Shown here: positions 1 to 64,000 of the stretch, piece after piece
How positions within the stretch are numbered: position 1 is the first letter of the stretch
Layout of the letters: every line of letters starts with the position of its first letter
Assembly: GCA_020161395.1 (NCBI GenBank)
Contig: JAIUOE010000012.1
Span: 1 to 64,000 of the forward strand
From: Bacteroidota bacterium
Lineage (GTDB): Bacteria; Bacteroidota; Ignavibacteria; Ignavibacteriales; Ignavibacteriaceae
DNA length: 64,000 nt
Direction of reading: 5' to 3'
Notes under the pieces: generated by a model
What the model was told of the DNA's origin: nothing
Seen by the model: the letters and a program-made list of their open reading frames with translations, nothing else
Database searches by the model: none
Made by a program: the position numbers and the translations under genes

Positions 1-681
1 ATTCAGGATTTGATAACCGGTCTCTTAAGGATCAGGCAGACCGGAAATCTCTTTAAAGCAACCACAATGCTCTTAATGAACATTGACACGGAAAACATGG
101 CTACATACAAACAGGAAATCCTGAATGTTGGGAACAACAAGATGAACGGAGCCGGGGATAACAGTGAACTGGTTATGACGATCTACAACAATCTTCTTGA
201 GGAGAAGTACAACCCCGGCGGAGTGATAGATACAGCCGGCAAGGTGGCACCACTGCTTGCATACCTGAACGGGAACCATCCCGGATCGGAATACACGAAG
301 ATGGCAAACCTGTTGTTCAGCGAACTGCCGGAAGGTAACCTTACAAACAAACCCATGGTGAAACAACACCCCGGTGGGAACAAGCCGGAAACGGTGGTTT
401 ACGAGTACAACCTGTACAACAACTTCCCAAATCCATTTAACCCTGAAACGGTTATTAAATTCTCACTTAAGGAGAAGAGCAGTTTAATGCTAACAGTTTA
501 CAGCATCACGGGCCAGAATGTTGCAGAACTTGCCACGGGCGAGATGGAAAAGGGTCTGTATGAGAAGAAATTCAGTGGGATCTCTCACTCATCGGGTGTT
601 TATATATTCAGGCTTCAAGCCCAATCGCTTGAGAGCAAAACAACATATTCCAAAACGATGAAGGCTTTGCTGTTGAAATAA
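1..681 (+). CDS. Secreted protein with type IX sorting domain, C-terminal part
   Basis: The frame is open to the left edge of the window, so only the C-terminal ~226 residues are visible and the true start lies outside. The last ~85 residues form a type A sorting domain of the type IX secretion system. It begins with NNFPNPFNPETVIKFSL, continues with the usual beta-sandwich pattern (SSLMLTVYSITGQNV, then GLYEKKFSG and SGVYIFRLQ) and ends in a basic tail. In this family the domain directs export across the outer membrane and is cleaved or anchored at the surface. The upstream ~135 residues carry no domain I recognise, so the protein's function is unknown. A hairpin with a T run follows the gene. 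Confidence 0.85.
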   Translation: MQDLITGLLRIRQTGNLFKATTMLLMNIDTENMATYKQEILNVGNNKMNGAGDNSELVMTIYNNLLEEKYNPGGVIDTAGKVAPLLAYLNGNHPGSEYTKMANLLFSELPEGNLTNKPMVKQHPGGNKPETVVYEYNLYNNFPNPFNPETVIKFSLKEKSSLMLTVYSITGQNVAELATGEMEKGLYEKKFSGISHSSGVYIFRLQAQSLESKTTYSKTMKALLLK

Positions 682-769
682 GGCTGAGGGCAGAAGGCTG
701 ATCCGCCGCGGCGGACTGAAGTTTGAAGTCAGAAGTTTGATGTTTGAACATCTGAAGATTGAATTCAAG

Positions 770-797
770 AGGCTGTCACGAAAGGGGCAGTCTTTTT
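770..797 (+). terminator. Rho-independent terminator after the T9SS protein gene
   Basis: AGGCTGTC at 770-777 pairs, with two G-U wobbles, with GGCAGTCT at 786-793, and a T run follows. The stem is 8 bp with an 8-nt loop. Confidence 0.6.
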
Positions 798-950
798 AAT
801 GAATCGGTTCACCTGAAAAATTAGTGGGACACAAGTCAGGCAAAAAATTCGCTGCTCCTTCCCGGACTTTATTTTTTTCGATTCCAAAACTAAACCTTTT
901 TCATCTTTGCCACTATTTATTCCTATAGGCTTTAATCATAAATAATTTTC

Positions 951-981
951 TTGATTTCCTGATCTCTATTCCCTATATTTG
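951..981 (+). promoter_or_regulatory. Bacteroidota-type promoter for prs
   Basis: TTG at 951-953 and TATATTTG at 974-981 are separated by 20 nt. This fits the Bacteroidota -33/-7 pattern (TTTG, about 19-20 nt, TAnnTTTG). The predicted untranslated leader to the prs ATG is about 25-30 nt. Confidence 0.6.
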
Positions 982-1013
982 TAAGCTATATTTCTTTAAA
1001 TTTTTGGAACACC

Positions 1014-1985
1014 ATGGATTCCGAAATTAAGGTCTTCTCAGGAAGATCAAATCGTCCGCTTGCCGAAAAAATTGTAAACTATATGGGCAGGCGTTTGGAT
1101 GTCGATAAACGGCTTGGGGCATTGGAGATCAAAAAGTTCAGCGATGGCGAGATCTGGGTGAAATACGGTGAAAATGTTCGCGGAAGCGATGTTTACCTCG
1201 TCCAGTCAACCAACCCCCCTGCTGAAAATTTGATGGAGCTGCTCATAATGCTTGATGCAGCCAAAAGGGCTTCCGCTAAGCGGATCACGGCTATAATTCC
1301 ATATTTTGGATATGCCCGGCAAGACAGAAAAGATCAGCCGAGAGTGGCAATTACTGCCAAACTCGTTGCAAACCTGATTACTTCTGCAGGTGCCGACCGT
1401 GTGATCACAATGGATTTGCATACCCCTCAGATCCAGGGATTCTTTGATATCCCCTTCGATCACCTTTATGGTTCAATTGTATTTTATAACGAGCTAAAGC
1501 ATCTCAGCAGTAATCTTGCCGTAATTTCGCCAGATGTTGGTGGTATAAAAATGGCAAGAGCCTATGCCAACAAGCTTGACGCATCCCTTGTGGTGAGCGA
1601 TAAACGCCGACCCACTCAGAATGTCGCCGAGATTGCACATATCATCGGTGATGTCGAAGGTAAGGATGTCCTCATCGTAGATGATCTCATCGATACCGCA
1701 GGAACATTCAAGGGAACCGTTGAATCTCTCAAAAAAAGAGGTGCAAACAAAATTTATGCCTCTGTTACACATCCCGTGCTTTCGGGTCCGGCGTGCGACA
1801 GAATTCTGGAATCAGATATTGAAAAAATATTTGTCCTCGATACTATCCCACTCGGAGAGGACAAAATCGAAAAATTAGGAAACAAAATTCAGGTACTTAG
1901 CGCTTCAGCCATTTTTGGTGAGGCTATATTAAGAATCAACAAACACGAGTCAATCAGTTCTTTATTCGACAAGGATAAGGGATAG
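1014..1985 (+). CDS. prs: Ribose-phosphate pyrophosphokinase
   Basis: Makes phosphoribosyl pyrophosphate from ribose 5-phosphate and ATP in the cytoplasm, supplying purine, pyrimidine, histidine and NAD synthesis. At 323 residues it has the usual family length. Visible hallmarks are the N-terminal FSDGEIWVKYGENVRG segment, the ATP-binding loop with PYFGYARQDRK at about residues 96-106, the metal-binding MDLHTPQIQGFF segment, and the PRPP-binding loop DVLIVDDLIDTAGT at about 218-231. The ATG at 1014 lies just downstream of a Bacteroidota-type promoter. rplY follows after 20 nt, so the two are probably cotranscribed with pth. Confidence 0.97.
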   Translation: MDSEIKVFSGRSNRPLAEKIVNYMGRRLDVDKRLGALEIKKFSDGEIWVKYGENVRGSDVYLVQSTNPPAENLMELLIMLDAAKRASAKRITAIIPYFGYARQDRKDQPRVAITAKLVANLITSAGADRVITMDLHTPQIQGFFDIPFDHLYGSIVFYNELKHLSSNLAVISPDVGGIKMARAYANKLDASLVVSDKRRPTQNVAEIAHIIGDVEGKDVLIVDDLIDTAGTFKGTVESLKKRGANKIYASVTHPVLSGPACDRILESDIEKIFVLDTIPLGEDKIEKLGNKIQVLSASAIFGEAILRINKHESISSLFDKDKG

Positions 1986-2005
1986 TTGCCTTAACGGAGA
2001 AACAA

Positions 2006-2635
2006 ATGGAAACAAAGGTTGTAAACGCGTCTGTAAGGACACTTTTCGGAAAATCAGGAAGGAATCAATTAAAGAGCCAAGCTAAAGTACCGGGCATCTT
2101 CTACGCTAACAAGACAGAGCCTGTTGCAATAGAAGCACTTGAAAATTCCATAAAACAAATCTACTTCACTTCTAAAAGCTACCTTATCAATCTCGAGATT
2201 GAAGGGAAGGAAACTCAGCAGTGCGTGCTTAAAGATGTGCAGGTTGACCCTGTTACCGACAGAATCATCCACTTCGACATGTACGGTCTCACCAAAGGTG
2301 AAAAAGTTACTATCGATGTTCCTGTTAAATATGAAGGAAACTCCATCGGCGTCATTCAGGGCGGTCAGCTCCAGATCAATCTTCACAAGCTTACCATTCA
2401 GTGCCTGCCAAAAGATCTGCCAAACGCATTTATTGTGGACATTTCACCATTGAAACTCGGACACAGCTTTAATGTCGGCAAATTGAATGTGGAAAATATT
2501 ACAATTCTTCACCCTGCTGAAACAGTGCTTTGCACCATTACCATTCCTCGCGGTGTTGAAATTCCTGTAGAGACTGAAGAAGAAATGAAAGAGCCCGAGG
2601 TTATCTCGAGAGGCAAGGATAAAGACGACGAATAA
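2006..2635 (+). CDS. rplY: 50S ribosomal protein L25 (Ctc form)
   Basis: L25 binds 5S rRNA on the large ribosomal subunit. At 209 residues this is the long, two-domain Ctc/TL5 form. It has an N-terminal 5S-binding domain (NASVRTLFGKSGRNQLKSQ, then KVPGIFYANK), a central HFDMYGLTKGEKVTIDVPV strand region, and a C-terminal beta domain ending in an acidic/basic tail (EEEMKEPEVISRGKDKDDE). The prs-rplY-pth order is common in bacteria. pth begins 2 nt after its stop codon, which supports translational coupling. Confidence 0.95.
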   Translation: METKVVNASVRTLFGKSGRNQLKSQAKVPGIFYANKTEPVAIEALENSIKQIYFTSKSYLINLEIEGKETQQCVLKDVQVDPVTDRIIHFDMYGLTKGEKVTIDVPVKYEGNSIGVIQGGQLQINLHKLTIQCLPKDLPNAFIVDISPLKLGHSFNVGKLNVENITILHPAETVLCTITIPRGVEIPVETEEEMKEPEVISRGKDKDDE

Positions 2636-2637
2636 CT

Positions 2638-3225
2638 TTGAAGATCATTGTTGGGCTGGGGAATCCCGGCAAAAGATATGAGAAAACCCGGCATAACGCG
2701 GGTTTTATCTTTCTTGACTCGTTCGCAACTTTGCATTCTTTAAAGTTTTCTCCCTCTAAACATGATTATTACCAGGCACGGGGCTCCATTAACGGGAACC
2801 CCTTTCTGCTGGTTAAGCCTGTTACTTATGTAAATTTAAGCGGTAACGCCGTTAAAAGTGTACTCGACGAGTATGGCGCCTCTCCTGAGGAACTGCTCGT
2901 TGTCCATGATGAGATCAATCTGATGCCCGGCACCTTCAAAGTCAAAAAAAATGGCGGCGATGGGGGTCATAATGGTATCAGCTCAATTATTTATGCCATC
3001 GAAAACGACAACTTCCCGCGAATCCGGATCGGTATTGGTAACTCCTTCCGCCCCGGTGAAATGGCAGATTTCGTTCTTGAACCTTTTACCAAAGAGGAGG
3101 AAGAACTTCTGTCAGGCATTATGGAAAGTTGTTTTGTGTTAATGAACAGTTTCGTTGCTTCGGGAGTAAAAGGGCTTCTCGATGCCAACAGTAAAACGAT
3201 AAATAAAAAAACAAACGGCGAATAA
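2638..3225 (+). CDS. pth: Peptidyl-tRNA hydrolase
   Basis: Cleaves the ester bond of peptidyl-tRNAs released from stalled ribosomes and so recycles tRNA. Its 195 residues match the family. Visible motifs are IVGLGNPGKRYEKTRHNAGF, with the conserved Asn in GNPG and catalytic His at residue 19, the VVHDEINL segment with the conserved Asp, and GGDGGHNGISS. The start is TTG at 2638: the protein begins exactly where the family does (MKIIVGLGNPG), and the codon lies 2 nt after the rplY stop. Confidence 0.96.
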   Translation: MKIIVGLGNPGKRYEKTRHNAGFIFLDSFATLHSLKFSPSKHDYYQARGSINGNPFLLVKPVTYVNLSGNAVKSVLDEYGASPEELLVVHDEINLMPGTFKVKKNGGDGGHNGISSIIYAIENDNFPRIRIGIGNSFRPGEMADFVLEPFTKEEEELLSGIMESCFVLMNSFVASGVKGLLDANSKTINKKTNGE

Positions 3226-3242
3226 TTAATCCGGGAGATTAA

Positions 3243-5468
3243 ATGGAAAAATATATCATCTATATTTTGCCCCTCTTTGGTATTTTAAGTCTGCTCTTCA
3301 CTTATATGAAGGCAAACTGGATATCCAAACAGGAAGTGGGCACTGAAAAGATGAGCCGCATTTCAGGATACATAGCAGAAGGTGCGATGGCTTTCCTGAA
3401 GGCGGAGTACAGAGTACTGGCAATTTTTGTTGCTATTGTAGCTGTCCTGCTGGCTGTAACCGCCAATATGAAAGAAGACTCGCATCCGCTGGTTGCTGTT
3501 TCTTTCGTTTTGGGAGCTTTTTGCTCGGCACTTGCAGGCTTTATTGGCATGAGAGCCGCTACAAAAGCAAATGTAAGAACAACTAATGCAGCACGGAAAA
3601 GTCTCGGTGCAGCACTAAACATCGCTTTCACCGGAGGCTCTGTCATGGGGCTGGGTGTTGTGGGTCTTGGCGTTTTGGGTCTTGGTTTGCTTTTAGCCAT
3701 CTACTCGCAGTTATGGCTGCCACAGGATGTTTTTGCTGACAAGGCAAATCTCGCAAACGCTGTAAGTAAAGTAATTACTGTTATCACGGGATTTTCGTTC
3801 GGCGCCTCTTCGATTGCCCTTTTCGCAAGAGTCGGCGGTGGAATCTACACTAAAGCAGCCGATGTCGGCGCTGACCTTGTCGGGAAAGTGGAAGCAGGTA
3901 TCCCTGAAGATCATCCGCTTAACCCCGCTACTATTGCTGACAATGTCGGTGATAATGTCGGTGATGTCGCCGGTATGGGTGCAGATCTTTTTGAAAGTTA
4001 TGTCGGTGCTATAGTGGGAACCATGGTTCTCGGCGCCGCTTTTATCCCGGTTCAGACTTTTTCTGAACATTTTGGGGGACTTGGTGCAGTGCTTTTGCCT
4101 TTGGCAATTGCCGCCCTCGGAATTGTGATGTCAATCATTGGTACCTATTTTGTTAAGGTAAAAGAGGGCGGAAACCCTCAAAAAGCTCTTAACACGGGTG
4201 AATTTTTATCTTCGTTCTTTACAATAATCGGTCTTTGGTTCCTGATCCAGTATATGCTGCCGGGTTCATGGTCTTATAACGACCCCCTCTACGGTCAGGT
4301 AAGGGAATACACTTCCAACGGAGTATTCATTGCGACTGTTATCGGTCTTGTTTCCGGACTTTTGATCGGACTTGTAACCGAATATTACACAGGTACCGGT
4401 AAAGGTCCTGTTATGAATATTGTCCGTCAGTCGATGACAGGAACTGCAACCAACATTATAGCCGGACTTAGTACCGGTATGATGTCAACAGCAATCCCGA
4501 TTATCATCATAGCTTTTGCTATTGTGGTTTCTTTCGAACTCGCGGGCCTTTATGGTATCGCAATTTCAGCTGTGGGTATGCTCTCCAATCTTGGAATCCA
4601 GCTCGCTGTCGATGCTTACGGTCCGATTTCCGATAACGCAGGCGGTATCGCACAAATGGCTGATCTGCCAAAGGAAGTGAGAGAAAGAACCGATAAACTT
4701 GATGCTGTAGGTAACACCACAGCAGCAATCGGTAAAGGTTTTGCAATCGGTTCTGCAGCACTTACAGCTCTGGCTTTGTTTGGTGCTTTTATGACCGCTG
4801 CAGATTTGAAGGTAATTGATATTTCGAAGGCAAAGGTTATCGCAGGCCTGTTCCTCGGCGGTGCTGTTCCATTCCTCTTCTCGGCTATGGCTATGATGGC
4901 GGTTGGTAAGGCTGCCATGTCGATGATCGAAGAGGTAAGAAGACAGTTTGCTTCGATTCCCGAGTTGAAAGCCGCACTTAATGTGATGCGTAAAAACGAC
5001 GGAAAAGAAAGAGACACATGGTCGAAGGCTGACCAGGATACTTTTGACTCGGCAGAGGGGAAGGCAGAGTACGGAAAATGCGTTGAGATTTCAACAGCTT
5101 CCGCCATCAAACAGATGGTACTACCAAGCCTGCTCGCAGTTATTGTTCCGGTGCTTACCGGCTTCCTTGGCGGTCCCGAAATGCTCGGTGGCTTGCTTGC
5201 AGGTGTAACGGTAACAGGCGTTCTGATGGCAATTTTCCAGTCGAACGCAGGTGGAGCATGGGATAACGCAAAGAAAATGTTTGAAGAAGGCGTTGAATAC
5301 AACGGTCAAATGTATTACAAAGGTTCTGATCCGCATAAAGCCGCTGTTGTTGGCGACACTGTTGGCGATCCGTTCAAGGATACCTCCGGTCCGTCACTCA
5401 ACATCCTCATCAAATTGATGTCGGTTGTGGCTTTGGTTATCGCACCATTGATTAAGGTAATCAAATAA
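3243..5468 (+). CDS. hppA: Membrane-bound K+-dependent ion-pumping pyrophosphatase
   Basis: Couples hydrolysis of pyrophosphate to pumping of H+ or Na+ across the membrane. It is a polytopic protein of 741 residues, typical of the family (about 14-16 transmembrane segments). The substrate-binding loop is visible ([19 protein letters not shown], then a DNVGDNVGD repeat ending in [12 protein letters not shown]). So are the second acidic cluster in [16 protein letters not shown] and the C-terminal [20 protein letters not shown]. The [10 protein letters not shown] motif has Ala where K+-independent enzymes carry Lys, which marks the K+-dependent subfamily. Whether it pumps H+, Na+ or both cannot be settled by eye. 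RBS GGGAG precedes the ATG. Confidence 0.96.
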
Positions 5469-5499
5469 TTTTTTTATTGTTCATTTATTTATTAACCCT

Positions 5500-5521
5500 A
5501 CCCGGTTTCCCAAAACCGGGT
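5500..5521 (+). promoter_or_regulatory. Hairpin between hppA and rpsF
   Basis: ACCCGGTTT at 5500-5508 and AAACCGGGT at 5513-5521 form a perfect 9-bp inverted repeat with a 4-nt loop. No T run follows, so it is not a clear terminator; it sits 21 nt before the rpsF start. It could be a weak terminator for hppA, or part of an S6:S18-type autoregulatory leader. I cannot confirm the latter. Confidence 0.45.
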
Positions 5522-5542
5522 CATTGCCCATAGGGAGGATTC

Positions 5543-6094
5543 TTGAGAAGAAATCACTATGAAACAGCCGTAATTATTAATGCGGCTTTGGATGACGAAC
5601 AGATCGAAGCCGAATTGGTGAAGATCAGCGGTATAATCACCGATGGTGGTGGCGTTATATCGGAAACTGAAAAGTGGGGCAGGAAAAGACTTGCTTACAC
5701 TATCAACAAAAACAGAATTGGCTACTATGTTATCTACAGGTTCGAAGCACCCGTGGATCTCATCGCAGAATTCGAAAGACTTCTTAAAATTGATGAGGCT
5801 GTTGTAAGGTTCCTTACCATCAGACTCGAAAAAGAGGCTCTCGAATATTTTGCAAACAGAAAAACCGAAGCTGAAGCTGCTGAACTTGAAGCAGTCGAAT
5901 TTGAAGTGGTGGCTGATGATGAAGCAGATGTAATTGAAACCGAAGCTGATGAAGCAGAGGTCGAAGTTGAAGCTGAACCCGTTGCGGTTGTAGAGGAGCC
6001 GGTGGCTGAACCAGTCGTCGAAACTCCCGTTATTGAAGCAGCAGAAGAAGTTGTAGCAGAGAAGACAGACGATACCGGCGAACAGTCGAAGTAG
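5543..6094 (+). CDS. rpsF: 30S ribosomal protein S6
   Basis: S6 binds the central domain of 16S rRNA together with S18. The first ~115 residues are the ordinary S6 fold (NHYETAVIINAALDDEQIEA, then KWGRKRLAYTINKNRIGYYV, then EFERLLKIDEAVVRFLTIR). The remaining ~65 residues are an unusually long, almost purely Glu/Ala/Val/Asp tail. The start is TTG at 5543, supported by a strong AGGGAGGA ribosome-binding site at 5532-5539 and by the family N-terminus (M-RRNHYE). It heads the conserved rpsF-ssb-rpsR-rplI operon. Confidence 0.95.
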   Translation: MRRNHYETAVIINAALDDEQIEAELVKISGIITDGGGVISETEKWGRKRLAYTINKNRIGYYVIYRFEAPVDLIAEFERLLKIDEAVVRFLTIRLEKEALEYFANRKTEAEAAELEAVEFEVVADDEADVIETEADEAEVEVEAEPVAVVEEPVAEPVVETPVIEAAEEVVAEKTDDTGEQSK

Positions 6095-6116
6095 ATATGA
6101 ACAGAGGAGATTAATT

Positions 6117-6590
6117 ATGGCTGAGTTGAAGATGCCGGAAATTAACTATGTGGTTATTGCCGGTAATTTAACAAAAGACCCTGTTTACAGGCACACTACC
6201 AATGGTACACCTGTAGTCAATTTTACCATCGCATCCAACAGAAAATTTAAGGATTCCGGAAGCCAGTGGCAGGAAGATGTCTGTTTCGTTGGAATTGTCG
6301 CTTGGAACAAACTGGCTGAAAGTTGCCGTGAGCGTGTAAGAAAGGGATCAGCCGTACTCGTCGATGGTGAACTGCAATCCAGAACCTGGAGAGGTGAAGA
6401 TGGCAGCAGCCGCAGTATCGTTGAAATCAAAGCAAGACGGATTCAATTCCTTAATAAACGATTTAAACCGACCGGTGAAGAGGTCTATGAAGAAGCCATT
6501 TCTGATTATGACGACGACTCTGCCGGTTACACATCCGATTCTTTCGACAAGTTCCTTACTCAAGAAGAATCTAAACTTATTAAAGAGTAA
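6117..6590 (+). CDS. ssb: Single-stranded DNA-binding protein
   Basis: Binds single-stranded DNA during replication, recombination and repair through an N-terminal OB fold. Conserved features are [48 protein letters not shown] and [13 protein letters not shown], followed by a short acidic linker. Length is 157 residues. The C-terminus ends in [16 protein letters not shown] instead of the acidic DDxPF-type tip that recruits partner proteins in many bacteria. Its place between rpsF and rpsR matches the common arrangement. The rpsR gene begins 2 nt after its stop. Confidence 0.95.
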
Positions 6591-6592
6591 TT

Positions 6593-6865
6593 ATGATACA
6601 TAACAACAACAATAACTTTAGCAACAACAGAAACAAAATGCGTATGTTGAAGCCCAACAAAGTCTGCAGATTTACTCAGATGGGCATCAAATACATCGAT
6701 TACAAAGATGTAAAACTCCTCCAGAAATTCGTTACCGAACAGGGAAAAATTATCCCTAAACGAATCACCGGTACATGCGCTAAATATCACCGCCAATTAA
6801 CAACTGCTATCAAAAGAGCAAGACACATGGCAATTCTGCCTTATGTCGCTGATTCTTTGAAATAA
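6593..6865 (+). CDS. rpsR: 30S ribosomal protein S18
   Basis: S18 pairs with S6 on the small subunit platform. The core is clear: [39 protein letters not shown] and [19 protein letters not shown]. The 90-residue protein has an Asn-rich N-terminal stretch ([14 protein letters not shown]) before the conserved part. Start is the ATG 2 nt after the ssb stop, indicating coupled translation. Confidence 0.96.
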
Positions 6866-6883
6866 CCAACAGGAGAAGTGATC

Positions 6884-7333
6884 ATGAAAGTAATATTAAG
6901 ACAAAATATCGATTCTCTTGGAAAGGTTGGCGATACCATCGATGTAAACGAAGGCTACGCTCTCAACTACCTCATCCCAAAAAAATATGCCTACGCTGCC
7001 CTCAAAGGCAACCTTAGAGCAATTGAAGATGAGAAAAAACTTATTGTTAAGAGAAGAGAAAAAGAAGTTGCCGCTGCTACACAGCTCGCTACTGCCATCG
7101 AAAATGTGAAAATTGAACTCACCGTTCAAGCCGGCGAAGAAGACAAACTCTTCGGATCCGTTACTTCACAGATGATTGCTGACGGTTTGAAAGAAAAAGG
7201 ATTCGACCTCGACAAAAGATCAATCGAACTCCACGAACCTATCAAAGCTCTCGGCATCTACGATGTACCCGTGAAACTTCACTCATCCGTAACCGCAAAG
7301 ATCAAAGTCTTTGTTGTGAAAGAACAAAACTGA
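6884..7333 (+). CDS. rplI: 50S ribosomal protein L9
   Basis: L9 binds 23S rRNA near the L1 stalk. The N-terminal domain is typical (MKVILRQNIDSLGKVGDTID, then VNEGYALNYLIPKKYAYAA), followed by a charged connecting helix and the C-terminal domain (EEDKLFGSVTSQMIADGLKE, then KLHSSVTAKIKVFV). I place the start at ATG 6884 rather than the in-frame GTG at 6878. L9 proteins begin MKVIL, and the AGGAG at 6871-6875 is 8 nt from the ATG but only 2 nt from the GTG. It is the last gene of the rpsF operon. Confidence 0.96.
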   Translation: MKVILRQNIDSLGKVGDTIDVNEGYALNYLIPKKYAYAALKGNLRAIEDEKKLIVKRREKEVAAATQLATAIENVKIELTVQAGEEDKLFGSVTSQMIADGLKEKGFDLDKRSIELHEPIKALGIYDVPVKLHSSVTAKIKVFVVKEQN

Positions 7334-7403
7334 TAATTAGTTATGACTTATGACTTATTAGTTATGAGTTTTTGATTAAAGTCATCAGTAACTGCTGAAA
7401 TAA

Positions 7404-7436
7404 TTAAGCCCCGTCAGAAATGCCGGGGCTTTTTAA
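7404..7436. terminator. Bidirectional terminator between rplI and the PEGA lipoprotein
   Basis: AAGCCCCG at 7406-7413 pairs with CGGGGCTT at 7424-7431, followed by TTTT on the + strand and preceded by an A-rich stretch that gives a T run on the - strand. It separates two convergent genes. It is flanked by AT-rich words (AGTTATGA, TTATGACTTA) that recur in inverted form nearby. Confidence 0.85.
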
Positions 7437-7467
7437 TTAATAACTCATAATTCAAAACTAATAACTA

Positions 7468-8697
7468 CTATTCCTTCCCTCCAACATAAAAGTTAAGTCC
7501 ACCTGCGCCGATCCACTTGTTTTCATTTCTGTCGATTGCGATGGAGAGGGCAGAATTGTCTTTTATCCCCGAGTTTGCGGTGGTATATCGTTTGAATTTA
7601 CCGTGAGTGAGGAAGAAAACTCCTGCATCGGCTGTTGAAACCCATACATTTCCGAGATTTGAAACTGCTATACCGGAGACGATCGAACCGGTTATTCCCG
7701 AATTTCCGGGAGTGTAATTCGTGAAATACTTACCGTTGAATGATGAAACACCTACCGGGGAGACTGCTCCAATGTACCCGATCCAAAGGTCACCTTTCTG
7801 ATCGATTACTATTCTGTTTACGAACTGACCGGGAATGTTCGAGGTAACTGTGTTGTAAATTGTCCAGTTGCCAGTCGCCTGCGACAATAGGGCTATTCCC
7901 TCGCCGTGGGTACCACAGAAAACATTTCCAACACCATCGGATTTAACAGCATTAATCCTGTTGGTTGGCAGTCCGCTGTTGCCTGAATTATAAACTTTGA
8001 ATGATACTCCGTCAAACTTCACGAGACCGGCAGTATATGTGCCGAGCCAGACATTTCCGTAGATATCAATATCTACCGAGTTGATGTAGTTATCAGGAAG
8101 GTTGCTGTTCGCTTTGTTAAAAACAGTCCATACACCATTGTCGTATCTGCCGAAGCCCTCTGTAGTGGCTACCCAGATTCTGTTTTGCTTCTCGATCACA
8201 AAATCTAGAATGTAATTGTCGGGTATCCCGGAGTTGGAGCGATCGAAGATGGTCCAAGCCTGCCCGTCATACTTTACAAGTCCCTTCCCGTTGGTAGCGA
8301 GCCATTTGTTGTCCTGATAATCAATCAGAATTTTATTGATTGTGTTCATCGGCAGTGGTGAATTGGAAGAGTTCCAGTTTTGCCACCAGTCGGCGGGATT
8401 TTCTTTCATCTCCAAAGCCATTGTATCCTGCTGGTCACGGGCAACAAGCGTATAGAAAGTGGTGTCCACATATTTGCTCAACTTCAGATCAATTTTATAG
8501 AATCCCGGCTCGAGCCCTTCAAGTACAGTTGGCGTGGTTTTCCCCGTATTTTTGTTGTTGAAGAAGACAACAGCACCCTGAGGTTGTGAAACAACAGTAA
8601 GACTGCTGAATTTCAAACCCGGAAGCACCGGTGGCTCTTCCTCACACCCGGCGAAGAAAACCGTGAGAAGCAGAAGGAAAAAGAGTGATTTACGCAT
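7468..8697 (-). CDS. Lipoprotein with PEGA domain and beta-propeller repeats
   Basis: A predicted exported lipoprotein of 409 residues. The signal peptide MRKSLFFLLLLTVFFAGC ends in a lipobox with the acylated Cys at residue 18. Residues ~32-95 look like a PEGA domain (VVSQPQGAVVFFNNKNTGKT, then GLEPGFYKIDLKLSKY). From ~115 onward there are repeated two-component-regulator propeller (Reg_prop) units, each with a DNKWLAT/NRIWVAT/GNVWLGT core and a following G-L-V-K-Y/F-D-G strand. No signalling output domain is attached, so it probably acts as a surface or periplasmic recognition protein; the ligand is unknown. It ends at the terminator shared with rplI. Confidence 0.85.
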   Translation of the reverse strand: MRKSLFFLLLLTVFFAGCEEEPPVLPGLKFSSLTVVSQPQGAVVFFNNKNTGKTTPTVLEGLEPGFYKIDLKLSKYVDTTFYTLVARDQQDTMALEMKENPADWWQNWNSSNSPLPMNTINKILIDYQDNKWLATNGKGLVKYDGQAWTIFDRSNSGIPDNYILDFVIEKQNRIWVATTEGFGRYDNGVWTVFNKANSNLPDNYINSVDIDIYGNVWLGTYTAGLVKFDGVSFKVYNSGNSGLPTNRINAVKSDGVGNVFCGTHGEGIALLSQATGNWTIYNTVTSNIPGQFVNRIVIDQKGDLWIGYIGAVSPVGVSSFNGKYFTNYTPGNSGITGSIVSGIAVSNLGNVWVSTADAGVFFLTHGKFKRYTTANSGIKDNSALSIAIDRNENKWIGAGGLNFYVGGKE

Positions 8698-8789
8698 TCG
8701 ATCTTTGTTATTGAACGATTATTGACTGATTAATCCACTTGCTGAAAAAGAGATTCCAACAGGTTACAATTTACGAATTTTTTTTTACT

Positions 8790-9941
8790 TTAAAAGCTCC
8801 CAGATTGCCTCTGATAGAGAACTATCTTAAAATAGTGCGATGAAGCTATAATGTGTTCCAAAATCTGTGCCTGAAAATCCTCGTATTTCAGAAATGTGGT
8901 CTCTGATGTGAATGCATATATCTCCAAAGGAATTCCCGATTCCACGGGCTGAAGAAGTCTGGCAGAGATATTCAGATCACCCCTTATTTTTTCCTGACGG
9001 AGCAGGAACCACCTGATGTAGTTTCTGAACAGCATAAGATTGGTAACATCTATCTCCTTCGAGCCCAGATATGCGTCACTCATCAAAAACTCGTCGAGAA
9101 ATGGTTTAATTCCCTCTTTTTCGTTGAGTGAAGCGAGTATTTCCGTATCAACACCCCTCACCGATGAGACATCTATTATCAGAGATCTCTTGATCCGGCG
9201 GGCGTTCAATTCCTGTATCCGTCTCCAGTTTTTGTATCCCACTTCCATAAGTTTGTAGGTCGGAATAATGGAGATGGTGTTGTCGCCGTTTTGAACCTTT
9301 ATTGTATGGAGCGAAATGTCGGTTACCGAGCCATCCGCACCAAATGCCGGCACCTCTATCCAGTCCCCTTTTTCCACCAGATCATAGGAGTTTATCTGAA
9401 TATTAACAATAAATGAAAGAATTGTATCCCTGAATACCAGCATCAGGATGGCAGTCAGAGCACTCAGTCCGGTAAGAATCGACCAGGGGCTCTGGTCCGT
9501 GAAAATACCGGCAATCACCACCAATGCCCAAAATCCAATCACTATCTTGATAATCTGGAGATACCCCTTCACTGGTTTTCTGTTCAGATTTTCATTTTTC
9601 TCGTAAATTTCAATCAGTGCATCAATCGCAGAAAACACGATCAGTGTGGCAAGTATCGAATACCAGACATAGAGGAAAGTTTTTACTTCGGCTGTATTTC
9701 CGCCAAGCAGGTAGGCAAACCTGTTCGCCACTATTGTGGGAAGAATAAAGATTGCCCGGCGGACAAATTTTTTGTTCAGTATAACATCGTCAAACTTTGT
9801 CGCTGTCTTTCTGACAAGTTTGCTCACCACTTTAATTGCAACTGCCTGCAGAATCGACCATGCGATTATTGCGACAGCCAGTATGCCAATGTATAAAAAA
9901 AGATTTTTGTCAGCCACACTGAAGTCTAAAAACTCCGGCAT
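8790..9941 (-). CDS. MscS-family mechanosensitive ion channel (YbdG-like)
   Basis: Predicted inner-membrane channel that opens under membrane tension. N-terminal hydrophobic helices are followed by the pore and beta domain: GLSALTAILMLVFRDTILSF, then VEKGDWIEVPAFGADGSVTD, ISLHTIKVQNGDNTISIIPT and GYKNWRRIQE. This beta domain resembles the longer YbdG/MscM group. I place the start at ATG 9941 (MPEFLDFSV), preceded by GGAG. An upstream extension to 10001 is possible but would overlap the divergent aminotransferase. Final length is ~383 residues. It lies 92 nt upstream of the PEGA lipoprotein gene. Confidence 0.88.
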   Translation of the reverse strand: MPEFLDFSVADKNLFLYIGILAVAIIAWSILQAVAIKVVSKLVRKTATKFDDVILNKKFVRRAIFILPTIVANRFAYLLGGNTAEVKTFLYVWYSILATLIVFSAIDALIEIYEKNENLNRKPVKGYLQIIKIVIGFWALVVIAGIFTDQSPWSILTGLSALTAILMLVFRDTILSFIVNIQINSYDLVEKGDWIEVPAFGADGSVTDISLHTIKVQNGDNTISIIPTYKLMEVGYKNWRRIQELNARRIKRSLIIDVSSVRGVDTEILASLNEKEGIKPFLDEFLMSDAYLGSKEIDVTNLMLFRNYIRWFLLRQEKIRGDLNISARLLQPVESGIPLEIYAFTSETTFLKYEDFQAQILEHIIASSHYFKIVLYQRQSGSF

Positions 9942-10006
9942 TTCATCTCCATTTCGTATCTTTGCTGTTTGGATCAGAATATAATAATACAGGAACAACA
10001 AAAATA

Positions 10007-11143
10007 ATGAAGTCCATCTTCTTTTTACGCGAAAATGTCATATTTCTCAACCATGGTTCCTTCGGTGCTTGTCCCATGCCCGTTATGAAGGAATACCAGA
10101 CGAGACAAATAGAACTCGAGCAACAACCCGTCGAGTTCATGGACAGAAGGCACGACGAGCTTCTTTCCTCAGCCAGAGGCTGCCTCGCCGGTTATCTGGG
10201 ATGTGAAAAAGATGACATCGTATATGTTTCAAATGCGACCACCGGAGTAAATTCGGTCGCAAGGTCGCTCCCCCTTAAACCGGGTGATGAAGTGTTGATC
10301 AGCGATCAGGAATACGGTGCCCTCGAAAAGATGTGGAAATTCAGATGTGAAGAAACGGGTTCAAAACTCGTGAAAGCCACAATCCCTCTTCCTGTAACAA
10401 AAAGTTCAGAAATTCGTGACGCAATGCTTTCGGCTGTTACACCCGCAACAAAAGTTGTATTCATCAGCCACATTACCTCGGCGACCGCTCTTATTTTTCC
10501 CGTAAAAGAGATTGTGGATGCACTCCGCGGGAAAAATATTTATACGGTTATAGATGCCGCGCATGCTCCCGGACAAATACCTGTGAATATAAGCGAAATT
10601 GATCCTGATTTTTACACCGGCAACTGCCACAAATGGATGATGGCTCCCAAGGGAACCGCTTTCCTCTATGCGAGAAAGGATATGCAACACCTTCTCGTTC
10701 CATCGGTAATAAGCTGGGGAATGACTCACAAAGAACCGACTTCTTCCCGGTTCATCGACGAGTTCGAATATCAGGGCACCCGCGACATCTCCGGGTTCCT
10801 CGCAGTTCCTGCCGCAATCAAATTTATGAAGTTTCACGACTGGGAACAAATCTCTCTTAAATGCCACAAACTCGTCCTCGAAACGAAGGAAAGAATGGAG
10901 CAGATTAAAGGGATGGAGAGCATTTATCCCTCAGACAGTTCACTTATCAAACAAATGGCTTCGGTAAAACTTCCGAAATCAGCCCCCGAAGACCTGAAGC
11001 AAAAGCTTTACGATGAGTTCAATATCGAGATTCCTGTATTCAGCCATAATGGTGAAAGATTCATCAGGGTTTCGATCAACGGCTATAACACACTCGGCGA
11101 CCTTGACAAACTAATAGAGGCGCTTCACCATTTCCTCGATTAG
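10007..11143 (+). CDS. Class V aminotransferase (isopenicillin-N-epimerase-like)
   Basis: PLP-dependent enzyme of fold type I, class V. Visible are FLNHGSFGACPMPV at the N-terminus, VSNATTGVNSVARSL (cofactor phosphate binding), SHITSATALIFPV, the Asp/His segment VIDAAHAPGQIP, and the PLP lysine in GNCHKWMMAPKG. This arrangement is that of isopenicillin-N-epimerase-like and cysteine-desulfurase-like proteins. There is no beta-lactam gene context, so the substrate is unknown. Start is ATG 10007 (MKSIFFLRENVIFLNHG). A 15-codon upstream extension would overlap the divergent mscS upstream region and is not needed. It may be a separate unit from the TPR gene 62 nt downstream. Confidence 0.88.
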   Translation: MKSIFFLRENVIFLNHGSFGACPMPVMKEYQTRQIELEQQPVEFMDRRHDELLSSARGCLAGYLGCEKDDIVYVSNATTGVNSVARSLPLKPGDEVLISDQEYGALEKMWKFRCEETGSKLVKATIPLPVTKSSEIRDAMLSAVTPATKVVFISHITSATALIFPVKEIVDALRGKNIYTVIDAAHAPGQIPVNISEIDPDFYTGNCHKWMMAPKGTAFLYARKDMQHLLVPSVISWGMTHKEPTSSRFIDEFEYQGTRDISGFLAVPAAIKFMKFHDWEQISLKCHKLVLETKERMEQIKGMESIYPSDSSLIKQMASVKLPKSAPEDLKQKLYDEFNIEIPVFSHNGERFIRVSINGYNTLGDLDKLIEALHHFLD

Positions 11144-11205
11144 GAAACCATTTTGCTCTGTTTGTTGTCTAATATTTAAAGAATCCATTAATTAACGGGA
11201 ATTTT

Positions 11206-13023
11206 TTGCGTCTCCTGATCATTCTTACCCTTTTTGCTATCACGATTTTTGCCCAGCCGGGTGATATTGGCAATAAAATTATGCTCGCCCAGCAGTTTGA
11301 GCAGTTGAACCAGTTCGAAAAAGCAAAAACCATATATCTTGATCTCTATAAAGTGAATCCCGGTGATTACATGTTGCTCGAGTCGGTAGTCAGAGTCTGC
11401 AACCGTCTGAAGCAGTTTGACGAGTCCCTCACCTGGCTAAACAAATGGAACGAACGCTCCCCTGGTGACATCAACGGTGTGAACCTCACAGGGAAAACCC
11501 TCTTCCTCTCCGGCAAAGAGAAAGATGCTCTTGACCTGTGGCATGGATTCCTCAAAAATGCCGGTTACGATATAAATTACACCAAAATACTCGCCTACTC
11601 CGCCATTGAAGTGAAGGGCTTCGAAACAGCGATCTCCCTCCTCGAAAAAGGGAAGGAAGTGTCGGGCAAACCAATTTACTTCCTCCTCGACCTCGGTTAT
11701 CTCTACGGGTATGTAATGCAGTTCGACAAAGCTGCAGAAGCATATGTTGAATTGCTCCAACTCGAACCGGGGCAGGCGGGCCAAATTGAAGGAAGAATTA
11801 AAGCCACCTCCAATAACCCCGATGCTGTTAAGGAATATATCAAAGCTTTCGAGAAAGTTGACGACCCGGGTGAGGCTGCTCTCCGCGTCCTCTTCTCTCT
11901 CTATATCGACCAAAGAATGTTCGAAAAAGGGCTTCAAACTGCCCTGAAACTCGAATCTTTTGGCAGGGAAAACGGAGTCTCCCTCTTCAAACTCGGTGAG
12001 GAGTCCTTTTATGCGGGTGACTACCCCTCGGCAGTTACTGCCTATTCGACACTTCTCGAAAAATACCCCGGAAGACCCGATAAACCCGTCATCAATCTGA
12101 ATCTCGTGAAAGCTCTCGAGGAACTTCTAAATCTGAAATACCTTGAGTTGAACCCGGAATGGAAACCGTACGACAGGGAAATTCTGCCTCCAAAAAGTGA
12201 ATATGAAAAGGTAATCGGTAAATACAGCGAAATAATTTCCACATTCAAAAATTCTGAAACAGCCTCCGAAGCCATCTTCAGAACCGGCTATCTCTGGTTC
12301 AAGTTGAAGGATTATGACGAAGCTGAATCATTCTTCGATAAGCTGATTGAAGAGAGACCAAACTCACAGTTTACAGCAAATTGCAGGTTATATAAGGGAC
12401 TGATTGCCATCAGAAAAGGTGAACCCGCACAGGCTGAACACGCATTCAAGGCGGCAATCACCTCTTTCACTACCGATCCCGATGTAAAAAACAGGGCAAA
12501 ATTCAATCTGATGATGTGCAGTCTTTTTAAGAATGATATCCCTGCCACCACTTCACTTCTTGCCGAAATTTTAAGCGTGCCCTCGGATAATCTTGCGAAC
12601 GACGCCCTCGAACTTTCCCCTCTCCTCAATAAAAACATGGCAGACTCACTCTCCTTAATAGCTTTCGCAAAAGGGGAAGAGGAGATCATGAAGGGAAATC
12701 TTGAGGAAGCTTATAAGATTTTCTCCGGTCTTGCAGCCGCCAATTCAAAAATCGTCGCATCTGTTGCTGTTTTTCGCACTGCGGAACTTGCAGCCTCTCT
12801 CGACCGTTACGATGACGCCATATCTGTCATCAATCAATCCGTCAAGGATCCAATGAACATATATGCGGATAAATCGTTATTTTTACAGGGAGAAATTTAT
12901 AATTTTGGTAAAAAGGATATCCCAAAAGCTATCGCAGCTTATGAACAAATCCTCATAAACTTCCCAAAGTCCATCTTGTACGATAAAGCCAGGGAAACTA
13001 TCTTGTCAATTAAAACCAACTGA
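11206..13023 (+). CDS. Exported TPR-repeat protein
   Basis: A 605-residue protein with a signal peptide (MRLLIILTLFAITIFAQPGD) followed by tetratricopeptide-like helical repeats along nearly its whole length. Examples are QFEQLNQFEKAKTIYLDLYK, QFDKAAEAYVELLQLEPGQ, AVTAYSTLLEKYPGRPD and KDIPKAIAAYEQILINFPKS. The C-terminal half resembles YbgF/BamD-type 'gap' repeats. It probably acts as a periplasmic scaffold; the partner is unknown. The start is TTG 11206, chosen because AACGGGA lies 6-7 nt upstream and the signal peptide begins there. clpX starts 6 nt after its stop. Confidence 0.85.
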   Translation: MRLLIILTLFAITIFAQPGDIGNKIMLAQQFEQLNQFEKAKTIYLDLYKVNPGDYMLLESVVRVCNRLKQFDESLTWLNKWNERSPGDINGVNLTGKTLFLSGKEKDALDLWHGFLKNAGYDINYTKILAYSAIEVKGFETAISLLEKGKEVSGKPIYFLLDLGYLYGYVMQFDKAAEAYVELLQLEPGQAGQIEGRIKATSNNPDAVKEYIKAFEKVDDPGEAALRVLFSLYIDQRMFEKGLQTALKLESFGRENGVSLFKLGEESFYAGDYPSAVTAYSTLLEKYPGRPDKPVINLNLVKALEELLNLKYLELNPEWKPYDREILPPKSEYEKVIGKYSEIISTFKNSETASEAIFRTGYLWFKLKDYDEAESFFDKLIEERPNSQFTANCRLYKGLIAIRKGEPAQAEHAFKAAITSFTTDPDVKNRAKFNLMMCSLFKNDIPATTSLLAEILSVPSDNLANDALELSPLLNKNMADSLSLIAFAKGEEEIMKGNLEEAYKIFSGLAAANSKIVASVAVFRTAELAASLDRYDDAISVINQSVKDPMNIYADKSLFLQGEIYNFGKKDIPKAIAAYEQILINFPKSILYDKARETILSIKTN

Positions 13024-13029
13024 GAAAAT

Positions 13030-14280
13030 ATGTCCAAAAGACTTTCAGAAAAAAATGCCAGGTGCTCTTTCTGCGGAAGAGACTCAGGCGAAGTCAGCCT
13101 TATTGCCGGTCCCGATGTTTACATTTGCGAAGTTTGCGTTGAAAGCAGCGTCGAAATTCTCCGCTCAAATATCAGCGCTGTTAGACCGAAACAAAAAAAA
13201 TCGATGGATGTCACCCCGAGATTCATCTTCGACACACTCGGTGAACATGTAATCGGTCAGGAAAGAGCCAAGAAAACTCTCGCCGTCGCCGTCTACAACC
13301 ATTATAAAAGAGTGAATCAGATGGATTCATTCATGACCCTGAGCGATGTCGAAATAGAAAAAAGCAACATTATGCTCATCGGACCTACAGGGACAGGCAA
13401 AACCCTGCTCGCAAAAACACTCTCAAAAATCCTCGATGTCCCTTTTGCAATTGCGGATGCAACCACCATAACCGAGGCAGGATATGTCGGTGATGATGTC
13501 GAGACTGTGCTCGTCCACCTCCTTCAGGCTTCCGACTACAATCTCGAAAAAGCACAGCGTGGCATAGTTTACATCGATGAAATCGACAAAATTGCCCGCA
13601 AAAGCGAAGGTTCATCCATAACCCGTGATGTGTCGGGCGAAGGTGTACAGCAGGCACTTCTTAAAATTCTCGAAGGAACTGTTGCCGGTGTCCCTCCAAA
13701 AGGCGGAAGAAAACACCCCGAACAAAGCCTTATTTATGTAAACACAAAAAACATCCTTTTTATCGTTGGCGGTGCTTTCGAGGGAATTGAAAAGATTATC
13801 TCGAACAGAATAAACCAGAGCAAAATGGGATTTGGTGCCGACGCCATCAGCACAGATCACCTCTCCGACGATGACCTGATCGGCATGGTAAAACCCGAGG
13901 ACCTGCTGCGGTTCGGACTTATCCCCGAACTTATCGGAAGAATTCCCGTTCTCGCCCCACTTCACTCATTGAGTAAAGAGGCTCTCTCGAGCATACTGCT
14001 CGAACCGAAAAATGCCATTCTGAAGCAGTATAAAAAGATTTTTGCCCTCGAAGATGTGGAACTTGAATTCGATCCGTTCGCTATTGACGCAATTGTCCAA
14101 AAGGCAATCGAGAGAAAAACAGGCGCCCGTGCCCTCCGCTCAATCGTCGAAGAGTTTATGGTTGATATCATGTTCGACCTCCCCGAAAAAAAGGAAATCG
14201 GCAGATGCATCATCACCCGCGATGTGGTGATGGATGGTGCTGAACCAATTTACCTCGAAAGAGAAAAGAAATCAGCCTGA
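13030..14280 (+). CDS. clpX: ATP-dependent Clp protease ATP-binding subunit ClpX
   Basis: AAA+ unfoldase that feeds substrates to ClpP. Its 416 residues are the family length. It has an N-terminal C4 zinc finger (C12/C15 and C33/C36), Walker A GPTGTGKT at ~118-125, the pore loop within [14 protein letters not shown], Walker [14 protein letters not shown] at ~178-190, the [19 protein letters not shown] segment, and the C-terminal sensor-2 [15 protein letters not shown]. No clpP is present in the window. The gene lies between two exported-protein genes with gaps of only 6 and 2 nt, so it appears embedded in a larger operon, which is unusual for clpX. Confidence 0.97.
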
Positions 14281-14282
14281 TA

Positions 14283-15545
14283 ATGTCAAGGCGTTTCCCG
14301 TTTCTGTTTTTTATCCTCTTGCTTTGGGCGAATACACTTCCCCAAAGCAAGATTCTCATCCCCATGGATCTCGCCCAGACCGACCATCTGAAAGCATACG
14401 GAGTTACTTATCGTGCACTTGCCAAAGGTTATACTGCCGACTGGCTACTCAACTACCGGGGTGGTTCCTTTGCGATCGATAAATCTGATGAAGTGCTGCT
14501 CGACTGCCGTCTGCAGGGTGTGGCTTTTGAAGTGCTTGATCCCGGTGCCGCAGTCGAAATTTACTCGTTTGTGCAGCAGGAAGACCAGAACATGGATGTC
14601 GTAAGAATGGAAAAGGCGCCCAAAGTGGCGGTTTATGTACCTCCCGGCTTCCATCCCTGGGACGATGCCGTTACCCTCGCACTCGAATACTCGGGTATCC
14701 CCTACGACAAATTCTGGAATGAGGAGATTTTAAAGGGTGACCTCTCAAAATATGACTGGCTCCACCTCCACCATGAAGATTTTACGGGACAGTACGGTAA
14801 ATTTTACGCCAGCTACGCAAATGCTCCCTGGTACATCGAAACCCAAAGAAGATATGAAGCCGATGCCAAAAGACTGGGCTATGGCAAGGTCTCAAAAATG
14901 ATGCTCGATGTCGCCAAAGGGATAAAAAGTTTTGTGGCTTCAGGAGGGTTCCTCTTTGCAATGTGTTCAGCGACCGATTCCTACGATATCGCACTCTCCG
15001 CCGAGGGTACTGACATCGCCGCTCAAATGTTCGACGGAGACGCTGCAGACCCCCAGGCACAATCGAAACTCAACTACAGCACCACACTCGCATTCACAGA
15101 TTTTATTCTTGAACAAAATCCGTATGTTTACGAGTACAGCGACATTGACATCCAGCCAACCGAGATTCTCGACTTCGGAAATGACTATTTCACCCTGTTC
15201 GAGTTCTCCGCTAAATACGACCCCATTCCCACAATGCTAACGCAGTGCCACACGAATGTGGTCAAAGGATTTATGGGACAAACCACCATGTTCAGAAGAA
15301 ACCGTGTGAAAAAATCGATCATCGTCCTCGGTGAAAGAAAAGATACCGACCAGCTCAAATACCTCCACGGCACTTTCGGCAGAGGCTTCTTCACCTTCTA
15401 CGGCGGTCACGACCCCGAAGACTACCAGCACGCCGTCTCAGATCCTCCGACCGACCTCAACCTCTTCAAAAACTCCCCGGGCTACCGCCTCATTCTGAAC
15501 AATATCCTCTTCCCCGCAGCCAAAAAGAAAAAACAAAAAACCTGA
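14283..15545 (+). CDS. Exported protein of the 'asparagine synthetase B'-named family
   Basis: A 420-residue protein with a signal peptide (MSRRFPFLFFILLLWANTLP). The segment KILIPMDLAQTDHLKAYGVT plus DWLLNYRGGSF matches my memory of a Bacteroidota family often labelled 'asparagine synthetase B'. It has no glutaminase or AMP-ligase motif, so that name is probably misleading. The middle has DWLHLHHEDFTGQYGKF and SGGFLFAMCSATDSYDIAL, reminiscent of a glutamine-amidotransferase-like Rossmann fold with a cysteine. A GQTTMFRRNRVKKSIIVLGE segment and GRGFFTFYGGHDPEDYQHAV follow. Function is unknown. It starts 2 nt after clpX. Confidence 0.7.
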   Translation: MSRRFPFLFFILLLWANTLPQSKILIPMDLAQTDHLKAYGVTYRALAKGYTADWLLNYRGGSFAIDKSDEVLLDCRLQGVAFEVLDPGAAVEIYSFVQQEDQNMDVVRMEKAPKVAVYVPPGFHPWDDAVTLALEYSGIPYDKFWNEEILKGDLSKYDWLHLHHEDFTGQYGKFYASYANAPWYIETQRRYEADAKRLGYGKVSKMMLDVAKGIKSFVASGGFLFAMCSATDSYDIALSAEGTDIAAQMFDGDAADPQAQSKLNYSTTLAFTDFILEQNPYVYEYSDIDIQPTEILDFGNDYFTLFEFSAKYDPIPTMLTQCHTNVVKGFMGQTTMFRRNRVKKSIIVLGERKDTDQLKYLHGTFGRGFFTFYGGHDPEDYQHAVSDPPTDLNLFKNSPGYRLILNNILFPAAKKKKQKT

Positions 15546-15660
15546 GAATTTAGGTATTAGGTATCAGGATTTATTTTTTTTCGATTTGCTTTGATTTGAG
15601 GCTAAATTCGGGTAAAATCAATAAAATAACATAGCAAAATTTCATTCTTGGAAAAGGAGA

Positions 15661-15680
15661 GACAATCGTCCTCGATTGTC
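15661..15680. repeat. Short inverted repeat after 14283-15545
   Basis: GACAATCG at 15661-15668 and CGATTGTC at 15673-15680 form a perfect 8-bp hairpin with a 4-nt loop and no T run. It may end transcription of the clpX cluster weakly, or mark the edge of the repeat block that follows. Confidence 0.4.
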
Positions 15681-15707
15681 CCACCGCCAAATTCAATTTA
15701 TGGGGAA

Positions 15708-16160
15708 ACTCGCCCGGGCGAGTGGCATGTTCATAGATAAATTCCGACACCCAACTCTAAAAGGGCCCTTGCGGCGACATATTTTTAGCTATCAACTTTG
15801 AACTATGATCTATGAGCTGCTAAAAAAGAGCCCTTGCGGCGAAATGTGGGTAGAAACTTGGCAACCCCAAACAAAAATACCTCCAAGAAATCCCGGAAAA
15901 CTCGCCTGGGCGAGTGACATGTTCGTAGAAACATCCGACAGCCAATCCCCCAAAAGCCCTTGTGGCGACATATTTTTAGCTATTAACTTTGAACTATGAT
16001 CTATGAGCTGCTAAAAAAGAGCCCTTGCGGCGAAATGTGGGTAGAAACTTGGCAACCCCAACCAAAAATACCTCCAAGAAATCCCGGAAAACTCGCCTGG
16101 GCGAGTGACATGTTCGTAGAAACATCCGACAGCCAATCCCCCAAAAGCCCTTGTGACGAT
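15708..16160. repeat. 191-bp tandem repeat, about 2.4 copies
   Basis: Unit A (15708-15899), unit B (15900-16090) and a truncated unit C (16091 to ~16160) are tandem copies. B and C are nearly identical where they overlap; A is diverged in its first ~60 bases. Each unit starts with a palindrome (ACTCGCCCGGGCGAGT in A, ACTCGCCTGGGCGAGT in B and C). Each full unit also holds two copies of a GCCCTTGCGGCGA word, one of them varied to GCCCTTGTGGCGA in B. The open frames inside are repeat by-products without ribosome-binding sites. The block ends about 25 bp before the trailer repeat of the CRISPR array. From 15546 to 15707 I see no gene. Confidence 0.85.
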
Positions 16161-16184
16161 ATTTGGAAAGATTTTGTGCTTTGC

Positions 16185-19100
16185 TTTTGAATCCCTCATA
16201 GGTTCGATTTAAGACAGTGATATTGCATATCGTAAATTAAAAATTGAAAAATATTTCAATCCCTCATAGGTTCGATTTAAGACCTGGAAAGCCTTGAACG
16301 GTGTTTATTTTGTTTTTAAATTTCAATCCCTCATAGGTTCGATTTAAGACCATGCAACCGGAATTGGAATGAATCTGGCAGAGGATGCATTTCAATCCCT
16401 CATAGGTTCGATTTAAGACGGATGTAAGGCATACAGAATTATTACGGGTTACGAGTATTTCAATCCCTCATAGGTTCGATTTAAGACTACATGAAACAGC
16501 AGGCTTCTTTAAAACGGCAGTTAGATTTCAATCCCTCATAGGTTCGATTTAAGACTTCTTTCTTGCGGGTCTTTGCAATTCTGCAATGGATTATTTCAAT
16601 CCCTCATAGGTTCGATTTAAGACCCTTTGGATATTTGCTTCCATTTCTCTACCTGTTTACTTATTTCAATCCCTCATAGGTTCGATTTAAGACAAAGTGG
16701 CTCTCAAGTTTCTTCGAGGAGGTAAAGATATTTCAATCCCTCATAGGTTCGATTTAAGACCCCGCAGGCAAAGGAATTCAGGAGAGAGAAGAAACAATTT
16801 CAATCCCTCATAGGTTCGATTTAAGACCTTTAACTGACCCTCGACCTCACCTTGCTTCTTTGATTTCAATCCCTCATAGGTTCGATTTAAGACCTTTTGT
16901 GCTGGTGTTGGTTTTTGGGTTTATCCAGTATTTCAATCCCTCATAGGTTCGATTTAAGACCTTCGATCAGAGTGGCAGGCACAACCTATCCTGCAATATT
17001 TCAATCCCTCATAGGTTCGATTTAAGACAAGGATTCTTCCCGTTTTGACACCACGATAACAAAGGAATTTCAATCCCTCATAGGTTCGATTTAAGACTTA
17101 TCGTCCGTAAATGTTATGGTTCGGGTTTCAAGGTATTTCAATCCCTCATAGGTTCGATTTAAGACGTGGAGAAGACCCGGGACACCGAGACCAAACGAAT
17201 TAAATTTCAATCCCTCATAGGTTCGATTTAAGACATGGAAACCCGGTGAACAACAGTACCGGTAATCCGTATTTCAATCCCTCATAGGTTCGATTTAAGA
17301 CTCAGTTATCGTTTTATGGAAAAGGTCTATGAAAAAGAATTTCAATCCCTCATAGGTTCGATTTAAGACCGATGTACTACCACTTTCAGTTGTTGAATAT
17401 GTACCTATTTCAATCCCTCATAGGTTCGATTTAAGACCTGGAATATATCGGCCTCTGCCCGGGCAAACACCAATCTATTTCAATCCCTCATAGGTTCGAT
17501 TTAAGACGTTCTTATAGAGAGTTGCAAACTTGTATTAATACTGGATTTCAATCCCTCATAGGTTCGATTTAAGACTCGATTTCTTGAGCGCTTTCTTTGC
17601 GCCAATTACATATTTCAATCCCTCATAGGTTCGATTTAAGACAAATCCGGGAGAAGAATCTGCGCCCGTTTTCGAAACATTTCAATCCCTCATAGGTTCG
17701 ATTTAAGACACACCGCCACAGGGCTTAAATCAAGAGCAGGAAGAGCATTTCAATCCCTCATAGGTTCGATTTAAGACTTAAGTTCTTCCAGTTCATCTTC
17801 CTTTTTCCTCCTTATTTCAATCCCTCATAGGTTCGATTTAAGACCCCGTCCCTTCTGGATGTATCAGGCGGTAGAAGAATTTCAATCCCTCATAGGTTCG
17901 ATTTAAGACCTGAGCTATTTAAATTTGTTCTGCAGGTTGTATTTGCATTTCAATCCCTCATAGGTTCGATTTAAGACACAAAGCTGTATTTGAGATCAGA
18001 CCGTTAGCATTATATTTCAATCCCTCATAGGTTCGATTTAAGACGACAGATCTCTCACTTTCGGAGCCTGGTTCAAAGAATTTCAATCCCTCATAGGTTC
18101 GATTTAAGACAAGAATGTTACTTTCCGTTTTTCCACAGAGACGGCATTTCAATCCCTCATAGGTTCGATTTAAGACGCGAGATCATACTCACCTCTCCTT
18201 GGCTCTCCCTCGTATTTCAATCCCTCATAGGTTCGATTTAAGACCCCAAGTTGCAGGTGTAGATGGGTGAGTTTTGATCCATTTCAATCCCTCATAGGTT
18301 CGATTTAAGACCACCCTGACATGGATTGACATATCCGAACATCTTGCATTTCAATCCCTCATAGGTTCGATTTAAGACAATTGTTTACTGTTTGGCGTGT
18401 CACAGTAAGATATTTATTTCAATCCCTCATAGGTTCGATTTAAGACCCAAGAGAGTTGAAGGAGAACAGGTACCGGAAAGAAATTTCAATCCCTCATAGG
18501 TTCGATTTAAGACACAGTTGCCGGCTGACAAAATAAACATTTTTGGAATATTTCAATCCCTCATAGGTTCGATTTAAGACCTCCTGCGCCTGTTTTGTCC
18601 GTGTTTTCCACCGTGCCATTTCAATCCCTCATAGGTTCGATTTAAGACCCTACTGATATTTTTTAATTTTACTTTGTATAAAAAATTTCAATCCCTCATA
18701 GGTTCGATTTAAGACTAACCGAAAAAAAATATCTTTACTTATTTCTGCATATTATTTCAATCCCTCATAGGTTCGATTTAAGACCCTAACAAGCTCCCTA
18801 AAGCGTTAATTTTAATAGAGATTTCAATCCCTCATAGGTTCGATTTAAGACTTGAAAAAACAGCAACTGAAAAAGACTTATTCAGTTAATTTCAATCCCT
18901 CATAGGTTCGATTTAAGACAAGAGGACATGGCTATTAATTTCAAAAGACTATCGGCTATTTCAATCCCTCATAGGTTCGATTTAAGACTCATCATATATA
19001 TCTATCGGCTCCCCTTTTTTTGCCCATTTCAATCCCTCATAGGTTCGATTTAAGACAGTTTCCCTAACAGTGTTGCCATTCCAAACTTTTCGGATTTCAA

Positions 19101-22100
19101 TCCCTCATAGGTTCGATTTAAGACGGGTCTTTGGCTGATTAACACGAAGGAAGTTAATTACATTTCAATCCCTCATAGGTTCGATTTAAGACGGATGTAT
19201 TTGCCGTTTTTCAGCTCCAGATTATAGGTGATTTCAATCCCTCATAGGTTCGATTTAAGACAGGAGTAATTGGTCTTATTGGTATGCTTGGGTTTACAAA
19301 TTTCAATCCCTCATAGGTTCGATTTAAGACTTTCGACAGCACAAAGGAGATGCAAGAGCTTAACGCATTTCAATCCCTCATAGGTTCGATTTAAGACCTG
19401 CGGAACACTACAAAAGGGAGTAACCCGTAAGGATATTTCAATCCCTCATAGGTTCGATTTAAGACATAATGCCTACGGAGAACATTTACGCCATCACTTC
19501 CGATTTCAATCCCTCATAGGTTCGATTTAAGACAAAAACCGATTCAATTTTATTTTGCCATCCGTCTTTAATTTCAATCCCTCATAGGTTCGATTTAAGA
19601 CACGGCAGGAACATTCACTAAATTCGTTCTCAATTTATTTCAATCCCTCATAGGTTCGATTTAAGACCAGATGCCATTGCTTGCCATCTCAAAGACAACC
19701 AAATCATTTCAATCCCTCATAGGTTCGATTTAAGACCAACCGGTCTCGGTTCTAAGATTGCGGTTATTGACAGATTTCAATCCCTCATAGGTTCGATTTA
19801 AGACTTTCAAAGTCTGCATTTTTAGAATGTAATATCTGTTCTATTTCAATCCCTCATAGGTTCGATTTAAGACTCTCCTGCCCGCAACTTTTGCAGGTGT
19901 CTTTTTTGCCATTTCAATCCCTCATAGGTTCGATTTAAGACTCGACAAAAGAGCCAAAAGACCCGAAGATAGAGACTATATTTCAATCCCTCATAGGTTC
20001 GATTTAAGACGGCGAAAAAGAAAGACAGAGAGTACATTCCGAAGCATTTCAATCCCTCATAGGTTCGATTTAAGACTTAAAGGCTCCTGGTGAGAAGTCA
20101 GATATAACAGACCATTTCAATCCCTCATAGGTTCGATTTAAGACATTTCGATAATACAGACTGATTAACTTGTATTGGGTATTTCAATCCCTCATAGGTT
20201 CGATTTAAGACCCCCGCTTGATCTTCTAAACAGAAATTCTAAACTCGTATTTCAATCCCTCATAGGTTCGATTTAAGACCAAACTGAATTTTATCCCTTT
20301 GGCTGTCGAGAAGGGCATTTCAATCCCTCATAGGTTCGATTTAAGACATTACTTGTCTGTCGTTTGCGGGGTTACCGGTAAGAAATTTCAATCCCTCATA
20401 GGTTCGATTTAAGACTATACAGGCAGGAACGCCCGGAACCATCCCTGTTGCATTTCAATCCCTCATAGGTTCGATTTAAGACTAGTCTAACCCAAACTGA
20501 TTTGTCCCTCCCAAAGAAACATTTCAATCCCTCATAGGTTCGATTTAAGACTCGTTCGTTTGTCGTAATTTGGTTTATCGTCACAGGATTTCAATCCCTC
20601 ATAGGTTCGATTTAAGACTTGTGATTCTCCTTTATTCGAAAATTCTTTTTAGGGATTTCAATCCCTCATAGGTTCGATTTAAGACGCTGGGTAATTGTCA
20701 GTCTGGAGACATCTTCACTCTATTTCAATCCCTCATAGGTTCGATTTAAGACTAAACAGCTTTCATTATTCGCCTTCCATTTCCAGAAATTTCAATCCCT
20801 CATAGGTTCGATTTAAGACACTTCGGGAGTTCCTTTAAGTACCGGTCGTATACCTATTTCAATCCCTCATAGGTTCGATTTAAGACGTGTTTTGCATCAA
20901 CTGTATTGCCTGCAAAATTAATAGATTTCAATCCCTCATAGGTTCGATTTAAGACCCCCTTCCTTCTTCCACTTTTGACATTCTGAATCTATTTCAATCC
21001 CTCATAGGTTCGATTTAAGACTCCTGCAACAGCTTTTCTTCAAGAAATGTTTCGATCGATTTCAATCCCTCATAGGTTCGATTTAAGACTCCCGATGTAA
21101 AAATAATTGGCAATACTATATATGCATTTCAATCCCTCATAGGTTCGATTTAAGACTTACGATACCAAGGCATTCGGGAATGAGCAGGCAAAATTTCAAT
21201 CCCTCATAGGTTCGATTTAAGACTATGCCGGAAATGTCATGGCAAAGAAAAAAGGAGGATTTCAATCCCTCATAGGTTCGATTTAAGACTTTGTGAAAGA
21301 CGGCGGTTGCTACGCTGAAATTCTTGGATTTCAATCCCTCATAGGTTCGATTTAAGACTGTTGTTTAATTTTTCTTTTCGTAAATCGGGTAACCGATTTC
21401 AATCCCTCATAGGTTCGATTTAAGACTCGATCGCTATTTGCTCATCGAGATCATTCAGCATCTATTTCAATCCCTCATAGGTTCGATTTAAGACTGGTGC
21501 GTCCGCGTATTACATGAACTTGGATGTGCATTTCAATCCCTCATAGGTTCGATTTAAGACTTGATCTGTGCATAGTTCTTTTTCAGAAGGTCAGTCTTAT
21601 TTCAATCCCTCATAGGTTCGATTTAAGACTTTATCCTGGGATATTATTTTATTTGGAGAAAAAAAATTTCAATCCCTCATAGGTTCGATTTAAGACTCAG
21701 AATGTTAATATATATGGCGAGGCAATTGATAAAATTTCAATCCCTCATAGGTTCGATTTAAGACTTATCCCACTATAAGCAACTACAACTGCCTGAGTAC
21801 CATTTCAATCCCTCATAGGTTCGATTTAAGACAAGAGCTAAAGAAAATGGTAAAAGACGGCTCTTTAGGCAATTTCAATCCCTCATAGGTTCGATTTAAG
21901 ACCAGGTACAGGCAGAGATAGATTATCGCAATGCCTTAAATTTCAATCCCTCATAGGTTCGATTTAAGACTTGAATGTACAATGAGTTATTGTTGCACCT
22001 TTTTCAAGTAATAAATTTCAATCCCTCATAGGTTCGATTTAAGACGCAGAGCCTGCCTGATTTCTACCGGTTGTTGCAACATTTCAATCCCTCATAGGTT

Positions 22101-25100
22101 CGATTTAAGACTAGCTGCAGAGAACATCAATGCAGCACATCTTGCATATTTCAATCCCTCATAGGTTCGATTTAAGACGACTTGCTGGTGGACAGGGATT
22201 TGGTATTAGTTTATTATTTCAATCCCTCATAGGTTCGATTTAAGACCGCTGCCTTTGCTTCATTTGTTTCGATCCTTACCAGAATTTCAATCCCTCATAG
22301 GTTCGATTTAAGACGCTCGCATCAAACTCGGTTTCATCAGGGAAAATAGTATTTCAATCCCTCATAGGTTCGATTTAAGACCGGGTTTCCCCATCAATCG
22401 TAAAACCTATAATTGTATTTCAATCCCTCATAGGTTCGATTTAAGACCAAAATCGCAAACGATGCGGTAAACGGCACTAAGATATTTCAATCCCTCATAG
22501 GTTCGATTTAAGACCGGTCAAAGTGGCGGGGCTTCTACTGCTTCTTTATTACTATTTCAATCCCTCATAGGTTCGATTTAAGACCACAAACCCTGTCACT
22601 TTTTCAGGTAACACAGCGACATTTCAATCCCTCATAGGTTCGATTTAAGACCCGGTCTTGGCAAGAATTTGGATGGGTCCTTGGAGGATTTCAATCCCTC
22701 ATAGGTTCGATTTAAGACCAAATGCGAAAGAAGGTATCAGATTAAAAGGTACTCCATTTCAATCCCTCATAGGTTCGATTTAAGACAATTCAGCCGGTGT
22801 TACATTATCTGTTACAAGAGAATTTCAATCCCTCATAGGTTCGATTTAAGACAAGACGAGTACGAGATGCTTTGGGAAACCGAATGGGAATTTCAATCCC
22901 TCATAGGTTCGATTTAAGACACTTCAAACTGCCAGAGGATTACAATCAGAATGTATATTTCAATCCCTCATAGGTTCGATTTAAGACAGATGGAAAGCAG
23001 ATGGCTATCACCTGTTCTTGAACCAATTTCAATCCCTCATAGGTTCGATTTAAGACATAATAAGCAATGTGACTGTAATGAGTTATAAAACAGAATTTCA
23101 ATCCCTCATAGGTTCGATTTAAGACTGGAAGATCCTTCGAAAGTCTGTGATCTCTTCTCAGCTATTTCAATCCCTCATAGGTTCGATTTAAGACCAGGTC
23201 GATGATGCCTTTCTGAAGTGGAAAGATGAATTTCAATCCCTCATAGGTTCGATTTAAGACCTCCTGTGGTTTCAGTTCCAACTCTAATAATATAGTTATT
23301 TCAATCCCTCATAGGTTCGATTTAAGACGATATACTAATAATATTTGCAACATTCTTTAGATAATTATTTCAATCCCTCATAGGTTCGATTTAAGACTGA
23401 AAATTATTGGTAATACGGTGTACGCAGATAACATATTTCAATCCCTCATAGGTTCGATTTAAGACCAGGCGGGTATATGGGATGTGGGAGCGTTTGTAAT
23501 AATTTCAATCCCTCATAGGTTCGATTTAAGACTCTGTATTGCAAAAGGTGGTAATTGGACAAACTCTGATTTCAATCCCTCATAGGTTCGATTTAAGACT
23601 TGCAAGGGATTCGGATAACCTGACCCGTGTTGAATGATTTCAATCCCTCATAGGTTCGATTTAAGACCGATCCAAATAGCAGCCAACAAAACAGGTAACA
23701 AAGTATTTCAATCCCTCATAGGTTCGATTTAAGACGCAATAAGTTCCATGACCGGCAAACAATGGAACTCGCATTTCAATCCCTCATAGGTTCGATTTAA
23801 GACGAAACCCGAACCGAAACAGCGGGCTTTTTTGACAGCATTTCAATCCCTCATAGGTTCGATTTAAGACTCGGCGGGGCTGATCTAACTTTCAGACAGG
23901 TAACACCATTTCAATCCCTCATAGGTTCGATTTAAGACTGACCTCGATTAATTATATTCTTTGCGGAACTCGATATTTCAATCCCTCATAGGTTCGATTT
24001 AAGACTGCCAGAATAAACATATATTTTTTTCCCTGTTGTGGATTTCAATCCCTCATAGGTTCGATTTAAGACTCCATAATGTCACATTGCCGTTTACCCA
24101 AATGCCGTTAATTTCAATCCCTCATAGGTTCGATTTAAGACCAATGGGTGCAAATTGCAACTCAATCTTATATCTTGGATTTCAATCCCTCATAGGTTCG
24201 ATTTAAGACGAGTTTACAAATAACCAGATCACCTATTTTTATATGCATTTCAATCCCTCATAGGTTCGATTTAAGACAGGACGACCTCCCGTTTTAGTTT
24301 TTTTTGCTTATTTTATTTCAATCCCTCATAGGTTCGATTTAAGACCTAAAGAAATACTTTGGAATTGGGAAGCATACGATTATATTTCAATCCCTCATAG
24401 GTTCGATTTAAGACAAATAGTAACAAAAGGTAACATTTTTGCCAAATAAAAAATTTCAATCCCTCATAGGTTCGATTTAAGACCGATAATACTGTTCACA
24501 GGTGTACAATAAAAAATGGATTTCAATCCCTCATAGGTTCGATTTAAGACATTTTAATGATTTTTGAAGGGTCTCATTGCTAACATCATTTCAATCCCTC
24601 ATAGGTTCGATTTAAGACGTAACCTACACATTTATTAACGACACTAAAGAAGTATTTCAATCCCTCATAGGTTCGATTTAAGACCCGTTCCACCGACATT
24701 AGTAGTCAACCAGTCAAAAAATTTCAATCCCTCATAGGTTCGATTTAAGACAAGGTGTCACAACAAACCCTTCAATAAGATATGGTTATTTCAATCCCTC
24801 ATAGGTTCGATTTAAGACTATTTAAGGGATATGCAGAGGATGGCTCACTTTTAAAATTTCAATCCCTCATAGGTTCGATTTAAGACCTCTTTATTGATTG
24901 GCCTTACAATTGATGGAGAAACAATTTCAATCCCTCATAGGTTCGATTTAAGACTCAACCCTCAACCGATCTTATACCTGGGGCCAACCATATTTCAATC
25001 CCTCATAGGTTCGATTTAAGACCACCCTGACATGGATTGACATATCCGAACATCTTGCATTTCAATCCCTCATAGGTTCGATTTAAGACTTATTGCCGGC

Positions 25101-28100
25101 ACTGACTTTATTTTTGTCAGGATGATATTTCAATCCCTCATAGGTTCGATTTAAGACTGTGCACATTAAAAAAAGGAACAAAATGCCAGTAATAGATTTC
25201 AATCCCTCATAGGTTCGATTTAAGACCAAGATGAGTGTGGAAATTAATTCAGATCCATCATTATTTCAATCCCTCATAGGTTCGATTTAAGACATATATT
25301 TTGGTTACGGAGTACCTCTGCAGTAACAATATTTCAATCCCTCATAGGTTCGATTTAAGACAATACAAATGGTAGATCAGAAAACCCACAATACAAATTT
25401 CAATCCCTCATAGGTTCGATTTAAGACATAGATTTTCTTGCCTGTTGTTGATATGGTATTAGCGATTTCAATCCCTCATAGGTTCGATTTAAGACCTGCG
25501 GATCGATTTCGACTCCTTTAGTCTGCATCTCCATTTCAATCCCTCATAGGTTCGATTTAAGACTGGCAGCGGGCACCCGAAATAAAAACAATACAGATTA
25601 TTTCAATCCCTCATAGGTTCGATTTAAGACAATCCTGGTCAGAAAAGCTCAGGAAGACGAATCGCAATTTCAATCCCTCATAGGTTCGATTTAAGACTTC
25701 GAGTTCCTCTTCCGTGAAGACGGGAAAGTAATCATTTCAATCCCTCATAGGTTCGATTTAAGACCTTGGTATCTTCAAGCATGGGATCGAGCTTCGCACT
25801 ATTTCAATCCCTCATAGGTTCGATTTAAGACTTTGTTTCTGCATCTATAATAAATCCCTTTACACAATTTCAATCCCTCATAGGTTCGATTTAAGACCTC
25901 CCCAATCAATCGAACCGATACGGGATTTTTTTAAATTTCAATCCCTCATAGGTTCGATTTAAGACCAAACCACTATCTCCATACCAAAAGACTCATTCAA
26001 CCATTTCAATCCCTCATAGGTTCGATTTAAGACTTTCTCCATCCAAAGGGTATCGACTATCCTGATCTATTTCAATCCCTCATAGGTTCGATTTAAGACC
26101 CTCATCTTAAAACGCCTCGTAAACGCGTAAAAGCCCATTTCAATCCCTCATAGGTTCGATTTAAGACTGGAACCCGGACAGAGCTGGAAAAACTCTTCTC
26201 CATTTCAATCCCTCATAGGTTCGATTTAAGACCACTTGCAGTTTTGGGATTGGTGGCGTTATGATAAGTCATTTCAATCCCTCATAGGTTCGATTTAAGA
26301 CGAGCTGAAATCGCACTTTCTGAAACGAAATACCTTTGTTATTTCAATCCCTCATAGGTTCGATTTAAGACTTGGTAAAAGAATCCGAAGCCGAGACTAA
26401 AGAAATGCTATTTCAATCCCTCATAGGTTCGATTTAAGACCCGTCTTGCATTTGTTTCCGTGGCATTAAAATACTATTTCAATCCCTCATAGGTTCGATT
26501 TAAGACGATTTTCAGTTTTACCCCTTCCTCAAGCTCAATCCAATTATTTCAATCCCTCATAGGTTCGATTTAAGACTTTATTGAAAGTTAAATAAAAAGG
26601 AAACCAAAAAAATTTCAATCCCTCATAGGTTCGATTTAAGACGAAGTTCGGAAAGGGAGAATACACTTCGCTTAAGCATTTCAATCCCTCATAGGTTCGA
26701 TTTAAGACAACACGAAATAAACAACCTAACAAAAGGAGCAACAAAAATTTCAATCCCTCATAGGTTCGATTTAAGACGTGATGTTGTTCAAAAGCTTAAG
26801 GGGATCGTGTCAGAATTTCAATCCCTCATAGGTTCGATTTAAGACTTTGCGGGGCAACTCGTGGGAGCGAAACGCAAGACCATTTCAATCCCTCATAGGT
26901 TCGATTTAAGACTTATTTTATTTGGAGAAAAAAATGAGACCTTTCAAAAATTTCAATCCCTCATAGGTTCGATTTAAGACATATGCCAAGATAGCCAAGA
27001 GATTAGAGAAATCAACATTTCAATCCCTCATAGGTTCGATTTAAGACTTGAAACAACCCGTATAACTTACCGTGCCTGCTAAAGATTTCAATCCCTCATA
27101 GGTTCGATTTAAGACCATTGAACCAAGAGGGGTAAAAAACCATCTCCCGTATTTCAATCCCTCATAGGTTCGATTTAAGACAAGAGATAAGGCAGGGTAT
27201 CCTGAAAAGCAACACCACATTTCAATCCCTCATAGGTTCGATTTAAGACCAAGGCAGCCATCAACCTAACCAATACCACACAAGACAATTTCAATCCCTC
27301 ATAGGTTCGATTTAAGACTCAATAGATGGAACATCATAATCCCATTTTTTACCCAATTTCAATCCCTCATAGGTTCGATTTAAGACAAAAGAACGCCTAC
27401 AATTGCACGATCAACAACTGGCATTTCAATCCCTCATAGGTTCGATTTAAGACTAGACTCCCTCATGCCCGGATGCAAGCTTTTCACATTTCAATCCCTC
27501 ATAGGTTCGATTTAAGACCAAAAAGATTAGAAGACCTAACATCTCTAACAAATACATTTCAATCCCTCATAGGTTCGATTTAAGACATATCACGAAGCAG
27601 TTAATAACACCGAACATTCTGAATTTCAATCCCTCATAGGTTCGATTTAAGACAAGCAGGATGAACCCCGGGGAAAAGATTTACATCGTATTTCAATCCC
27701 TCATAGGTTCGATTTAAGACAAAGCATAAACTATCAATAATATTCACTGTAGAACTATTTCAATCCCTCATAGGTTCGATTTAAGACGTTGCTATCTGAC
27801 CGTTGAAATTTGGACTTGTACCAATATTTCAATCCCTCATAGGTTCGATTTAAGACAACATTTGAGGGATTTTTCTGTAAGTCTTTACATTATTTCAATC
27901 CCTCATAGGTTCGATTTAAGACAATCCAACAGTTTGAAGCCGCCTACAAAACTACCACATTTCAATCCCTCATAGGTTCGATTTAAGACCACAAACCCTG
28001 TCACTTTTTCAGATAACACAGCGACATTTCAATCCCTCATAGGTTCGATTTAAGACTCCATCAGGATGTTAAGGTTTATCTCGAATCCATTTAATTTCAA

Positions 28101-31100
28101 TCCCTCATAGGTTCGATTTAAGACGCTGGAAACAGACTGCTGCAAAGAGTCGGCAAAGAAATTTCAATCCCTCATAGGTTCGATTTAAGACATATTTTGG
28201 TTACGGAGTACCTCTGCAGTAACAATATTTCAATCCCTCATAGGTTCGATTTAAGACTTTATATAGATATTATCTTACTACATTACTACAATGTATTTCA
28301 ATCCCTCATAGGTTCGATTTAAGACTTTTTCCTCGCGGACGGATGGCATGCACTTAAACTGCATTTCAATCCCTCATAGGTTCGATTTAAGACTCACCAA
28401 CAACATAATTACCCACACGACTGATTCCTTATTTCAATCCCTCATAGGTTCGATTTAAGACCGTCATACTGTTTTACAATTAGCTCCGGTATCTCCATTT
28501 CAATCCCTCATAGGTTCGATTTAAGACAAGAATTATTTTGCACGGGCTTACAACCTGCAAGAAGAATTTCAATCCCTCATAGGTTCGATTTAAGACTCCG
28601 GTCTTTCATCATATCAAGCTTTACCTCTAATCGATTTCAATCCCTCATAGGTTCGATTTAAGACTGTGCCCGATATTTTAACCCTTCACAGGCAGCTTTA
28701 TTTCAATCCCTCATAGGTTCGATTTAAGACTTGAGATTGACAGAGGGTCAGGTTATGAGGTAGAATTATTTCAATCCCTCATAGGTTCGATTTAAGACGG
28801 GCTTCACCTTTCATCGGCTTGTGCGTTCCGACCTATTTCAATCCCTCATAGGTTCGATTTAAGACGAGGAAAATACCGGAGCAGACCCTATAATTTCCTC
28901 AGTATTTCAATCCCTCATAGGTTCGATTTAAGACACGGAATACGGTATATCAGTTTTGCCCGTAAAGATATTTCAATCCCTCATAGGTTCGATTTAAGAC
29001 AAACAGACTTTTTTGATAAATGACAGGGATAATCTTATTTCAATCCCTCATAGGTTCGATTTAAGACGAAGGTATCGGTGGTGTTGGTTGTTACGCTGTT
29101 ACCATTTCAATCCCTCATAGGTTCGATTTAAGACATGGCTGTTTGGGTCGATCCATCGGTTCACAAAGACCATTTCAATCCCTCATAGGTTCGATTTAAG
29201 ACTGTTTTTTGGTTAAGAAGTGCCTCGACTGTCGTAATATTTCAATCCCTCATAGGTTCGATTTAAGACTAACCCTCGGGAAGTTTGTTACGCATAATCA
29301 TAACTATTTCAATCCCTCATAGGTTCGATTTAAGACTGGGTGAAAAAATGAAAAAGTACGAAGAATATGAGATATTTCAATCCCTCATAGGTTCGATTTA
29401 AGACGAGTTTTTTCATGACTGGGTTTTTCGAGGATCACAGTAATTTCAATCCCTCATAGGTTCGATTTAAGACAAGCTCTGTCAGGCTCTCTAAACAACA
29501 ATAAATATTATTTCAATCCCTCATAGGTTCGATTTAAGACCAAGGTACTTAAGACAGTTGTTCGAAGAAAGGAAAGATTTCAATCCCTCATAGGTTCGAT
29601 TTAAGACTTCCTGCTTTATTTCGATCGCCCGAATCCTTTGTTCGATTTCAATCCCTCATAGGTTCGATTTAAGACCAGTTCAGAAACCAAAAATCTCACA
29701 GCCTGTTTATATATTTCAATCCCTCATAGGTTCGATTTAAGACGTGTTCCTGTCCGTGTACCGCAGGCTACCAAACCAATTTCAATCCCTCATAGGTTCG
29801 ATTTAAGACGTTACGATCGCCGCGCCCCTTTTGGTTACACTCAATAATTTCAATCCCTCATAGGTTCGATTTAAGACACAAATTGTCCATATCAGCTTCA
29901 ATCGAATATTCACATTTCAATCCCTCATAGGTTCGATTTAAGACTTTTACAACTAAAGCTTTATTTGCTTCTGATATTTATTTCAATCCCTCATAGGTTC
30001 GATTTAAGACTAATCTTCTTCTTGTTGCAATACCCATTGCGTCTATATTTCAATCCCTCATAGGTTCGATTTAAGACCGCGTGTTGGATGACTATAAAGC
30101 CCGCTACATAGCATTTCAATCCCTCATAGGTTCGATTTAAGACACCAGTTCAACAGCGACCCACAGAGCGTTCAGACGGATTTCAATCCCTCATAGGTTC
30201 GATTTAAGACCAACCGCTTACTACGAGTGTGTGCACTGTAATGAAGATTTCAATCCCTCATAGGTTCGATTTAAGACGCGACCTGACATTCCTTCATACT
30301 GCGGACTGGCATGCATTTCAATCCCTCATAGGTTCGATTTAAGACGTAAAAATGATTTCAGAGGGTGTTGACATTCCACGATATTTCAATCCCTCATAGG
30401 TTCGATTTAAGACCACTCTGTGCCCAGCTCGTTATTATTGTGCTCATAATATTTCAATCCCTCATAGGTTCGATTTAAGACATACGAGGTATCTACGCTC
30501 CTTCTGTAGGGCACATGAATTTCAATCCCTCATAGGTTCGATTTAAGACAGAAACCCTTCAGTATTTAGAGGAAGCTATTCTGAATTTCAATCCCTCATA
30601 GGTTCGATTTAAGACCAGGTTTTTTACCCGTCTGCACAGTTCTTCATTTTGTCATTTCAATCCCTCATAGGTTCGATTTAAGACCATATCATAGCAATCA
30701 GGATCGACCTCGGTATAGCATTTCAATCCCTCATAGGTTCGATTTAAGACTGAACCGGTTTCGGCCTTTAATTTCTGGTAGGATGATTTCAATCCCTCAT
30801 AGGTTCGATTTAAGACTCACACGGTTTAAGAGCGGTGACGCCCCTAAAGCGGAATTTCAATCCCTCATAGGTTCGATTTAAGACCTATTTCAGACGATAC
30901 AAAAGATGATCAGATTGAGAATTTCAATCCCTCATAGGTTCGATTTAAGACCAACAAAGATGGATCTCGAGAATGAGATTAATCAATTATTTCAATCCCT
31001 CATAGGTTCGATTTAAGACAATTTCACCGTGAAAACCAAGAGTGCTGCCACAACATTTCAATCCCTCATAGGTTCGATTTAAGACTTTGTGTGTCTGACA

Positions 31101-31218
31101 TCTGATAGCCTTCGACAGTTTATTTCAATCCCTCATAGGTTCGATTTAAGACGAGCTTAAAGAAGTCACTCTCTCGGGTGATTATGGATTTCAATCCCTC
31201 ATAGGTTCGATTTAAGAC
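16185..31218 (-). CRISPR. Type I-B CRISPR array, 223 repeats by hand count
   Basis: A 31-bp repeat occurs every 66-69 bp. On the + strand it starts ATTTCAATCCCTCATAGG and ends TTCGATTTAAGAC. In transcription sense (- strand) it starts GTCTTAAATCG and ends in ATTGAAAT, the 8-nt handle typical of Cas6-processed crRNAs. I counted 223 repeats and 222 spacers, mostly 35-38 nt, with one of 44 nt at 21971-22014. All internal repeats I read are identical. The repeat at 16185-16215 is degenerate at its outer edge (two substitutions), marking it as the old, trailer end. The leader and newest spacers are at the 31218 side, next to cas2. Confidence 0.99.
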
Positions 31219-31315
31219 CCGTACAAAAACATGCGAAAACGGGCTAAAAATAAAGAAAAACATATTGTAAAAATCGTCGAGGACAGATAGTGTAAAAAGT
31301 GTGCAGTTTCGACGA
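31219..31315 (-). promoter_or_regulatory. CRISPR leader
   Basis: 97 AT-rich bases between the first repeat and the cas2 stop codon, upstream of the array in its direction of transcription. TGTAAAAA occurs twice on the + strand, at 31266-31273 and 31291-31298 (25 bp apart). TCGTCGA at 31274-31280 and TCGACGA at 31309-31315 form an inverted repeat, the outer arm touching the cas2 stop codon. These are candidate binding sites for the adaptation machinery or for a promoter. No terminator separates cas2 from the array. Confidence 0.8.
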
Positions 31316-31582
31316 CTAAATGAATGTGTCGGTATCGTTTTTATCTTTACCGATTACATTCCGGGTTGTATAATTTCGTGAATCAAAAGTGTAATATATA
31401 ACAGAATCTTCAGAACTGTTAATTATGTTTTTCACTTTTGCCCTGATTTCCTCAAATCCTGAGTTAGTTATTTCACCCTCGAATACTGAATTTTGCACCC
31501 ACATCAGACGGGTCCTCAAATAGTTTAATATTTTTATTCCCCGTTTCGGGTTTGCAATGTCATAAACCATAATTATATACAT
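31316..31582 (-). CDS. cas2: CRISPR-associated endoribonuclease/adaptation protein Cas2
   Basis: Cas2 forms the adaptation complex with Cas1 and integrates new spacers. It is 88 residues long. The ferredoxin-like fold begins MYIIMVYDIANPKRGIKILN with the conserved Asp of VYD at residue 8, then LRTRLMWVQNSVFEGEITNS and VIYYTFDSRNYTTR. It starts 3 nt after the cas1 stop. It is the last gene of the cas operon and its stop codon abuts the leader. Confidence 0.97.
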   Translation of the reverse strand: MYIIMVYDIANPKRGIKILNYLRTRLMWVQNSVFEGEITNSGFEEIRAKVKNIINSSEDSVIYYTFDSRNYTTRNVIGKDKNDTDTFI

Positions 31583-31585
31583 AAA

Positions 31586-32680
31586 TCACCACCAGATTAC
31601 AAAAGGTTTATACTCTTTGTCACCAAGCAGGTGTTTAATCAGTTTATACGCTTCCAGCCTGATTAACTGCCTGTAACTAACGCTTCGCTTAAGCGTTCTG
31701 TGCTTGATAGTTGTTTTAAGTTTCTCGTCGAATTCTTTCAGAAAGATTTTTCGTCCTTCCTCTTTAAGGTGACAGAAATTCAGCTCTTTAGTAAAATGCT
31801 TTTGCTGAATTATTCCTTTGTTGATCACAGAAAATATTATTCTGTCAGTAAGCAATGGTTTAAATATCTCTGCCAAATCCAGACTCAGGGAGTATCTCGC
31901 AGTACCCGGCTCATGAAGGAAACTGATAGTTGGTGTAAGCTGAGTTTTGTGCAACTCTGAAAGAACCACATTATACACGAGCGAATTCCCGAACGAAATC
32001 AAAGCATTAATTGGATTCAGGGGTGGCTGCTTACTCCTTTTATCAAAATGAAAGCCAGGGTTAAGAATTTTGTTCCAGCACTGGTAATAAGTCTGCCGTA
32101 TGTTCCCCTCTATACCCATGATCTCAGCAACTGTTTTCGCCGCGGGAAGTGTGTCCCTTAATCCGTTAATGACCCCGATTTCCTCTTTTAGATCGCAGTC
32201 TCTGACATTATAATAGTTGAGATTCTTCAAAATATTCGCACTTGCTCCCAGTATCAGTTTCGACGCAAGCTCTACCCTCTTCTCTTTTTTGGAGTAGTGC
32301 ATAACCTGATTTACAGTAAGTTTTCCTGAAACAAGTGTCTCCTTCGGAACAAAGGACCCCGTATAATTGCCGTAATAATTGTAGAAGTGCAGAAGAATCC
32401 CCTTCGTGGCACAAAAATTAATGAAACGGGTGTTAAACTTTATCTCTCCAAACGAAAAAATGGCTTCAATATCCTCAACAGGGATCGGTTTCCGTGTAAT
32501 TCTTTGAGGCTCCAGTACCTCGCTCTCTTCAGAATAAGCCTCATTTTCATCCCCTGCCGAGAACTCCTCCTCTTCACCATTTACAGAGTCTCCGGGGTCT
32601 TCATAGCCAGGTTCAAAATAAAGTGTATTATTTCTCCGCATCAGTTTTCCGGATGAAAATATATAGTAGTTCCTTTTCAA
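31586..32680 (-). CDS. cas1: CRISPR-associated integrase Cas1 with acidic insertion
   Basis: Metal-dependent integrase of the Cas1-Cas2 complex. It is 364 residues, about 30 longer than I expect for type I-B. Metal ligands are visible as E191 (in EGNIRQTYY), H256 (LHEP) and D268/E271 (LDLAEIFKP). The N-terminal domain starts MKRNYYIFSSGKLMRRNNTL and resumes at KPIPVEDIEAIFSFGE. Between these, residues 27-58 form an extra, strongly acidic linker with 14 Asp/Glu in 32 residues (e.g. NGEEEEFSAGDENEAYSEES). It lies 12 nt after cas4 and 3 nt before cas2. Confidence 0.97.
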   Translation of the reverse strand: MKRNYYIFSSGKLMRRNNTLYFEPGYEDPGDSVNGEEEEFSAGDENEAYSEESEVLEPQRITRKPIPVEDIEAIFSFGEIKFNTRFINFCATKGILLHFYNYYGNYTGSFVPKETLVSGKLTVNQVMHYSKKEKRVELASKLILGASANILKNLNYYNVRDCDLKEEIGVINGLRDTLPAAKTVAEIMGIEGNIRQTYYQCWNKILNPGFHFDKRSKQPPLNPINALISFGNSLVYNVVLSELHKTQLTPTISFLHEPGTARYSLSLDLAEIFKPLLTDRIIFSVINKGIIQQKHFTKELNFCHLKEEGRKIFLKEFDEKLKTTIKHRTLKRSVSYRQLIRLEAYKLIKHLLGDKEYKPFVIWW

Positions 32681-32692
32681 ATCAATTCCTCA

Positions 32693-33181
32693 CTAATCAA
32701 CATAACAGAGTTCAAAATAGCTGCACCGCCTGCAGAACTTCTTGTGAATGACCTCGGGAGGACTCTCCAACCGTATGATCGACTCAATCTCAGGAATTAT
32801 CCTGTCAAATACTTCCCTCTCCTTGTCACTCAACTTTACCCGCAATCTTTTCTTGAGTCTGGGGTAATCAATAATACCCGTTACATCAGTAATACCCTTT
32901 GATTCGAGGACATAAATGTAATACTGCACCTGCCTCACATGCAACATTTCCATTTTATCTGTCTTCTTAATCTCATGAATGACCTTCCTTTGCCTGTCAA
33001 AATAATCAAGTGAGATGCCCTCGATCCTGATCTCATGATTCTCCCGTTTATAAGTGTTCTCAGATATAAACCTGCCAACCGCCACGGTGTCGGAATTGAA
33101 TTCCATGTTAATGTGGTTTGAGAATAACCACAGGTGCCTTTTACAGTGAAAATAATACTGGAGTTGAGTTCCTGTAATCAT
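32693..33181 (-). CDS. cas4: CRISPR-associated exonuclease Cas4
   Basis: RecB-like nuclease that trims prespacers and helps select the PAM during adaptation. Its 162 residues match small type I Cas4 proteins. The four iron-sulfur cysteines are present: C13 in YFHCKRHLW and C150, C153, C159 in FCRRCSYFELC. The nuclease motif HEIKKT (residues 69-74) is followed by RQVQYYIYVLE. It overlaps the cas3 stop by 4 nt, indicating coupled translation. Confidence 0.96.
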   Translation of the reverse strand: MITGTQLQYYFHCKRHLWLFSNHINMEFNSDTVAVGRFISENTYKRENHEIRIEGISLDYFDRQRKVIHEIKKTDKMEMLHVRQVQYYIYVLESKGITDVTGIIDYPRLKKRLRVKLSDKEREVFDRIIPEIESIIRLESPPEVIHKKFCRRCSYFELCYVD

Positions 33182-35880
33182 ATGAAGTTAATATCGTCCG
33201 TTCCGTCTATCACATCACTCTCAATCCCGTTTTCGAAAGTGTAAACATTAGAGTACTCCCTTAAATAGAACAGATCTCCGACGAACTCGCCATATTTCTC
33301 AACAGCTTTAAATTCCTTTCCGTATCGGGACACACTGAAAGAGAAATTCGACATTAGAGCTGCAATATTTTTTATTTTGGCGGACTTTCTAACAAAGTCA
33401 TCGTCTTTTCCGGCCAATACACCGTTCCAGATTGCAAAAAGTTCCTTGCCGGAGACACAGTCATTTGAATCCACAAGATCGAAATGCCTTGCCGTTTCTT
33501 TTTCTCTTTCTCCCAGCAGTTCAAGTTCAATGGATAGAGGGACAAACACCCTGACCGAATCATCCTCTATCAGTCTGAACTCACGGTCGATACTTTGGAA
33601 TTCCAGTCTTTTGAAAAGCTTCTTAAACTCTTCGAAACCTCCCGCAAAATTTAACCTGTTTCTTGCATCTATCTTTGAAAGCACCCGATCATAAAATTCC
33701 TCGAACCGTTTTTCTTTGAGAATATCAGCATAATCTTCACCGCTCAATTCCTTCTTTACTATCTCAAGCCTTTTATCACCCCTGTAAACATCATTGGCTT
33801 TTCCGCTGTTAAAGATAAATACCCTGCAATCCTTTTTGCCGGCGTTTCTGTTTACCCTTCCGGCAAACTGTTCTTCAGCATCAGGAATTGCCCTGTCCTT
33901 AAATCCGATATCCATGTCAATATCAACTCCCGCTTCAACAACCTGAGTTGCCACAACAATGACGGGACCCGTAATTTCCCCCTTAAGCCGCTGAATAAGG
34001 TCCTTTCTTCTCGGTTCAAGTATGTTTCCTGACAAAAGGAACTTGTTCCTGATAGATGAATAATCCTCACGGTTTAATATTTTGGAATAAAATTCGCCTG
34101 CGTTTTTCTTCGTCACAAACTCTATTAAAACCTTTAAATTCTTCTTTTGTGACAATAAAGGCTGAACGATCCCCGAGACTTTTGAAGCAAACTCATCGAG
34201 ATCAAATTCACCATCTTTCAACAGGGAAAAATCGTACTCCACCCGATGCATGAAATTTGGATTTGTAAAATATGCATCCCTGTTTTTTACCAATGATACA
34301 AAAGGATCATTCACCATGTTCAACAACTTGCTGATTTTGGGAAGTGTCGCCGACATGATGAAAAATCTGATGTTCAAAAGATCGGCATATTCATTTATCG
34401 CGAATATTAGTTTGTCCCAAATCTCAGGGTTATAACTCTGAATTTCGTCAATTATCACGATTGAGTTTGCAAGACGGTGAAATCCGTAAATCCTGTCCTT
34501 TCTGTGAGAGAGCATTAGACTAAAAAACCGGACATGACTCGTTAAAATCACAGGGTAGTTGTAGAAATATTCGGTAAGATAGTTCTGTTTTTCGCTTCCG
34601 TACTGACCATCTTTTATTTCGTCTTCCGGATTGTGTTTCAAAGTGCTTCCACTTTTGGAGTGCAACTCTGCCACTTCCTCATTGGTTAGACCGATAGCTT
34701 CTGTTAAAGTTTTATGTGTCTGGGTGATCAAGGTTGTAAAAGGAAAAACATAAAAAATCTTGTTGATCCTGTCGTCATTCTGAATCAGTTCAGATGCTGC
34801 GAGAAAAGAGAGATTTGTCTTGCCGCTCCCTGTCGGAGCTTCGAGGTAAAAAAGCCGTTTATCTTTATTCTCAGCTATATTGCCCAGCACCTCCGAAGCG
34901 AGAGAAGACCTCAAGCGGTTCAGATTCTCATTTGACATTTCAGACAGTGTTGCCGGATCCAATTTCAATTTCTCTCGTTCTTCATCTTTCAATCTCTTGT
35001 TGTATTCGATACTGTAAAGATTTCTGCAGAACTTCTCCTTGAGCCTGTCAGAAAAGATGCCAAAATCATTCCAATCCATACCGCTCATAAATTGATTCGT
35101 GGCATAGTAGTCAGCAGCTGTTAGAAGAGAAAAGCTCATTTTGATCAATGAATAAGCCGCTGTATTGCCAAGTTTTAAGAATTCTTCCATCAATACTATG
35201 TTCTTCCAGGAATTCGAGTCGAATATCTTTGTCAGAATTTCGTGAACAGAGGAGATATCAGGGATAAAAACTTCAGATAGAGCCTTCAACTCTTCGAGCA
35301 CTTCGGGATTAAACGGAGATGATTCAGAACAGAATGCCTCATACAACTGCCCGTGGTGCATCCTTAATGGATATGATAATGCAATAATCATGTAAAAAAC
35401 GGGAAATCCCTTCGGCGGCATTCCTTCCAATTTCAGGATACCTCTCTCCAGAGCCAGTTTCATGAAGTGTGCGGTAAAGAAATATGCGCCTGCTTCAGAA
35501 TGATGGGAGCCGAGTAGAGTATCCTGTTTCCTGAAGCCCGGATTCTTCATTTTTTCATACTGAAAACCGGGGTTGATCTTCCCAAAATCATGGAACAACA
35601 CAACCCCGGCAAATGCCTCTTTTATCAGTTCAGCAGTTTCCTGAATACCTTCCGATCCGTTCTTTTCAAGGAAATTGAAAACAAGATCGTCTATTACACG
35701 ATCAAGTCCGTTTGCCTCAACAAGTTTAACAAAGTAGTGAATGACCAGGCTTGTATGCTCATGAAGTGTTTCCCGCTCATTCCCGTCTTTGGAGAGATGG
35801 GCAATATATTTTTCATGTTCCCGAATAAACCCGGGTACCGAAAAATTAGTGTTCGCTGTTATTTCCCTGATAGAACGCAT
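33178..35880 (-). CDS. cas3: CRISPR-associated helicase-nuclease Cas3
   Basis: Degrades target DNA recruited by Cascade. A fused 900-residue protein. The N-terminal HD nuclease has H42 in HEHTSLVIHYF, the HD pair 97-98 in LFHDFGKINPGFQ, and HH126-127 in GSHHSEAGAYFF. A superfamily 2 helicase follows, with Walker A EAPTGSGKTNLSF near 345-355, motif II IVIIDEIQSYNP (DEIQ), motif III MSATLPK, and motifs V/VI VATQVVEAGVDIDMDIGF and EQFAGRVNRNAGK. The C-terminal ~200 residues are the accessory domain. All catalytic motifs appear intact. It starts 9 nt after cas5 and overlaps cas4 by 4 nt. Confidence 0.97.
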   Translation of the reverse strand: MRSIREITANTNFSVPGFIREHEKYIAHLSKDGNERETLHEHTSLVIHYFVKLVEANGLDRVIDDLVFNFLEKNGSEGIQETAELIKEAFAGVVLFHDFGKINPGFQYEKMKNPGFRKQDTLLGSHHSEAGAYFFTAHFMKLALERGILKLEGMPPKGFPVFYMIIALSYPLRMHHGQLYEAFCSESSPFNPEVLEELKALSEVFIPDISSVHEILTKIFDSNSWKNIVLMEEFLKLGNTAAYSLIKMSFSLLTAADYYATNQFMSGMDWNDFGIFSDRLKEKFCRNLYSIEYNKRLKDEEREKLKLDPATLSEMSNENLNRLRSSLASEVLGNIAENKDKRLFYLEAPTGSGKTNLSFLAASELIQNDDRINKIFYVFPFTTLITQTHKTLTEAIGLTNEEVAELHSKSGSTLKHNPEDEIKDGQYGSEKQNYLTEYFYNYPVILTSHVRFFSLMLSHRKDRIYGFHRLANSIVIIDEIQSYNPEIWDKLIFAINEYADLLNIRFFIMSATLPKISKLLNMVNDPFVSLVKNRDAYFTNPNFMHRVEYDFSLLKDGEFDLDEFASKVSGIVQPLLSQKKNLKVLIEFVTKKNAGEFYSKILNREDYSSIRNKFLLSGNILEPRRKDLIQRLKGEITGPVIVVATQVVEAGVDIDMDIGFKDRAIPDAEEQFAGRVNRNAGKKDCRVFIFNSGKANDVYRGDKRLEIVKKELSGEDYADILKEKRFEEFYDRVLSKIDARNRLNFAGGFEEFKKLFKRLEFQSIDREFRLIEDDSVRVFVPLSIELELLGEREKETARHFDLVDSNDCVSGKELFAIWNGVLAGKDDDFVRKSAKIKNIAALMSNFSFSVSRYGKEFKAVEKYGEFVGDLFYLREYSNVYTFENGIESDVIDGTDDINFI

Positions 35881-35889
35881 CTTTGTTAC

Positions 35890-36684
35890 TCAGTTTAGTT
35901 GAACAATTATCTTTTTTTCGCCTTCCTTCAGCAAATAGAGATTTCCGGGATTGTATCTGCCGTCAAACTTCACATTAGTAAGAACGAAGTCACTGAAAGC
36001 ATACACTCTCCTCTGCTCATCATAACCGGAAGGAAGCCTCTCGAAGTTGAAGACCGGGTTCGATTGAATAAAGGTGAAGAAACCAGGTGATTTTACACCT
36101 TCGACTCTCACGCCTTCCTGCTTGATGAATGCCGTCTCTATTTGGTATTGCTCACCATCAGCAGGATGAAATTCCGAGAATTCGTACTCACGAAAATTTT
36201 CCCACCAGATCTGGAATTCATTTTTCCCGAGATAAGGAATGTAAACAGCATCACTTTTTTTCAAATTCTCATAAATCACTTTTTGTTCTTCAATGTCAAG
36301 ATCCAGTTTCAAATAGACATCAAAAGCAGGATTGATAAGAATCTGCTCCTGTACTATAAGGTTGCCGCCTTCCTCATGACTGGCGAAGCCAGTGCTGTTG
36401 TTGTATTTCAAATAACTCTTCTTGAACACGGCTGAATCGCCACCTGTAACGGGCTTAATGCCTGCACAAATGGAATTTAACTTCTGATAATATTCAGGAA
36501 GCTTTTTTGTGTCTTCAATGTAACTCTGATAGAAACCTCCCAAACCTGCAATTGCGCCCAGAATACCAAGAAGTGCAGGCTTGTGAAGTGAATTGTATGT
36601 CAAATACAAATCCTCGTTCATATCAGTCTTCTTTAGAAAACCCAGTGGAGACCTGATTCTGACCGAAATAACCGTCTCTTTCAT
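35890..36684 (-). CDS. cas5b: CRISPR-associated protein Cas5 (type I-B)
   Basis: Cascade subunit that caps the 5' handle of the crRNA. 264 residues. It has the Cas5 N-terminal RRM strand with the typical SPLGFLKKTD-like start and the conserved helix HKPALLGILGAIAGLGGFYQ. The C-terminus has the PVFNFERLPSGY segment and a short beta end. Identification rests on this fold pattern and on position between cas7 and cas3. It begins 8 nt after the cas7 stop. Confidence 0.92.
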   Translation of the reverse strand: MKETVISVRIRSPLGFLKKTDMNEDLYLTYNSLHKPALLGILGAIAGLGGFYQSYIEDTKKLPEYYQKLNSICAGIKPVTGGDSAVFKKSYLKYNNSTGFASHEEGGNLIVQEQILINPAFDVYLKLDLDIEEQKVIYENLKKSDAVYIPYLGKNEFQIWWENFREYEFSEFHPADGEQYQIETAFIKQEGVRVEGVKSPGFFTFIQSNPVFNFERLPSGYDEQRRVYAFSDFVLTNVKFDGRYNPGNLYLLKEGEKKIIVQLN

Positions 36685-36692
36685 GACCGGCT

Positions 36693-37739
36693 CTAAATTT
36701 TTTGCGAGTTGAGAAGATTATATTTTTCTATATTCATCCCGTCAAAACCGGTCACAATTGTGTCAGTTGGATTGTAATAGAGTTCGACCTTTTCAATTTC
36801 TTCAATCACACTCTTTATTACCTCGGCAGCTCTAGTGGCATCTATTACCACTTTTTTGTCCTTGTCTCTTCTCACATCAATCAGTTCTGTGAAACCGGGA
36901 AGTACCTTGTTTGATCCCTCTTTCAGGGTAACAAACAGAGCCATTTCGTTCTCTGACCCGATTTTCCTTGAGGAATCCAAGTAGGTTACAGCTTTTGTCA
37001 TGGCTTCTTTTAAGACATCGATATCCTTATTGGAAAGATGCCTGGCTAACCTTTTTTCGCCGTCCGGTGTCTCGAGATTTTCCAAAAGTCTGTAATAATC
37101 TTCAAGATTCTTTGGATTTATAGAGAAATGATAGACATAATGACCCTCCTGCAGGTTCGTCTGATTGCCAATTGTTGCATTCTGCTTATCATCTTCTTCA
37201 GTTCCCGTGCGGAATGGTGACAATATGTCCTCAGTATAAATTACATTCTCATTGAACTTGTTTACAGCGTGATTTATCTGTACCGGTCCATGAATTGAAA
37301 GATTTACACTGTCTGTTTTTGACTGTTTTGCAAATGTTGCACCGAACAGTCTTACATCAATGCAGTTAAACAGGTTAAAAAGAGAGGTGAACTTCGATTT
37401 GCCCTTCTCTTTTTTTGCTGATTTCGCACCTTCTTCGCTCCCGGAAGATTTAATCATGCCATCAACTGATGCAACCATTTTTTCATAGGCTTCTTCGAGA
37501 TTGAATGGAACCATGTCGTTATTGTATCTTTTTATGTAAAGAACATGGTTTCCGGGAGTGCCTTCATAATTTTTCTTTATATAGTCTTTGATAGCATATT
37601 TCAATGCTTTGTCCGTTGCATACACAGTACCGTCAGGAAGAGTACGGGGTGAATGAGTGAAGTCTGCATTAAAGTTTGAATTGATTGAACGGATTACTGC
37701 ACATCCGTAAACGCGATTGTTGAATTTTTCTGTAGCCAT
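36693..37739 (-). CDS. cas7: CRISPR-associated protein Cas7 (Csh2 type)
   Basis: Backbone subunit that polymerises along the crRNA in Cascade. The opening NNRVYGCAVIRSINSNFNAD then FTHSPRTLPDGTVYATDKAL matches the Csh2 form of Cas7 (original coding of type I-B). The C-terminal region has a charged DVRRDKDKKVVIDATRAAEV segment. I place the start at ATG 37739, one base after the cas8b stop, with AGGAG 10 nt upstream. Earlier in-frame codons would run into cas8b. Length is 348 residues. Confidence 0.95.
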   Translation of the reverse strand: MATEKFNNRVYGCAVIRSINSNFNADFTHSPRTLPDGTVYATDKALKYAIKDYIKKNYEGTPGNHVLYIKRYNNDMVPFNLEEAYEKMVASVDGMIKSSGSEEGAKSAKKEKGKSKFTSLFNLFNCIDVRLFGATFAKQSKTDSVNLSIHGPVQINHAVNKFNENVIYTEDILSPFRTGTEEDDKQNATIGNQTNLQEGHYVYHFSINPKNLEDYYRLLENLETPDGEKRLARHLSNKDIDVLKEAMTKAVTYLDSSRKIGSENEMALFVTLKEGSNKVLPGFTELIDVRRDKDKKVVIDATRAAEVIKSVIEEIEKVELYYNPTDTIVTGFDGMNIEKYNLLNSQKI

Positions 37740-37740
37740 C

Positions 37741-38139
37741 TTAATTGGTCTCCTGTATAGTTTCTTTCGATTTATATAAAATGTTATCTCCGAAATATCC
37801 CGCAAACAGTACAGGCAACATTTCCTTGTACCCTGTTTCAGGCCTGTATCCTATTACTTCTTCAAACAACCTGTTAAACCTGAGGCTGTTGAAAGAGATT
37901 GCGTGTTTGTACTGATTAAACACTCTTATCAACTGGTCGTTAAAAGATTCAACAGTTGTCCTGTTGATGAAAGGTTCAATCAGTGAATGTGTCTTATTGC
38001 CTGACTGACTCTGCGAAAGCAAGTAATAGATTAACTGCCCGGCACAGAATGCGTATTCGTAGTCATCCCGAATGTGACTCTCTGATGACTTGACGATTTC
38101 TCCAATCCTCTCGAAATATTTGGGTATCTCGCTTGGCAT
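37741..38139 (-). CDS. cas11b: Predicted Cas11b small subunit, internal start within cas8b
   Basis: An in-frame ATG (codon 471 of cas8b) at 38139 is preceded by a perfect GGAGGA Shine-Dalgarno (38151-38146 on the - strand) with 6 nt between. Initiation here gives a 132-residue, mostly helical protein starting MPSEIPKYFERIGEIV, with the same stop as cas8b. It is established for types I-B, I-C and I-D that the Cas11 small subunit is translated from inside cas8/cas10d. There is no separate small-subunit gene in this operon. The internal start is my inference from sequence, but the ribosome-binding site is among the strongest in the operon. Confidence 0.8.
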   Translation of the reverse strand: MPSEIPKYFERIGEIVKSSESHIRDDYEYAFCAGQLIYYLLSQSQSGNKTHSLIEPFINRTTVESFNDQLIRVFNQYKHAISFNSLRFNRLFEEVIGYRPETGYKEMLPVLFAGYFGDNILYKSKETIQETN

Positions 38140-39549
38140 ATCTCTTCCTCCGAAATTAGTGTTATTTTTATCGAATTTGTGATTTAAGCTAAATAGTATG
38201 TTTAATATGTTTCGGATGCTGTCGAAAGGCAGCTTTTCCGATGACAGTATAAGGTCAGTAACATTTGAAATTATCAGGTTGTAGAAACTTTTACCGGTGA
38301 TGGCATCCGTCTTCGACTTGTAAATGTATTCGTAAATGGAGTAACGGTATTTTTCGATATTGTTGATAACGGACTTGCACGGTTGTTTGTTGAAAAACCT
38401 GTTCGCGCCAAGATCATCAAAATAGTGAAAACTCGGGTTTTCCTTCCCTGTGATAAGCATGTTGTTAAAAATCGCATTTGCAACCCTGAACTCAAAGTCG
38501 AATATATTCTTTACATCATCACTTTCTCTTTGATTTTGCATCAACTTGATTATCCTGAAATCTTCCAATTGATAAACAAACTGTTCAACAAAATCGAAAT
38601 CATTTATTGATATACTCATCCCCTTGCTCCAGTTTAGAAGATAATAGTCACCAAGTTGATCCGCTCCTTTTTCCTTAAAAATTCGCTCTATCATACCCCG
38701 GTAAGAAAATTTACCGTCCTGTTTTAGGGTCTCAATTATATCACCGTTCAGTTGTTCTTCGTATATGAAGACCGGCAGAGGATTGGGAATTCTGTTTTCT
38801 TTAAGTCGCAATAAAACTTCAAAAACATTCAGGTTTATAGCGGTTCTGAAATCTGTCAGTCTGAATGAATGTGCAAAAGAGCTTTGAGAAAATTTATAGG
38901 GTTTCTTCTGGTTAGTGTCAATTTTGAAGGAATGAATCCCATAGTTTCCGTTTTCAATAGTGTAATCATTCACATTGTATATCTTCTTTTTAAAATAATC
39001 ATCTGATATATCTTGTATGATTTCAAGTGGCATATCGAAAAGAATTGTGATTTTTTTCTCATCGCCAGGATGAAAAAGCCCGACACGACCAATTAAATCT
39101 CTAAAAATAGATTGTGCAATCGCATATTCACCGTTTATTTCGGTTCTTGTGAATATATTCTCGTAAAGGTCTCCGGCAGTTGCATAAAAAGCATCTACCG
39201 AGCTCTGAAGCTTTTCGAGATTTTTGGTATTTAATTGTATAACAAAGGGATTGTTTGTATAAATCTGCTTTACGAGCGTCTTGTTACTGCTTACTGCTCT
39301 CGACAGGAAGAGTTTCTTATTAAACTGAGATTTCGTAATAAACTCGTGAATTGCAACTTCCTCAACATCAGCGGTTAGTTTTCCCTTTTTATCAACTTCA
39401 AAGTGATAATGAAGTTTGAAATTCACCGGGTTCTCTGAGTCCTTAACATAAATGAAATACTCTCCTTCTTCGAGAGGTTTACTCTCAAACAGCAGCCAGT
39501 TTAATTTATCTCCCAGAGAATTGACATAATTTGAAAGTTCGGTTATCAT
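37741..39549 (-). CDS. cas8b: Cascade large subunit Cas8b (Csh1 type)
   Basis: Large subunit of type I-B Cascade that reads the PAM and starts target unwinding. 602 residues. Sequence conservation is low, as is usual for Cas8; the call rests on operon position between cas6 and cas7, length, and the helical C-terminus (FCAGQLIYYLLSQSQSGNKT, RLFEEVIGYRP, MLPVLFAGYFGDN). It overlaps cas6 by 4 nt at its start. Its C-terminal 132 codons carry an internal ribosome-binding site and start codon, described separately as Cas11b. Confidence 0.92.
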   Translation of the reverse strand: MITELSNYVNSLGDKLNWLLFESKPLEEGEYFIYVKDSENPVNFKLHYHFEVDKKGKLTADVEEVAIHEFITKSQFNKKLFLSRAVSSNKTLVKQIYTNNPFVIQLNTKNLEKLQSSVDAFYATAGDLYENIFTRTEINGEYAIAQSIFRDLIGRVGLFHPGDEKKITILFDMPLEIIQDISDDYFKKKIYNVNDYTIENGNYGIHSFKIDTNQKKPYKFSQSSFAHSFRLTDFRTAINLNVFEVLLRLKENRIPNPLPVFIYEEQLNGDIIETLKQDGKFSYRGMIERIFKEKGADQLGDYYLLNWSKGMSISINDFDFVEQFVYQLEDFRIIKLMQNQRESDDVKNIFDFEFRVANAIFNNMLITGKENPSFHYFDDLGANRFFNKQPCKSVINNIEKYRYSIYEYIYKSKTDAITGKSFYNLIISNVTDLILSSEKLPFDSIRNILNILFSLNHKFDKNNTNFGGRDMPSEIPKYFERIGEIVKSSESHIRDDYEYAFCAGQLIYYLLSQSQSGNKTHSLIEPFINRTTVESFNDQLIRVFNQYKHAISFNSLRFNRLFEEVIGYRPETGYKEMLPVLFAGYFGDNILYKSKETIQETN

Positions 39550-40346
39550 TTGTCCTCCTTTTTTATTTGTGCAAGTCCGAAACCCATTGAATTTTTATTC
39601 CCAAAGCCGCAATCATACCCTGCTTTTATCAATCTGACATCGCCAGTTATTTTGAATGGAGCGAGAATACCAATTACATCGGTGGCTTTTGGGGAATTGG
39701 GATTGACAGTAATCTTTTTGGTTACCCGGTCTCTCCTTCTGATGTAATCTTTATCCCACTCGAGAACAACAGAAGCTTTCCCGGTCAGGTCTTCACCGGT
39801 TATCAGCAGATGTTTGTTTATGAGATTTTGGGAGAGAATTCTTGATGCTTCCTCCTCCTCATCAGGACGAAGGAAACGGGTGCTTTGTTTCCCGTTATAC
39901 TCGACGGGTTTTGAAATCACCATGGGAGCAAGGAGTCTGAAGTTCATCGATTCCTTTATTTCAGGCTCTCCCAAGCCGGCAAGCTCTTCGATAATAAAAG
40001 TAGTGTACCGGTCGATGGTACCAACTTTAAAAATCGATTTATTTAAGGTCCCGAGGACAAATGAAGTGAAAAATTCTTCAGCTTTAGGGGAAGAGACATA
40101 GAGTGTGGTCGCGGGGTCAATAAAATAAAAATGGTCTTTCACCACTTTTATCTGAGAGAACTCGACACCAAACGAGAAGAGTTTGTAATTTTTACCCGAT
40201 TCAAGTCTGTATCCCTTGTTATGAAGGAATTCAGAAAATTCGGGAGAACCCAACCTTAAAAGGTCGTAAATAGCCGCACTAAAATGATAGTAGAAGTTTG
40301 CCTGAATCGATTTTGAAGCACTTCGCAAAGTAAATTTTAGTCGCAT
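39546..40346 (-). CDS. cas6: CRISPR RNA endonuclease Cas6
   Basis: Cleaves the array transcript within each repeat, leaving the 8-nt ATTGAAAT handle. 266 residues. It has two RRM-like halves and the diagnostic C-terminal Gly-rich loop AGYDCGFGNKNSMGFGLAQI. The N-terminus MRLKFTLRSASKSIQANF is typical of Cas6. A conserved His suitable for catalysis is present in the N-terminal part (YYHFSAAIYDLL), but I cannot assign it firmly. First gene of the operon; its stop overlaps the cas8b start by 4 nt. Confidence 0.95.
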   Translation of the reverse strand: MRLKFTLRSASKSIQANFYYHFSAAIYDLLRLGSPEFSEFLHNKGYRLESGKNYKLFSFGVEFSQIKVVKDHFYFIDPATTLYVSSPKAEEFFTSFVLGTLNKSIFKVGTIDRYTTFIIEELAGLGEPEIKESMNFRLLAPMVISKPVEYNGKQSTRFLRPDEEEEASRILSQNLINKHLLITGEDLTGKASVVLEWDKDYIRRRDRVTKKITVNPNSPKATDVIGILAPFKITGDVRLIKAGYDCGFGNKNSMGFGLAQIKKEDK

Positions 40347-40390
40347 GGAAGCCCTAACACATTAATTGGAATCATATATTTTGATAGAGT

Positions 40391-40422
40391 CAAATTTATG
40401 AATTTTTTCCAAATTCCTGCGC
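40391..40422 (-). promoter_or_regulatory. Candidate promoter of the cas operon
   Basis: On the - strand TAAATTTG (40398-40391) fits the Bacteroidota -7 element TAnnTTTG, and a TTG lies about 23 nt upstream of it, slightly beyond the usual spacing. It would give a leader of about 40 nt before the cas6 ATG at 40346. Confidence 0.45.
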
Positions 40423-40499
40423 AATTAAAATTACTTTTTACAAAAAAATGCGTTGACCGCCTGCAAATTACCCCGAGTGACCTCCACAATTCATGATTT

Positions 40500-40536
40500 C
40501 CGGACAATTTTGCAATCTGATTGCAAATTTGTCCGG
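40500..40536. promoter_or_regulatory. Long inverted repeat upstream of the DUF4143 ATPase gene
   Basis: Two 17-base arms (40500-40516 and 40520-40536), starting CCGGACAA and ending TTGTCCGG, are complementary except for one position and flank CTG. A T run follows on the + strand. It lies 17 nt upstream of the ATG at 40554, between the divergent cas operon and the ATPase gene. It could be an operator, an attenuator-like terminator or a transposon-type remnant. Confidence 0.6.
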
Positions 40537-40553
40537 TTTTTGTATTTTTGAGT

Positions 40554-41711
40554 ATGATAAAAAGAGAAATTGAGCAAAAGCTTGTCGCCCTGAGCGGGAA
40601 ATTTCCCGTTGTGGCGATTCTTGGTCCGAGGCAATCGGGTAAGACTACACTTGCCAAAGCCCTCTTCAGTGACTATAAATATGTGAACCTGGAAGAGCCT
40701 GACACCAGATTATTTGCAGAGGAGGACCCCAGATCGTTTCTTCAATATCCCAAAATGATTATTGATGAGATTCAAAGGGCTCCGGTTCTGCTGTCGTATA
40801 TTCAAAGTATTGTTGACAAGGAAGGGATTTCCGGACAGTTTATAATCACCGGGTCACAGAACTTGTTAATAAATGAGAAGATATCTCAAACCCTCGCCGG
40901 CAGGGTCGCAATTCTCAATCTTTTACCGTTTACCATGGATGAACTTTTCTCCACAGGAAAATACGGGAATGCGGACAGATTCGATATTATATTCAACGGT
41001 TTCTACCCGCCACTGCATGACAGAGGAATTGATCCGAACGACTGGTATCCTAACTATATCTCCACCTATGTTGAAAGAGATGTCAGACTGATCAAAAACA
41101 TCGGCGATCTTGGAACATTTATCATTTTCCTGAAATTGCTCGCAGGAAGAATTGGACAACTCCTCAACATCAGTTCCATCGCTACTGAGACAGGAATAAG
41201 TGTAAATACGGCAAAAAGTTGGATATCACTCCTCGAAACAAGTTTTGTGGTGTTTTCACTCCAGCCATGGTTTTCGAATATAAATAAACGATTGGTAAAG
41301 CAACCAAAAATATTTTTTTACGATACCGGTTTGGCTGTGTCACTCCTCGAGATTCAAAAGGTGGAGCACCTGAGAACTTATTTCCAAGCCGGTTCTCTCT
41401 TCGAAAATATGATAATTGCTGATATTTTGAAAAAAAGATATAACAGCGGTCTGTCTAATAATTTGTTTTTCCTGAGAGATAAATCGGGGAGGGAGATCGA
41501 TTGCCTTCTGGATAACGGCACTTCAAAAACGATGATTGAAATTAAAGCCGGACAGACTATCAATAAAGACTTCTTTGCGAATTTAACATACTGGTCTGAA
41601 TTGGATCCGAATTCCAACGATCAAAAATACCTGGTGTACGGGGGAGATGAAGCCCAACAAAGACTTGGTACTTCAGTTCTGCCATGGAGAGACACAGCCC
41701 GGCTCCTCTAA
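40554..41711 (+). CDS. ATP-binding protein with AAA_14 and DUF4143 domains
   Basis: A 385-residue protein of the AAA/DUF4143 family. Walker A is GPRQSGKTTLAKALF (near residue 20), Walker B is KMIIDEIQRAP, and a sensor-like ITGSQNLLINEKISQTLAGR follows. The C-terminal DUF4143 part has SWISLLETSFVVFSLQPW and a PD-(D/E)xK-like stretch, GREIDCLLDN then MIEIKAGQT, which suggests a nuclease fold. The cellular role of this family is not established; copies are often strain-variable. Start is ATG 40554 (MIKREIEQKL). It is divergent from the cas operon, and its stop overlaps the convergent radA stop by a few bases. Confidence 0.85.
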   Translation: MIKREIEQKLVALSGKFPVVAILGPRQSGKTTLAKALFSDYKYVNLEEPDTRLFAEEDPRSFLQYPKMIIDEIQRAPVLLSYIQSIVDKEGISGQFIITGSQNLLINEKISQTLAGRVAILNLLPFTMDELFSTGKYGNADRFDIIFNGFYPPLHDRGIDPNDWYPNYISTYVERDVRLIKNIGDLGTFIIFLKLLAGRIGQLLNISSIATETGISVNTAKSWISLLETSFVVFSLQPWFSNINKRLVKQPKIFFYDTGLAVSLLEIQKVEHLRTYFQAGSLFENMIIADILKKRYNSGLSNNLFFLRDKSGREIDCLLDNGTSKTMIEIKAGQTINKDFFANLTYWSELDPNSNDQKYLVYGGDEAQQRLGTSVLPWRDTARLL

Positions 41712-43048
41712 CCCACAGCCTCCTCAATCGTAGCTACCGCTCTGATTTTCATGCCGGTTTTCCCTTTGGTTTCGGGGAGATTGGCTTTTGGGATTATTGC
41801 GGAGGTGAAGCCGAGTTTTTCAGCTTCCTTCAGGCGGGCGATGATTTGCGAAACTCCTCTTATTTCCCCGCCGAGACCGACCTCCCCGATTACGATCATT
41901 CCTGCGGGAAGTGTCTTCTCCTGAGCTGATGAGATTACACTCAGACAGATCGGCAGATCGGAGGCAGGTTCGTCAATTCGCATTCCACCCGATACATTTA
42001 TAAATACATTTTTGTTGGAAAGGTTTATTTTCGCCCTTTTTTCTAGGACTGCGAGAAGTATTGAGAGTTTCCTCTGATCGAATCCGCTGGTGATTCGTGA
42101 TGGATTCCCAAAATATGAAGGGACAACCAGTGCCTGCACTTCCGTAAGAATAGCCCTCGTCCCCTCGAAAACAGCAGTGATACAACTTCCGGAATTCACG
42201 GTTTTATCTTCGTTAAGGAAAACGCCCGAAGGATTCAAGACCTCCATCAGTCCGCTCCCCTGCATTTCAAATACACCGATTTCATTCGAGCTGCCAAACC
42301 TGTTTTTTATCGCCCTGATAATCCTGAAGAGATTGTTGCTGTCTCCCTCGAATTGAAGAACAGTATCCACCATGTGTTCAAGGATCTTCGGACCCGCAAG
42401 CGAGCCCTCTTTTGTGACATGACCGATAATCACGGCGGTTCTCCCTGTGGTTTTGGCATTTTCCATCAAGGCATATGCCGACTCCCTGATCTGGGAAACG
42501 GTACCTGGGGAGCTCATTAATTCGGGATTGTGGACGGTTTGAATGGAATCGATTACAAAGAGTGAGGGGGAAGTGTCGTTTATGGCACCTAAAATCTTGT
42601 TCACATCGGTTTCAGCAAGAATGGTTATAAGGTCAGAACGAATTCCGAGTCTTTCCGCCCTCATCTTGATCTGTTGCAGCGATTCCTCGCCTGTAACATA
42701 CAACGAAGGTTTTGCAAGAAGTGCCAGCGACTGAAGCAGGATGGTCGACTTCCCTATTCCAGGTTCACCGCCGAGAAGAATCACTGATCCGGGCACAAAC
42801 CCGCCACCGAGTGTCCTGTCGAGTTCACTGATACCTGAAGAAAAACGGGCAATTGATGAGGACTCAATCTTTTCAAGTTTGCTTATGTTCAACGAACCGG
42901 AAAAAGTCCGTTTCCCTTTTGCTTCCTCTTTAACGACAAGTTCCTCACTGAAACTGTTCCACGATTCGCACTCGGGACACTTGCCAAGCCACCTTATGCT
43001 TTCGTATCCGCAGGAGGCACAAACAAATTTTGTTTTATCCTTCTTCAA
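41708..43048 (-). CDS. radA: DNA repair protein RadA
   Basis: RecA-like ATPase that drives branch migration in recombination. 446 residues. It has an N-terminal C4 zinc finger (CASCGYESIRWLGKCPECESW), Walker A GGEPGIGKSTILLQ, the RadA-specific KNRFG motif in AIKNRFGSSNEIGVFEM, and a C-terminal Lon-protease-like domain (SGGMRIDEPASDLPICLSVI, then GEVGLGGEIRGV). Its start overlaps the sirtuin stop by 4 nt, so the two are translationally coupled. Confidence 0.97.
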   Translation of the reverse strand: MKKDKTKFVCASCGYESIRWLGKCPECESWNSFSEELVVKEEAKGKRTFSGSLNISKLEKIESSSIARFSSGISELDRTLGGGFVPGSVILLGGEPGIGKSTILLQSLALLAKPSLYVTGEESLQQIKMRAERLGIRSDLITILAETDVNKILGAINDTSPSLFVIDSIQTVHNPELMSSPGTVSQIRESAYALMENAKTTGRTAVIIGHVTKEGSLAGPKILEHMVDTVLQFEGDSNNLFRIIRAIKNRFGSSNEIGVFEMQGSGLMEVLNPSGVFLNEDKTVNSGSCITAVFEGTRAILTEVQALVVPSYFGNPSRITSGFDQRKLSILLAVLEKRAKINLSNKNVFINVSGGMRIDEPASDLPICLSVISSAQEKTLPAGMIVIGEVGLGGEIRGVSQIIARLKEAEKLGFTSAIIPKANLPETKGKTGMKIRAVATIEEAVG

Positions 43049-43797
43049 TATTCTTTCAGTCTTTTCACTTCATCGAATATTGCAGGCAACACATCACCCG
43101 ATCTGCCGTTGATGAAAAGTCGCCTTCCTTGATGATGGTCCGATTCATCGATATTGATATCACAAACCATTGCACCCGATGAAAGGGCAGCAGAAGGAAG
43201 AAGTGCAGCAGGATATACCACACCCGAGGTACCCACGACTATCATCACATCGCATGATTCACAATCTTCCTCGGCCATCTCATAAACGCCTCCGGGAAGG
43301 TTTTCGCCAAACCATACCACATCGGGTCTGATGAGGGCACCGCAGTCGCATCTTGGCGGTTTGTTGTCATTCAGATCGATTTCGCTGTCATATCTCTTTC
43401 CACAGAGGGTGCACTTATTGCGGGTGATGTTCCCGTGCAGTTCATAGACGCAGGAACTTCCCGCTCTCTGGTGGAGATTATCCACATTCTGGGTCACAAC
43501 TGTGACATCGAAATACTTCTCAAAATCTTTGATTGCACGATGACCGGAGTTGGGACGGGCTTCATTAATTATTCGGCGCCTGTACTGGTACCATTCCCAC
43601 ACCAACTCCGGATTCTTCATGAAAGAGTCGAAATTTGCCAGTTCCTGGGCACTGAATTTTTTCCACAAGCCATCATCACCGCGAAAAGTGGGGATACCAC
43701 TTTCGGCACTGACACCGGAACCCGTAAAAAAAACCACTTTCCTCGAATCTGCCAGTCTGTTTATCAACTCTTTCGGAATTACTATATCATAAGACAT
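43045..43797 (-). CDS. cobB: NAD-dependent protein deacylase, sirtuin (CobB-like)
   Basis: Removes acyl groups from lysines using NAD+. 250 residues. Motifs are FTGSGVSAESGIPTFRG, VTQNVDNLHQRAGS with the following catalytic His in ELHGN, two zinc Cys pairs (CTLCGKRYD and CDCGALI), and the PDVVWFGENLP segment. The WYQYRRR stretch carries the Tyr/Arg pair associated with class III (desuccinylase/demalonylase) sirtuins, so acidic acyl groups are a plausible substrate. It precedes radA with a 4-nt overlap. Confidence 0.94.
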   Translation of the reverse strand: MSYDIVIPKELINRLADSRKVVFFTGSGVSAESGIPTFRGDDGLWKKFSAQELANFDSFMKNPELVWEWYQYRRRIINEARPNSGHRAIKDFEKYFDVTVVTQNVDNLHQRAGSSCVYELHGNITRNKCTLCGKRYDSEIDLNDNKPPRCDCGALIRPDVVWFGENLPGGVYEMAEEDCESCDVMIVVGTSGVVYPAALLPSAALSSGAMVCDINIDESDHHQGRRLFINGRSGDVLPAIFDEVKRLKEY

Positions 43798-43835
43798 TAA
43801 AGTTTTGTTCTCCCGTAAAACTTCATACCTGAATG

Positions 43836-44606
43836 TTATTTTCCTTTGATCTCATTTAGCAGGTTTTTTGCCTCCGCAAGCACTGTCGCATCATCTTCAT
43901 CAAGGAAAGGAATCCCCGCCACTTTATTCAAATGTGTGCGGGCTTTGTCATACTGATCATCTTCAATATATGCTTTTGCAATCTCGAGATGGAACATTCT
44001 GAAATTTGGACGGAGTTTGATCGCTTTATTCAAATATTTTATTGCCTCATCAATATCACCCCAGCCCAGACCAAGAGGGGCTCTAAAGATATAAGCTTTT
44101 TCACAAAGTTTATTGTGGGTTCTGCCCAGTACATAATTTGCCGTTGCCTGAATCTCTGATCCGCCGTTACCAAGCTGAATAGCTTTCTCCACATCAGCTT
44201 TTACCGAATTAACTATGCCTGCTGCGCTGAACACATTTTTAAAAAGTGCGATTCTGCCGTTGGCGATAGCGCGTCTGAGGTAGTTGACAGATTTGTCCGG
44301 AGCAAGTTTTATCGCTTTCGAGGCATAACTCTCCGCGGTTTCAAAGTTGGAAAGCTGTGAATTTCCGCCCGAGTGTTCACCGATGTCAACATAAGTTCTG
44401 CTGAGTCTCCAGTAAATCTCCCAGTTGTTGGGCGAAAGTTTGTCTGCTTCCTTGAATTTTTTCAAAGCATCGTTGTTTTTGAACTGCTTTGTGGCAAGTT
44501 TATCTCCCTCCTCGACGAGTTTTTTCCAGTCCTGGGATTGTAAACTTCCTGCGTTGAGGATGACAAGTGCTGCCAGCAAAAAGAAAAAAAGTTTGGTCTG
44601 TTTCAT
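43836..44606 (-). CDS. Exported TPR protein
   Basis: A 256-residue protein with signal peptide (MKQTKLFFFLLAALVILNAG, cleavage near SLQSQ) followed by TPR-type helices: KKFKEADKLSPNNWEIYWRL, AESYASKAIKLAPDKSVNYL, DEAIKYLNKAIKLRPNFRMF and QYDKARTHLNKVAGIPF. The repeat layout resembles the RMDN-like TPR family. Role is unknown. I place the start at ATG 44606, since the 9 upstream codons would put polar residues before the signal peptide. It lies 30 nt downstream of the hybrid kinase gene and may share its transcript. Confidence 0.82.
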   Translation of the reverse strand: MKQTKLFFFLLAALVILNAGSLQSQDWKKLVEEGDKLATKQFKNNDALKKFKEADKLSPNNWEIYWRLSRTYVDIGEHSGGNSQLSNFETAESYASKAIKLAPDKSVNYLRRAIANGRIALFKNVFSAAGIVNSVKADVEKAIQLGNGGSEIQATANYVLGRTHNKLCEKAYIFRAPLGLGWGDIDEAIKYLNKAIKLRPNFRMFHLEIAKAYIEDDQYDKARTHLNKVAGIPFLDEDDATVLAEAKNLLNEIKGK

Positions 44607-44635
44607 GCCTGATTGCCTCTGTTGGTTTGACAATG

Positions 44636-46417
44636 TTAGTTGATTATTGATTTTACTGCCTCTGTTAGTTTGGTCTTGTCTATTGGTCTCTGAAGAATTG
44701 CTTTTACTCCCCGCTCCAAATGGAAATCCGAATCCGCTCTCCCGTCATCGCTAAGCAGAACAACAGGGGTTTTGAAGTGGCTGTCTGAAGGATTCACTGC
44801 CTCGATAAATTGCTCACACGACATGAGCGGCATGTTTTTCCCTGCTATGATAAGTGCCGGGGCACTCTCTTTTAAGAGATCGACCGCCTCATAACCGTTA
44901 TCCACGCTGACAAGCTCGTAATCCTTAAACTCTGAATGAATCATTTCCCTGAGTGATTTCTCTTCTTCCGGTTCTGAATCGACTATCATGATGGTGTTCG
45001 CAGGTACGGGCAGGGTGAAGTGGAACTCGCTTCCGCTGTCCTCTTCCGAATAAAACCATATCTCCCCGCCATGTTTTTCCACTATCTCCTTCACGAGGGT
45101 CAAGCCAAATCCGCTTCCTTTTTCCCCTTTTGAACCCTCTTTAGAGACAATCTTATCGAGGTTGAAGAGCTTCGCCTTGTCATCGGGTGAAATTCCCATA
45201 CCGTGATCTTTTACAATAAACTCCACCTGCCGGGTATTGAAAAGCCCCGCGGTAATTTCCACTTTACTGTTCTCGAAGGAAAATTTAATAGCGTTGTTCA
45301 AGAGATTTGAAATCACCTGACCCGCAAGTCTCTCATCGGCATGGACATATAAATCTATCGGCACATCAAGAACAATCTCAATATTTTTCCTGATGGCATT
45401 TCCGGTGAGGTTCGAAACACAATTGTGAATCAGCGCATGAGCCGGCAATCTCTGACTTTCGGGTTTCAATTTTCCCGTTCTGAGTCGTGACCAGTCCAGC
45501 AGATAATTAATAAACTGCAACTGTGAGACCGAAGCTTCATAGATGTAAGTAAGGTACTCTATTTTCTCATGTTCCGGAAGATCAGGCTCATTCAAAAGGA
45601 TCTCGGCAAACCCCAGGATACTGGTATATGGGCCCCTGAGATCATGCGAAAGGATGTTGATAAATCTGTCTTTGGAATCATTCAGCCGTTTGAGGTGTGT
45701 CTCCGATTCCTCAAGGTTGAACTGCTTGAGTTTCAGTTTTGTAATATCGGTAACAATTCCCGAAACCTTTTCAGGATCACCTTTGCTGTTTCTCGTGATG
45801 TTCCGCAGTTCCGAAACCCAAATCACCTCTTCACTTTTCGTAACCAGTCTGAATTCAAGTTTTACCTTATGCTGGGCATGGTTGTTTTTTGCCTCATTCA
45901 AAACCCGTAGAACATTAGTCACATCAGCCCTGTGAATTATCGAGAAGAGCCGTCCGTGCATTTTATTCAACTCCACGGATGTGTAGCCTGTTATTTTTTC
46001 AACCTGATCATTAAAACTGACGGGTGCATTGGGATTCATCGGATCACTGTCCTGCCACAGGAAAAAATCGATATCCGAGTGAGACGAAAGCAGATCCTTC
46101 AGAACAGGGTCACTGAGTTCATTGTCAGATGTGGTGAGAAAAAAACCGAAAGCAGTGAATCCCTCTTCCTTAGGCACTATCTTTATGAACATTCCGTTGC
46201 CCGGAATCTCCCTCGATAGAAAAGAACCGGCAAAGCCGTTTTTTAGTATCGATTCTATGTCGAAAGCGCTTGCGCTCGTTACAGGACGGAATACTTCCCT
46301 GAAGTTTCTTCCGTGAAGTGCTGATGCAGAAAGTCTTCTTTCTTTCCCCTTTGTTTCAACACTTTTTATCCTTAACCGGTCGTCGAGATCAATTAGAAAG
46401 TCGCTTGTTTGCTGCAT
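44636..46417 (-). CDS. PAS sensor histidine kinase with degenerate receiver domain
   Basis: A soluble-looking 593-residue hybrid kinase; no transmembrane segment is seen. A PAS/PAC region spans ~125-240 (WQDSDPMNP, EFRLVTKSEEVIWVSELRNI). The H box is NILSHDLRGPYTSILGFAE with His near 259; the N box is ISNLLNNAIKFS near 372; G boxes are VKDHGMGIS and GSGFGLTLVKEIVEKHGG. The C-terminal receiver (from ~475) keeps the acidic IMIVDSEPEE start but has IIAGKNMP where the phospho-acceptor Asp should be (Asp to Gly), and QRP in place of the conserved KP. The receiver is therefore unlikely to be phosphorylated. Confidence 0.93.
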   Translation of the reverse strand: MQQTSDFLIDLDDRLRIKSVETKGKERRLSASALHGRNFREVFRPVTSASAFDIESILKNGFAGSFLSREIPGNGMFIKIVPKEEGFTAFGFFLTTSDNELSDPVLKDLLSSHSDIDFFLWQDSDPMNPNAPVSFNDQVEKITGYTSVELNKMHGRLFSIIHRADVTNVLRVLNEAKNNHAQHKVKLEFRLVTKSEEVIWVSELRNITRNSKGDPEKVSGIVTDITKLKLKQFNLEESETHLKRLNDSKDRFINILSHDLRGPYTSILGFAEILLNEPDLPEHEKIEYLTYIYEASVSQLQFINYLLDWSRLRTGKLKPESQRLPAHALIHNCVSNLTGNAIRKNIEIVLDVPIDLYVHADERLAGQVISNLLNNAIKFSFENSKVEITAGLFNTRQVEFIVKDHGMGISPDDKAKLFNLDKIVSKEGSKGEKGSGFGLTLVKEIVEKHGGEIWFYSEEDSGSEFHFTLPVPANTIMIVDSEPEEEKSLREMIHSEFKDYELVSVDNGYEAVDLLKESAPALIIAGKNMPLMSCEQFIEAVNPSDSHFKTPVVLLSDDGRADSDFHLERGVKAILQRPIDKTKLTEAVKSIIN

Positions 46418-46532
46418 TTATTTGTATCGTGAATTTATTAAAACCAAAGTTCAAAATAAATCAAATTTGCATCACTACAAAGTATTGAATTGGGGTTCTT
46501 GCTCCGAATAACAGAATAACCCCTTTAAAAGG

Positions 46533-46566
46533 AAAAAGCATGCGGGATTTCTCCAGCATGCTTTTT
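46533..46566 (-). terminator. Terminator after the DUF4097 lipoprotein gene
   Basis: AAAAAGCATGC (46533-46543) and GCATGCTTTTT (46556-46566) form an 11-bp inverted repeat with a 12-nt loop. It can end transcription in both directions, but the coding neighbour is the - strand gene. Confidence 0.85.
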
Positions 46567-46589
46567 ATCCGGTTGTTCTCTTTAGAAAA

Positions 46590-47531
46590 CTATTTGAGCT
46601 TGTTCAGCGATATCGATCCACCGCTGGTTTTGCAGATTAGAGGAACACCACCACCGTTTACCGTGCCTGTGAAACTGCTGTTGCCTGTTTTTACATTCGA
46701 TGCCGGGAGTTCGCAACTTACCGATCCGCCCGAGGTTTTCAGCATCACATCTGCCTTGAAGGATTCAGGAACGAATACATCAATGTCACCGCCCGAGGTT
46801 GAACATTCAACCCCCTGATTCTCTCCTGTATATTTGAGGCGAATGCTTCCGCCTGATGTCTTTGCTACTATGGAACCGGACTGACTGTCTATATCAACAT
46901 CTCCACCTGATGTGCCTGCCTCGATGGAACCTTCGACATCCTTCACCTGAACATTTCCACCCGATGTATGAAGTTTTGCAGAACCTTTGAATTTACCAAG
47001 CTTTACATCACCGCCACTTGTTCTGGCATCAAGTGACCCTGAAGAATTGGCAACTCCAATGTTACCACCCGATGTTTTAAGAGCGAGGCTTCCGTTCATG
47101 TCTTTCAATTTGATAAATCCACCGCTGGTCTTCACTTCAGCACTGTAGCTTGCGGGAGTTTTTACTTCAACCCTTAAATCGAGATTGCTCAGGCTTTTCA
47201 GAAAACTTTTTTTCTCAATGGATACAGAAACTGTGTTGCCCGATTGTTCAACTGCGATGTCAACCTTGTCAAGCGCATCTTCATCCCCGTAAATCTTTAC
47301 GCTTACTTCATTCTGGTTCCATGTGGTTACATCGACATCAGCCGCCACCACTTCAACACCCAGTTTCCCTCCTGCCGTAACCTGAAATGACTTTTCCAGA
47401 AGCAGTTTGGCTACCACATCCTTGTGACTGTAATCGCTGTAGTGGGTGGAACATGAGGATGATATCAGGGATACCGCCAAAAGAGGGAGCAAAAAGATCG
47501 TTTTTTTGATTGTGTTACTTGAAGATTTCAT
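46590..47531 (-). CDS. DUF4097-type lipoprotein with TSGG repeats
   Basis: A predicted lipoprotein of 313 residues. The signal peptide ends in the lipobox LISSSC. The mature protein is a regular beta-solenoid-like repeat in which the tetrapeptide TSGG appears nine times about every 18-24 residues (e.g. VKTSGGFIKLKDM, RTSGGDVKLGKF, GTSGGDVDIDSQ). This fits the DUF4097 'beta strand repeat' family, seen in many Bacteroidota as cell-surface or periplasmic proteins of unknown function. I set the start at ATG 47531 with AAGG upstream; the 13 earlier codons are probably not translated. Confidence 0.85.
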   Translation of the reverse strand: MKSSSNTIKKTIFLLPLLAVSLISSSCSTHYSDYSHKDVVAKLLLEKSFQVTAGGKLGVEVVAADVDVTTWNQNEVSVKIYGDEDALDKVDIAVEQSGNTVSVSIEKKSFLKSLSNLDLRVEVKTPASYSAEVKTSGGFIKLKDMNGSLALKTSGGNIGVANSSGSLDARTSGGDVKLGKFKGSAKLHTSGGNVQVKDVEGSIEAGTSGGDVDIDSQSGSIVAKTSGGSIRLKYTGENQGVECSTSGGDIDVFVPESFKADVMLKTSGGSVSCELPASNVKTGNSSFTGTVNGGGVPLICKTSGGSISLNKLK

Positions 47532-47905
47532 GTGATTTTCCTTGTTATTAAGTTCTGTTCTTTTGACCACGAAATATCAGAAAAGGTTGCTTGATATTTC
47601 TCATTTTTTCAACCGACCATAATTTTATTTTACCGCTCGTTTAGGGGATCCCTGTTTCCGGTGGCAGTCTGACTTGTTTTTTGTTTTAACCATGCTTACT
47701 GTGATGAAAACCATGATAAAAAGCACCGGGTTCGATTCATAAACAGGCGAAAACCCGTGGCACTTTTCCAATCCGGCTACACAAGGGTTAACAAATGGTA
47801 AAAAGAGGAATATGTGAATATCCAATCCCTCCTCTGCGGGGTAGCTTTTTTTTTAATCGCTTATTTCTTAAGTTTAGGTTCATTTACAATTCATTTTGGA
47901 TATTC
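47532..47905. other. Intergenic region between DUF4097 and HEPN genes
   Basis: No convincing gene is seen. GAAATATCA at 47571-47579 and TGATATTTC at 47592-47600 form a perfect 9-bp inverted repeat that could be an operator for the divergent or leftward gene. The rest is AT-rich with no match I recognise. Confidence 0.5.
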
Positions 47906-48307
47906 TTGACTGAAGAGATAAAAAAGAAAGTTAACTATTGGTTTGAAATGGTTTTCTATGATTTGGAAACTGCAAAAGCCATGCTTGAGTCAAAGAGGTA
48001 TCTTTATGTCGGATTTTTTTGCCATCTAATTATTGAAAAGGCTCTTAAGGGTCATTTTTGGTTTAAAATTCAAGAAGAGCCGCCATTCACTCACAATCTG
48101 GTAATTTTAAGTGACCGTTCCGGTCTGTCGAATTTGCTCACGATTGAGCAAAAAATACTTTTATCTGAGTTGATGCCTCTTAACATTGCGGGTAGATATT
48201 CGCATGAAAAAGAAGAAATTGGAAAAATCCAGACAAAAGAACATTGTAATTTGTTGTTAAACAAAACTGAGGAGTTGGCAAATTGGATACTGAAACAATC
48301 TCAGTAA
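47906..48307 (+). CDS. HEPN-domain protein
   Basis: A 133-residue all-helical HEPN protein (PF05168-like): YWFEMVFYDLETAKAMLES, RYLYVGFFCHLIIEKALKGH and NIAGRYSHEKEE. HEPN proteins pair with minimal nucleotidyltransferases in toxin-antitoxin or nucleotide-transfer modules. The Rx4-6H ribonuclease motif of HepT toxins is not evident here, so RNase activity is doubtful. Start is uncertain: TTG 47906 gives a family-like N-terminus (LTEEIKKKVNYW), while ATG 47949 would cut it. The nucleotidyltransferase gene overlaps its end by 25 nt. Confidence 0.8.
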   Translation: MTEEIKKKVNYWFEMVFYDLETAKAMLESKRYLYVGFFCHLIIEKALKGHFWFKIQEEPPFTHNLVILSDRSGLSNLLTIEQKILLSELMPLNIAGRYSHEKEEIGKIQTKEHCNLLLNKTEELANWILKQSQ

Positions 48308-48591
48308 TCGACAGATTCATATTAAAAATAAAACAATCATTCAGTCCCAAATATGTCATTTTATTCGGTTCGTATTTAAGGGGAGAGCAGAAGGAATTTA
48401 GTGACATAGATATAGCTGTAGTTTTTGAAAAGTATGAAGGCACAAACATTTTGGAAGATAATGCTTTTTTATTTCGACTGGCCTGGGAAGTGGATGCCCG
48501 TATCGAACCCGTCATACTCTCTCTTGAAAATGATAATAGTGGCTTCACCCAGTCAGTTTTAAAAAATGGTAAAATTCTTTATGCAGCATAA
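48283..48591 (+). CDS. Minimal nucleotidyltransferase (MNT)
   Basis: A 102-residue polymerase-beta-type nucleotidyltransferase. The catalytic signature is FGSYLRGEQKEFSDIDIAV, with the GS motif and the metal-binding DxD (DID), and a third acidic residue is likely in VDARIEPV. Such proteins act as antitoxin or modifying partner of HEPN proteins, typically by adding nucleotides to them. Start is TTG 48283 (M-DTETISVID), supported by GGAG about 9 nt upstream. It overlaps the HEPN gene by 25 nt, so the two form one unit. Confidence 0.87.
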   Translation: MDTETISVIDRFILKIKQSFSPKYVILFGSYLRGEQKEFSDIDIAVVFEKYEGTNILEDNAFLFRLAWEVDARIEPVILSLENDNSGFTQSVLKNGKILYAA

Positions 48592-48702
48592 TAGGCCTTG
48601 TTTGAAGTTTACAAGTAATTCAGACCAATTGCATAATTTTGAGTAAGATTCTCTGCTACCATCTGATGTTTGAATTTATGATTCACCTAAAAATTTAGTT
48701 TT

Positions 48703-48929
48703 ATGGCAAACGAAGTAATAAATAGAGCAATCTCAATATGTAAGAAACATGGTGTCACAAGGTTGATACTATTCGGAAGTACTTTATGCTTGATAAATAC
48801 TATCTGGAAGAAATTAAGGCCGAACTGGAATCACTCGAAATTGTAATCACCGGGATGGAGAATATCCTATTGGATTACAGGACTCCCGCTCCTGTCGAGA
48901 CTTTTATTTCCCTCTTGATTATTAACTGA
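48703..48929 (+). pseudogene. Remnant of a second nucleotidyltransferase/partner pair
   Basis: From ATG 48703 the frame reads MANEVINRAISICKKHGVTR then LILFGST, the start of another minimal nucleotidyltransferase up to its GS motif, and then goes out of register with no DxD. In another frame, ATG 48786 to TGA 48929 encodes 47 residues starting MLDKYYLEEIKAELESLEIV, like the start of a partner protein. This looks like an internal deletion that fused two neighbouring genes. The MNT piece could still be translated as a short peptide. Confidence 0.6.
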
Positions 48930-48945
48930 TTATAGTGTATTTTTG
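48915..48945 (+). promoter_or_regulatory. Bacteroidota-type promoter for bTHX
   Basis: TTG at 48915-48917 and TATTTTTG at 48938-48945 with a 20-nt spacer, about 30 nt before the ATG of the bTHX gene. It overlaps the end of the remnant frame. Confidence 0.65.
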
Positions 48946-48975
48946 CAGACTGTTTATCAATTAAAAAGGTGCATA

Positions 48976-49107
48976 ATGGGCAAAGGCGACCCAAGAACAA
49001 AAAGAGGAAAGATCTTTAAAGGATCCAACGGCAAATTCAGACCTACCCTGAAGAACATCAACAGGGCAAAAAAAGAAACTGCCCAAGGCGAAACCTCAGC
49101 AAAATAG
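48976..49107 (+). CDS. 30S ribosomal protein bTHX
   Basis: A 43-residue basic protein starting MGKGDPRTKRGKIFKGSNGK, followed by FRPTLKNINRAKKE. The MGKGD-x-x-x-RGKI-x-x-GS-x-G-x-x-RP pattern is that of bacterial ribosomal protein THX, which fills a cavity at the top of the 30S head. Bacteroidota and Thermus carry it. AAGG lies 6-7 nt upstream of the ATG, and a Bacteroidota-type promoter lies just before it. A hairpin with a T run follows. Confidence 0.9.
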   Translation: MGKGDPRTKRGKIFKGSNGKFRPTLKNINRAKKETAQGETSAK

Positions 49108-49127
49108 TCAGTTTTTTTTGAGTTTTG

Positions 49128-49167
49128 GCAGTACACAGTAGTTTGTAAATTATTTTGTACTGCTTTT
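49128..49167 (+). terminator. Terminator after bTHX
   Basis: GCAGTACA at 49128-49135 and TGTACTGC at 49156-49163 form a perfect 8-bp stem, followed by TTTT. The loop is ~20 nt, so it is moderate in strength. Confidence 0.65.
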
Positions 49168-49188
49168 CTATTTTAAAAGGAATCCATT

Positions 49189-50085
49189 CTGTCCGATAAC
49201 AACAGTTGTGTAGTTATTACATTCTACAAATACACAAAAATTGAAGACCCCGAAGAATTTCAGCCGGTTCTCCTTAATTTCTGCCTCCAGGAAGAGATTA
49301 AGGGGAAAATCTATCTTGCCAATGAAGGAATAAACGGTTCCATCTCCGGCGAGAGGAAAAAAATCGAAATTTTCAAGCAGTATCTTCAGTCTTTTCCTTT
49401 CATTGGCGAAGTTGTATTCAAGGAAGACCCGATTACAGGTCTCTGCCATGAAAAAATGTTCGTGCGAGTAAGAAACGAACTGGTCAATTCGGGGGCAAGG
49501 GACATCGACCTGAGCCTCGGCGGCAAAAGACTTTCTCCCGAACAGCTCCTTAAATTCTACGAGGAAGGGAAGGAATTTGTTATCATCGACACCCGCAACT
49601 GGTATGAAAGCAAGATTGGCAGATTCAAAAACGCCATGACTCCCCATATCGAAAATTTCAGGGACTGGCCCGGTTTCGTCGACCAGATTGAAGACCTGAA
49701 AGACAAAACCGTGATTACATACTGCACAGGTGGCATAAGGTGCGAAAAGGCATCCGCAGTGATGGTGGAAAAAGGTTTCAAGGATGTGTGGCAGCTCGAT
49801 GGCGGAATTGTCAGTTACCTCCACAAATACCCCGATACCTACTGGGAAGGGGGCATGTTTGTGTTCGATAACCGCAGAGTTGTCGAAGTGAACACCAAAG
49901 AGGAGTTGAAACATGTGGCTGAATGCGAACATTGTGGAAAACCAACCTCAAAATACATCAATTGTCACAATCTGATCTGCGACAGGATTTTTGTGTGCTG
50001 CGAAGACTGCCGCAAGGTTATGGACTACTCATGCAGCGAGGAGTGTATGAAATCAACCCACAGGAGAGCAAAGTATTACGACTAA
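49189..50085 (+). CDS. trhO: tRNA uridine(34) hydroxylase (TrhO), CTG start
   Basis: Rhodanese-family enzyme that hydroxylates U34 of certain tRNAs to 5-hydroxyuridine. The N-terminal acylphosphatase-like domain (VVITFYKYTKIEDPEEF, ANEGINGSISG) is followed by the rhodanese domain with catalytic Cys near residue 179 in TYCTGGIRCEKAS, and a C-terminal Cys-rich zinc region (CEHCG, CHNLICDRIFVCCEDC). No ATG, GTG or TTG exists between the in-frame stop at 49174 and Met at 49456, which would delete the whole N-domain. The likely start is CTG 49189, 7 nt after AGGA. ATT at 49186 is a less well spaced alternative. Total length is 298 residues. Confidence 0.9.
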   Translation: MSDNNSCVVITFYKYTKIEDPEEFQPVLLNFCLQEEIKGKIYLANEGINGSISGERKKIEIFKQYLQSFPFIGEVVFKEDPITGLCHEKMFVRVRNELVNSGARDIDLSLGGKRLSPEQLLKFYEEGKEFVIIDTRNWYESKIGRFKNAMTPHIENFRDWPGFVDQIEDLKDKTVITYCTGGIRCEKASAVMVEKGFKDVWQLDGGIVSYLHKYPDTYWEGGMFVFDNRRVVEVNTKEELKHVAECEHCGKPTSKYINCHNLICDRIFVCCEDCRKVMDYSCSEECMKSTHRRAKYYD

Positions 50086-50887
50086 AAAACTTTTGATCCT
50101 GACCGTTTTCGTGGCAGTTCTCTCACCCCTGTTGAATGCTCAGGACACATTAAAAAATTTTCACCCGAATGGTGCTGTTTCTGAAATTTTTGTCCTTAAA
50201 AACAAAGTACGAGACGGAGTCGGCAGGATTTTCGATCCCTCGGGGCACCTTGTTTCCGAAATTCCGTATATATCAGGGAGAGTTGAGGGAGTTGTAAAAA
50301 ACTACTACAGCAACGGAAGTGTGATGGAGTCTTTTCAGATAGTTGACGGAAGAAGAACGGGTATTTATGAGAGGTATGATTCGCTTGGGAACCTGGTTGC
50401 CAGCCTTAATTTTTATAACGGCGCCATAAAAAAGTCAGATCCCGTTTCGCCCGACAATCAGATTGCCGGTGATGACAACGACAACAAAAAATATAATCTC
50501 GCCTCCATAAAGCTCACTAAAGAGGAAGTGGCATTCCTTCAAAAATACAAACCTGCGATTCCCCCGGGTGACCCCGCGATTTACGACACTTACGATGAGC
50601 CTGCCCGCTTTCTAAGAGGTGAAGAGGAATTCTACAGCAGGTTGTTCTATCCTTCGCGAGCAATGGAAGACGGACTCGAAGGAACGGTCATCATCCGAGC
50701 CCTCATCAACACTGAAGGAGCAGTCGAAAAAACAGAAGTGGTAAAATCCCTCGGGCTGGGATGTGACGAGTCTGCAGCAATCACCGTGCGATACACAGCT
50801 TTTCTACCGGCAAAGTTGAAGGGACGGGAAGTAAACGCATTCACAGACATAACCGTTAATTTTAAGCTCCCCGCAAAGGGGAACTAA
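50075..50887 (+). CDS. Exported TonB-family protein with MORN-like repeats, ATT start
   Basis: Residues ~30-115 contain MORN/YwqK-like repeats (LKNFHPNGAVSEIFVLKNKV, VVKNYYSNGSVMESFQIVDG, IYERYDSLGNLVASLNFYNG). The C-terminal ~80 residues are a TonB-type domain (GLEGTVIIRALINTEGAVEK then AITVRYTAFLPAKLKGREV). Start: TTG 50093 has no ribosome-binding site and gives a signal peptide without positive residues. ATT 50075 lies 8 nt after AGGAG and gives M-TTKKLLILTVFVAVLSPL, a proper signal peptide with Lys-Lys. I therefore prefer ATT, with an 11-nt overlap of trhO. The role may be energising or binding outer-membrane partners; this is inferred. Confidence 0.75.
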   Translation: MTTKKLLILTVFVAVLSPLLNAQDTLKNFHPNGAVSEIFVLKNKVRDGVGRIFDPSGHLVSEIPYISGRVEGVVKNYYSNGSVMESFQIVDGRRTGIYERYDSLGNLVASLNFYNGAIKKSDPVSPDNQIAGDDNDNKKYNLASIKLTKEEVAFLQKYKPAIPPGDPAIYDTYDEPARFLRGEEEFYSRLFYPSRAMEDGLEGTVIIRALINTEGAVEKTEVVKSLGLGCDESAAITVRYTAFLPAKLKGREVNAFTDITVNFKLPAKGN

Positions 50888-52029
50888 CCTCCTGAAAAAT
50901 TGTATCTGAGCGCCTGAAGCCCCGCTTTTATGACAGGATCAACGATATCCCCTTTAATAAAATAGTTTGAATACTCCCGCCTGAGATTGTAGTGCTTTCT
51001 TAAGCTGTCAAAAGCAGCACCTCTTTCCCGGTCGGGAAGTTTGGCAGCTTCATGCATATTTGCGGTATCTGAATCAGGATCATAATCAAAACAGAGAATC
51101 CTCTCGACAGTATCTTCGAAACTCCCCGTGTCCCGGTATTCCACCACATTGTTTTCCACCTTGGGCAGAGCGGGAGGCGATTGCCTTTCCAAACCGAGGA
51201 AATCGCACAAGGCATCATGGATTATCCGGGTTCCGTTTATTTTCCCTTCAAGAGAGTATCCCGCAACATGGGGTGATGCTATGAAGGTTTTGGCAAGAAG
51301 TGAAGGTGAAAAGAGAGGTTCCCCCTCCCACACATCAAGTATGGCGGTAATGTTGCTCTCTGCAAGTTTGAAATCAAATGCAGAGTTGTCAATTACTTCC
51401 CCTCTCGATGCGTTTATCACAATGGCATCGTTTTTCAGAAGTTTCATCCTCTCAGCATCAAGCAGATGAAATGTACGGTCAGTCCCTGTGCGGTTAAGCG
51501 GTGTATGAAACGAGATGATGTCGCATTTCAATGCATCTTCCAAAGAGCGGAATTTTGGATCGCCTGTTTCCCGATGCAGTGGCGGATCATTCACAACTGT
51601 CTCGAAACCGAAAGCTTTTCCTATTCTTTCGACTCGACTGCCGATATTGCCACATCCAACAATACCTATTGATTTCCCTCTAAGTGAAAACCCCTTTCTT
51701 ACCGCAGCACGGAAAATCGAAATGAAAACATATTCTGCCACTGCATCTGAGTTGCAACCTTTAGCCGACGAAAATCCAATCCCCCTATCAGCAAGATAAG
51801 CGGTATCAACATGATCTGTACCTATCGTTGCAGTACCCACAAACCGTACACTGCTCCCCTCGAGGAGTTCCCTGTTTACATTCGTTATCGATCTTACAAT
51901 AAGAATGTCAGCATCCCTGACAGTCTCCGGGGTGATCTTTCTGCCATGCACCAGTTCTGTTCGTCCGAGATATTCGAATGTTTGTCGGGCGTTTTCTATA
52001 TTTTCATCTAAAATAATATTCAATTTCAT
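50884..52029 (-). CDS. pdxB: 4-phosphoerythronate dehydrogenase
   Basis: Oxidises 4-phosphoerythronate in the DXP-dependent pyridoxal phosphate pathway. 381 residues. It has the D-2-hydroxyacid dehydrogenase fold with PdxB features: ILDENIENARQTFEYLG, TIGTDHVDTAYL, the NAD loop GKSIGIVGCGNIGSRVE, catalytic Arg in NASRGEVID, and the His in SPHVAGYSLEGKINGT, followed by the PdxB-specific C-terminal dimerisation domain. Its stop overlaps the convergent TonB-family gene by 4 bp. Confidence 0.95.
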   Translation of the reverse strand: MKLNIILDENIENARQTFEYLGRTELVHGRKITPETVRDADILIVRSITNVNRELLEGSSVRFVGTATIGTDHVDTAYLADRGIGFSSAKGCNSDAVAEYVFISIFRAAVRKGFSLRGKSIGIVGCGNIGSRVERIGKAFGFETVVNDPPLHRETGDPKFRSLEDALKCDIISFHTPLNRTGTDRTFHLLDAERMKLLKNDAIVINASRGEVIDNSAFDFKLAESNITAILDVWEGEPLFSPSLLAKTFIASPHVAGYSLEGKINGTRIIHDALCDFLGLERQSPPALPKVENNVVEYRDTGSFEDTVERILCFDYDPDSDTANMHEAAKLPDRERGAAFDSLRKHYNLRREYSNYFIKGDIVDPVIKAGLQALRYNFSGG

Positions 52030-52095
52030 TCAGTATAATTAGTTTTGCTTGAAAATCAATTAATAAATTTAATCTTTTTTGATTTATGATACAAT

Positions 52096-52103
52096 TATAT
52101 TTG
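52096..52103 (+). promoter_or_regulatory. Possible -7 promoter element before the STAS gene
   Basis: TATATTTG matches TAnnTTTG about 65 nt upstream of ATG 52168. No well-placed TTTG lies ~20 nt further upstream, so support is partial. Confidence 0.3.
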
Positions 52104-52167
52104 ATTTGTTCACCAAATCAACTTAAGTTTAGGATATGGTTTTTATTTCTTCAACAGAGTTGACAAA

Positions 52168-52509
52168 ATGAACTTCGACATAATGATACACAGCGGAATC
52201 AAGGTTTTCCGTATTCATAACCCGCGCGCTACCTCAACGATTGCTCCTGAATTCAGGAATCTTCTTATCGAGGAGATTACCATGCACCCGGGTGCGATTA
52301 TAGCAATTGATTTTTCCAAAGTTGACTATATCGATTCCTCTTTTATCGGGTCACTTGTTGCCGGATATAAGGAATCTCTCAAACACAATGTTACAATAAA
52401 AGTTTTTGGAACACAGGAAAGAGTTGAATCAACATTCGAGTCGACAAAGCTTTACAATTTGTTCGAAATATTCAAAAACTTTACACAGTTGAAGAAAACA
52501 CTGGAATAA
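52168..52509 (+). CDS. STAS-domain anti-sigma factor antagonist
   Basis: A 113-residue STAS protein (SpoIIAA/RsbV family) that would bind an anti-sigma factor unless phosphorylated on a Ser. Conserved phosphoacceptor segment: VDYIDSSFIGSLVAGYKESL, where the first Ser of SS is the likely site. The C-terminal helix FESTKLYNLFEIFKNFTQ is typical. Its stop and the next start share an A (TAATG), so it is tightly coupled to the putative kinase gene. The sigma factor target is not in the window. Confidence 0.9.
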   Translation: MNFDIMIHSGIKVFRIHNPRATSTIAPEFRNLLIEEITMHPGAIIAIDFSKVDYIDSSFIGSLVAGYKESLKHNVTIKVFGTQERVESTFESTKLYNLFEIFKNFTQLKKTLE

Positions 52510-53081
52510 TGGACCCCTGCAAGGTTTCTCTAAAATTACCGGCTTCTGCCAGACATCAGGTCTTCTTCTCGGAAACGGGGATCAGGATTATTGAGTCCTT
52601 CGCCGGAATTGAGAAATCTGCGGAGAACACAAAATACCTTTCAGACTGCAAACTCCTCCTCCACGAACTTTTCACAAATGCCGTCAACCATTCAGGCAGT
52701 TCGGAAGTTGAATTTCAATTTTCGTTCGAAGAGGACCTCTTTAGCATCGAAATGGTTTTTGAAGGAGCAGGATTCACGATAAAACCGGTGAAGGAAGACA
52801 GCACTCCGGGAACCGTAAAACACAAGCCACCTTACAAAGGACTCGAGGGGGAAAAATTCATCCTTCATCTCGATGCTGATTTTGAAGTGGTGTGTGAAGT
52901 GACGGGAGAACATGAGCTTACTCTTAAGAACAGAGAGCGAACCTCACCAAAAGCGGAGGACAGGTTTTCCATCCCTGAACATTTCGGATTGTTTATTATA
53001 ACAATGCTTGGGCACGATGTACATTATAAAAGGGACAAGGAAGGGAAGAACTTCTTCAGCCTGAAAAAATCCCTCCCCTGA
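52509..53081 (+). CDS. Anti-sigma-factor-like ATP-binding protein (RsbW family)
   Basis: A 190-residue GHKL-type ATPase. The N box is CKLLLHELFTNAVNHSGSSE; a G1-like region is weak; an insertion of ~40 residues (GTVKHKPPYKGLEGEKF and following) precedes the C-terminal HFGLFIITMLGHDVHYKR, which has the lid/G2 role. Family members phosphorylate the STAS partner and bind sigma factors. The pairing with the STAS gene at 52168 fits a partner-switching module. The unusual middle segment makes activity less certain. Confidence 0.82.
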   Translation: MDPCKVSLKLPASARHQVFFSETGIRIIESFAGIEKSAENTKYLSDCKLLLHELFTNAVNHSGSSEVEFQFSFEEDLFSIEMVFEGAGFTIKPVKEDSTPGTVKHKPPYKGLEGEKFILHLDADFEVVCEVTGEHELTLKNRERTSPKAEDRFSIPEHFGLFIITMLGHDVHYKRDKEGKNFFSLKKSLP

Positions 53082-53092
53082 GAGGCATCAGC

Positions 53093-53578
53093 CTACTTCA
53101 GTAATCCTTCAATATCTTTTTCGTATTCCGATTTTGGTATCAATCCCACATGTGTCTTCACAATGTTCCCTTCACGGTCAATAACAAAACTTGTAGGTAT
53201 CGACTCGATATTTCCGAACAGTCCCACTGTTTTTTCGTCACCGTAAACCACCGGATAGTTGATTTTATATTTGGAAACAAACGGCTCCACATCCTTGATG
53301 GTTCTTTTGTCATCAAGACTTATCCCGATAATCACGAGGTCTTTTCCATATTTTTCCTGCAATTCGACAAGGTCGGGAATTCCCTTTCTGCAGGGGGGGC
53401 ACCAGGTAGCCCAAAAATCTATGATCACTATCTTTCCCTTGTAATCGGAAAGTTTAATCATCTTTCCGTCGGTCGCCTTTAACTCGAAATCGGGTGCCTT
53501 GTCGTACACTTTAAATCCGAATGAGAATAAAACCGCAACGAATGCCGTCAAAAATATAAAACTGGATTTGCGCGTCAT
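53093..53578 (-). CDS. TlpA-like periplasmic thioredoxin
   Basis: A 161-residue thiol-disulfide protein. The N-terminal membrane anchor/signal is KSSFIFLTAFVAVLFSFGF. The thioredoxin fold has the active site FWATWCPPCRKGIPDLVEL (CPPC), a cis-proline loop in IESIPTSFVIDREGNIVKTH, and GISLDDKRTIKDVEPFVSKY between. Family members reduce periplasmic disulfides, for example in cytochrome maturation. No partner gene is adjacent. Confidence 0.93.
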   Translation of the reverse strand: MTRKSSFIFLTAFVAVLFSFGFKVYDKAPDFELKATDGKMIKLSDYKGKIVIIDFWATWCPPCRKGIPDLVELQEKYGKDLVIIGISLDDKRTIKDVEPFVSKYKINYPVVYGDEKTVGLFGNIESIPTSFVIDREGNIVKTHVGLIPKSEYEKDIEGLLK

Positions 53579-53670
53579 TTTTACTCCATTAATTTGGTTG
53601 AAATAAAAACCATGATAAAAATTAAATTTGAATGGTCAAATTCATAAATTTAGTCCCTAAAGTTACCTCT

Positions 53671-54615
53671 ATGAAAGTATTTTCAACTTATCACCTTCCC
53701 GGCAATCTCGAAGAAAAGTTTCAGAGCCACAATATTCAATACACTGAAAATCCGTTTAACCGCTCTTTAACCAGAGATGAAATAATTCAGATGGCAAAAG
53801 ACTGCGACGGACTCATCTCCCTTCTTAGTGATAACATAGGCAAAGAGGTCATCGGTTCCTTGACCCGCTGCAAAATTATTGCGAACTATGCGGTTGGATT
53901 CAACAACATCGATCTGGATTCAGCCAAAGCAAACGGCATTGTGGTAACAAATACCCCGGGTATCCTTACTGATGCCACAGCGGAAATCACTTTCGCCCTC
54001 ATTCTGGCTGCTGCGAGGAATCTCAGGGAGGGTGAGTTGATGGTAAGGGAAAACCGCTTTACAGGTTGGAAACCGGAATTGCTGACAGGTCCCGGTCTTA
54101 CAGGGAAAACCTTGGGAGTGGTCGGAGCCGGAAGAATAGCACAGGCTGTTGCCCGGATTGCGGTTGCGTTCAAAATGAAGGTGATTTATTATTCCCGGAG
54201 CAGGAAACCTGAAATGCCCGGAGAATTCTCAGATTTGGAAAACCTGATGCGGACTTCCGATTTCATCTCCCTCCACATCCCGCTTAATCCTGAAACCAGG
54301 GGATTAATTTCCGCCCCGATGCTCGACCTGATGAAGAAGGATGCAGTTTTCATTAATACATCCAGAGGTGAAATAGTGAATGAAAAACATCTTATTGGAA
54401 TTTTGAAGAATAATAATATATATGCAGCTGGATTTGATGTTTACACAAATGAACCCGCGATTGACCCCGAACTCCTCTCTCTGGACAACGCAGTACTCCT
54501 CCCGCACCTCGGAAGTGCCACATTTGAGACCAGAAAAGCGATGGCGCACCTCGCTGCAGACAACATTATAGCTGTTCTTACAGGTGACAAGCCTCTCTCT
54601 CCCGTTGGCTCATGA
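53671..54615 (+). CDS. D-2-hydroxyacid dehydrogenase (glyoxylate/hydroxypyruvate reductase-like)
   Basis: NAD(P)-dependent oxidoreductase of 314 residues. Motifs are NYAVGFNNIDLDSAKANGI, TPGILTDATAEITFALIL, the dinucleotide loop GKTLGVVGAGRIAQAVARI, catalytic Arg in INTSRGEIVNEKHL, Glu in VYTNEPAIDPELL, and the catalytic His in LPHLGSATFETRKAMA. The ATEI segment and overall motifs are like glyoxylate reductases. ATG 53671 (MKVFSTYHLPGNLEE) is the likely start; no clear ribosome-binding site is seen, common in Bacteroidota. A TAAATTTG promoter element at 53623-53630 fits that start. Confidence 0.9.
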   Translation: MKVFSTYHLPGNLEEKFQSHNIQYTENPFNRSLTRDEIIQMAKDCDGLISLLSDNIGKEVIGSLTRCKIIANYAVGFNNIDLDSAKANGIVVTNTPGILTDATAEITFALILAAARNLREGELMVRENRFTGWKPELLTGPGLTGKTLGVVGAGRIAQAVARIAVAFKMKVIYYSRSRKPEMPGEFSDLENLMRTSDFISLHIPLNPETRGLISAPMLDLMKKDAVFINTSRGEIVNEKHLIGILKNNNIYAAGFDVYTNEPAIDPELLSLDNAVLLPHLGSATFETRKAMAHLAADNIIAVLTGDKPLSPVGS

Positions 54616-54789
54616 TATGATTTATAATACAAAGTTTTACCATTGAAGGATATTTTACTCCCTTCCCTCAAATATTTTTTGGAAGCAATTTAATTTATTA
54701 GTATTTTGCCGTTGATAAAGTTGATATGTTTTGATTATTTTCAATTCATATTTAATATCAATTTTTAACCGAACTATTTAAATGATGCC

Positions 54790-57069
54790 ATGATGAGATA
54801 TTCAATTACTTCCGGTGATGAAAACCAGGAATTCAGACTTCTTTCTACACCACTTTTTTGCGGAATCAACCCTTTAACCCCTGATGAATCAATTTTCCCT
54901 GTGGAGATTGACGCGTCACTGTTTCCAAAAAATTCACAAAGACTCTTTGAACTTGCCGGGGCGAAAGAGTACACGGACATACTGAATATTCACTATGTTT
55001 CCCTGTTAAGAGACCGCAGAGTCAGAAAGGTGACCATCGACCAGACCCGTCACCTGATTGCCGAACTTTTTTACGGTGAACCGGGAAGGTTTCTGAAGGA
55101 AATTGATAAGAGAAGTGCTCTCAAACTGAAGGAGACATTCCCTGAAAAAATATTTCTCGATGGTCATGAAATGGAAATTACTCCCGTCTTAAGAGAAATT
55201 CTTGATCATCCGGCAAAAAGATACCTTCTTAAATTCAGCACAAAAAATAAAAAGTATATTTCAAGCAATCTCTGGATCAAAAAAGTCTACCACATCCACA
55301 ACCTGCTCGCTTTCTATCCCGATGAGTACCTTAAAAGTGTAACAGTACCAAAAGAGAGCCTGACTGATATGATTCGATCTTTCATGTCGATTATCTCGAG
55401 TCAGACCACGGATGTCTACTCTGCAAAGACTTCCCACAAAGATGTCATCGCTGAAGCAGCTCTTATTCTGCAGGCTCTTCACGATATCCAGGATGAGAGG
55501 ACGAAGGATTTTATTCATCTCCGTTTTGGGCAGGGGCTGGATATGAAGGTTATTGGTAAAAAACACGGTATCTCGTCAGAAAGAGTAAGGCAGAAACTTG
55601 TCGCTTTCATCGATGATGCCCGCCACGACATTTCTCCTCTCGAAAGAAAGCTGCAGGCGCACATACTGAACCAACTGGTCAGGCAACCCGAAGTGCTCCA
55701 ACCTGATTTTTTTCATAATGATATAATGGAGGTGGACACCTTCGTCAGAATGTTGAATACCATCTACCCGAGTATTCCATCATATTGTAACAAGTTTTTT
55801 GTTTCTCAAAATATTTATCGCGAAGAAAATCCGCTCTACGGCCACTATCTGAGACTCCGTGAATATTTCAAGGAAAAAGATGGCGTCACCATGGAACAAT
55901 TCATGGAAGACTTCTCTGATGTAAAGGGCTGGGAGAAACTTAATATTTTTAGAATCCTCCTGGCGATAAAATATTTTAAAATTATCCGCAAAAACAACAC
56001 ATGTATCCTTAGAGGGAGATTGAGCCTGCCCGAAATGGCTGAACACACACTTCAGGGAAGGGATGAGGCTATGAAAATAAAAGACCTCATCGCTCTCATC
56101 AAAGATTTGTATGGCAGAGAATACCACGATCTGAAGGTCTCCCTGTGTCACATAAGAATGAACCCCAGTGTCCTGCAGCTCGACCGGGATACTTTCGGCG
56201 TCGAAAAACATCTTTCCTATCAGGGTGATGAGTCGCTTGCGATCCAAAAACTTGTTGCAGATTTTCTCGAAGAACAGAAGAAAATTGTTGATGCCTCCGT
56301 TCTTTTTAAGCTCGCTAAAAAACAGTTTCCCCGCATCAGATCTAAATATGAACTGGTGCAAATTCTCAGGAGAGGGAAGGATATTGTCGATCTGGGATTC
56401 TTCTGCTTTATTCACAGTTCTGTAAAGATGGACCAAAGAAAGATTGTGAATGAGTATCTTGTCGAAGTATTGAGTAAAAACAACTTTGTAATGCATGGAA
56501 AAGAACTTCTGGCTGAGATCAATAAAAAAAGGGTTGTCAGCGTTACAGGATTCTCCAGTAAACTTCAGCATGTCGATTTTATCGATTCCTACGGTGGAAA
56601 CTTTTACGGCTTGAAAGACCACAGGGAAGAGAATAAAAAAACCATCGCCAAAGACCCCCTGTTCATCAGCAACTTCCTCTTCCAGTCGGCATATCCCGAT
56701 ATGAGATTATCGAAGGTACCTGACCTCTTTAAAGAATTCGATGTCGAAACCATTACTAATACAATCCTGACGAGTGATCTTTTTATCCTGTTCGATCATC
56801 CTGATTTACAGGACAAACTGATCCTTTCCAAAAGCTGGAAAAGGAATAAACTGTTCTATATCATTCTGTACGCTCAGAAACGGGCAATCACACTTGATGA
56901 GCTCAACAATTATATGCAGCCACTGGGATATGATTCCGCAGTTCTGCCAAAAATAAACTTCTATGCTCTTGGTATCGAAGTGGCAAAAGAATACTGCTGG
57001 ATAAGGGGGAAAACTCCGGTTCCAAAGGACCTGCCGAGACGACGCAGAACCCGCAAAAAGAAAGCTTAA
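54790..57069 (+). CDS. Large protein of unknown function with sigma-region-4-like helix-turn-helix
   Basis: A 759-residue cytoplasmic-looking protein that I do not recognise as a named family. The clearest motif is at ~243-275: FIHLRFGQGLDMKVIGKKHG followed by ISSERVRQKLVAFIDDAR. This is the pattern of a sigma-70 region 4 helix-turn-helix (LRFG, then I-x-x-x-x-G-I-S-x-E-R-V-R-Q). The flanking ~240 residues have no sigma region 2 match. The C-terminal half shows repeated winged-helix-like segments (MKIKDLIALIKDLYGREYHD, SVLFKLAKKQFPRIRSKYEL, MHGKELLAEINKKRVVSVTG), and the protein ends in a basic tail PRRRRTRKKKA. It suggests a DNA-binding or transcription-associated role. MM start at 54790/54793. 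Confidence 0.75.
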   Translation: MMRYSITSGDENQEFRLLSTPLFCGINPLTPDESIFPVEIDASLFPKNSQRLFELAGAKEYTDILNIHYVSLLRDRRVRKVTIDQTRHLIAELFYGEPGRFLKEIDKRSALKLKETFPEKIFLDGHEMEITPVLREILDHPAKRYLLKFSTKNKKYISSNLWIKKVYHIHNLLAFYPDEYLKSVTVPKESLTDMIRSFMSIISSQTTDVYSAKTSHKDVIAEAALILQALHDIQDERTKDFIHLRFGQGLDMKVIGKKHGISSERVRQKLVAFIDDARHDISPLERKLQAHILNQLVRQPEVLQPDFFHNDIMEVDTFVRMLNTIYPSIPSYCNKFFVSQNIYREENPLYGHYLRLREYFKEKDGVTMEQFMEDFSDVKGWEKLNIFRILLAIKYFKIIRKNNTCILRGRLSLPEMAEHTLQGRDEAMKIKDLIALIKDLYGREYHDLKVSLCHIRMNPSVLQLDRDTFGVEKHLSYQGDESLAIQKLVADFLEEQKKIVDASVLFKLAKKQFPRIRSKYELVQILRRGKDIVDLGFFCFIHSSVKMDQRKIVNEYLVEVLSKNNFVMHGKELLAEINKKRVVSVTGFSSKLQHVDFIDSYGGNFYGLKDHREENKKTIAKDPLFISNFLFQSAYPDMRLSKVPDLFKEFDVETITNTILTSDLFILFDHPDLQDKLILSKSWKRNKLFYIILYAQKRAITLDELNNYMQPLGYDSAVLPKINFYALGIEVAKEYCWIRGKTPVPKDLPRRRRTRKKKA

Positions 57070-57082
57070 ATTAAAATAAAAC

Positions 57083-57115
57083 AAAAAAGGCTGCCCGAAA
57101 GAGACAGCCTTTTTT
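57083..57115. terminator. Bidirectional terminator
   Basis: AAAAAGGCTG (57084-57093) and CAGCCTTTTT (57105-57114) form a stem flanked by A and T runs, between the convergent 759-residue gene and pepT. Confidence 0.88.
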
Positions 57116-57140
57116 AGTTTTTAGAACTTTAAATGACGGA

Positions 57141-58391
57141 TCAGGAATTTGTTTCCCAGACATTTGCCAGGGTAACTATGTTCTTTACCGACATTTCCAT
57201 ATCCTGAATTGCAACCCATTCTGTTGCTGCATGGAAATTATGTCCGCCCGCAAAAAGATTTGGGGTGGGCAAGCCCATGAAACTGAGTCTCGAACCGTCT
57301 GTTCCCCCTCTTATTGCTGACTGGATTGGTTTTATGCCAAGTCGTTTTAGTGATTCAAGGGCGTTATTCTCAATTTCAGGATGCTGATCAAGTATGTATT
57401 TCATGTTTCTATACTGTTCCATAACCTGAAACTCGTAATTCGCTCCCGGATATTCGGCAATAACATCCTTCAACAGGTTTTCGAGGAATCTCTCGTATTC
57501 TTTCAGTTTATCATCAATGAAGTCACGAATGATAAACTTCAATACCGTCTTTTCCTCAGTTCCGTTGAATGCAACACAATGGACATAACCTTCCCTGCCT
57601 TCGGTCATCTCGGGACAGAGCGAATCCTTTGGTAACTTTTCCATGAATCTTGACGCTACCCGAATCGAATTTATCATCTTTCCTTTTGCGTATCCCGGGT
57701 GCACATTCTTTCCAAGAATCGTGATTGCCACAGCATCAGCGCTGAATGTCTCTGTTTCCACTTCACCACGGGTTGAACCATCTATCGTGTAGGCATACTT
57801 CGCTCCAAATCCTTTTACATCAAAATGTTCGGTTCCTCTGCCCACTTCCTCATCGGGTGTGAAGCAGATTCTGATCTTTCCGTGTTTAACTTCAGGATGT
57901 GTAACCAGATAATTCATCGCGTCCATAATTTCAGCAATGCCGGCTTTGTCATCGGCTCCAAGAAGTGTGGTTCCGTCTGTTGTGATGATATCAAAACCAG
58001 CCATCTCCTTCAATTCAGGATTCGATTCCACATCGATAACCTTTGTCGGGTCGCCCGGCAATACAATATCTGTACACTGATAATTTCTGTGGATTACCGG
58101 CTTCACATCTTTCCCGCTGATTGCAGGTGATGTGTCAACATGAGCTATAAATCCAATGACAGGCACTTCCTTTTCACTGTTTGAAGGAAGTGTTGCGTAC
58201 ACATATCCGTGTTCGTCAAGAACCGCATCCACAAGTCCGATAGCTTTGAGATCCTCAACGAGTATGCGCGAAAGGTCCATCTGCTTGGCAGTGGTTGGAA
58301 ACCCCGGAGCATCATCATCTGATTGTGTATCCACTTTTACATAACTTAAAAAACGGTCAGTTACTGTAAACTTATAATTTGGGTCAAACAT
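57141..58391 (-). CDS. pepT: Peptidase T (tripeptide aminopeptidase)
   Basis: Zinc aminopeptidase (M20 family) that removes N-terminal residues from tripeptides. 416 residues. Zinc ligands and catalytic residues are visible: His/Asp in FIAHVDTSPAISG, Asp in LLGADDKAGIAEI, the Glu pair in FTPDEEVGRGTEHF, Asp in YTIDGSTRGEVE, and His in GGHNFHAATEW. The dimerisation domain lies between (ITILGKNVHPGYAKGKMINS). I place the start at ATG 58391 (MFDPNYKFTVTDRFL), the family N-terminus, with AGAG upstream; 12 extra codons upstream are unlikely. Confidence 0.95.
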   Translation of the reverse strand: MFDPNYKFTVTDRFLSYVKVDTQSDDDAPGFPTTAKQMDLSRILVEDLKAIGLVDAVLDEHGYVYATLPSNSEKEVPVIGFIAHVDTSPAISGKDVKPVIHRNYQCTDIVLPGDPTKVIDVESNPELKEMAGFDIITTDGTTLLGADDKAGIAEIMDAMNYLVTHPEVKHGKIRICFTPDEEVGRGTEHFDVKGFGAKYAYTIDGSTRGEVETETFSADAVAITILGKNVHPGYAKGKMINSIRVASRFMEKLPKDSLCPEMTEGREGYVHCVAFNGTEEKTVLKFIIRDFIDDKLKEYERFLENLLKDVIAEYPGANYEFQVMEQYRNMKYILDQHPEIENNALESLKRLGIKPIQSAIRGGTDGSRLSFMGLPTPNLFAGGHNFHAATEWVAIQDMEMSVKNIVTLANVWETNS

Positions 58392-58455
58392 CTCTTTCTC
58401 TCGATTTATTTTCAAAACAGACTTCAATAATAGAGAAAATTTACACCAATTTCAA

Positions 58456-58487
58456 TTGTTTTTTTATTCCTCTCCATTTTATTTTTG
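58456..58487 (+). promoter_or_regulatory. Bacteroidota-type promoter for the ATP-grasp gene
   Basis: TTG at 58456-58458 and TATTTTTG at 58480-58487 are separated by 21 nt. The untranslated leader to ATG 58562 would be about 70 nt. Confidence 0.5.
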
Positions 58488-58561
58488 ACAAAAGAATGCC
58501 ATAAATCTAGATTATTCCTTATCTTTTACTTTTTAATATCAAAAAATTAACAGGTAACCAG

Positions 58562-59773
58562 ATGTCTAACTTAAAGAAGAAAACAATCCTTTGTATCTCA
58601 AGCTTTTACAAAGGTTCCGACTTTTTGGTCGCTGCTCATGAAACCGGCTGGCATGTTATTTTTATCACTTCAAGAAGCCTCGAATATGAAAACTGGCCCA
58701 AAGAAAGCATCGATGAAATCTATTATATGCCCGACAACAACAAGGAGTGGCATCTTCCCGACCTCATTAAAGCGGTAAGCTATCTTGCACGGCATGTTGT
58801 TATCGACAGAATCGTCGCCCTCGACGATTTTGATGTTGAAAAGGCTGCCGCACTTCGGGAGCACCTCCGGGTCCCGGGTATGGGAGAAACTACCATGAGA
58901 TACTTCAGAGACAAATTTTCGATGCGGATGCTCGCACGCGAAAAAGGTGTGCTCGTCCCCGATTTCATCCATGTCCTCAACTACGATGAAATCAATAAAT
59001 TCATGGATTCCACAGAACCCCCCTTCATTATGAAACCCAGAATGCAGGCAGGCTCCATCGGCATGAAAAAACTCGAATCGAAGGCGCATGCCTGGGATGT
59101 TATTAATCAACTGGGTGACGAACAGTCAGGCTACCTGATGGAAAAATTCATCCCCGGAGATATCTATCATGTCGACACGATAATCCAGGATCATGAAATT
59201 AAATTTGCCATATGCAGTGTCTATGGTCTTCCGCCCCTCGAGGTCGCTCATCAGGGGAGGGTGTTCACAACCCGCACCGTACTCAGAGGCAGTGAAGACG
59301 AAGCAGCACTTCTAAAATTGAATGAAACTGTACTTAAAGCACTCGGCATGAAAACCGGGGTCAACCATACTGAATTCATCAAAGGAAAAGACGGGCATCT
59401 TTACTTCCTCGAGACCTCGGCAAGGGTTGGGGGTGCAAACATCGTTGAGCTCGTTCTGGCTGCAAGCGGCATCAATCTCTGGGCTGAATGGGCAAAACTT
59501 GAGACTCTGGATAAAGGACATAAGTACCGACTGCCAAAGTTGAAGAAACATTACGCAGCACTTCTGAATTCTCTCGCAAAACAGGAGTACCCCGACCTTC
59601 ATGCTTACAATGATCCTGAAGTAGTTTGGAGACTGAAAAAACAGTATCATGCCGGCCTCGTTATTTCGTCCCCCAAATATGACCGGATAACAAAACTCCT
59701 TGATGAATATGTGAAGAGATTCTATGTCGACTTCTTCCATTTTGTTCCGATGGGTGACAAGGCAGCGAACTGA
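58562..59773 (+). CDS. ATP-grasp family protein
   Basis: A 403-residue ATP-grasp ligase, related by motif to the carbamoyl-phosphate-synthase/biotin-carboxylase group. It has a preATP-grasp Rossmann domain (LCISSFYKGSDFLVAAHETG), DKFSMRMLAREKGVLVPDF, the Lys/ATP strand FIMKPRMQAGSIGMKKLESK, EKFIPGDIYHVDTIIQ, and the metal-binding YFLETSARVGGANIVELVL. It would join a carboxylate to an amine with ATP, but the substrate is not evident. The downstream lipoprotein gene begins 2 nt after its stop. Confidence 0.9.
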   Translation: MSNLKKKTILCISSFYKGSDFLVAAHETGWHVIFITSRSLEYENWPKESIDEIYYMPDNNKEWHLPDLIKAVSYLARHVVIDRIVALDDFDVEKAAALREHLRVPGMGETTMRYFRDKFSMRMLAREKGVLVPDFIHVLNYDEINKFMDSTEPPFIMKPRMQAGSIGMKKLESKAHAWDVINQLGDEQSGYLMEKFIPGDIYHVDTIIQDHEIKFAICSVYGLPPLEVAHQGRVFTTRTVLRGSEDEAALLKLNETVLKALGMKTGVNHTEFIKGKDGHLYFLETSARVGGANIVELVLAASGINLWAEWAKLETLDKGHKYRLPKLKKHYAALLNSLAKQEYPDLHAYNDPEVVWRLKKQYHAGLVISSPKYDRITKLLDEYVKRFYVDFFHFVPMGDKAAN

Positions 59774-59775
59774 CT

Positions 59776-60456
59776 ATGACGGATAAAATGAAATTGAATG
59801 CTCTGACATTTTCCATTCTGTTTTTCGTCTCACTCCTGACAGCAGGATGCCTGAATTATTCACAGGAGACACAACTGAACAGGGATGGCAGCGGGATGAT
59901 GAAACTGAGCTACTCCTTCCCCGCAGGCTCTCAACAGGGAAGAGAACTGTCGCAGCAACTTGACACTGCTGAAATCAGGAAAAGGATCCAGGATACCCTC
60001 TTCACAATAAATAAAATCTCAACCAAATCGGGAGAGGGAGAAGCCTGGACTGTTCAACTCGAAATCGGCTTCAAATCGGTAGAGGCGCTGAATAACACCC
60101 GTCTGTTTAACATGTTCGACATCTCATTTCAGGACGGGGCTCCGGGACAGAAAAAATTTCTTCAATATATTAAACCATCATCTGAAAGACCTGACCCCCG
60201 AATCGAATTCACAAGAACATTCATCTTTGAGTTCGATGGTGAGATCATCACTCACAATGCTCACAAGGTTGATGGAAGCAGATATATCTGGGAATTCAAG
60301 TTCAACGATATTGGTGATGGTAAATATATAGAAGCCACTTTCGCACCTCAGGAACCCAATTATATTGTCTTCTACATTCTTGGCGGTCTTGTTGTAGTTG
60401 TGGTTCTGGTATTCTTCCTGCTCAAAAGACGAAGAGTGAAACCAGCTTCAGAGTAG
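59776..60456 (+). CDS. Lipoprotein with C-terminal membrane helix
   Basis: A 226-residue predicted lipoprotein. Signal peptide with lipobox LLTAGC (Cys ~25). A beta-rich body (QLNRDGSGMMKLSYSFPAGS then AWTVQLEIGFKSVEALNN) resembles the LppM-like domain. A single hydrophobic helix near the end, IVFYILGGLVVVVVLVFFLL, is followed by KRRRVKP. It would be held by both lipid and helix. Function is unknown. The start may be ATG 59776 or the in-frame ATG at 59788 (MKLNAL). Confidence 0.78.
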   Translation: MTDKMKLNALTFSILFFVSLLTAGCLNYSQETQLNRDGSGMMKLSYSFPAGSQQGRELSQQLDTAEIRKRIQDTLFTINKISTKSGEGEAWTVQLEIGFKSVEALNNTRLFNMFDISFQDGAPGQKKFLQYIKPSSERPDPRIEFTRTFIFEFDGEIITHNAHKVDGSRYIWEFKFNDIGDGKYIEATFAPQEPNYIVFYILGGLVVVVVLVFFLLKRRRVKPASE

Positions 60457-60480
60457 TTTTTTTACCTGACTGTTTAAAAC

Positions 60481-60518
60481 AAAAAGAGGCTGCTTTTTCG
60501 GACAGCCTCTTTTTTTTG
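60481..60518. terminator. Bidirectional terminator
   Basis: AAAAAGAGGCTG (60481-60492) pairs with CAGCCTCTTTTT (60503-60514), with a further T run to ~60518. It lies between the lipoprotein gene and the convergent M48 protease gene. Confidence 0.9.
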
Positions 60519-60530
60519 AATTGTTTCGTC

Positions 60531-62339
60531 TTAGTAGGCCATGATTCCTGCAATTATTCCGTCGACTGCGTAGATGATTACTCCGTAGTCTTCGAATACG
60601 AGTTGCTGTTCAGAACCAAAATCGTCAACATAAGTAGCTTCACCGAGCAACTTGAGTGCATCCTGAAGGTCATCGTTTACGCTGAATGATTTACCGTTCA
60701 CTGTCAGTTTAAGAGTAGGATCGAAGGATACAACTCCTACAACTTTATTGTTGCTGTCGAAGTAGATGATAGCTGCAGGTGTATCGTATGACCAGATGTC
60801 GCCGTATTCATCTTTGCTCTTTGAAGCAGGGAGTTTCAGTTTGTTCAGTACATCACTCTGGCTCATTCCCATGTTCAGACCGGCAAGTGAAGGAGCATTC
60901 TTTGTGGCACCGGCTTTGAATTTGTTTTTAGGTCTGGTATCAGGTCTGTCGTCTTTCTTTGGAGCAGGATCTTTTTTCTTGTCTGCTGATGGAGCTTTTT
61001 TGCCTTCGAGTACATCAAGTTTCTCTTTAGCCTGTGAAGCATAGTAGCTGTCTTTGAACTTCTGGAGGAAGTTTTTCCAGGTGTTGATAGCTTCATTTTT
61101 CATCTGACCATAGGTGTAGGCGAGTCCCATGTTGTAGAGAGCTTCCGGTCTGGTCGGATCAGTAGTGTTCGCTGTCTTAAAGATATCTGCAGCTTCTTTA
61201 TATTTGTTCTGCTCGAGCTGGAGGAATCCTTTGGCAATCATCACATCGTATGATTTCTTGGATACTGATTCTGCTTTTGCGATAGCGTCGACTGCTGGCT
61301 TGTAGTTCTTGGTCAATGTGTTCAGAACTGCGAGGTTAACATACGCCTGGATGTAGTTTGGATCGATCTCAAGTGCTTTGGCAAGAGCCTTCTCAGCTTC
61401 TGCAAGTTCGGAATTCTTCAGATTGTACTCACCTCTTTTGGTATTTACAGTGAATATGTTGGTGAAGAAGTCAACTTTTGAAAGTGTTGTCGGGAGCAGC
61501 ACTTCAAGCTGGATTCCCTTCTGATTCAATTTCTGTGAAAGTACCGCAACTGCGAGGTTGTTGTAACCTTCCTTGAAGTTTGGATATGCAGAGATGAATT
61601 TATTGAAAGCAGTGATCGAGTTTTTATAATCGCCTGAATTAAGGTAGATCAAACCAAATTCGAAATTTCTTGCATATTCATAGTAGGTGGCGATGTGTTT
61701 GAATACTTCAACAACTCTTGCGGTAAAGTTGGGATGTGTAACATAACTCATTGTGTGAGGTGTGTACTCATATCCCTGGTTTGTCATGAAGTTGAACCAT
61801 TCAATTCCGCCCAATGGTGAGTATCCGGCTCTCATTGTGTAGAGAACTGCATACTTGTCTGCTTCGAATTCCATTTCACGGCTCAGTTTCAGGAACTGCT
61901 CTTCTGTGGCGTTGGGGTTTTTATTCAAAAATTCGTCACCTTTTGCAGGGTGTTTCATCAGAACATGTGCAAGCTCGTGGGCAAGAACAAATGCAAGCTG
62001 ATCAATGCTGTTTCCTACCGATTTGAACAATCCGGTGTGAACATAGATGCTGTCGTTGATGTAAGCAAAAGCGTTGATCTCTTCATTTTGAATCAGCTTA
62101 AACTTAATGATGCTGCTTCCGGTAAGTCCGGCTGCCTTGTTAAGAACTTTGGCAATCTCCTGAATTTTTTTTGCCTGCTCTGTTCCATAAACAGGTTTTC
62201 CATAATTTGCAATTACAATACTGTCGTGATTAATCTCGACCTGGTTTTTCTTCCTCTGTGCCGTCAAATCGGGGGATACAAAGGATGCGATTATAAGCAA
62301 AGCAAAAAGCGCTGCTACAAAGTTGAATGATGTTTTCAT
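60531..62339 (-). CDS. Exported M48-family metalloprotease with TPR repeats
   Basis: A 602-residue protein with a signal peptide (MKTSFNFVAALFALLIIASF). Residues ~40-200 form an M48 peptidase domain: zinc site HELAH at 121-125 in FVLAHELAHVLMKHP and a third ligand in REMEFEADKYAV. TPR repeats follow to ~450 (NSITAFNKFISAYPNFKEGY, EKALAKALEIDPNYIQAYVN, ALYNMGLAYTYG). A Lys/Asp/Pro-rich linker (SADKKKDPAPKKDDRPD) leads to a C-terminal domain with an SmpA-like look (AGLNMGMSQSDVLNKL). It resembles BepA-type envelope quality-control proteases. GGAG lies 10 nt before the ATG. Confidence 0.92.
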   Translation of the reverse strand: MKTSFNFVAALFALLIIASFVSPDLTAQRKKNQVEINHDSIVIANYGKPVYGTEQAKKIQEIAKVLNKAAGLTGSSIIKFKLIQNEEINAFAYINDSIYVHTGLFKSVGNSIDQLAFVLAHELAHVLMKHPAKGDEFLNKNPNATEEQFLKLSREMEFEADKYAVLYTMRAGYSPLGGIEWFNFMTNQGYEYTPHTMSYVTHPNFTARVVEVFKHIATYYEYARNFEFGLIYLNSGDYKNSITAFNKFISAYPNFKEGYNNLAVAVLSQKLNQKGIQLEVLLPTTLSKVDFFTNIFTVNTKRGEYNLKNSELAEAEKALAKALEIDPNYIQAYVNLAVLNTLTKNYKPAVDAIAKAESVSKKSYDVMIAKGFLQLEQNKYKEAADIFKTANTTDPTRPEALYNMGLAYTYGQMKNEAINTWKNFLQKFKDSYYASQAKEKLDVLEGKKAPSADKKKDPAPKKDDRPDTRPKNKFKAGATKNAPSLAGLNMGMSQSDVLNKLKLPASKSKDEYGDIWSYDTPAAIIYFDSNNKVVGVVSFDPTLKLTVNGKSFSVNDDLQDALKLLGEATYVDDFGSEQQLVFEDYGVIIYAVDGIIAGIMAY

Positions 62340-62521
62340 TGTGGTGTCTCCGGGTTATTAAATTTGAAATTGTTTAATATTTCTACTTACAGGGAAGAAA
62401 CATGTTCCGGGGTCGTTTCATCCGTGTGACAAACGGCATATTTGTGTGATGATCGTTATTTTTTTGATGTAAAGAAAGTGATGAGATTTTCGAGGTGCAA
62501 TTTAGGAAAAGAATCTGTAAA

Positions 62522-62552
62522 ACAAAAAAAAAGCGTCCGGGGGAGCGGACGC
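62522..62552 (-). terminator. Terminator after the 54-residue gene
   Basis: GCGTCCG (62533-62539) and CGGACGC (62546-62552) form a GC-rich stem. On the - strand a run of about ten T follows. Confidence 0.88.
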
Positions 62553-62562
62553 CTTTTAAAAC

Positions 62563-62727
62563 TTATTTTATGTCCGTTACTTTTGACATGTCGTCAAGTT
62601 TTACGAATTTCTCGTTAAACTTGAAGGAACCTTTGTCAGTCTTCACCGACTTGATCACCTTAACCGAGGTAAACGGATCTTTTTTCTTGCCTTTTGCTTT
62701 ATCGCCGAAGGATTGAACTTTTGCCAT
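62563..62727 (-). CDS. Small basic protein (54 residues), DUF4295-like
   Basis: An ATG at 62727 with GGAG 8 nt upstream opens a 54-codon frame starting MAKVQSFGDKAKGKKKDPFT, then SVKVIKSVKTDKGSFKF and NEKFVKLDDMSKVTDIK. The pattern KVIK-x-VK-x-x-KG-x-F-x-F resembles, from memory, the small DUF4295 proteins of Bacteroidota that sit near ribosomal genes, but I am not sure. A strong promoter and a strong terminator flank it, so it is very likely a real, highly expressed single-gene unit. Confidence 0.8.
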   Translation of the reverse strand: MAKVQSFGDKAKGKKKDPFTSVKVIKSVKTDKGSFKFNEKFVKLDDMSKVTDIK

Positions 62728-62753
62728 TTTTTATTCTCCAATTATCAAGACTA

Positions 62754-62784
62754 CAAAAATAAGGATATTCGCACGATTTGCAAA
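62754..62784 (-). promoter_or_regulatory. Consensus Bacteroidota-type promoter
   Basis: On the - strand TTTG (62784-62781), a 19-nt spacer and TATTTTTG (62761-62754) match the -33/-7 consensus exactly. It lies about 27 nt before the ATG of the 54-residue gene. Confidence 0.8.
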
Positions 62785-62953
62785 ATATTTTTTTTGGACC
62801 GTGTGAACTACATCAGAAAGGTTCGAATTGAACACGGATTATACTGATTCGGCGGATTCCACTGATTTCAAACTTCAAACTTCCCTGCTCTGCGTAGCTC
62901 CGTTAAATCTGCGTGTATCTGCGTCCCTCAAATTTTTCAAACTTCAAACCTCC
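62785..62953. repeat. Dispersed intergenic repeat-like stretch
   Basis: Low-complexity direct words (CGGATT...ACTGATT twice; CTGCGT three times; CAAACTTCAAAC twice) between the 54-residue gene and the caspase-like gene. No coding signal. Similar AAACTTCAAAC/GTTTGAAGT words occur near 718-760. Confidence 0.45.
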
Positions 62954-64000
62954 CTAATCACACACCTTTATGGGGAAATCATTCAAATATTCCCAACTGA
63001 CGGGGCGTTGGGGTGTAATGTTGTATTTCTGAGCCGTTTCCTTAACTTTTTTGTTTACAAACATATTCAGCTCCTTCACATTTATTACACCATCTTTCTC
63101 GAAGAAATCGGCGGCACATTTTAATCCTTCAATAAGAGAGTAGGTAAAAACCCCGTGCCCGAGGTCTTTTATCTCTTTTGCGGTTTGGTCCGCTTCGGAA
63201 GCAGCCATAATATACAAACCCCTGCTTTTAGAAAGATCGATAATGGCTTTTTCAGACTGTGCACCACGCATTGCAAAATTCTCGAGTGCCTGTCCTGACT
63301 GACATGCATCAATAAGTATCAACTGCTTCTGTGCTTTTATCTTCAGGGAATATTCCTTCATCTCTTTTCCCGAAAGTGCGAAGGGATTTCTGGCAGAAGG
63401 GTTGCCGTATATTTGCTGCACTTCATGAAGGATGAAATAAAACTCCTGCATGTTTCCTTCAGGGTCATCATCGGAGGCACCATGTCCCGAGAAATAAAAG
63501 ACAAATGTATCTTCGGGTTTTGCGTTTGCAACAATGCTGTCGAGAGCGGTTCTTACATTTTTAATCGTGGCGTCGGTATCATACAAGGTTTTTACAATTA
63601 CATTTTTAAAAATGTTGTTCTTGATTCCGGCGATTTCCCTGCTGATCAGTTCTGCATCAGCCCCTGCAAAATTCAGATTATATTTACTGTTCTCATATTT
63701 ATTCACACCTATTGCAAGGATGTAAAGATTTGACGACGGTTTTGGGGCATCGTATTTGATCAAAATTGTGTTCGATTTTCCCTCAAGCCTCCCCTTGCTA
63801 AAGGCACTTGCCTTGAAGATATTGTTCCCGACGGTCAGTTGTGCAGGAAACACTTCTTTTATCTTTGTGCCTGCTTTTGGTTTGTTGTCTTTGTAAAATT
63901 TGACATCAACAAGTTTGCCATTCTGATAAATCCGCAGTTCGTCTATTCCACCACCTTCATCGGAAATAGTGATATTTACTGCCTCTTCGGGGTTCTTCGA
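62954..64000 (-). CDS. Caspase-like (peptidase C14) protein, C-terminal part
   Basis: The frame is open to the right edge of the window, so the N-terminus is missing; ~348 residues are visible. A beta-sandwich-like stretch (GGGIDELRIYQNGKLVDV) precedes a caspase/metacaspase p20 domain: LYILAIGVNKYENSKYNLNF, catalytic His in FYFSGHGASDDDPEG, catalytic Cys in LILIDACQSGQALENF, and GVFTYSLIEGLKCAAD at the end. In Bacteroidota and Ignavibacteria such domains are often attached to WD40 or other repeats that would lie outside the window. GTG 63853 is only an internal codon. Confidence 0.9.
   Translation of the reverse strand, partial: SKNPEEAVNITISDEGGGIDELRIYQNGKLVDVKFYKDNKPKAGTKIKEVFPAQLTVGNNIFKASAFSKGRLEGKSNTILIKYDAPKPSSNLYILAIGVNKYENSKYNLNFAGADAELISREIAGIKNNIFKNVIVKTLYDTDATIKNVRTALDSIVANAKPEDTFVFYFSGHGASDDDPEGNMQEFYFILHEVQQIYGNPSARNPFALSGKEMKEYSLKIKAQKQLILIDACQSGQALENFAMRGAQSEKAIIDLSKSRGLYIMAASEADQTAKEIKDLGHGVFTYSLIEGLKCAADFFEKDGVINVKELNMFVNKKVKETAQKYNITPQRPVSWEYLNDFPIKVCD

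What the first reader, a model, noticed from the sequence alone, without database searches (positions are those of the whole stretch)
37741..38151. Internal ribosome-binding site in cas8b predicts a separately translated Cas11b
Seen: GGAGGA, 6 nt, then an in-frame ATG at codon 471 of cas8b, giving a 132-residue helical C-terminal product. No small-subunit gene exists in the operon. Known: in types I-B, I-C and I-D the small subunit Cas11 comes from internal initiation in the large-subunit gene. This adds a candidate from a deep Bacteroidota-group lineage with an unusually clear signal.
Basis: partly seen in the sequence, partly recalled or inferred. Interest (0 to 1): 0.8.

Follow-up and report, generated by a model that had tools for sequence, protein, structure and literature searches.

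The report
Hidden Cas11 start inside cas8b
One CRISPR gene in this bacterium very probably makes two proteins, the long Cas8b and a short Cas11b started from within it, a known trick of such systems whose inner start codon is kept in distant relatives even where the ribosome signal in front of it has changed.

Summary
One such signal proves little (169 of 3000 codon-order shuffles give an equal one), but relatives settle it. Of 80 aligned Cas8b rows with a residue at this column, window included, 77 have Met, in a variable linker; the next best internal Met column has 56 of 80. All 14 genomes of the window's class found with the site (window included) keep GGAGG or AGGAG in front, although residues differ. 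In 44 of 45 Bacteroidia loci the SD is gone while the ATG stays, and an adenine peak at -14 to -11 resembles that at the cas7 and cas8b starts of the same loci. The 132-residue model is a six-helix bundle like type I-C Cascade small subunits. Internal initiation of Cas11 in type I-B is known, so this is a new member; the change of initiation signal within the family is the less expected part. No protein was observed; expression is inferred.

The parts
37741..39549 (-). cas8b, large subunit of type I-B Cascade, 602 aa
   Evidence: PADLOC PDLC01507 Cas8b E 1.6e-66 over residues 1-597; no NCBIfam match at E 0.001 and no Pfam match at E 1; the model aligns over residues 1-598 with 8g9t_K of a type I-C Cascade, Z 7.5
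38146..38151 (-). GGAGGA, internal Shine-Dalgarno of cas11b
   Evidence: Sequence; GGAGG or AGGAG in 14 of 14 genomes of the class found with the site, window included
37741..38139 (-). cas11b, in-frame internal ORF from ATG codon 471, 132 aa
   Evidence: Met in 77 of 80 aligned rows; six-helix model, pLDDT 88.9; aligns with 7kha_K, Z 6.5, 110 of 120 residues
39546..40346 (-). cas6
   Evidence: TIGR01877 E 4.9e-29
36693..37739 (-). cas7, starting 1 nt after the cas8b stop, own AGGAG
   Evidence: Pfam Cas_Cas7 E 3.6e-38; start context
35890..36684 (-). cas5b
   Evidence: TIGR02592 E 4.1e-24, below the curated cut-off; PDLC00951 Cas5b E 1.1e-24
33178..35880 (-). cas3
   Evidence: TIGR01587 E 1.2e-36; PDLC01758 Cas3b E 3.7e-236
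31316..33181 (-). cas4, cas1 (type I-B), cas2
   Evidence: TIGR00372 E 9.5e-20, TIGR03641 E 1.1e-134, TIGR01573 E 3.2e-13
16185..31218 (+). CRISPR array, 223 repeats of 31 nt
   Evidence: Pattern count with up to 4 substitutions

Best explanation
cas8b encodes two proteins in one frame. Ribosomes starting at codon 1 make Cas8b; others load independently at GGAGGA and start at codon 471, making Cas11b, which is the C-terminal helical domain of Cas8b as a free subunit. By analogy with known type I-B Cascade, several Cas11b copies would line up with the Cas8b C-terminus along the belly of Cascade and support the non-target DNA strand. Shown here: the sequence, the conservation of the start and of its signal by lineage, the fold resemblance, and that no second gene like it was found. 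Inferred: that the short protein is made, its copy number, and its role.
For: Position 471 is Met in 77 of 80 rows while residues 464-470 vary and the linker carries indels. L080 has TTG with AGGAG in front: the residue changed, a start codon stayed. Class: an SD motif at 13 of 13 testable sites against 5.5% of other codon positions, median SD rank in the top 0.7% of the gene; a 14th at a contig end also has GGAGGA. The SD glycine is GGA in all 11 Gly rows of column 467 and in the 3 KG rows, against 131 of 309 Gly codons overall; none of 9 other columns with 9 or more Gly is uniform. Internal SD goes with SD at cas7: of 78 loci, both 22, neither 47, cas7 only 8, internal only 1. Bacteroidia: adenine at -12 in 38 of 45 and at -13 in 36 of 45 (controls 36% and 31%), like the cas7 and cas8b starts of the same loci; wobble -13 is A in 36 against 23.2 expected. 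Residue 2 is A, P, V, S, G or T in 71 of 77, as suits removal of an initiator Met (recalled). In the full-length model a helix starts at 471. Cascade entries fill rows 2-8 of the fold list.
Against: No protein, ribosome-profiling or proteomic data. The single-gene signal is near chance (5.6%). Per-gene synonymous shuffles are not significant. The tree gives only 4 starred independent pairs, too few for significance. L066, titled Ignavibacteria, has no SD at either start, and L021 has one inside but not at cas7. In the class the region is not unusually unstructured (median percentile 0.46). In Bacteroidia the inner start differs from cas7 starts at -3 and -6 (A 53% and 47% against 87% and 71%). 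Z of about 6.5 is middling for helical bundles, Foldseek has no hit at E 0.001, and the top row, 3e0z (Z 10.7), is not titled as Cas. Two of the 80 rows lack a start codon there: L087 ends at a contig end, L086 aligns poorly. In T. maritima the internal cas8b1 start gave no Cas11 in E. coli (PMC13199841, passages).
Confidence: 0.9

Rival explanations
1. The Met and the glycine-rich linker are kept for the structure of Cas8b alone; the SD-like letters are a by-product of GGA-rich glycine codons and no Cas11b is made.
For: Per-gene synonymous shuffles do not separate the SD from glycine codon choice; GGA is the commonest Gly codon here (131 of 309).
Against: Neighbouring residues vary while Met does not; TTG with AGGAG in L080; the SD persists through GG, GD and KG residues; Bacteroidia lose the glycines but show an adenine peak like that of gene starts.
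Confidence: 0.06
2. A short C-terminal fragment exists but comes from proteolysis of Cas8b or from a separate internal transcript.
For: Short Cas8b pieces in two other species were first read as fragmentation (PMC11899642, passage).
Against: Neither needs a conserved ATG and a lineage-matched initiation signal; no exact TANNTTTG box was found on this strand in 38139-38700 (no other promoter type was sought).
Confidence: 0.04

Closest known systems
Cas11b by internal in-frame translation of cas8b in Haloferax volcanii (PMC11899642; abstract and passages seen)
   Same: Type I-B, no cas11 gene, internal Met of cas8b with a possible SD, short C-terminal subunit needed for effective interference
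   Different: Archaeal; there shown by experiment, here computational; there one organism, here a family alignment across SD-using and SD-poor hosts
Synechocystis PCC 6714 type I-B Cascade, 8H67 (PMC11096372; passages seen)
   Same: Cas11b identical to the C-terminal portion of Cas8b; three copies per complex
   Different: Its Cas8b was formerly named Cmx8; our profiles gave no credible match to any PDB chain sequence, and 8H67 is not among the fold rows shown
Type I-C Cascade large and small subunits (7kha, 8g9t, 8dex; read as Cas8c and Cas11c from entry titles and chain sizes)
   Same: Fold of the 132-residue product and full-length arrangement; model residues 6-128 align with residues 1-124 of 7kha chain K
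   Different: Sequence identity 4-9% in these alignments; another subtype
SD-independent initiation in Bacteroidia (PMC6847099, PMC9976891; abstracts and passages seen)
   Same: Adenines at -12 and -13, low structure, no SD at the internal start of the Bacteroidia relatives
   Different: There described for gene starts; here inside a reading frame; A at -3 and -6 not above matched controls

Membership tests
Cas11b made by internal initiation in type I-B cas8b | Type I-B effector operon with cas8b | tested here: met
   cas6-cas8b-cas7-cas5-cas3-cas4-cas1-cas2 by NCBIfam, Pfam and PADLOC; Cas1 passes the cut-off of the type I-B model TIGR03641
Cas11b made by internal initiation in type I-B cas8b | In-frame internal start with an initiation signal, conserved | tested here: met
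   Met in 77 of 80 rows; SD in 14 of 14 genomes of the class found with the site
Cas11b made by internal initiation in type I-B cas8b | Short product has the Cas11 helical-bundle fold | tested here: met
   Six helices, pLDDT 88.9; 7kha_K Z 6.5, rmsd 4.2, 110 residues; C-terminal parts of type I-C large subunits Z 6.0-6.5. Z is moderate for a helical bundle
Cas11b made by internal initiation in type I-B cas8b | No separate cas11 gene | tested here: met
   No room in the operon; the profile of the domain hits the own genome once, inside cas8b (10 of 22 first-look candidates were scored there). A small subunit without sequence likeness is not excluded
Cas11b made by internal initiation in type I-B cas8b | Short protein is made and sits in Cascade in several copies | not testable with these tools
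   Needs proteomics or complex purification
SD-independent (Bacteroidia-type) start, for the Bacteroidia relatives | No SD; adenines at -12 and -13; little structure | tested here: met
   SD motif in 1 of 45; A-12 in 38 and A-13 in 36 of 45 against control 36% and 31%; MFE median percentile 0.066; -12 and -13 hold against polar-linker controls
SD-independent (Bacteroidia-type) start, for the Bacteroidia relatives | Adenines at -3 and -6 | tested here: inconclusive
   24 and 21 of 45, above all positions but not above polar-linker controls (21 against 21.2 and 19 against 21.3 of 41), and below cas7 starts

The most novel reading that the evidence does not exclude
In one Cas8b family the inner Cas11 start codon has outlived a change in how ribosomes find it: SD-led in Ignavibacteria and some other lineages, adenine-led without SD in Bacteroidia, with the signal mostly tracking that of the neighbouring cas7 start and changing 5 times on the tree by parsimony. 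Internal initiation of Cas11 would then work without any SD across a class whose ribosomes are reported to hide the anti-SD.
Probability: 0.7. Interest if true: 0.6.

Novelty: new member of a known kind. Interest (0 to 1): 0.5.

Why it matters
It extends Cas11 by internal initiation to what is inferred to be Ignavibacteria, with comparative evidence, and gives a named start (codon 471) for anyone rebuilding this Cascade: the small subunit may have to be supplied separately, as in T. maritima. The Bacteroidia part offers a clean test of SD-free initiation inside a gene: the same start codon, in the same gene, under two different ribosome rules. It also tells annotators to mark a second product in these cas8b genes.

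Tried and rejected
Single-sequence significance: codon-order shuffles and the genome pattern count show that one GGAGGA-ATG inside one gene is weak evidence. Per-gene synonymous shuffles of SD energy: not significant, p 0.09-0.52 in 13 genes. Tree-based pairing of internal SD with cas7 SD: internal SD changes 5 times, cas7 SD 10 times; 4 starred independent pairs, cas7 the same way in 3.4 on average, never opposite, median sign-test p 0.25; taken from cas7, 8 pairs, internal the same way in 3.5, no difference in 4.5, never opposite. So the Fisher p of 8e-12 is not corrected for kinship, nor is that for 14 of 14 against 1 of 45 (1.1e-12). The tree is a quick one and warns of long branches near the window's row. 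Sequence profiles against PDB chains: one hit each at E 1.2 and 1.4, not credible. 8H67 is not among the fold rows shown; that is no evidence against. An exact TANNTTTG box ahead of codon 471: none. The source paper for internal Cas11 (McBride 2020) is not held; I know it from papers that cite it.

Rows dropped: 83 loci were confirmed by the scan and the best 80 returned. L047 ends before the column. The Bacteroidia set is 45 loci whose titles name a taxon of that class, chosen by me; left out were L085 and L087 (truncated) and those titled only Bacteroidetes or Bacteroidota bacterium (L023, L033, L048, L079). In the remaining group 20 of 22 loci were used and 9 of 20 have an SD motif. L103 was left out of the ranking (contig start). 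In one search, 12 loci that repeat others were removed before the 78-locus count, and L084 was set by hand to GGAGG because its upstream stretch is shorter than the test window; L025, L085 and L087 had no cas7. The start of cas8b is simply the first Met of the open frame (44 of 45 loci). Labels of metagenome bins can be wrong: L022 (called Cyclobacteriaceae, with SD), L036 (called Anaeromyxobacter) and L066 (called Ignavibacteria, without SD) may be misplaced contigs.

Full report
What is there. On the minus strand the window holds a type I-B operon in the order cas6, cas8b, cas7, cas5, cas3, cas4, cas1, cas2, next to an array of 223 repeats. Cas8b (602 aa) has no NCBIfam or Pfam match but matches PADLOC's Cas8b model PDLC01507 over residues 1-597 (E 1.6e-66). 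At codon 471 the gene reads GGAGGA-AGAGAT-ATG in frame, leaving 132 codons. The largest gap between neighbouring operon genes is 12 nt, so no cas11 gene fits.

Where it comes from. I infer that the class is Ignavibacteria. A published survey has 32 for Ignavibacteria in a table column that I read as per cent of SD use, and 1-2% for most Bacteroidia examples (PMC10783764, passages). The 16S tail of this genome carries CCTCC.

How strong is the signal by itself? Codon 471 has the best anti-SD pairing of 17 in-frame start-like codons (-9.5 kcal/mol, next -5.6), near cas8b's own start (-11.8). But 169 of 3000 codon-order shuffles also give such an ATG, and the genome holds 228 GGAGGA-N4-9-ATG against 113 for the reversed control. 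One gene alone would not carry the claim.

Conservation of the start codon. A scan of the species-genome collection confirmed 83 relatives and returned 80 loci. With the window, 81 rows were aligned; 80 have a residue at this column, and 77 are Met, hence ATG. The exceptions: L080 has TTG with AGGAG in front; L086 aligns poorly; L087 is at a contig end. Upstream residues 461-470 mostly vary and carry gaps (Asn at 463 is 49 of 69). The next best internal Met columns have 56 and 47 of 80. Residue 2 is A, P, V, S, G or T in 71 of 77.

Conservation of the signal in the class. A search of 391 genomes drawn from the class found the gene in 14, the window's included, and all 14 have GGAGG or AGGAG upstream of the ATG. 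At 13 testable sites the motif is present in 13, against 5.5% of other codon positions, median SD rank in the top 0.7%. The encoded residues differ: GG, GD after an insertion, KG. Column 467 is GGA in all 11 Gly rows, while GGA is 131 of 309 Gly codons overall, and none of 9 other columns with 9 or more Gly is uniform. Per-gene synonymous shuffles of energy are not significant, so the case rests on the group, not on each gene. Of nine loci titled Ignavibacteria, Ignavibacteriae, Ignavibacteriaceae or Melioribacter(aceae), eight have the SD and L066 does not; L066 groups with Bacteroidia rows in the tree.

Bacteroidia. In 45 loci titled with a Bacteroidia taxon, an SD motif is present in 1 (control rate 5.9%), yet the ATG is there in all 45. 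Adenine stands at -12 in 38 and at -13 in 36 of 45 (controls 36% and 31%), and the region is unusually unstructured (median percentile 0.066); in the window's class it is not (0.46). Positions -12 and -13, with -3 and -6, are reported as positive determinants in Flavobacterium johnsoniae (PMC6847099, passages). The wobble base -13 is A in 36 against 23.2 expected from each gene's codon use; the Lys codon at -5 is AAA in 23 of 23 against 2134 of 2929 overall. Against polar-linker controls -12 and -13 still stand out (35 and 36 of 41 against 19.9 and 15.9), while -3 and -6 do not. An adenine peak at -14 to -11 is also seen at the cas7 and cas8b starts of these loci; at -3 and -6, however, cas7 starts are richer in A (87% and 71%) than the inner start (53% and 47%), which has G in a third of loci there.

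Signal and neighbour. In 78 loci, SD at the internal start and SD at the cas7 start occur together in 22, neither in 47, cas7 alone in 8, internal alone in 1. On a 77-row tree the internal SD changes 5 times; in the 4 starred independent pairs cas7 goes the same way 3.4 times on average and never the other way, too few for significance. L036 and L039 sit in a clade of Bacteroidia-titled rows (support 100) but carry SDs at both starts; their bins may be misnamed.

Structure. AlphaFold2 with 66 sequences gives six helices at mean pLDDT 88.9. Foldseek gives no hit at E 0.001 or below. In the VIA second look, rows 2-8 are all Cascade entries: 7kha_K of the D. vulgaris type I-C Cascade (Z 6.5, 110 residues, model 6-128 on chain 1-124), C-terminal parts of type I-C large subunits (Z 6.0-6.5), and a type I-B CAST chain (8fcj_I, Z 3.8); row 1 is 3e0z (Z 10.7), a small protein not titled as Cas. 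That 7kha_K is Cas11c and the long chains are Cas8c I take from chain sizes and recall; the entry titles do not say so. The full-length model (pLDDT 84.2) has a helix starting at 471 (at residue 5 of the short model) and aligns with 8g9t_K over residues 1-598 (Z 7.5; Foldseek E 1.9e-4).

No second copy seen. A profile of the 132-residue domain over 391 genomes of the class finds it in 15: 14 are the cas8b genes, one of them cut by a contig end, and one is a weak hit (G050, E 4.4e-4); the own genome has one hit, inside cas8b.

Reading. The best explanation is independent initiation at codon 471, giving a free Cas11b. Known parts: internal initiation of Cas11 in types I-B, I-C and I-D (review PMC10212523, passages; PMC11899642; PMC11096372). 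I found no account of the conservation in Bacteroidota-group hosts or of the change of signal in the searches (the last listed 10 of 27 papers), nor in the passages seen of the 2025 classification PMC12669027. The library holds open-licence papers only, and McBride 2020, the likeliest place, is not held.

Limits. No expression data; metagenome labels may be wrong; related rows are not independent; group statistics are uncorrected for kinship except, which lacks power.

Noticed in passing
window 16185-31218: Very long CRISPR array: 223 repeats of 31 nt, 222 of them identical, spacers mostly 35-38 nt by this repeat length.
   Followed up: partly
3e0z (PDB), against window 37741-38139: The closest fold to the Cas11b model is a 107-residue Eubacterium rectale protein titled a putative imidazole glycerol phosphate synthase homolog (Z 10.7); it may itself be a Cas11-like subunit.
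   Followed up: no
L045, L050, L052, L059, L070, L075, L077, L082: Eight loci inside one 13-row Cas8b clade have an SD motif before cas7 (AGGAG in five) but none at the internal start; unexplained.
   Followed up: no
L008/L102 (same genus as the window): cas8b is split into open pieces of 232 and 395 aa in different frames; the SD and ATG of the inner start are intact. Assembly error or pseudogene.
   Followed up: no
L036, L039: Inside a clade of Bacteroidia-titled Cas8b rows (support 100), SDs are present at both the internal and the cas7 starts; one is labelled Anaeromyxobacter. A possible gain of SD after transfer to an SD-using host.
   Followed up: partly
L080, L086 (Campylobacterota labels): L080 has TTG with AGGAG at the internal start; L086 has a TTG with AAAGGA in front at position 504 of its open frame, uncertain.
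   Followed up: partly
L066: Titled Ignavibacteria but lacks SD at both the internal and cas7 starts and groups with Bacteroidia rows in the tree: transfer or a misplaced contig.
   Followed up: no
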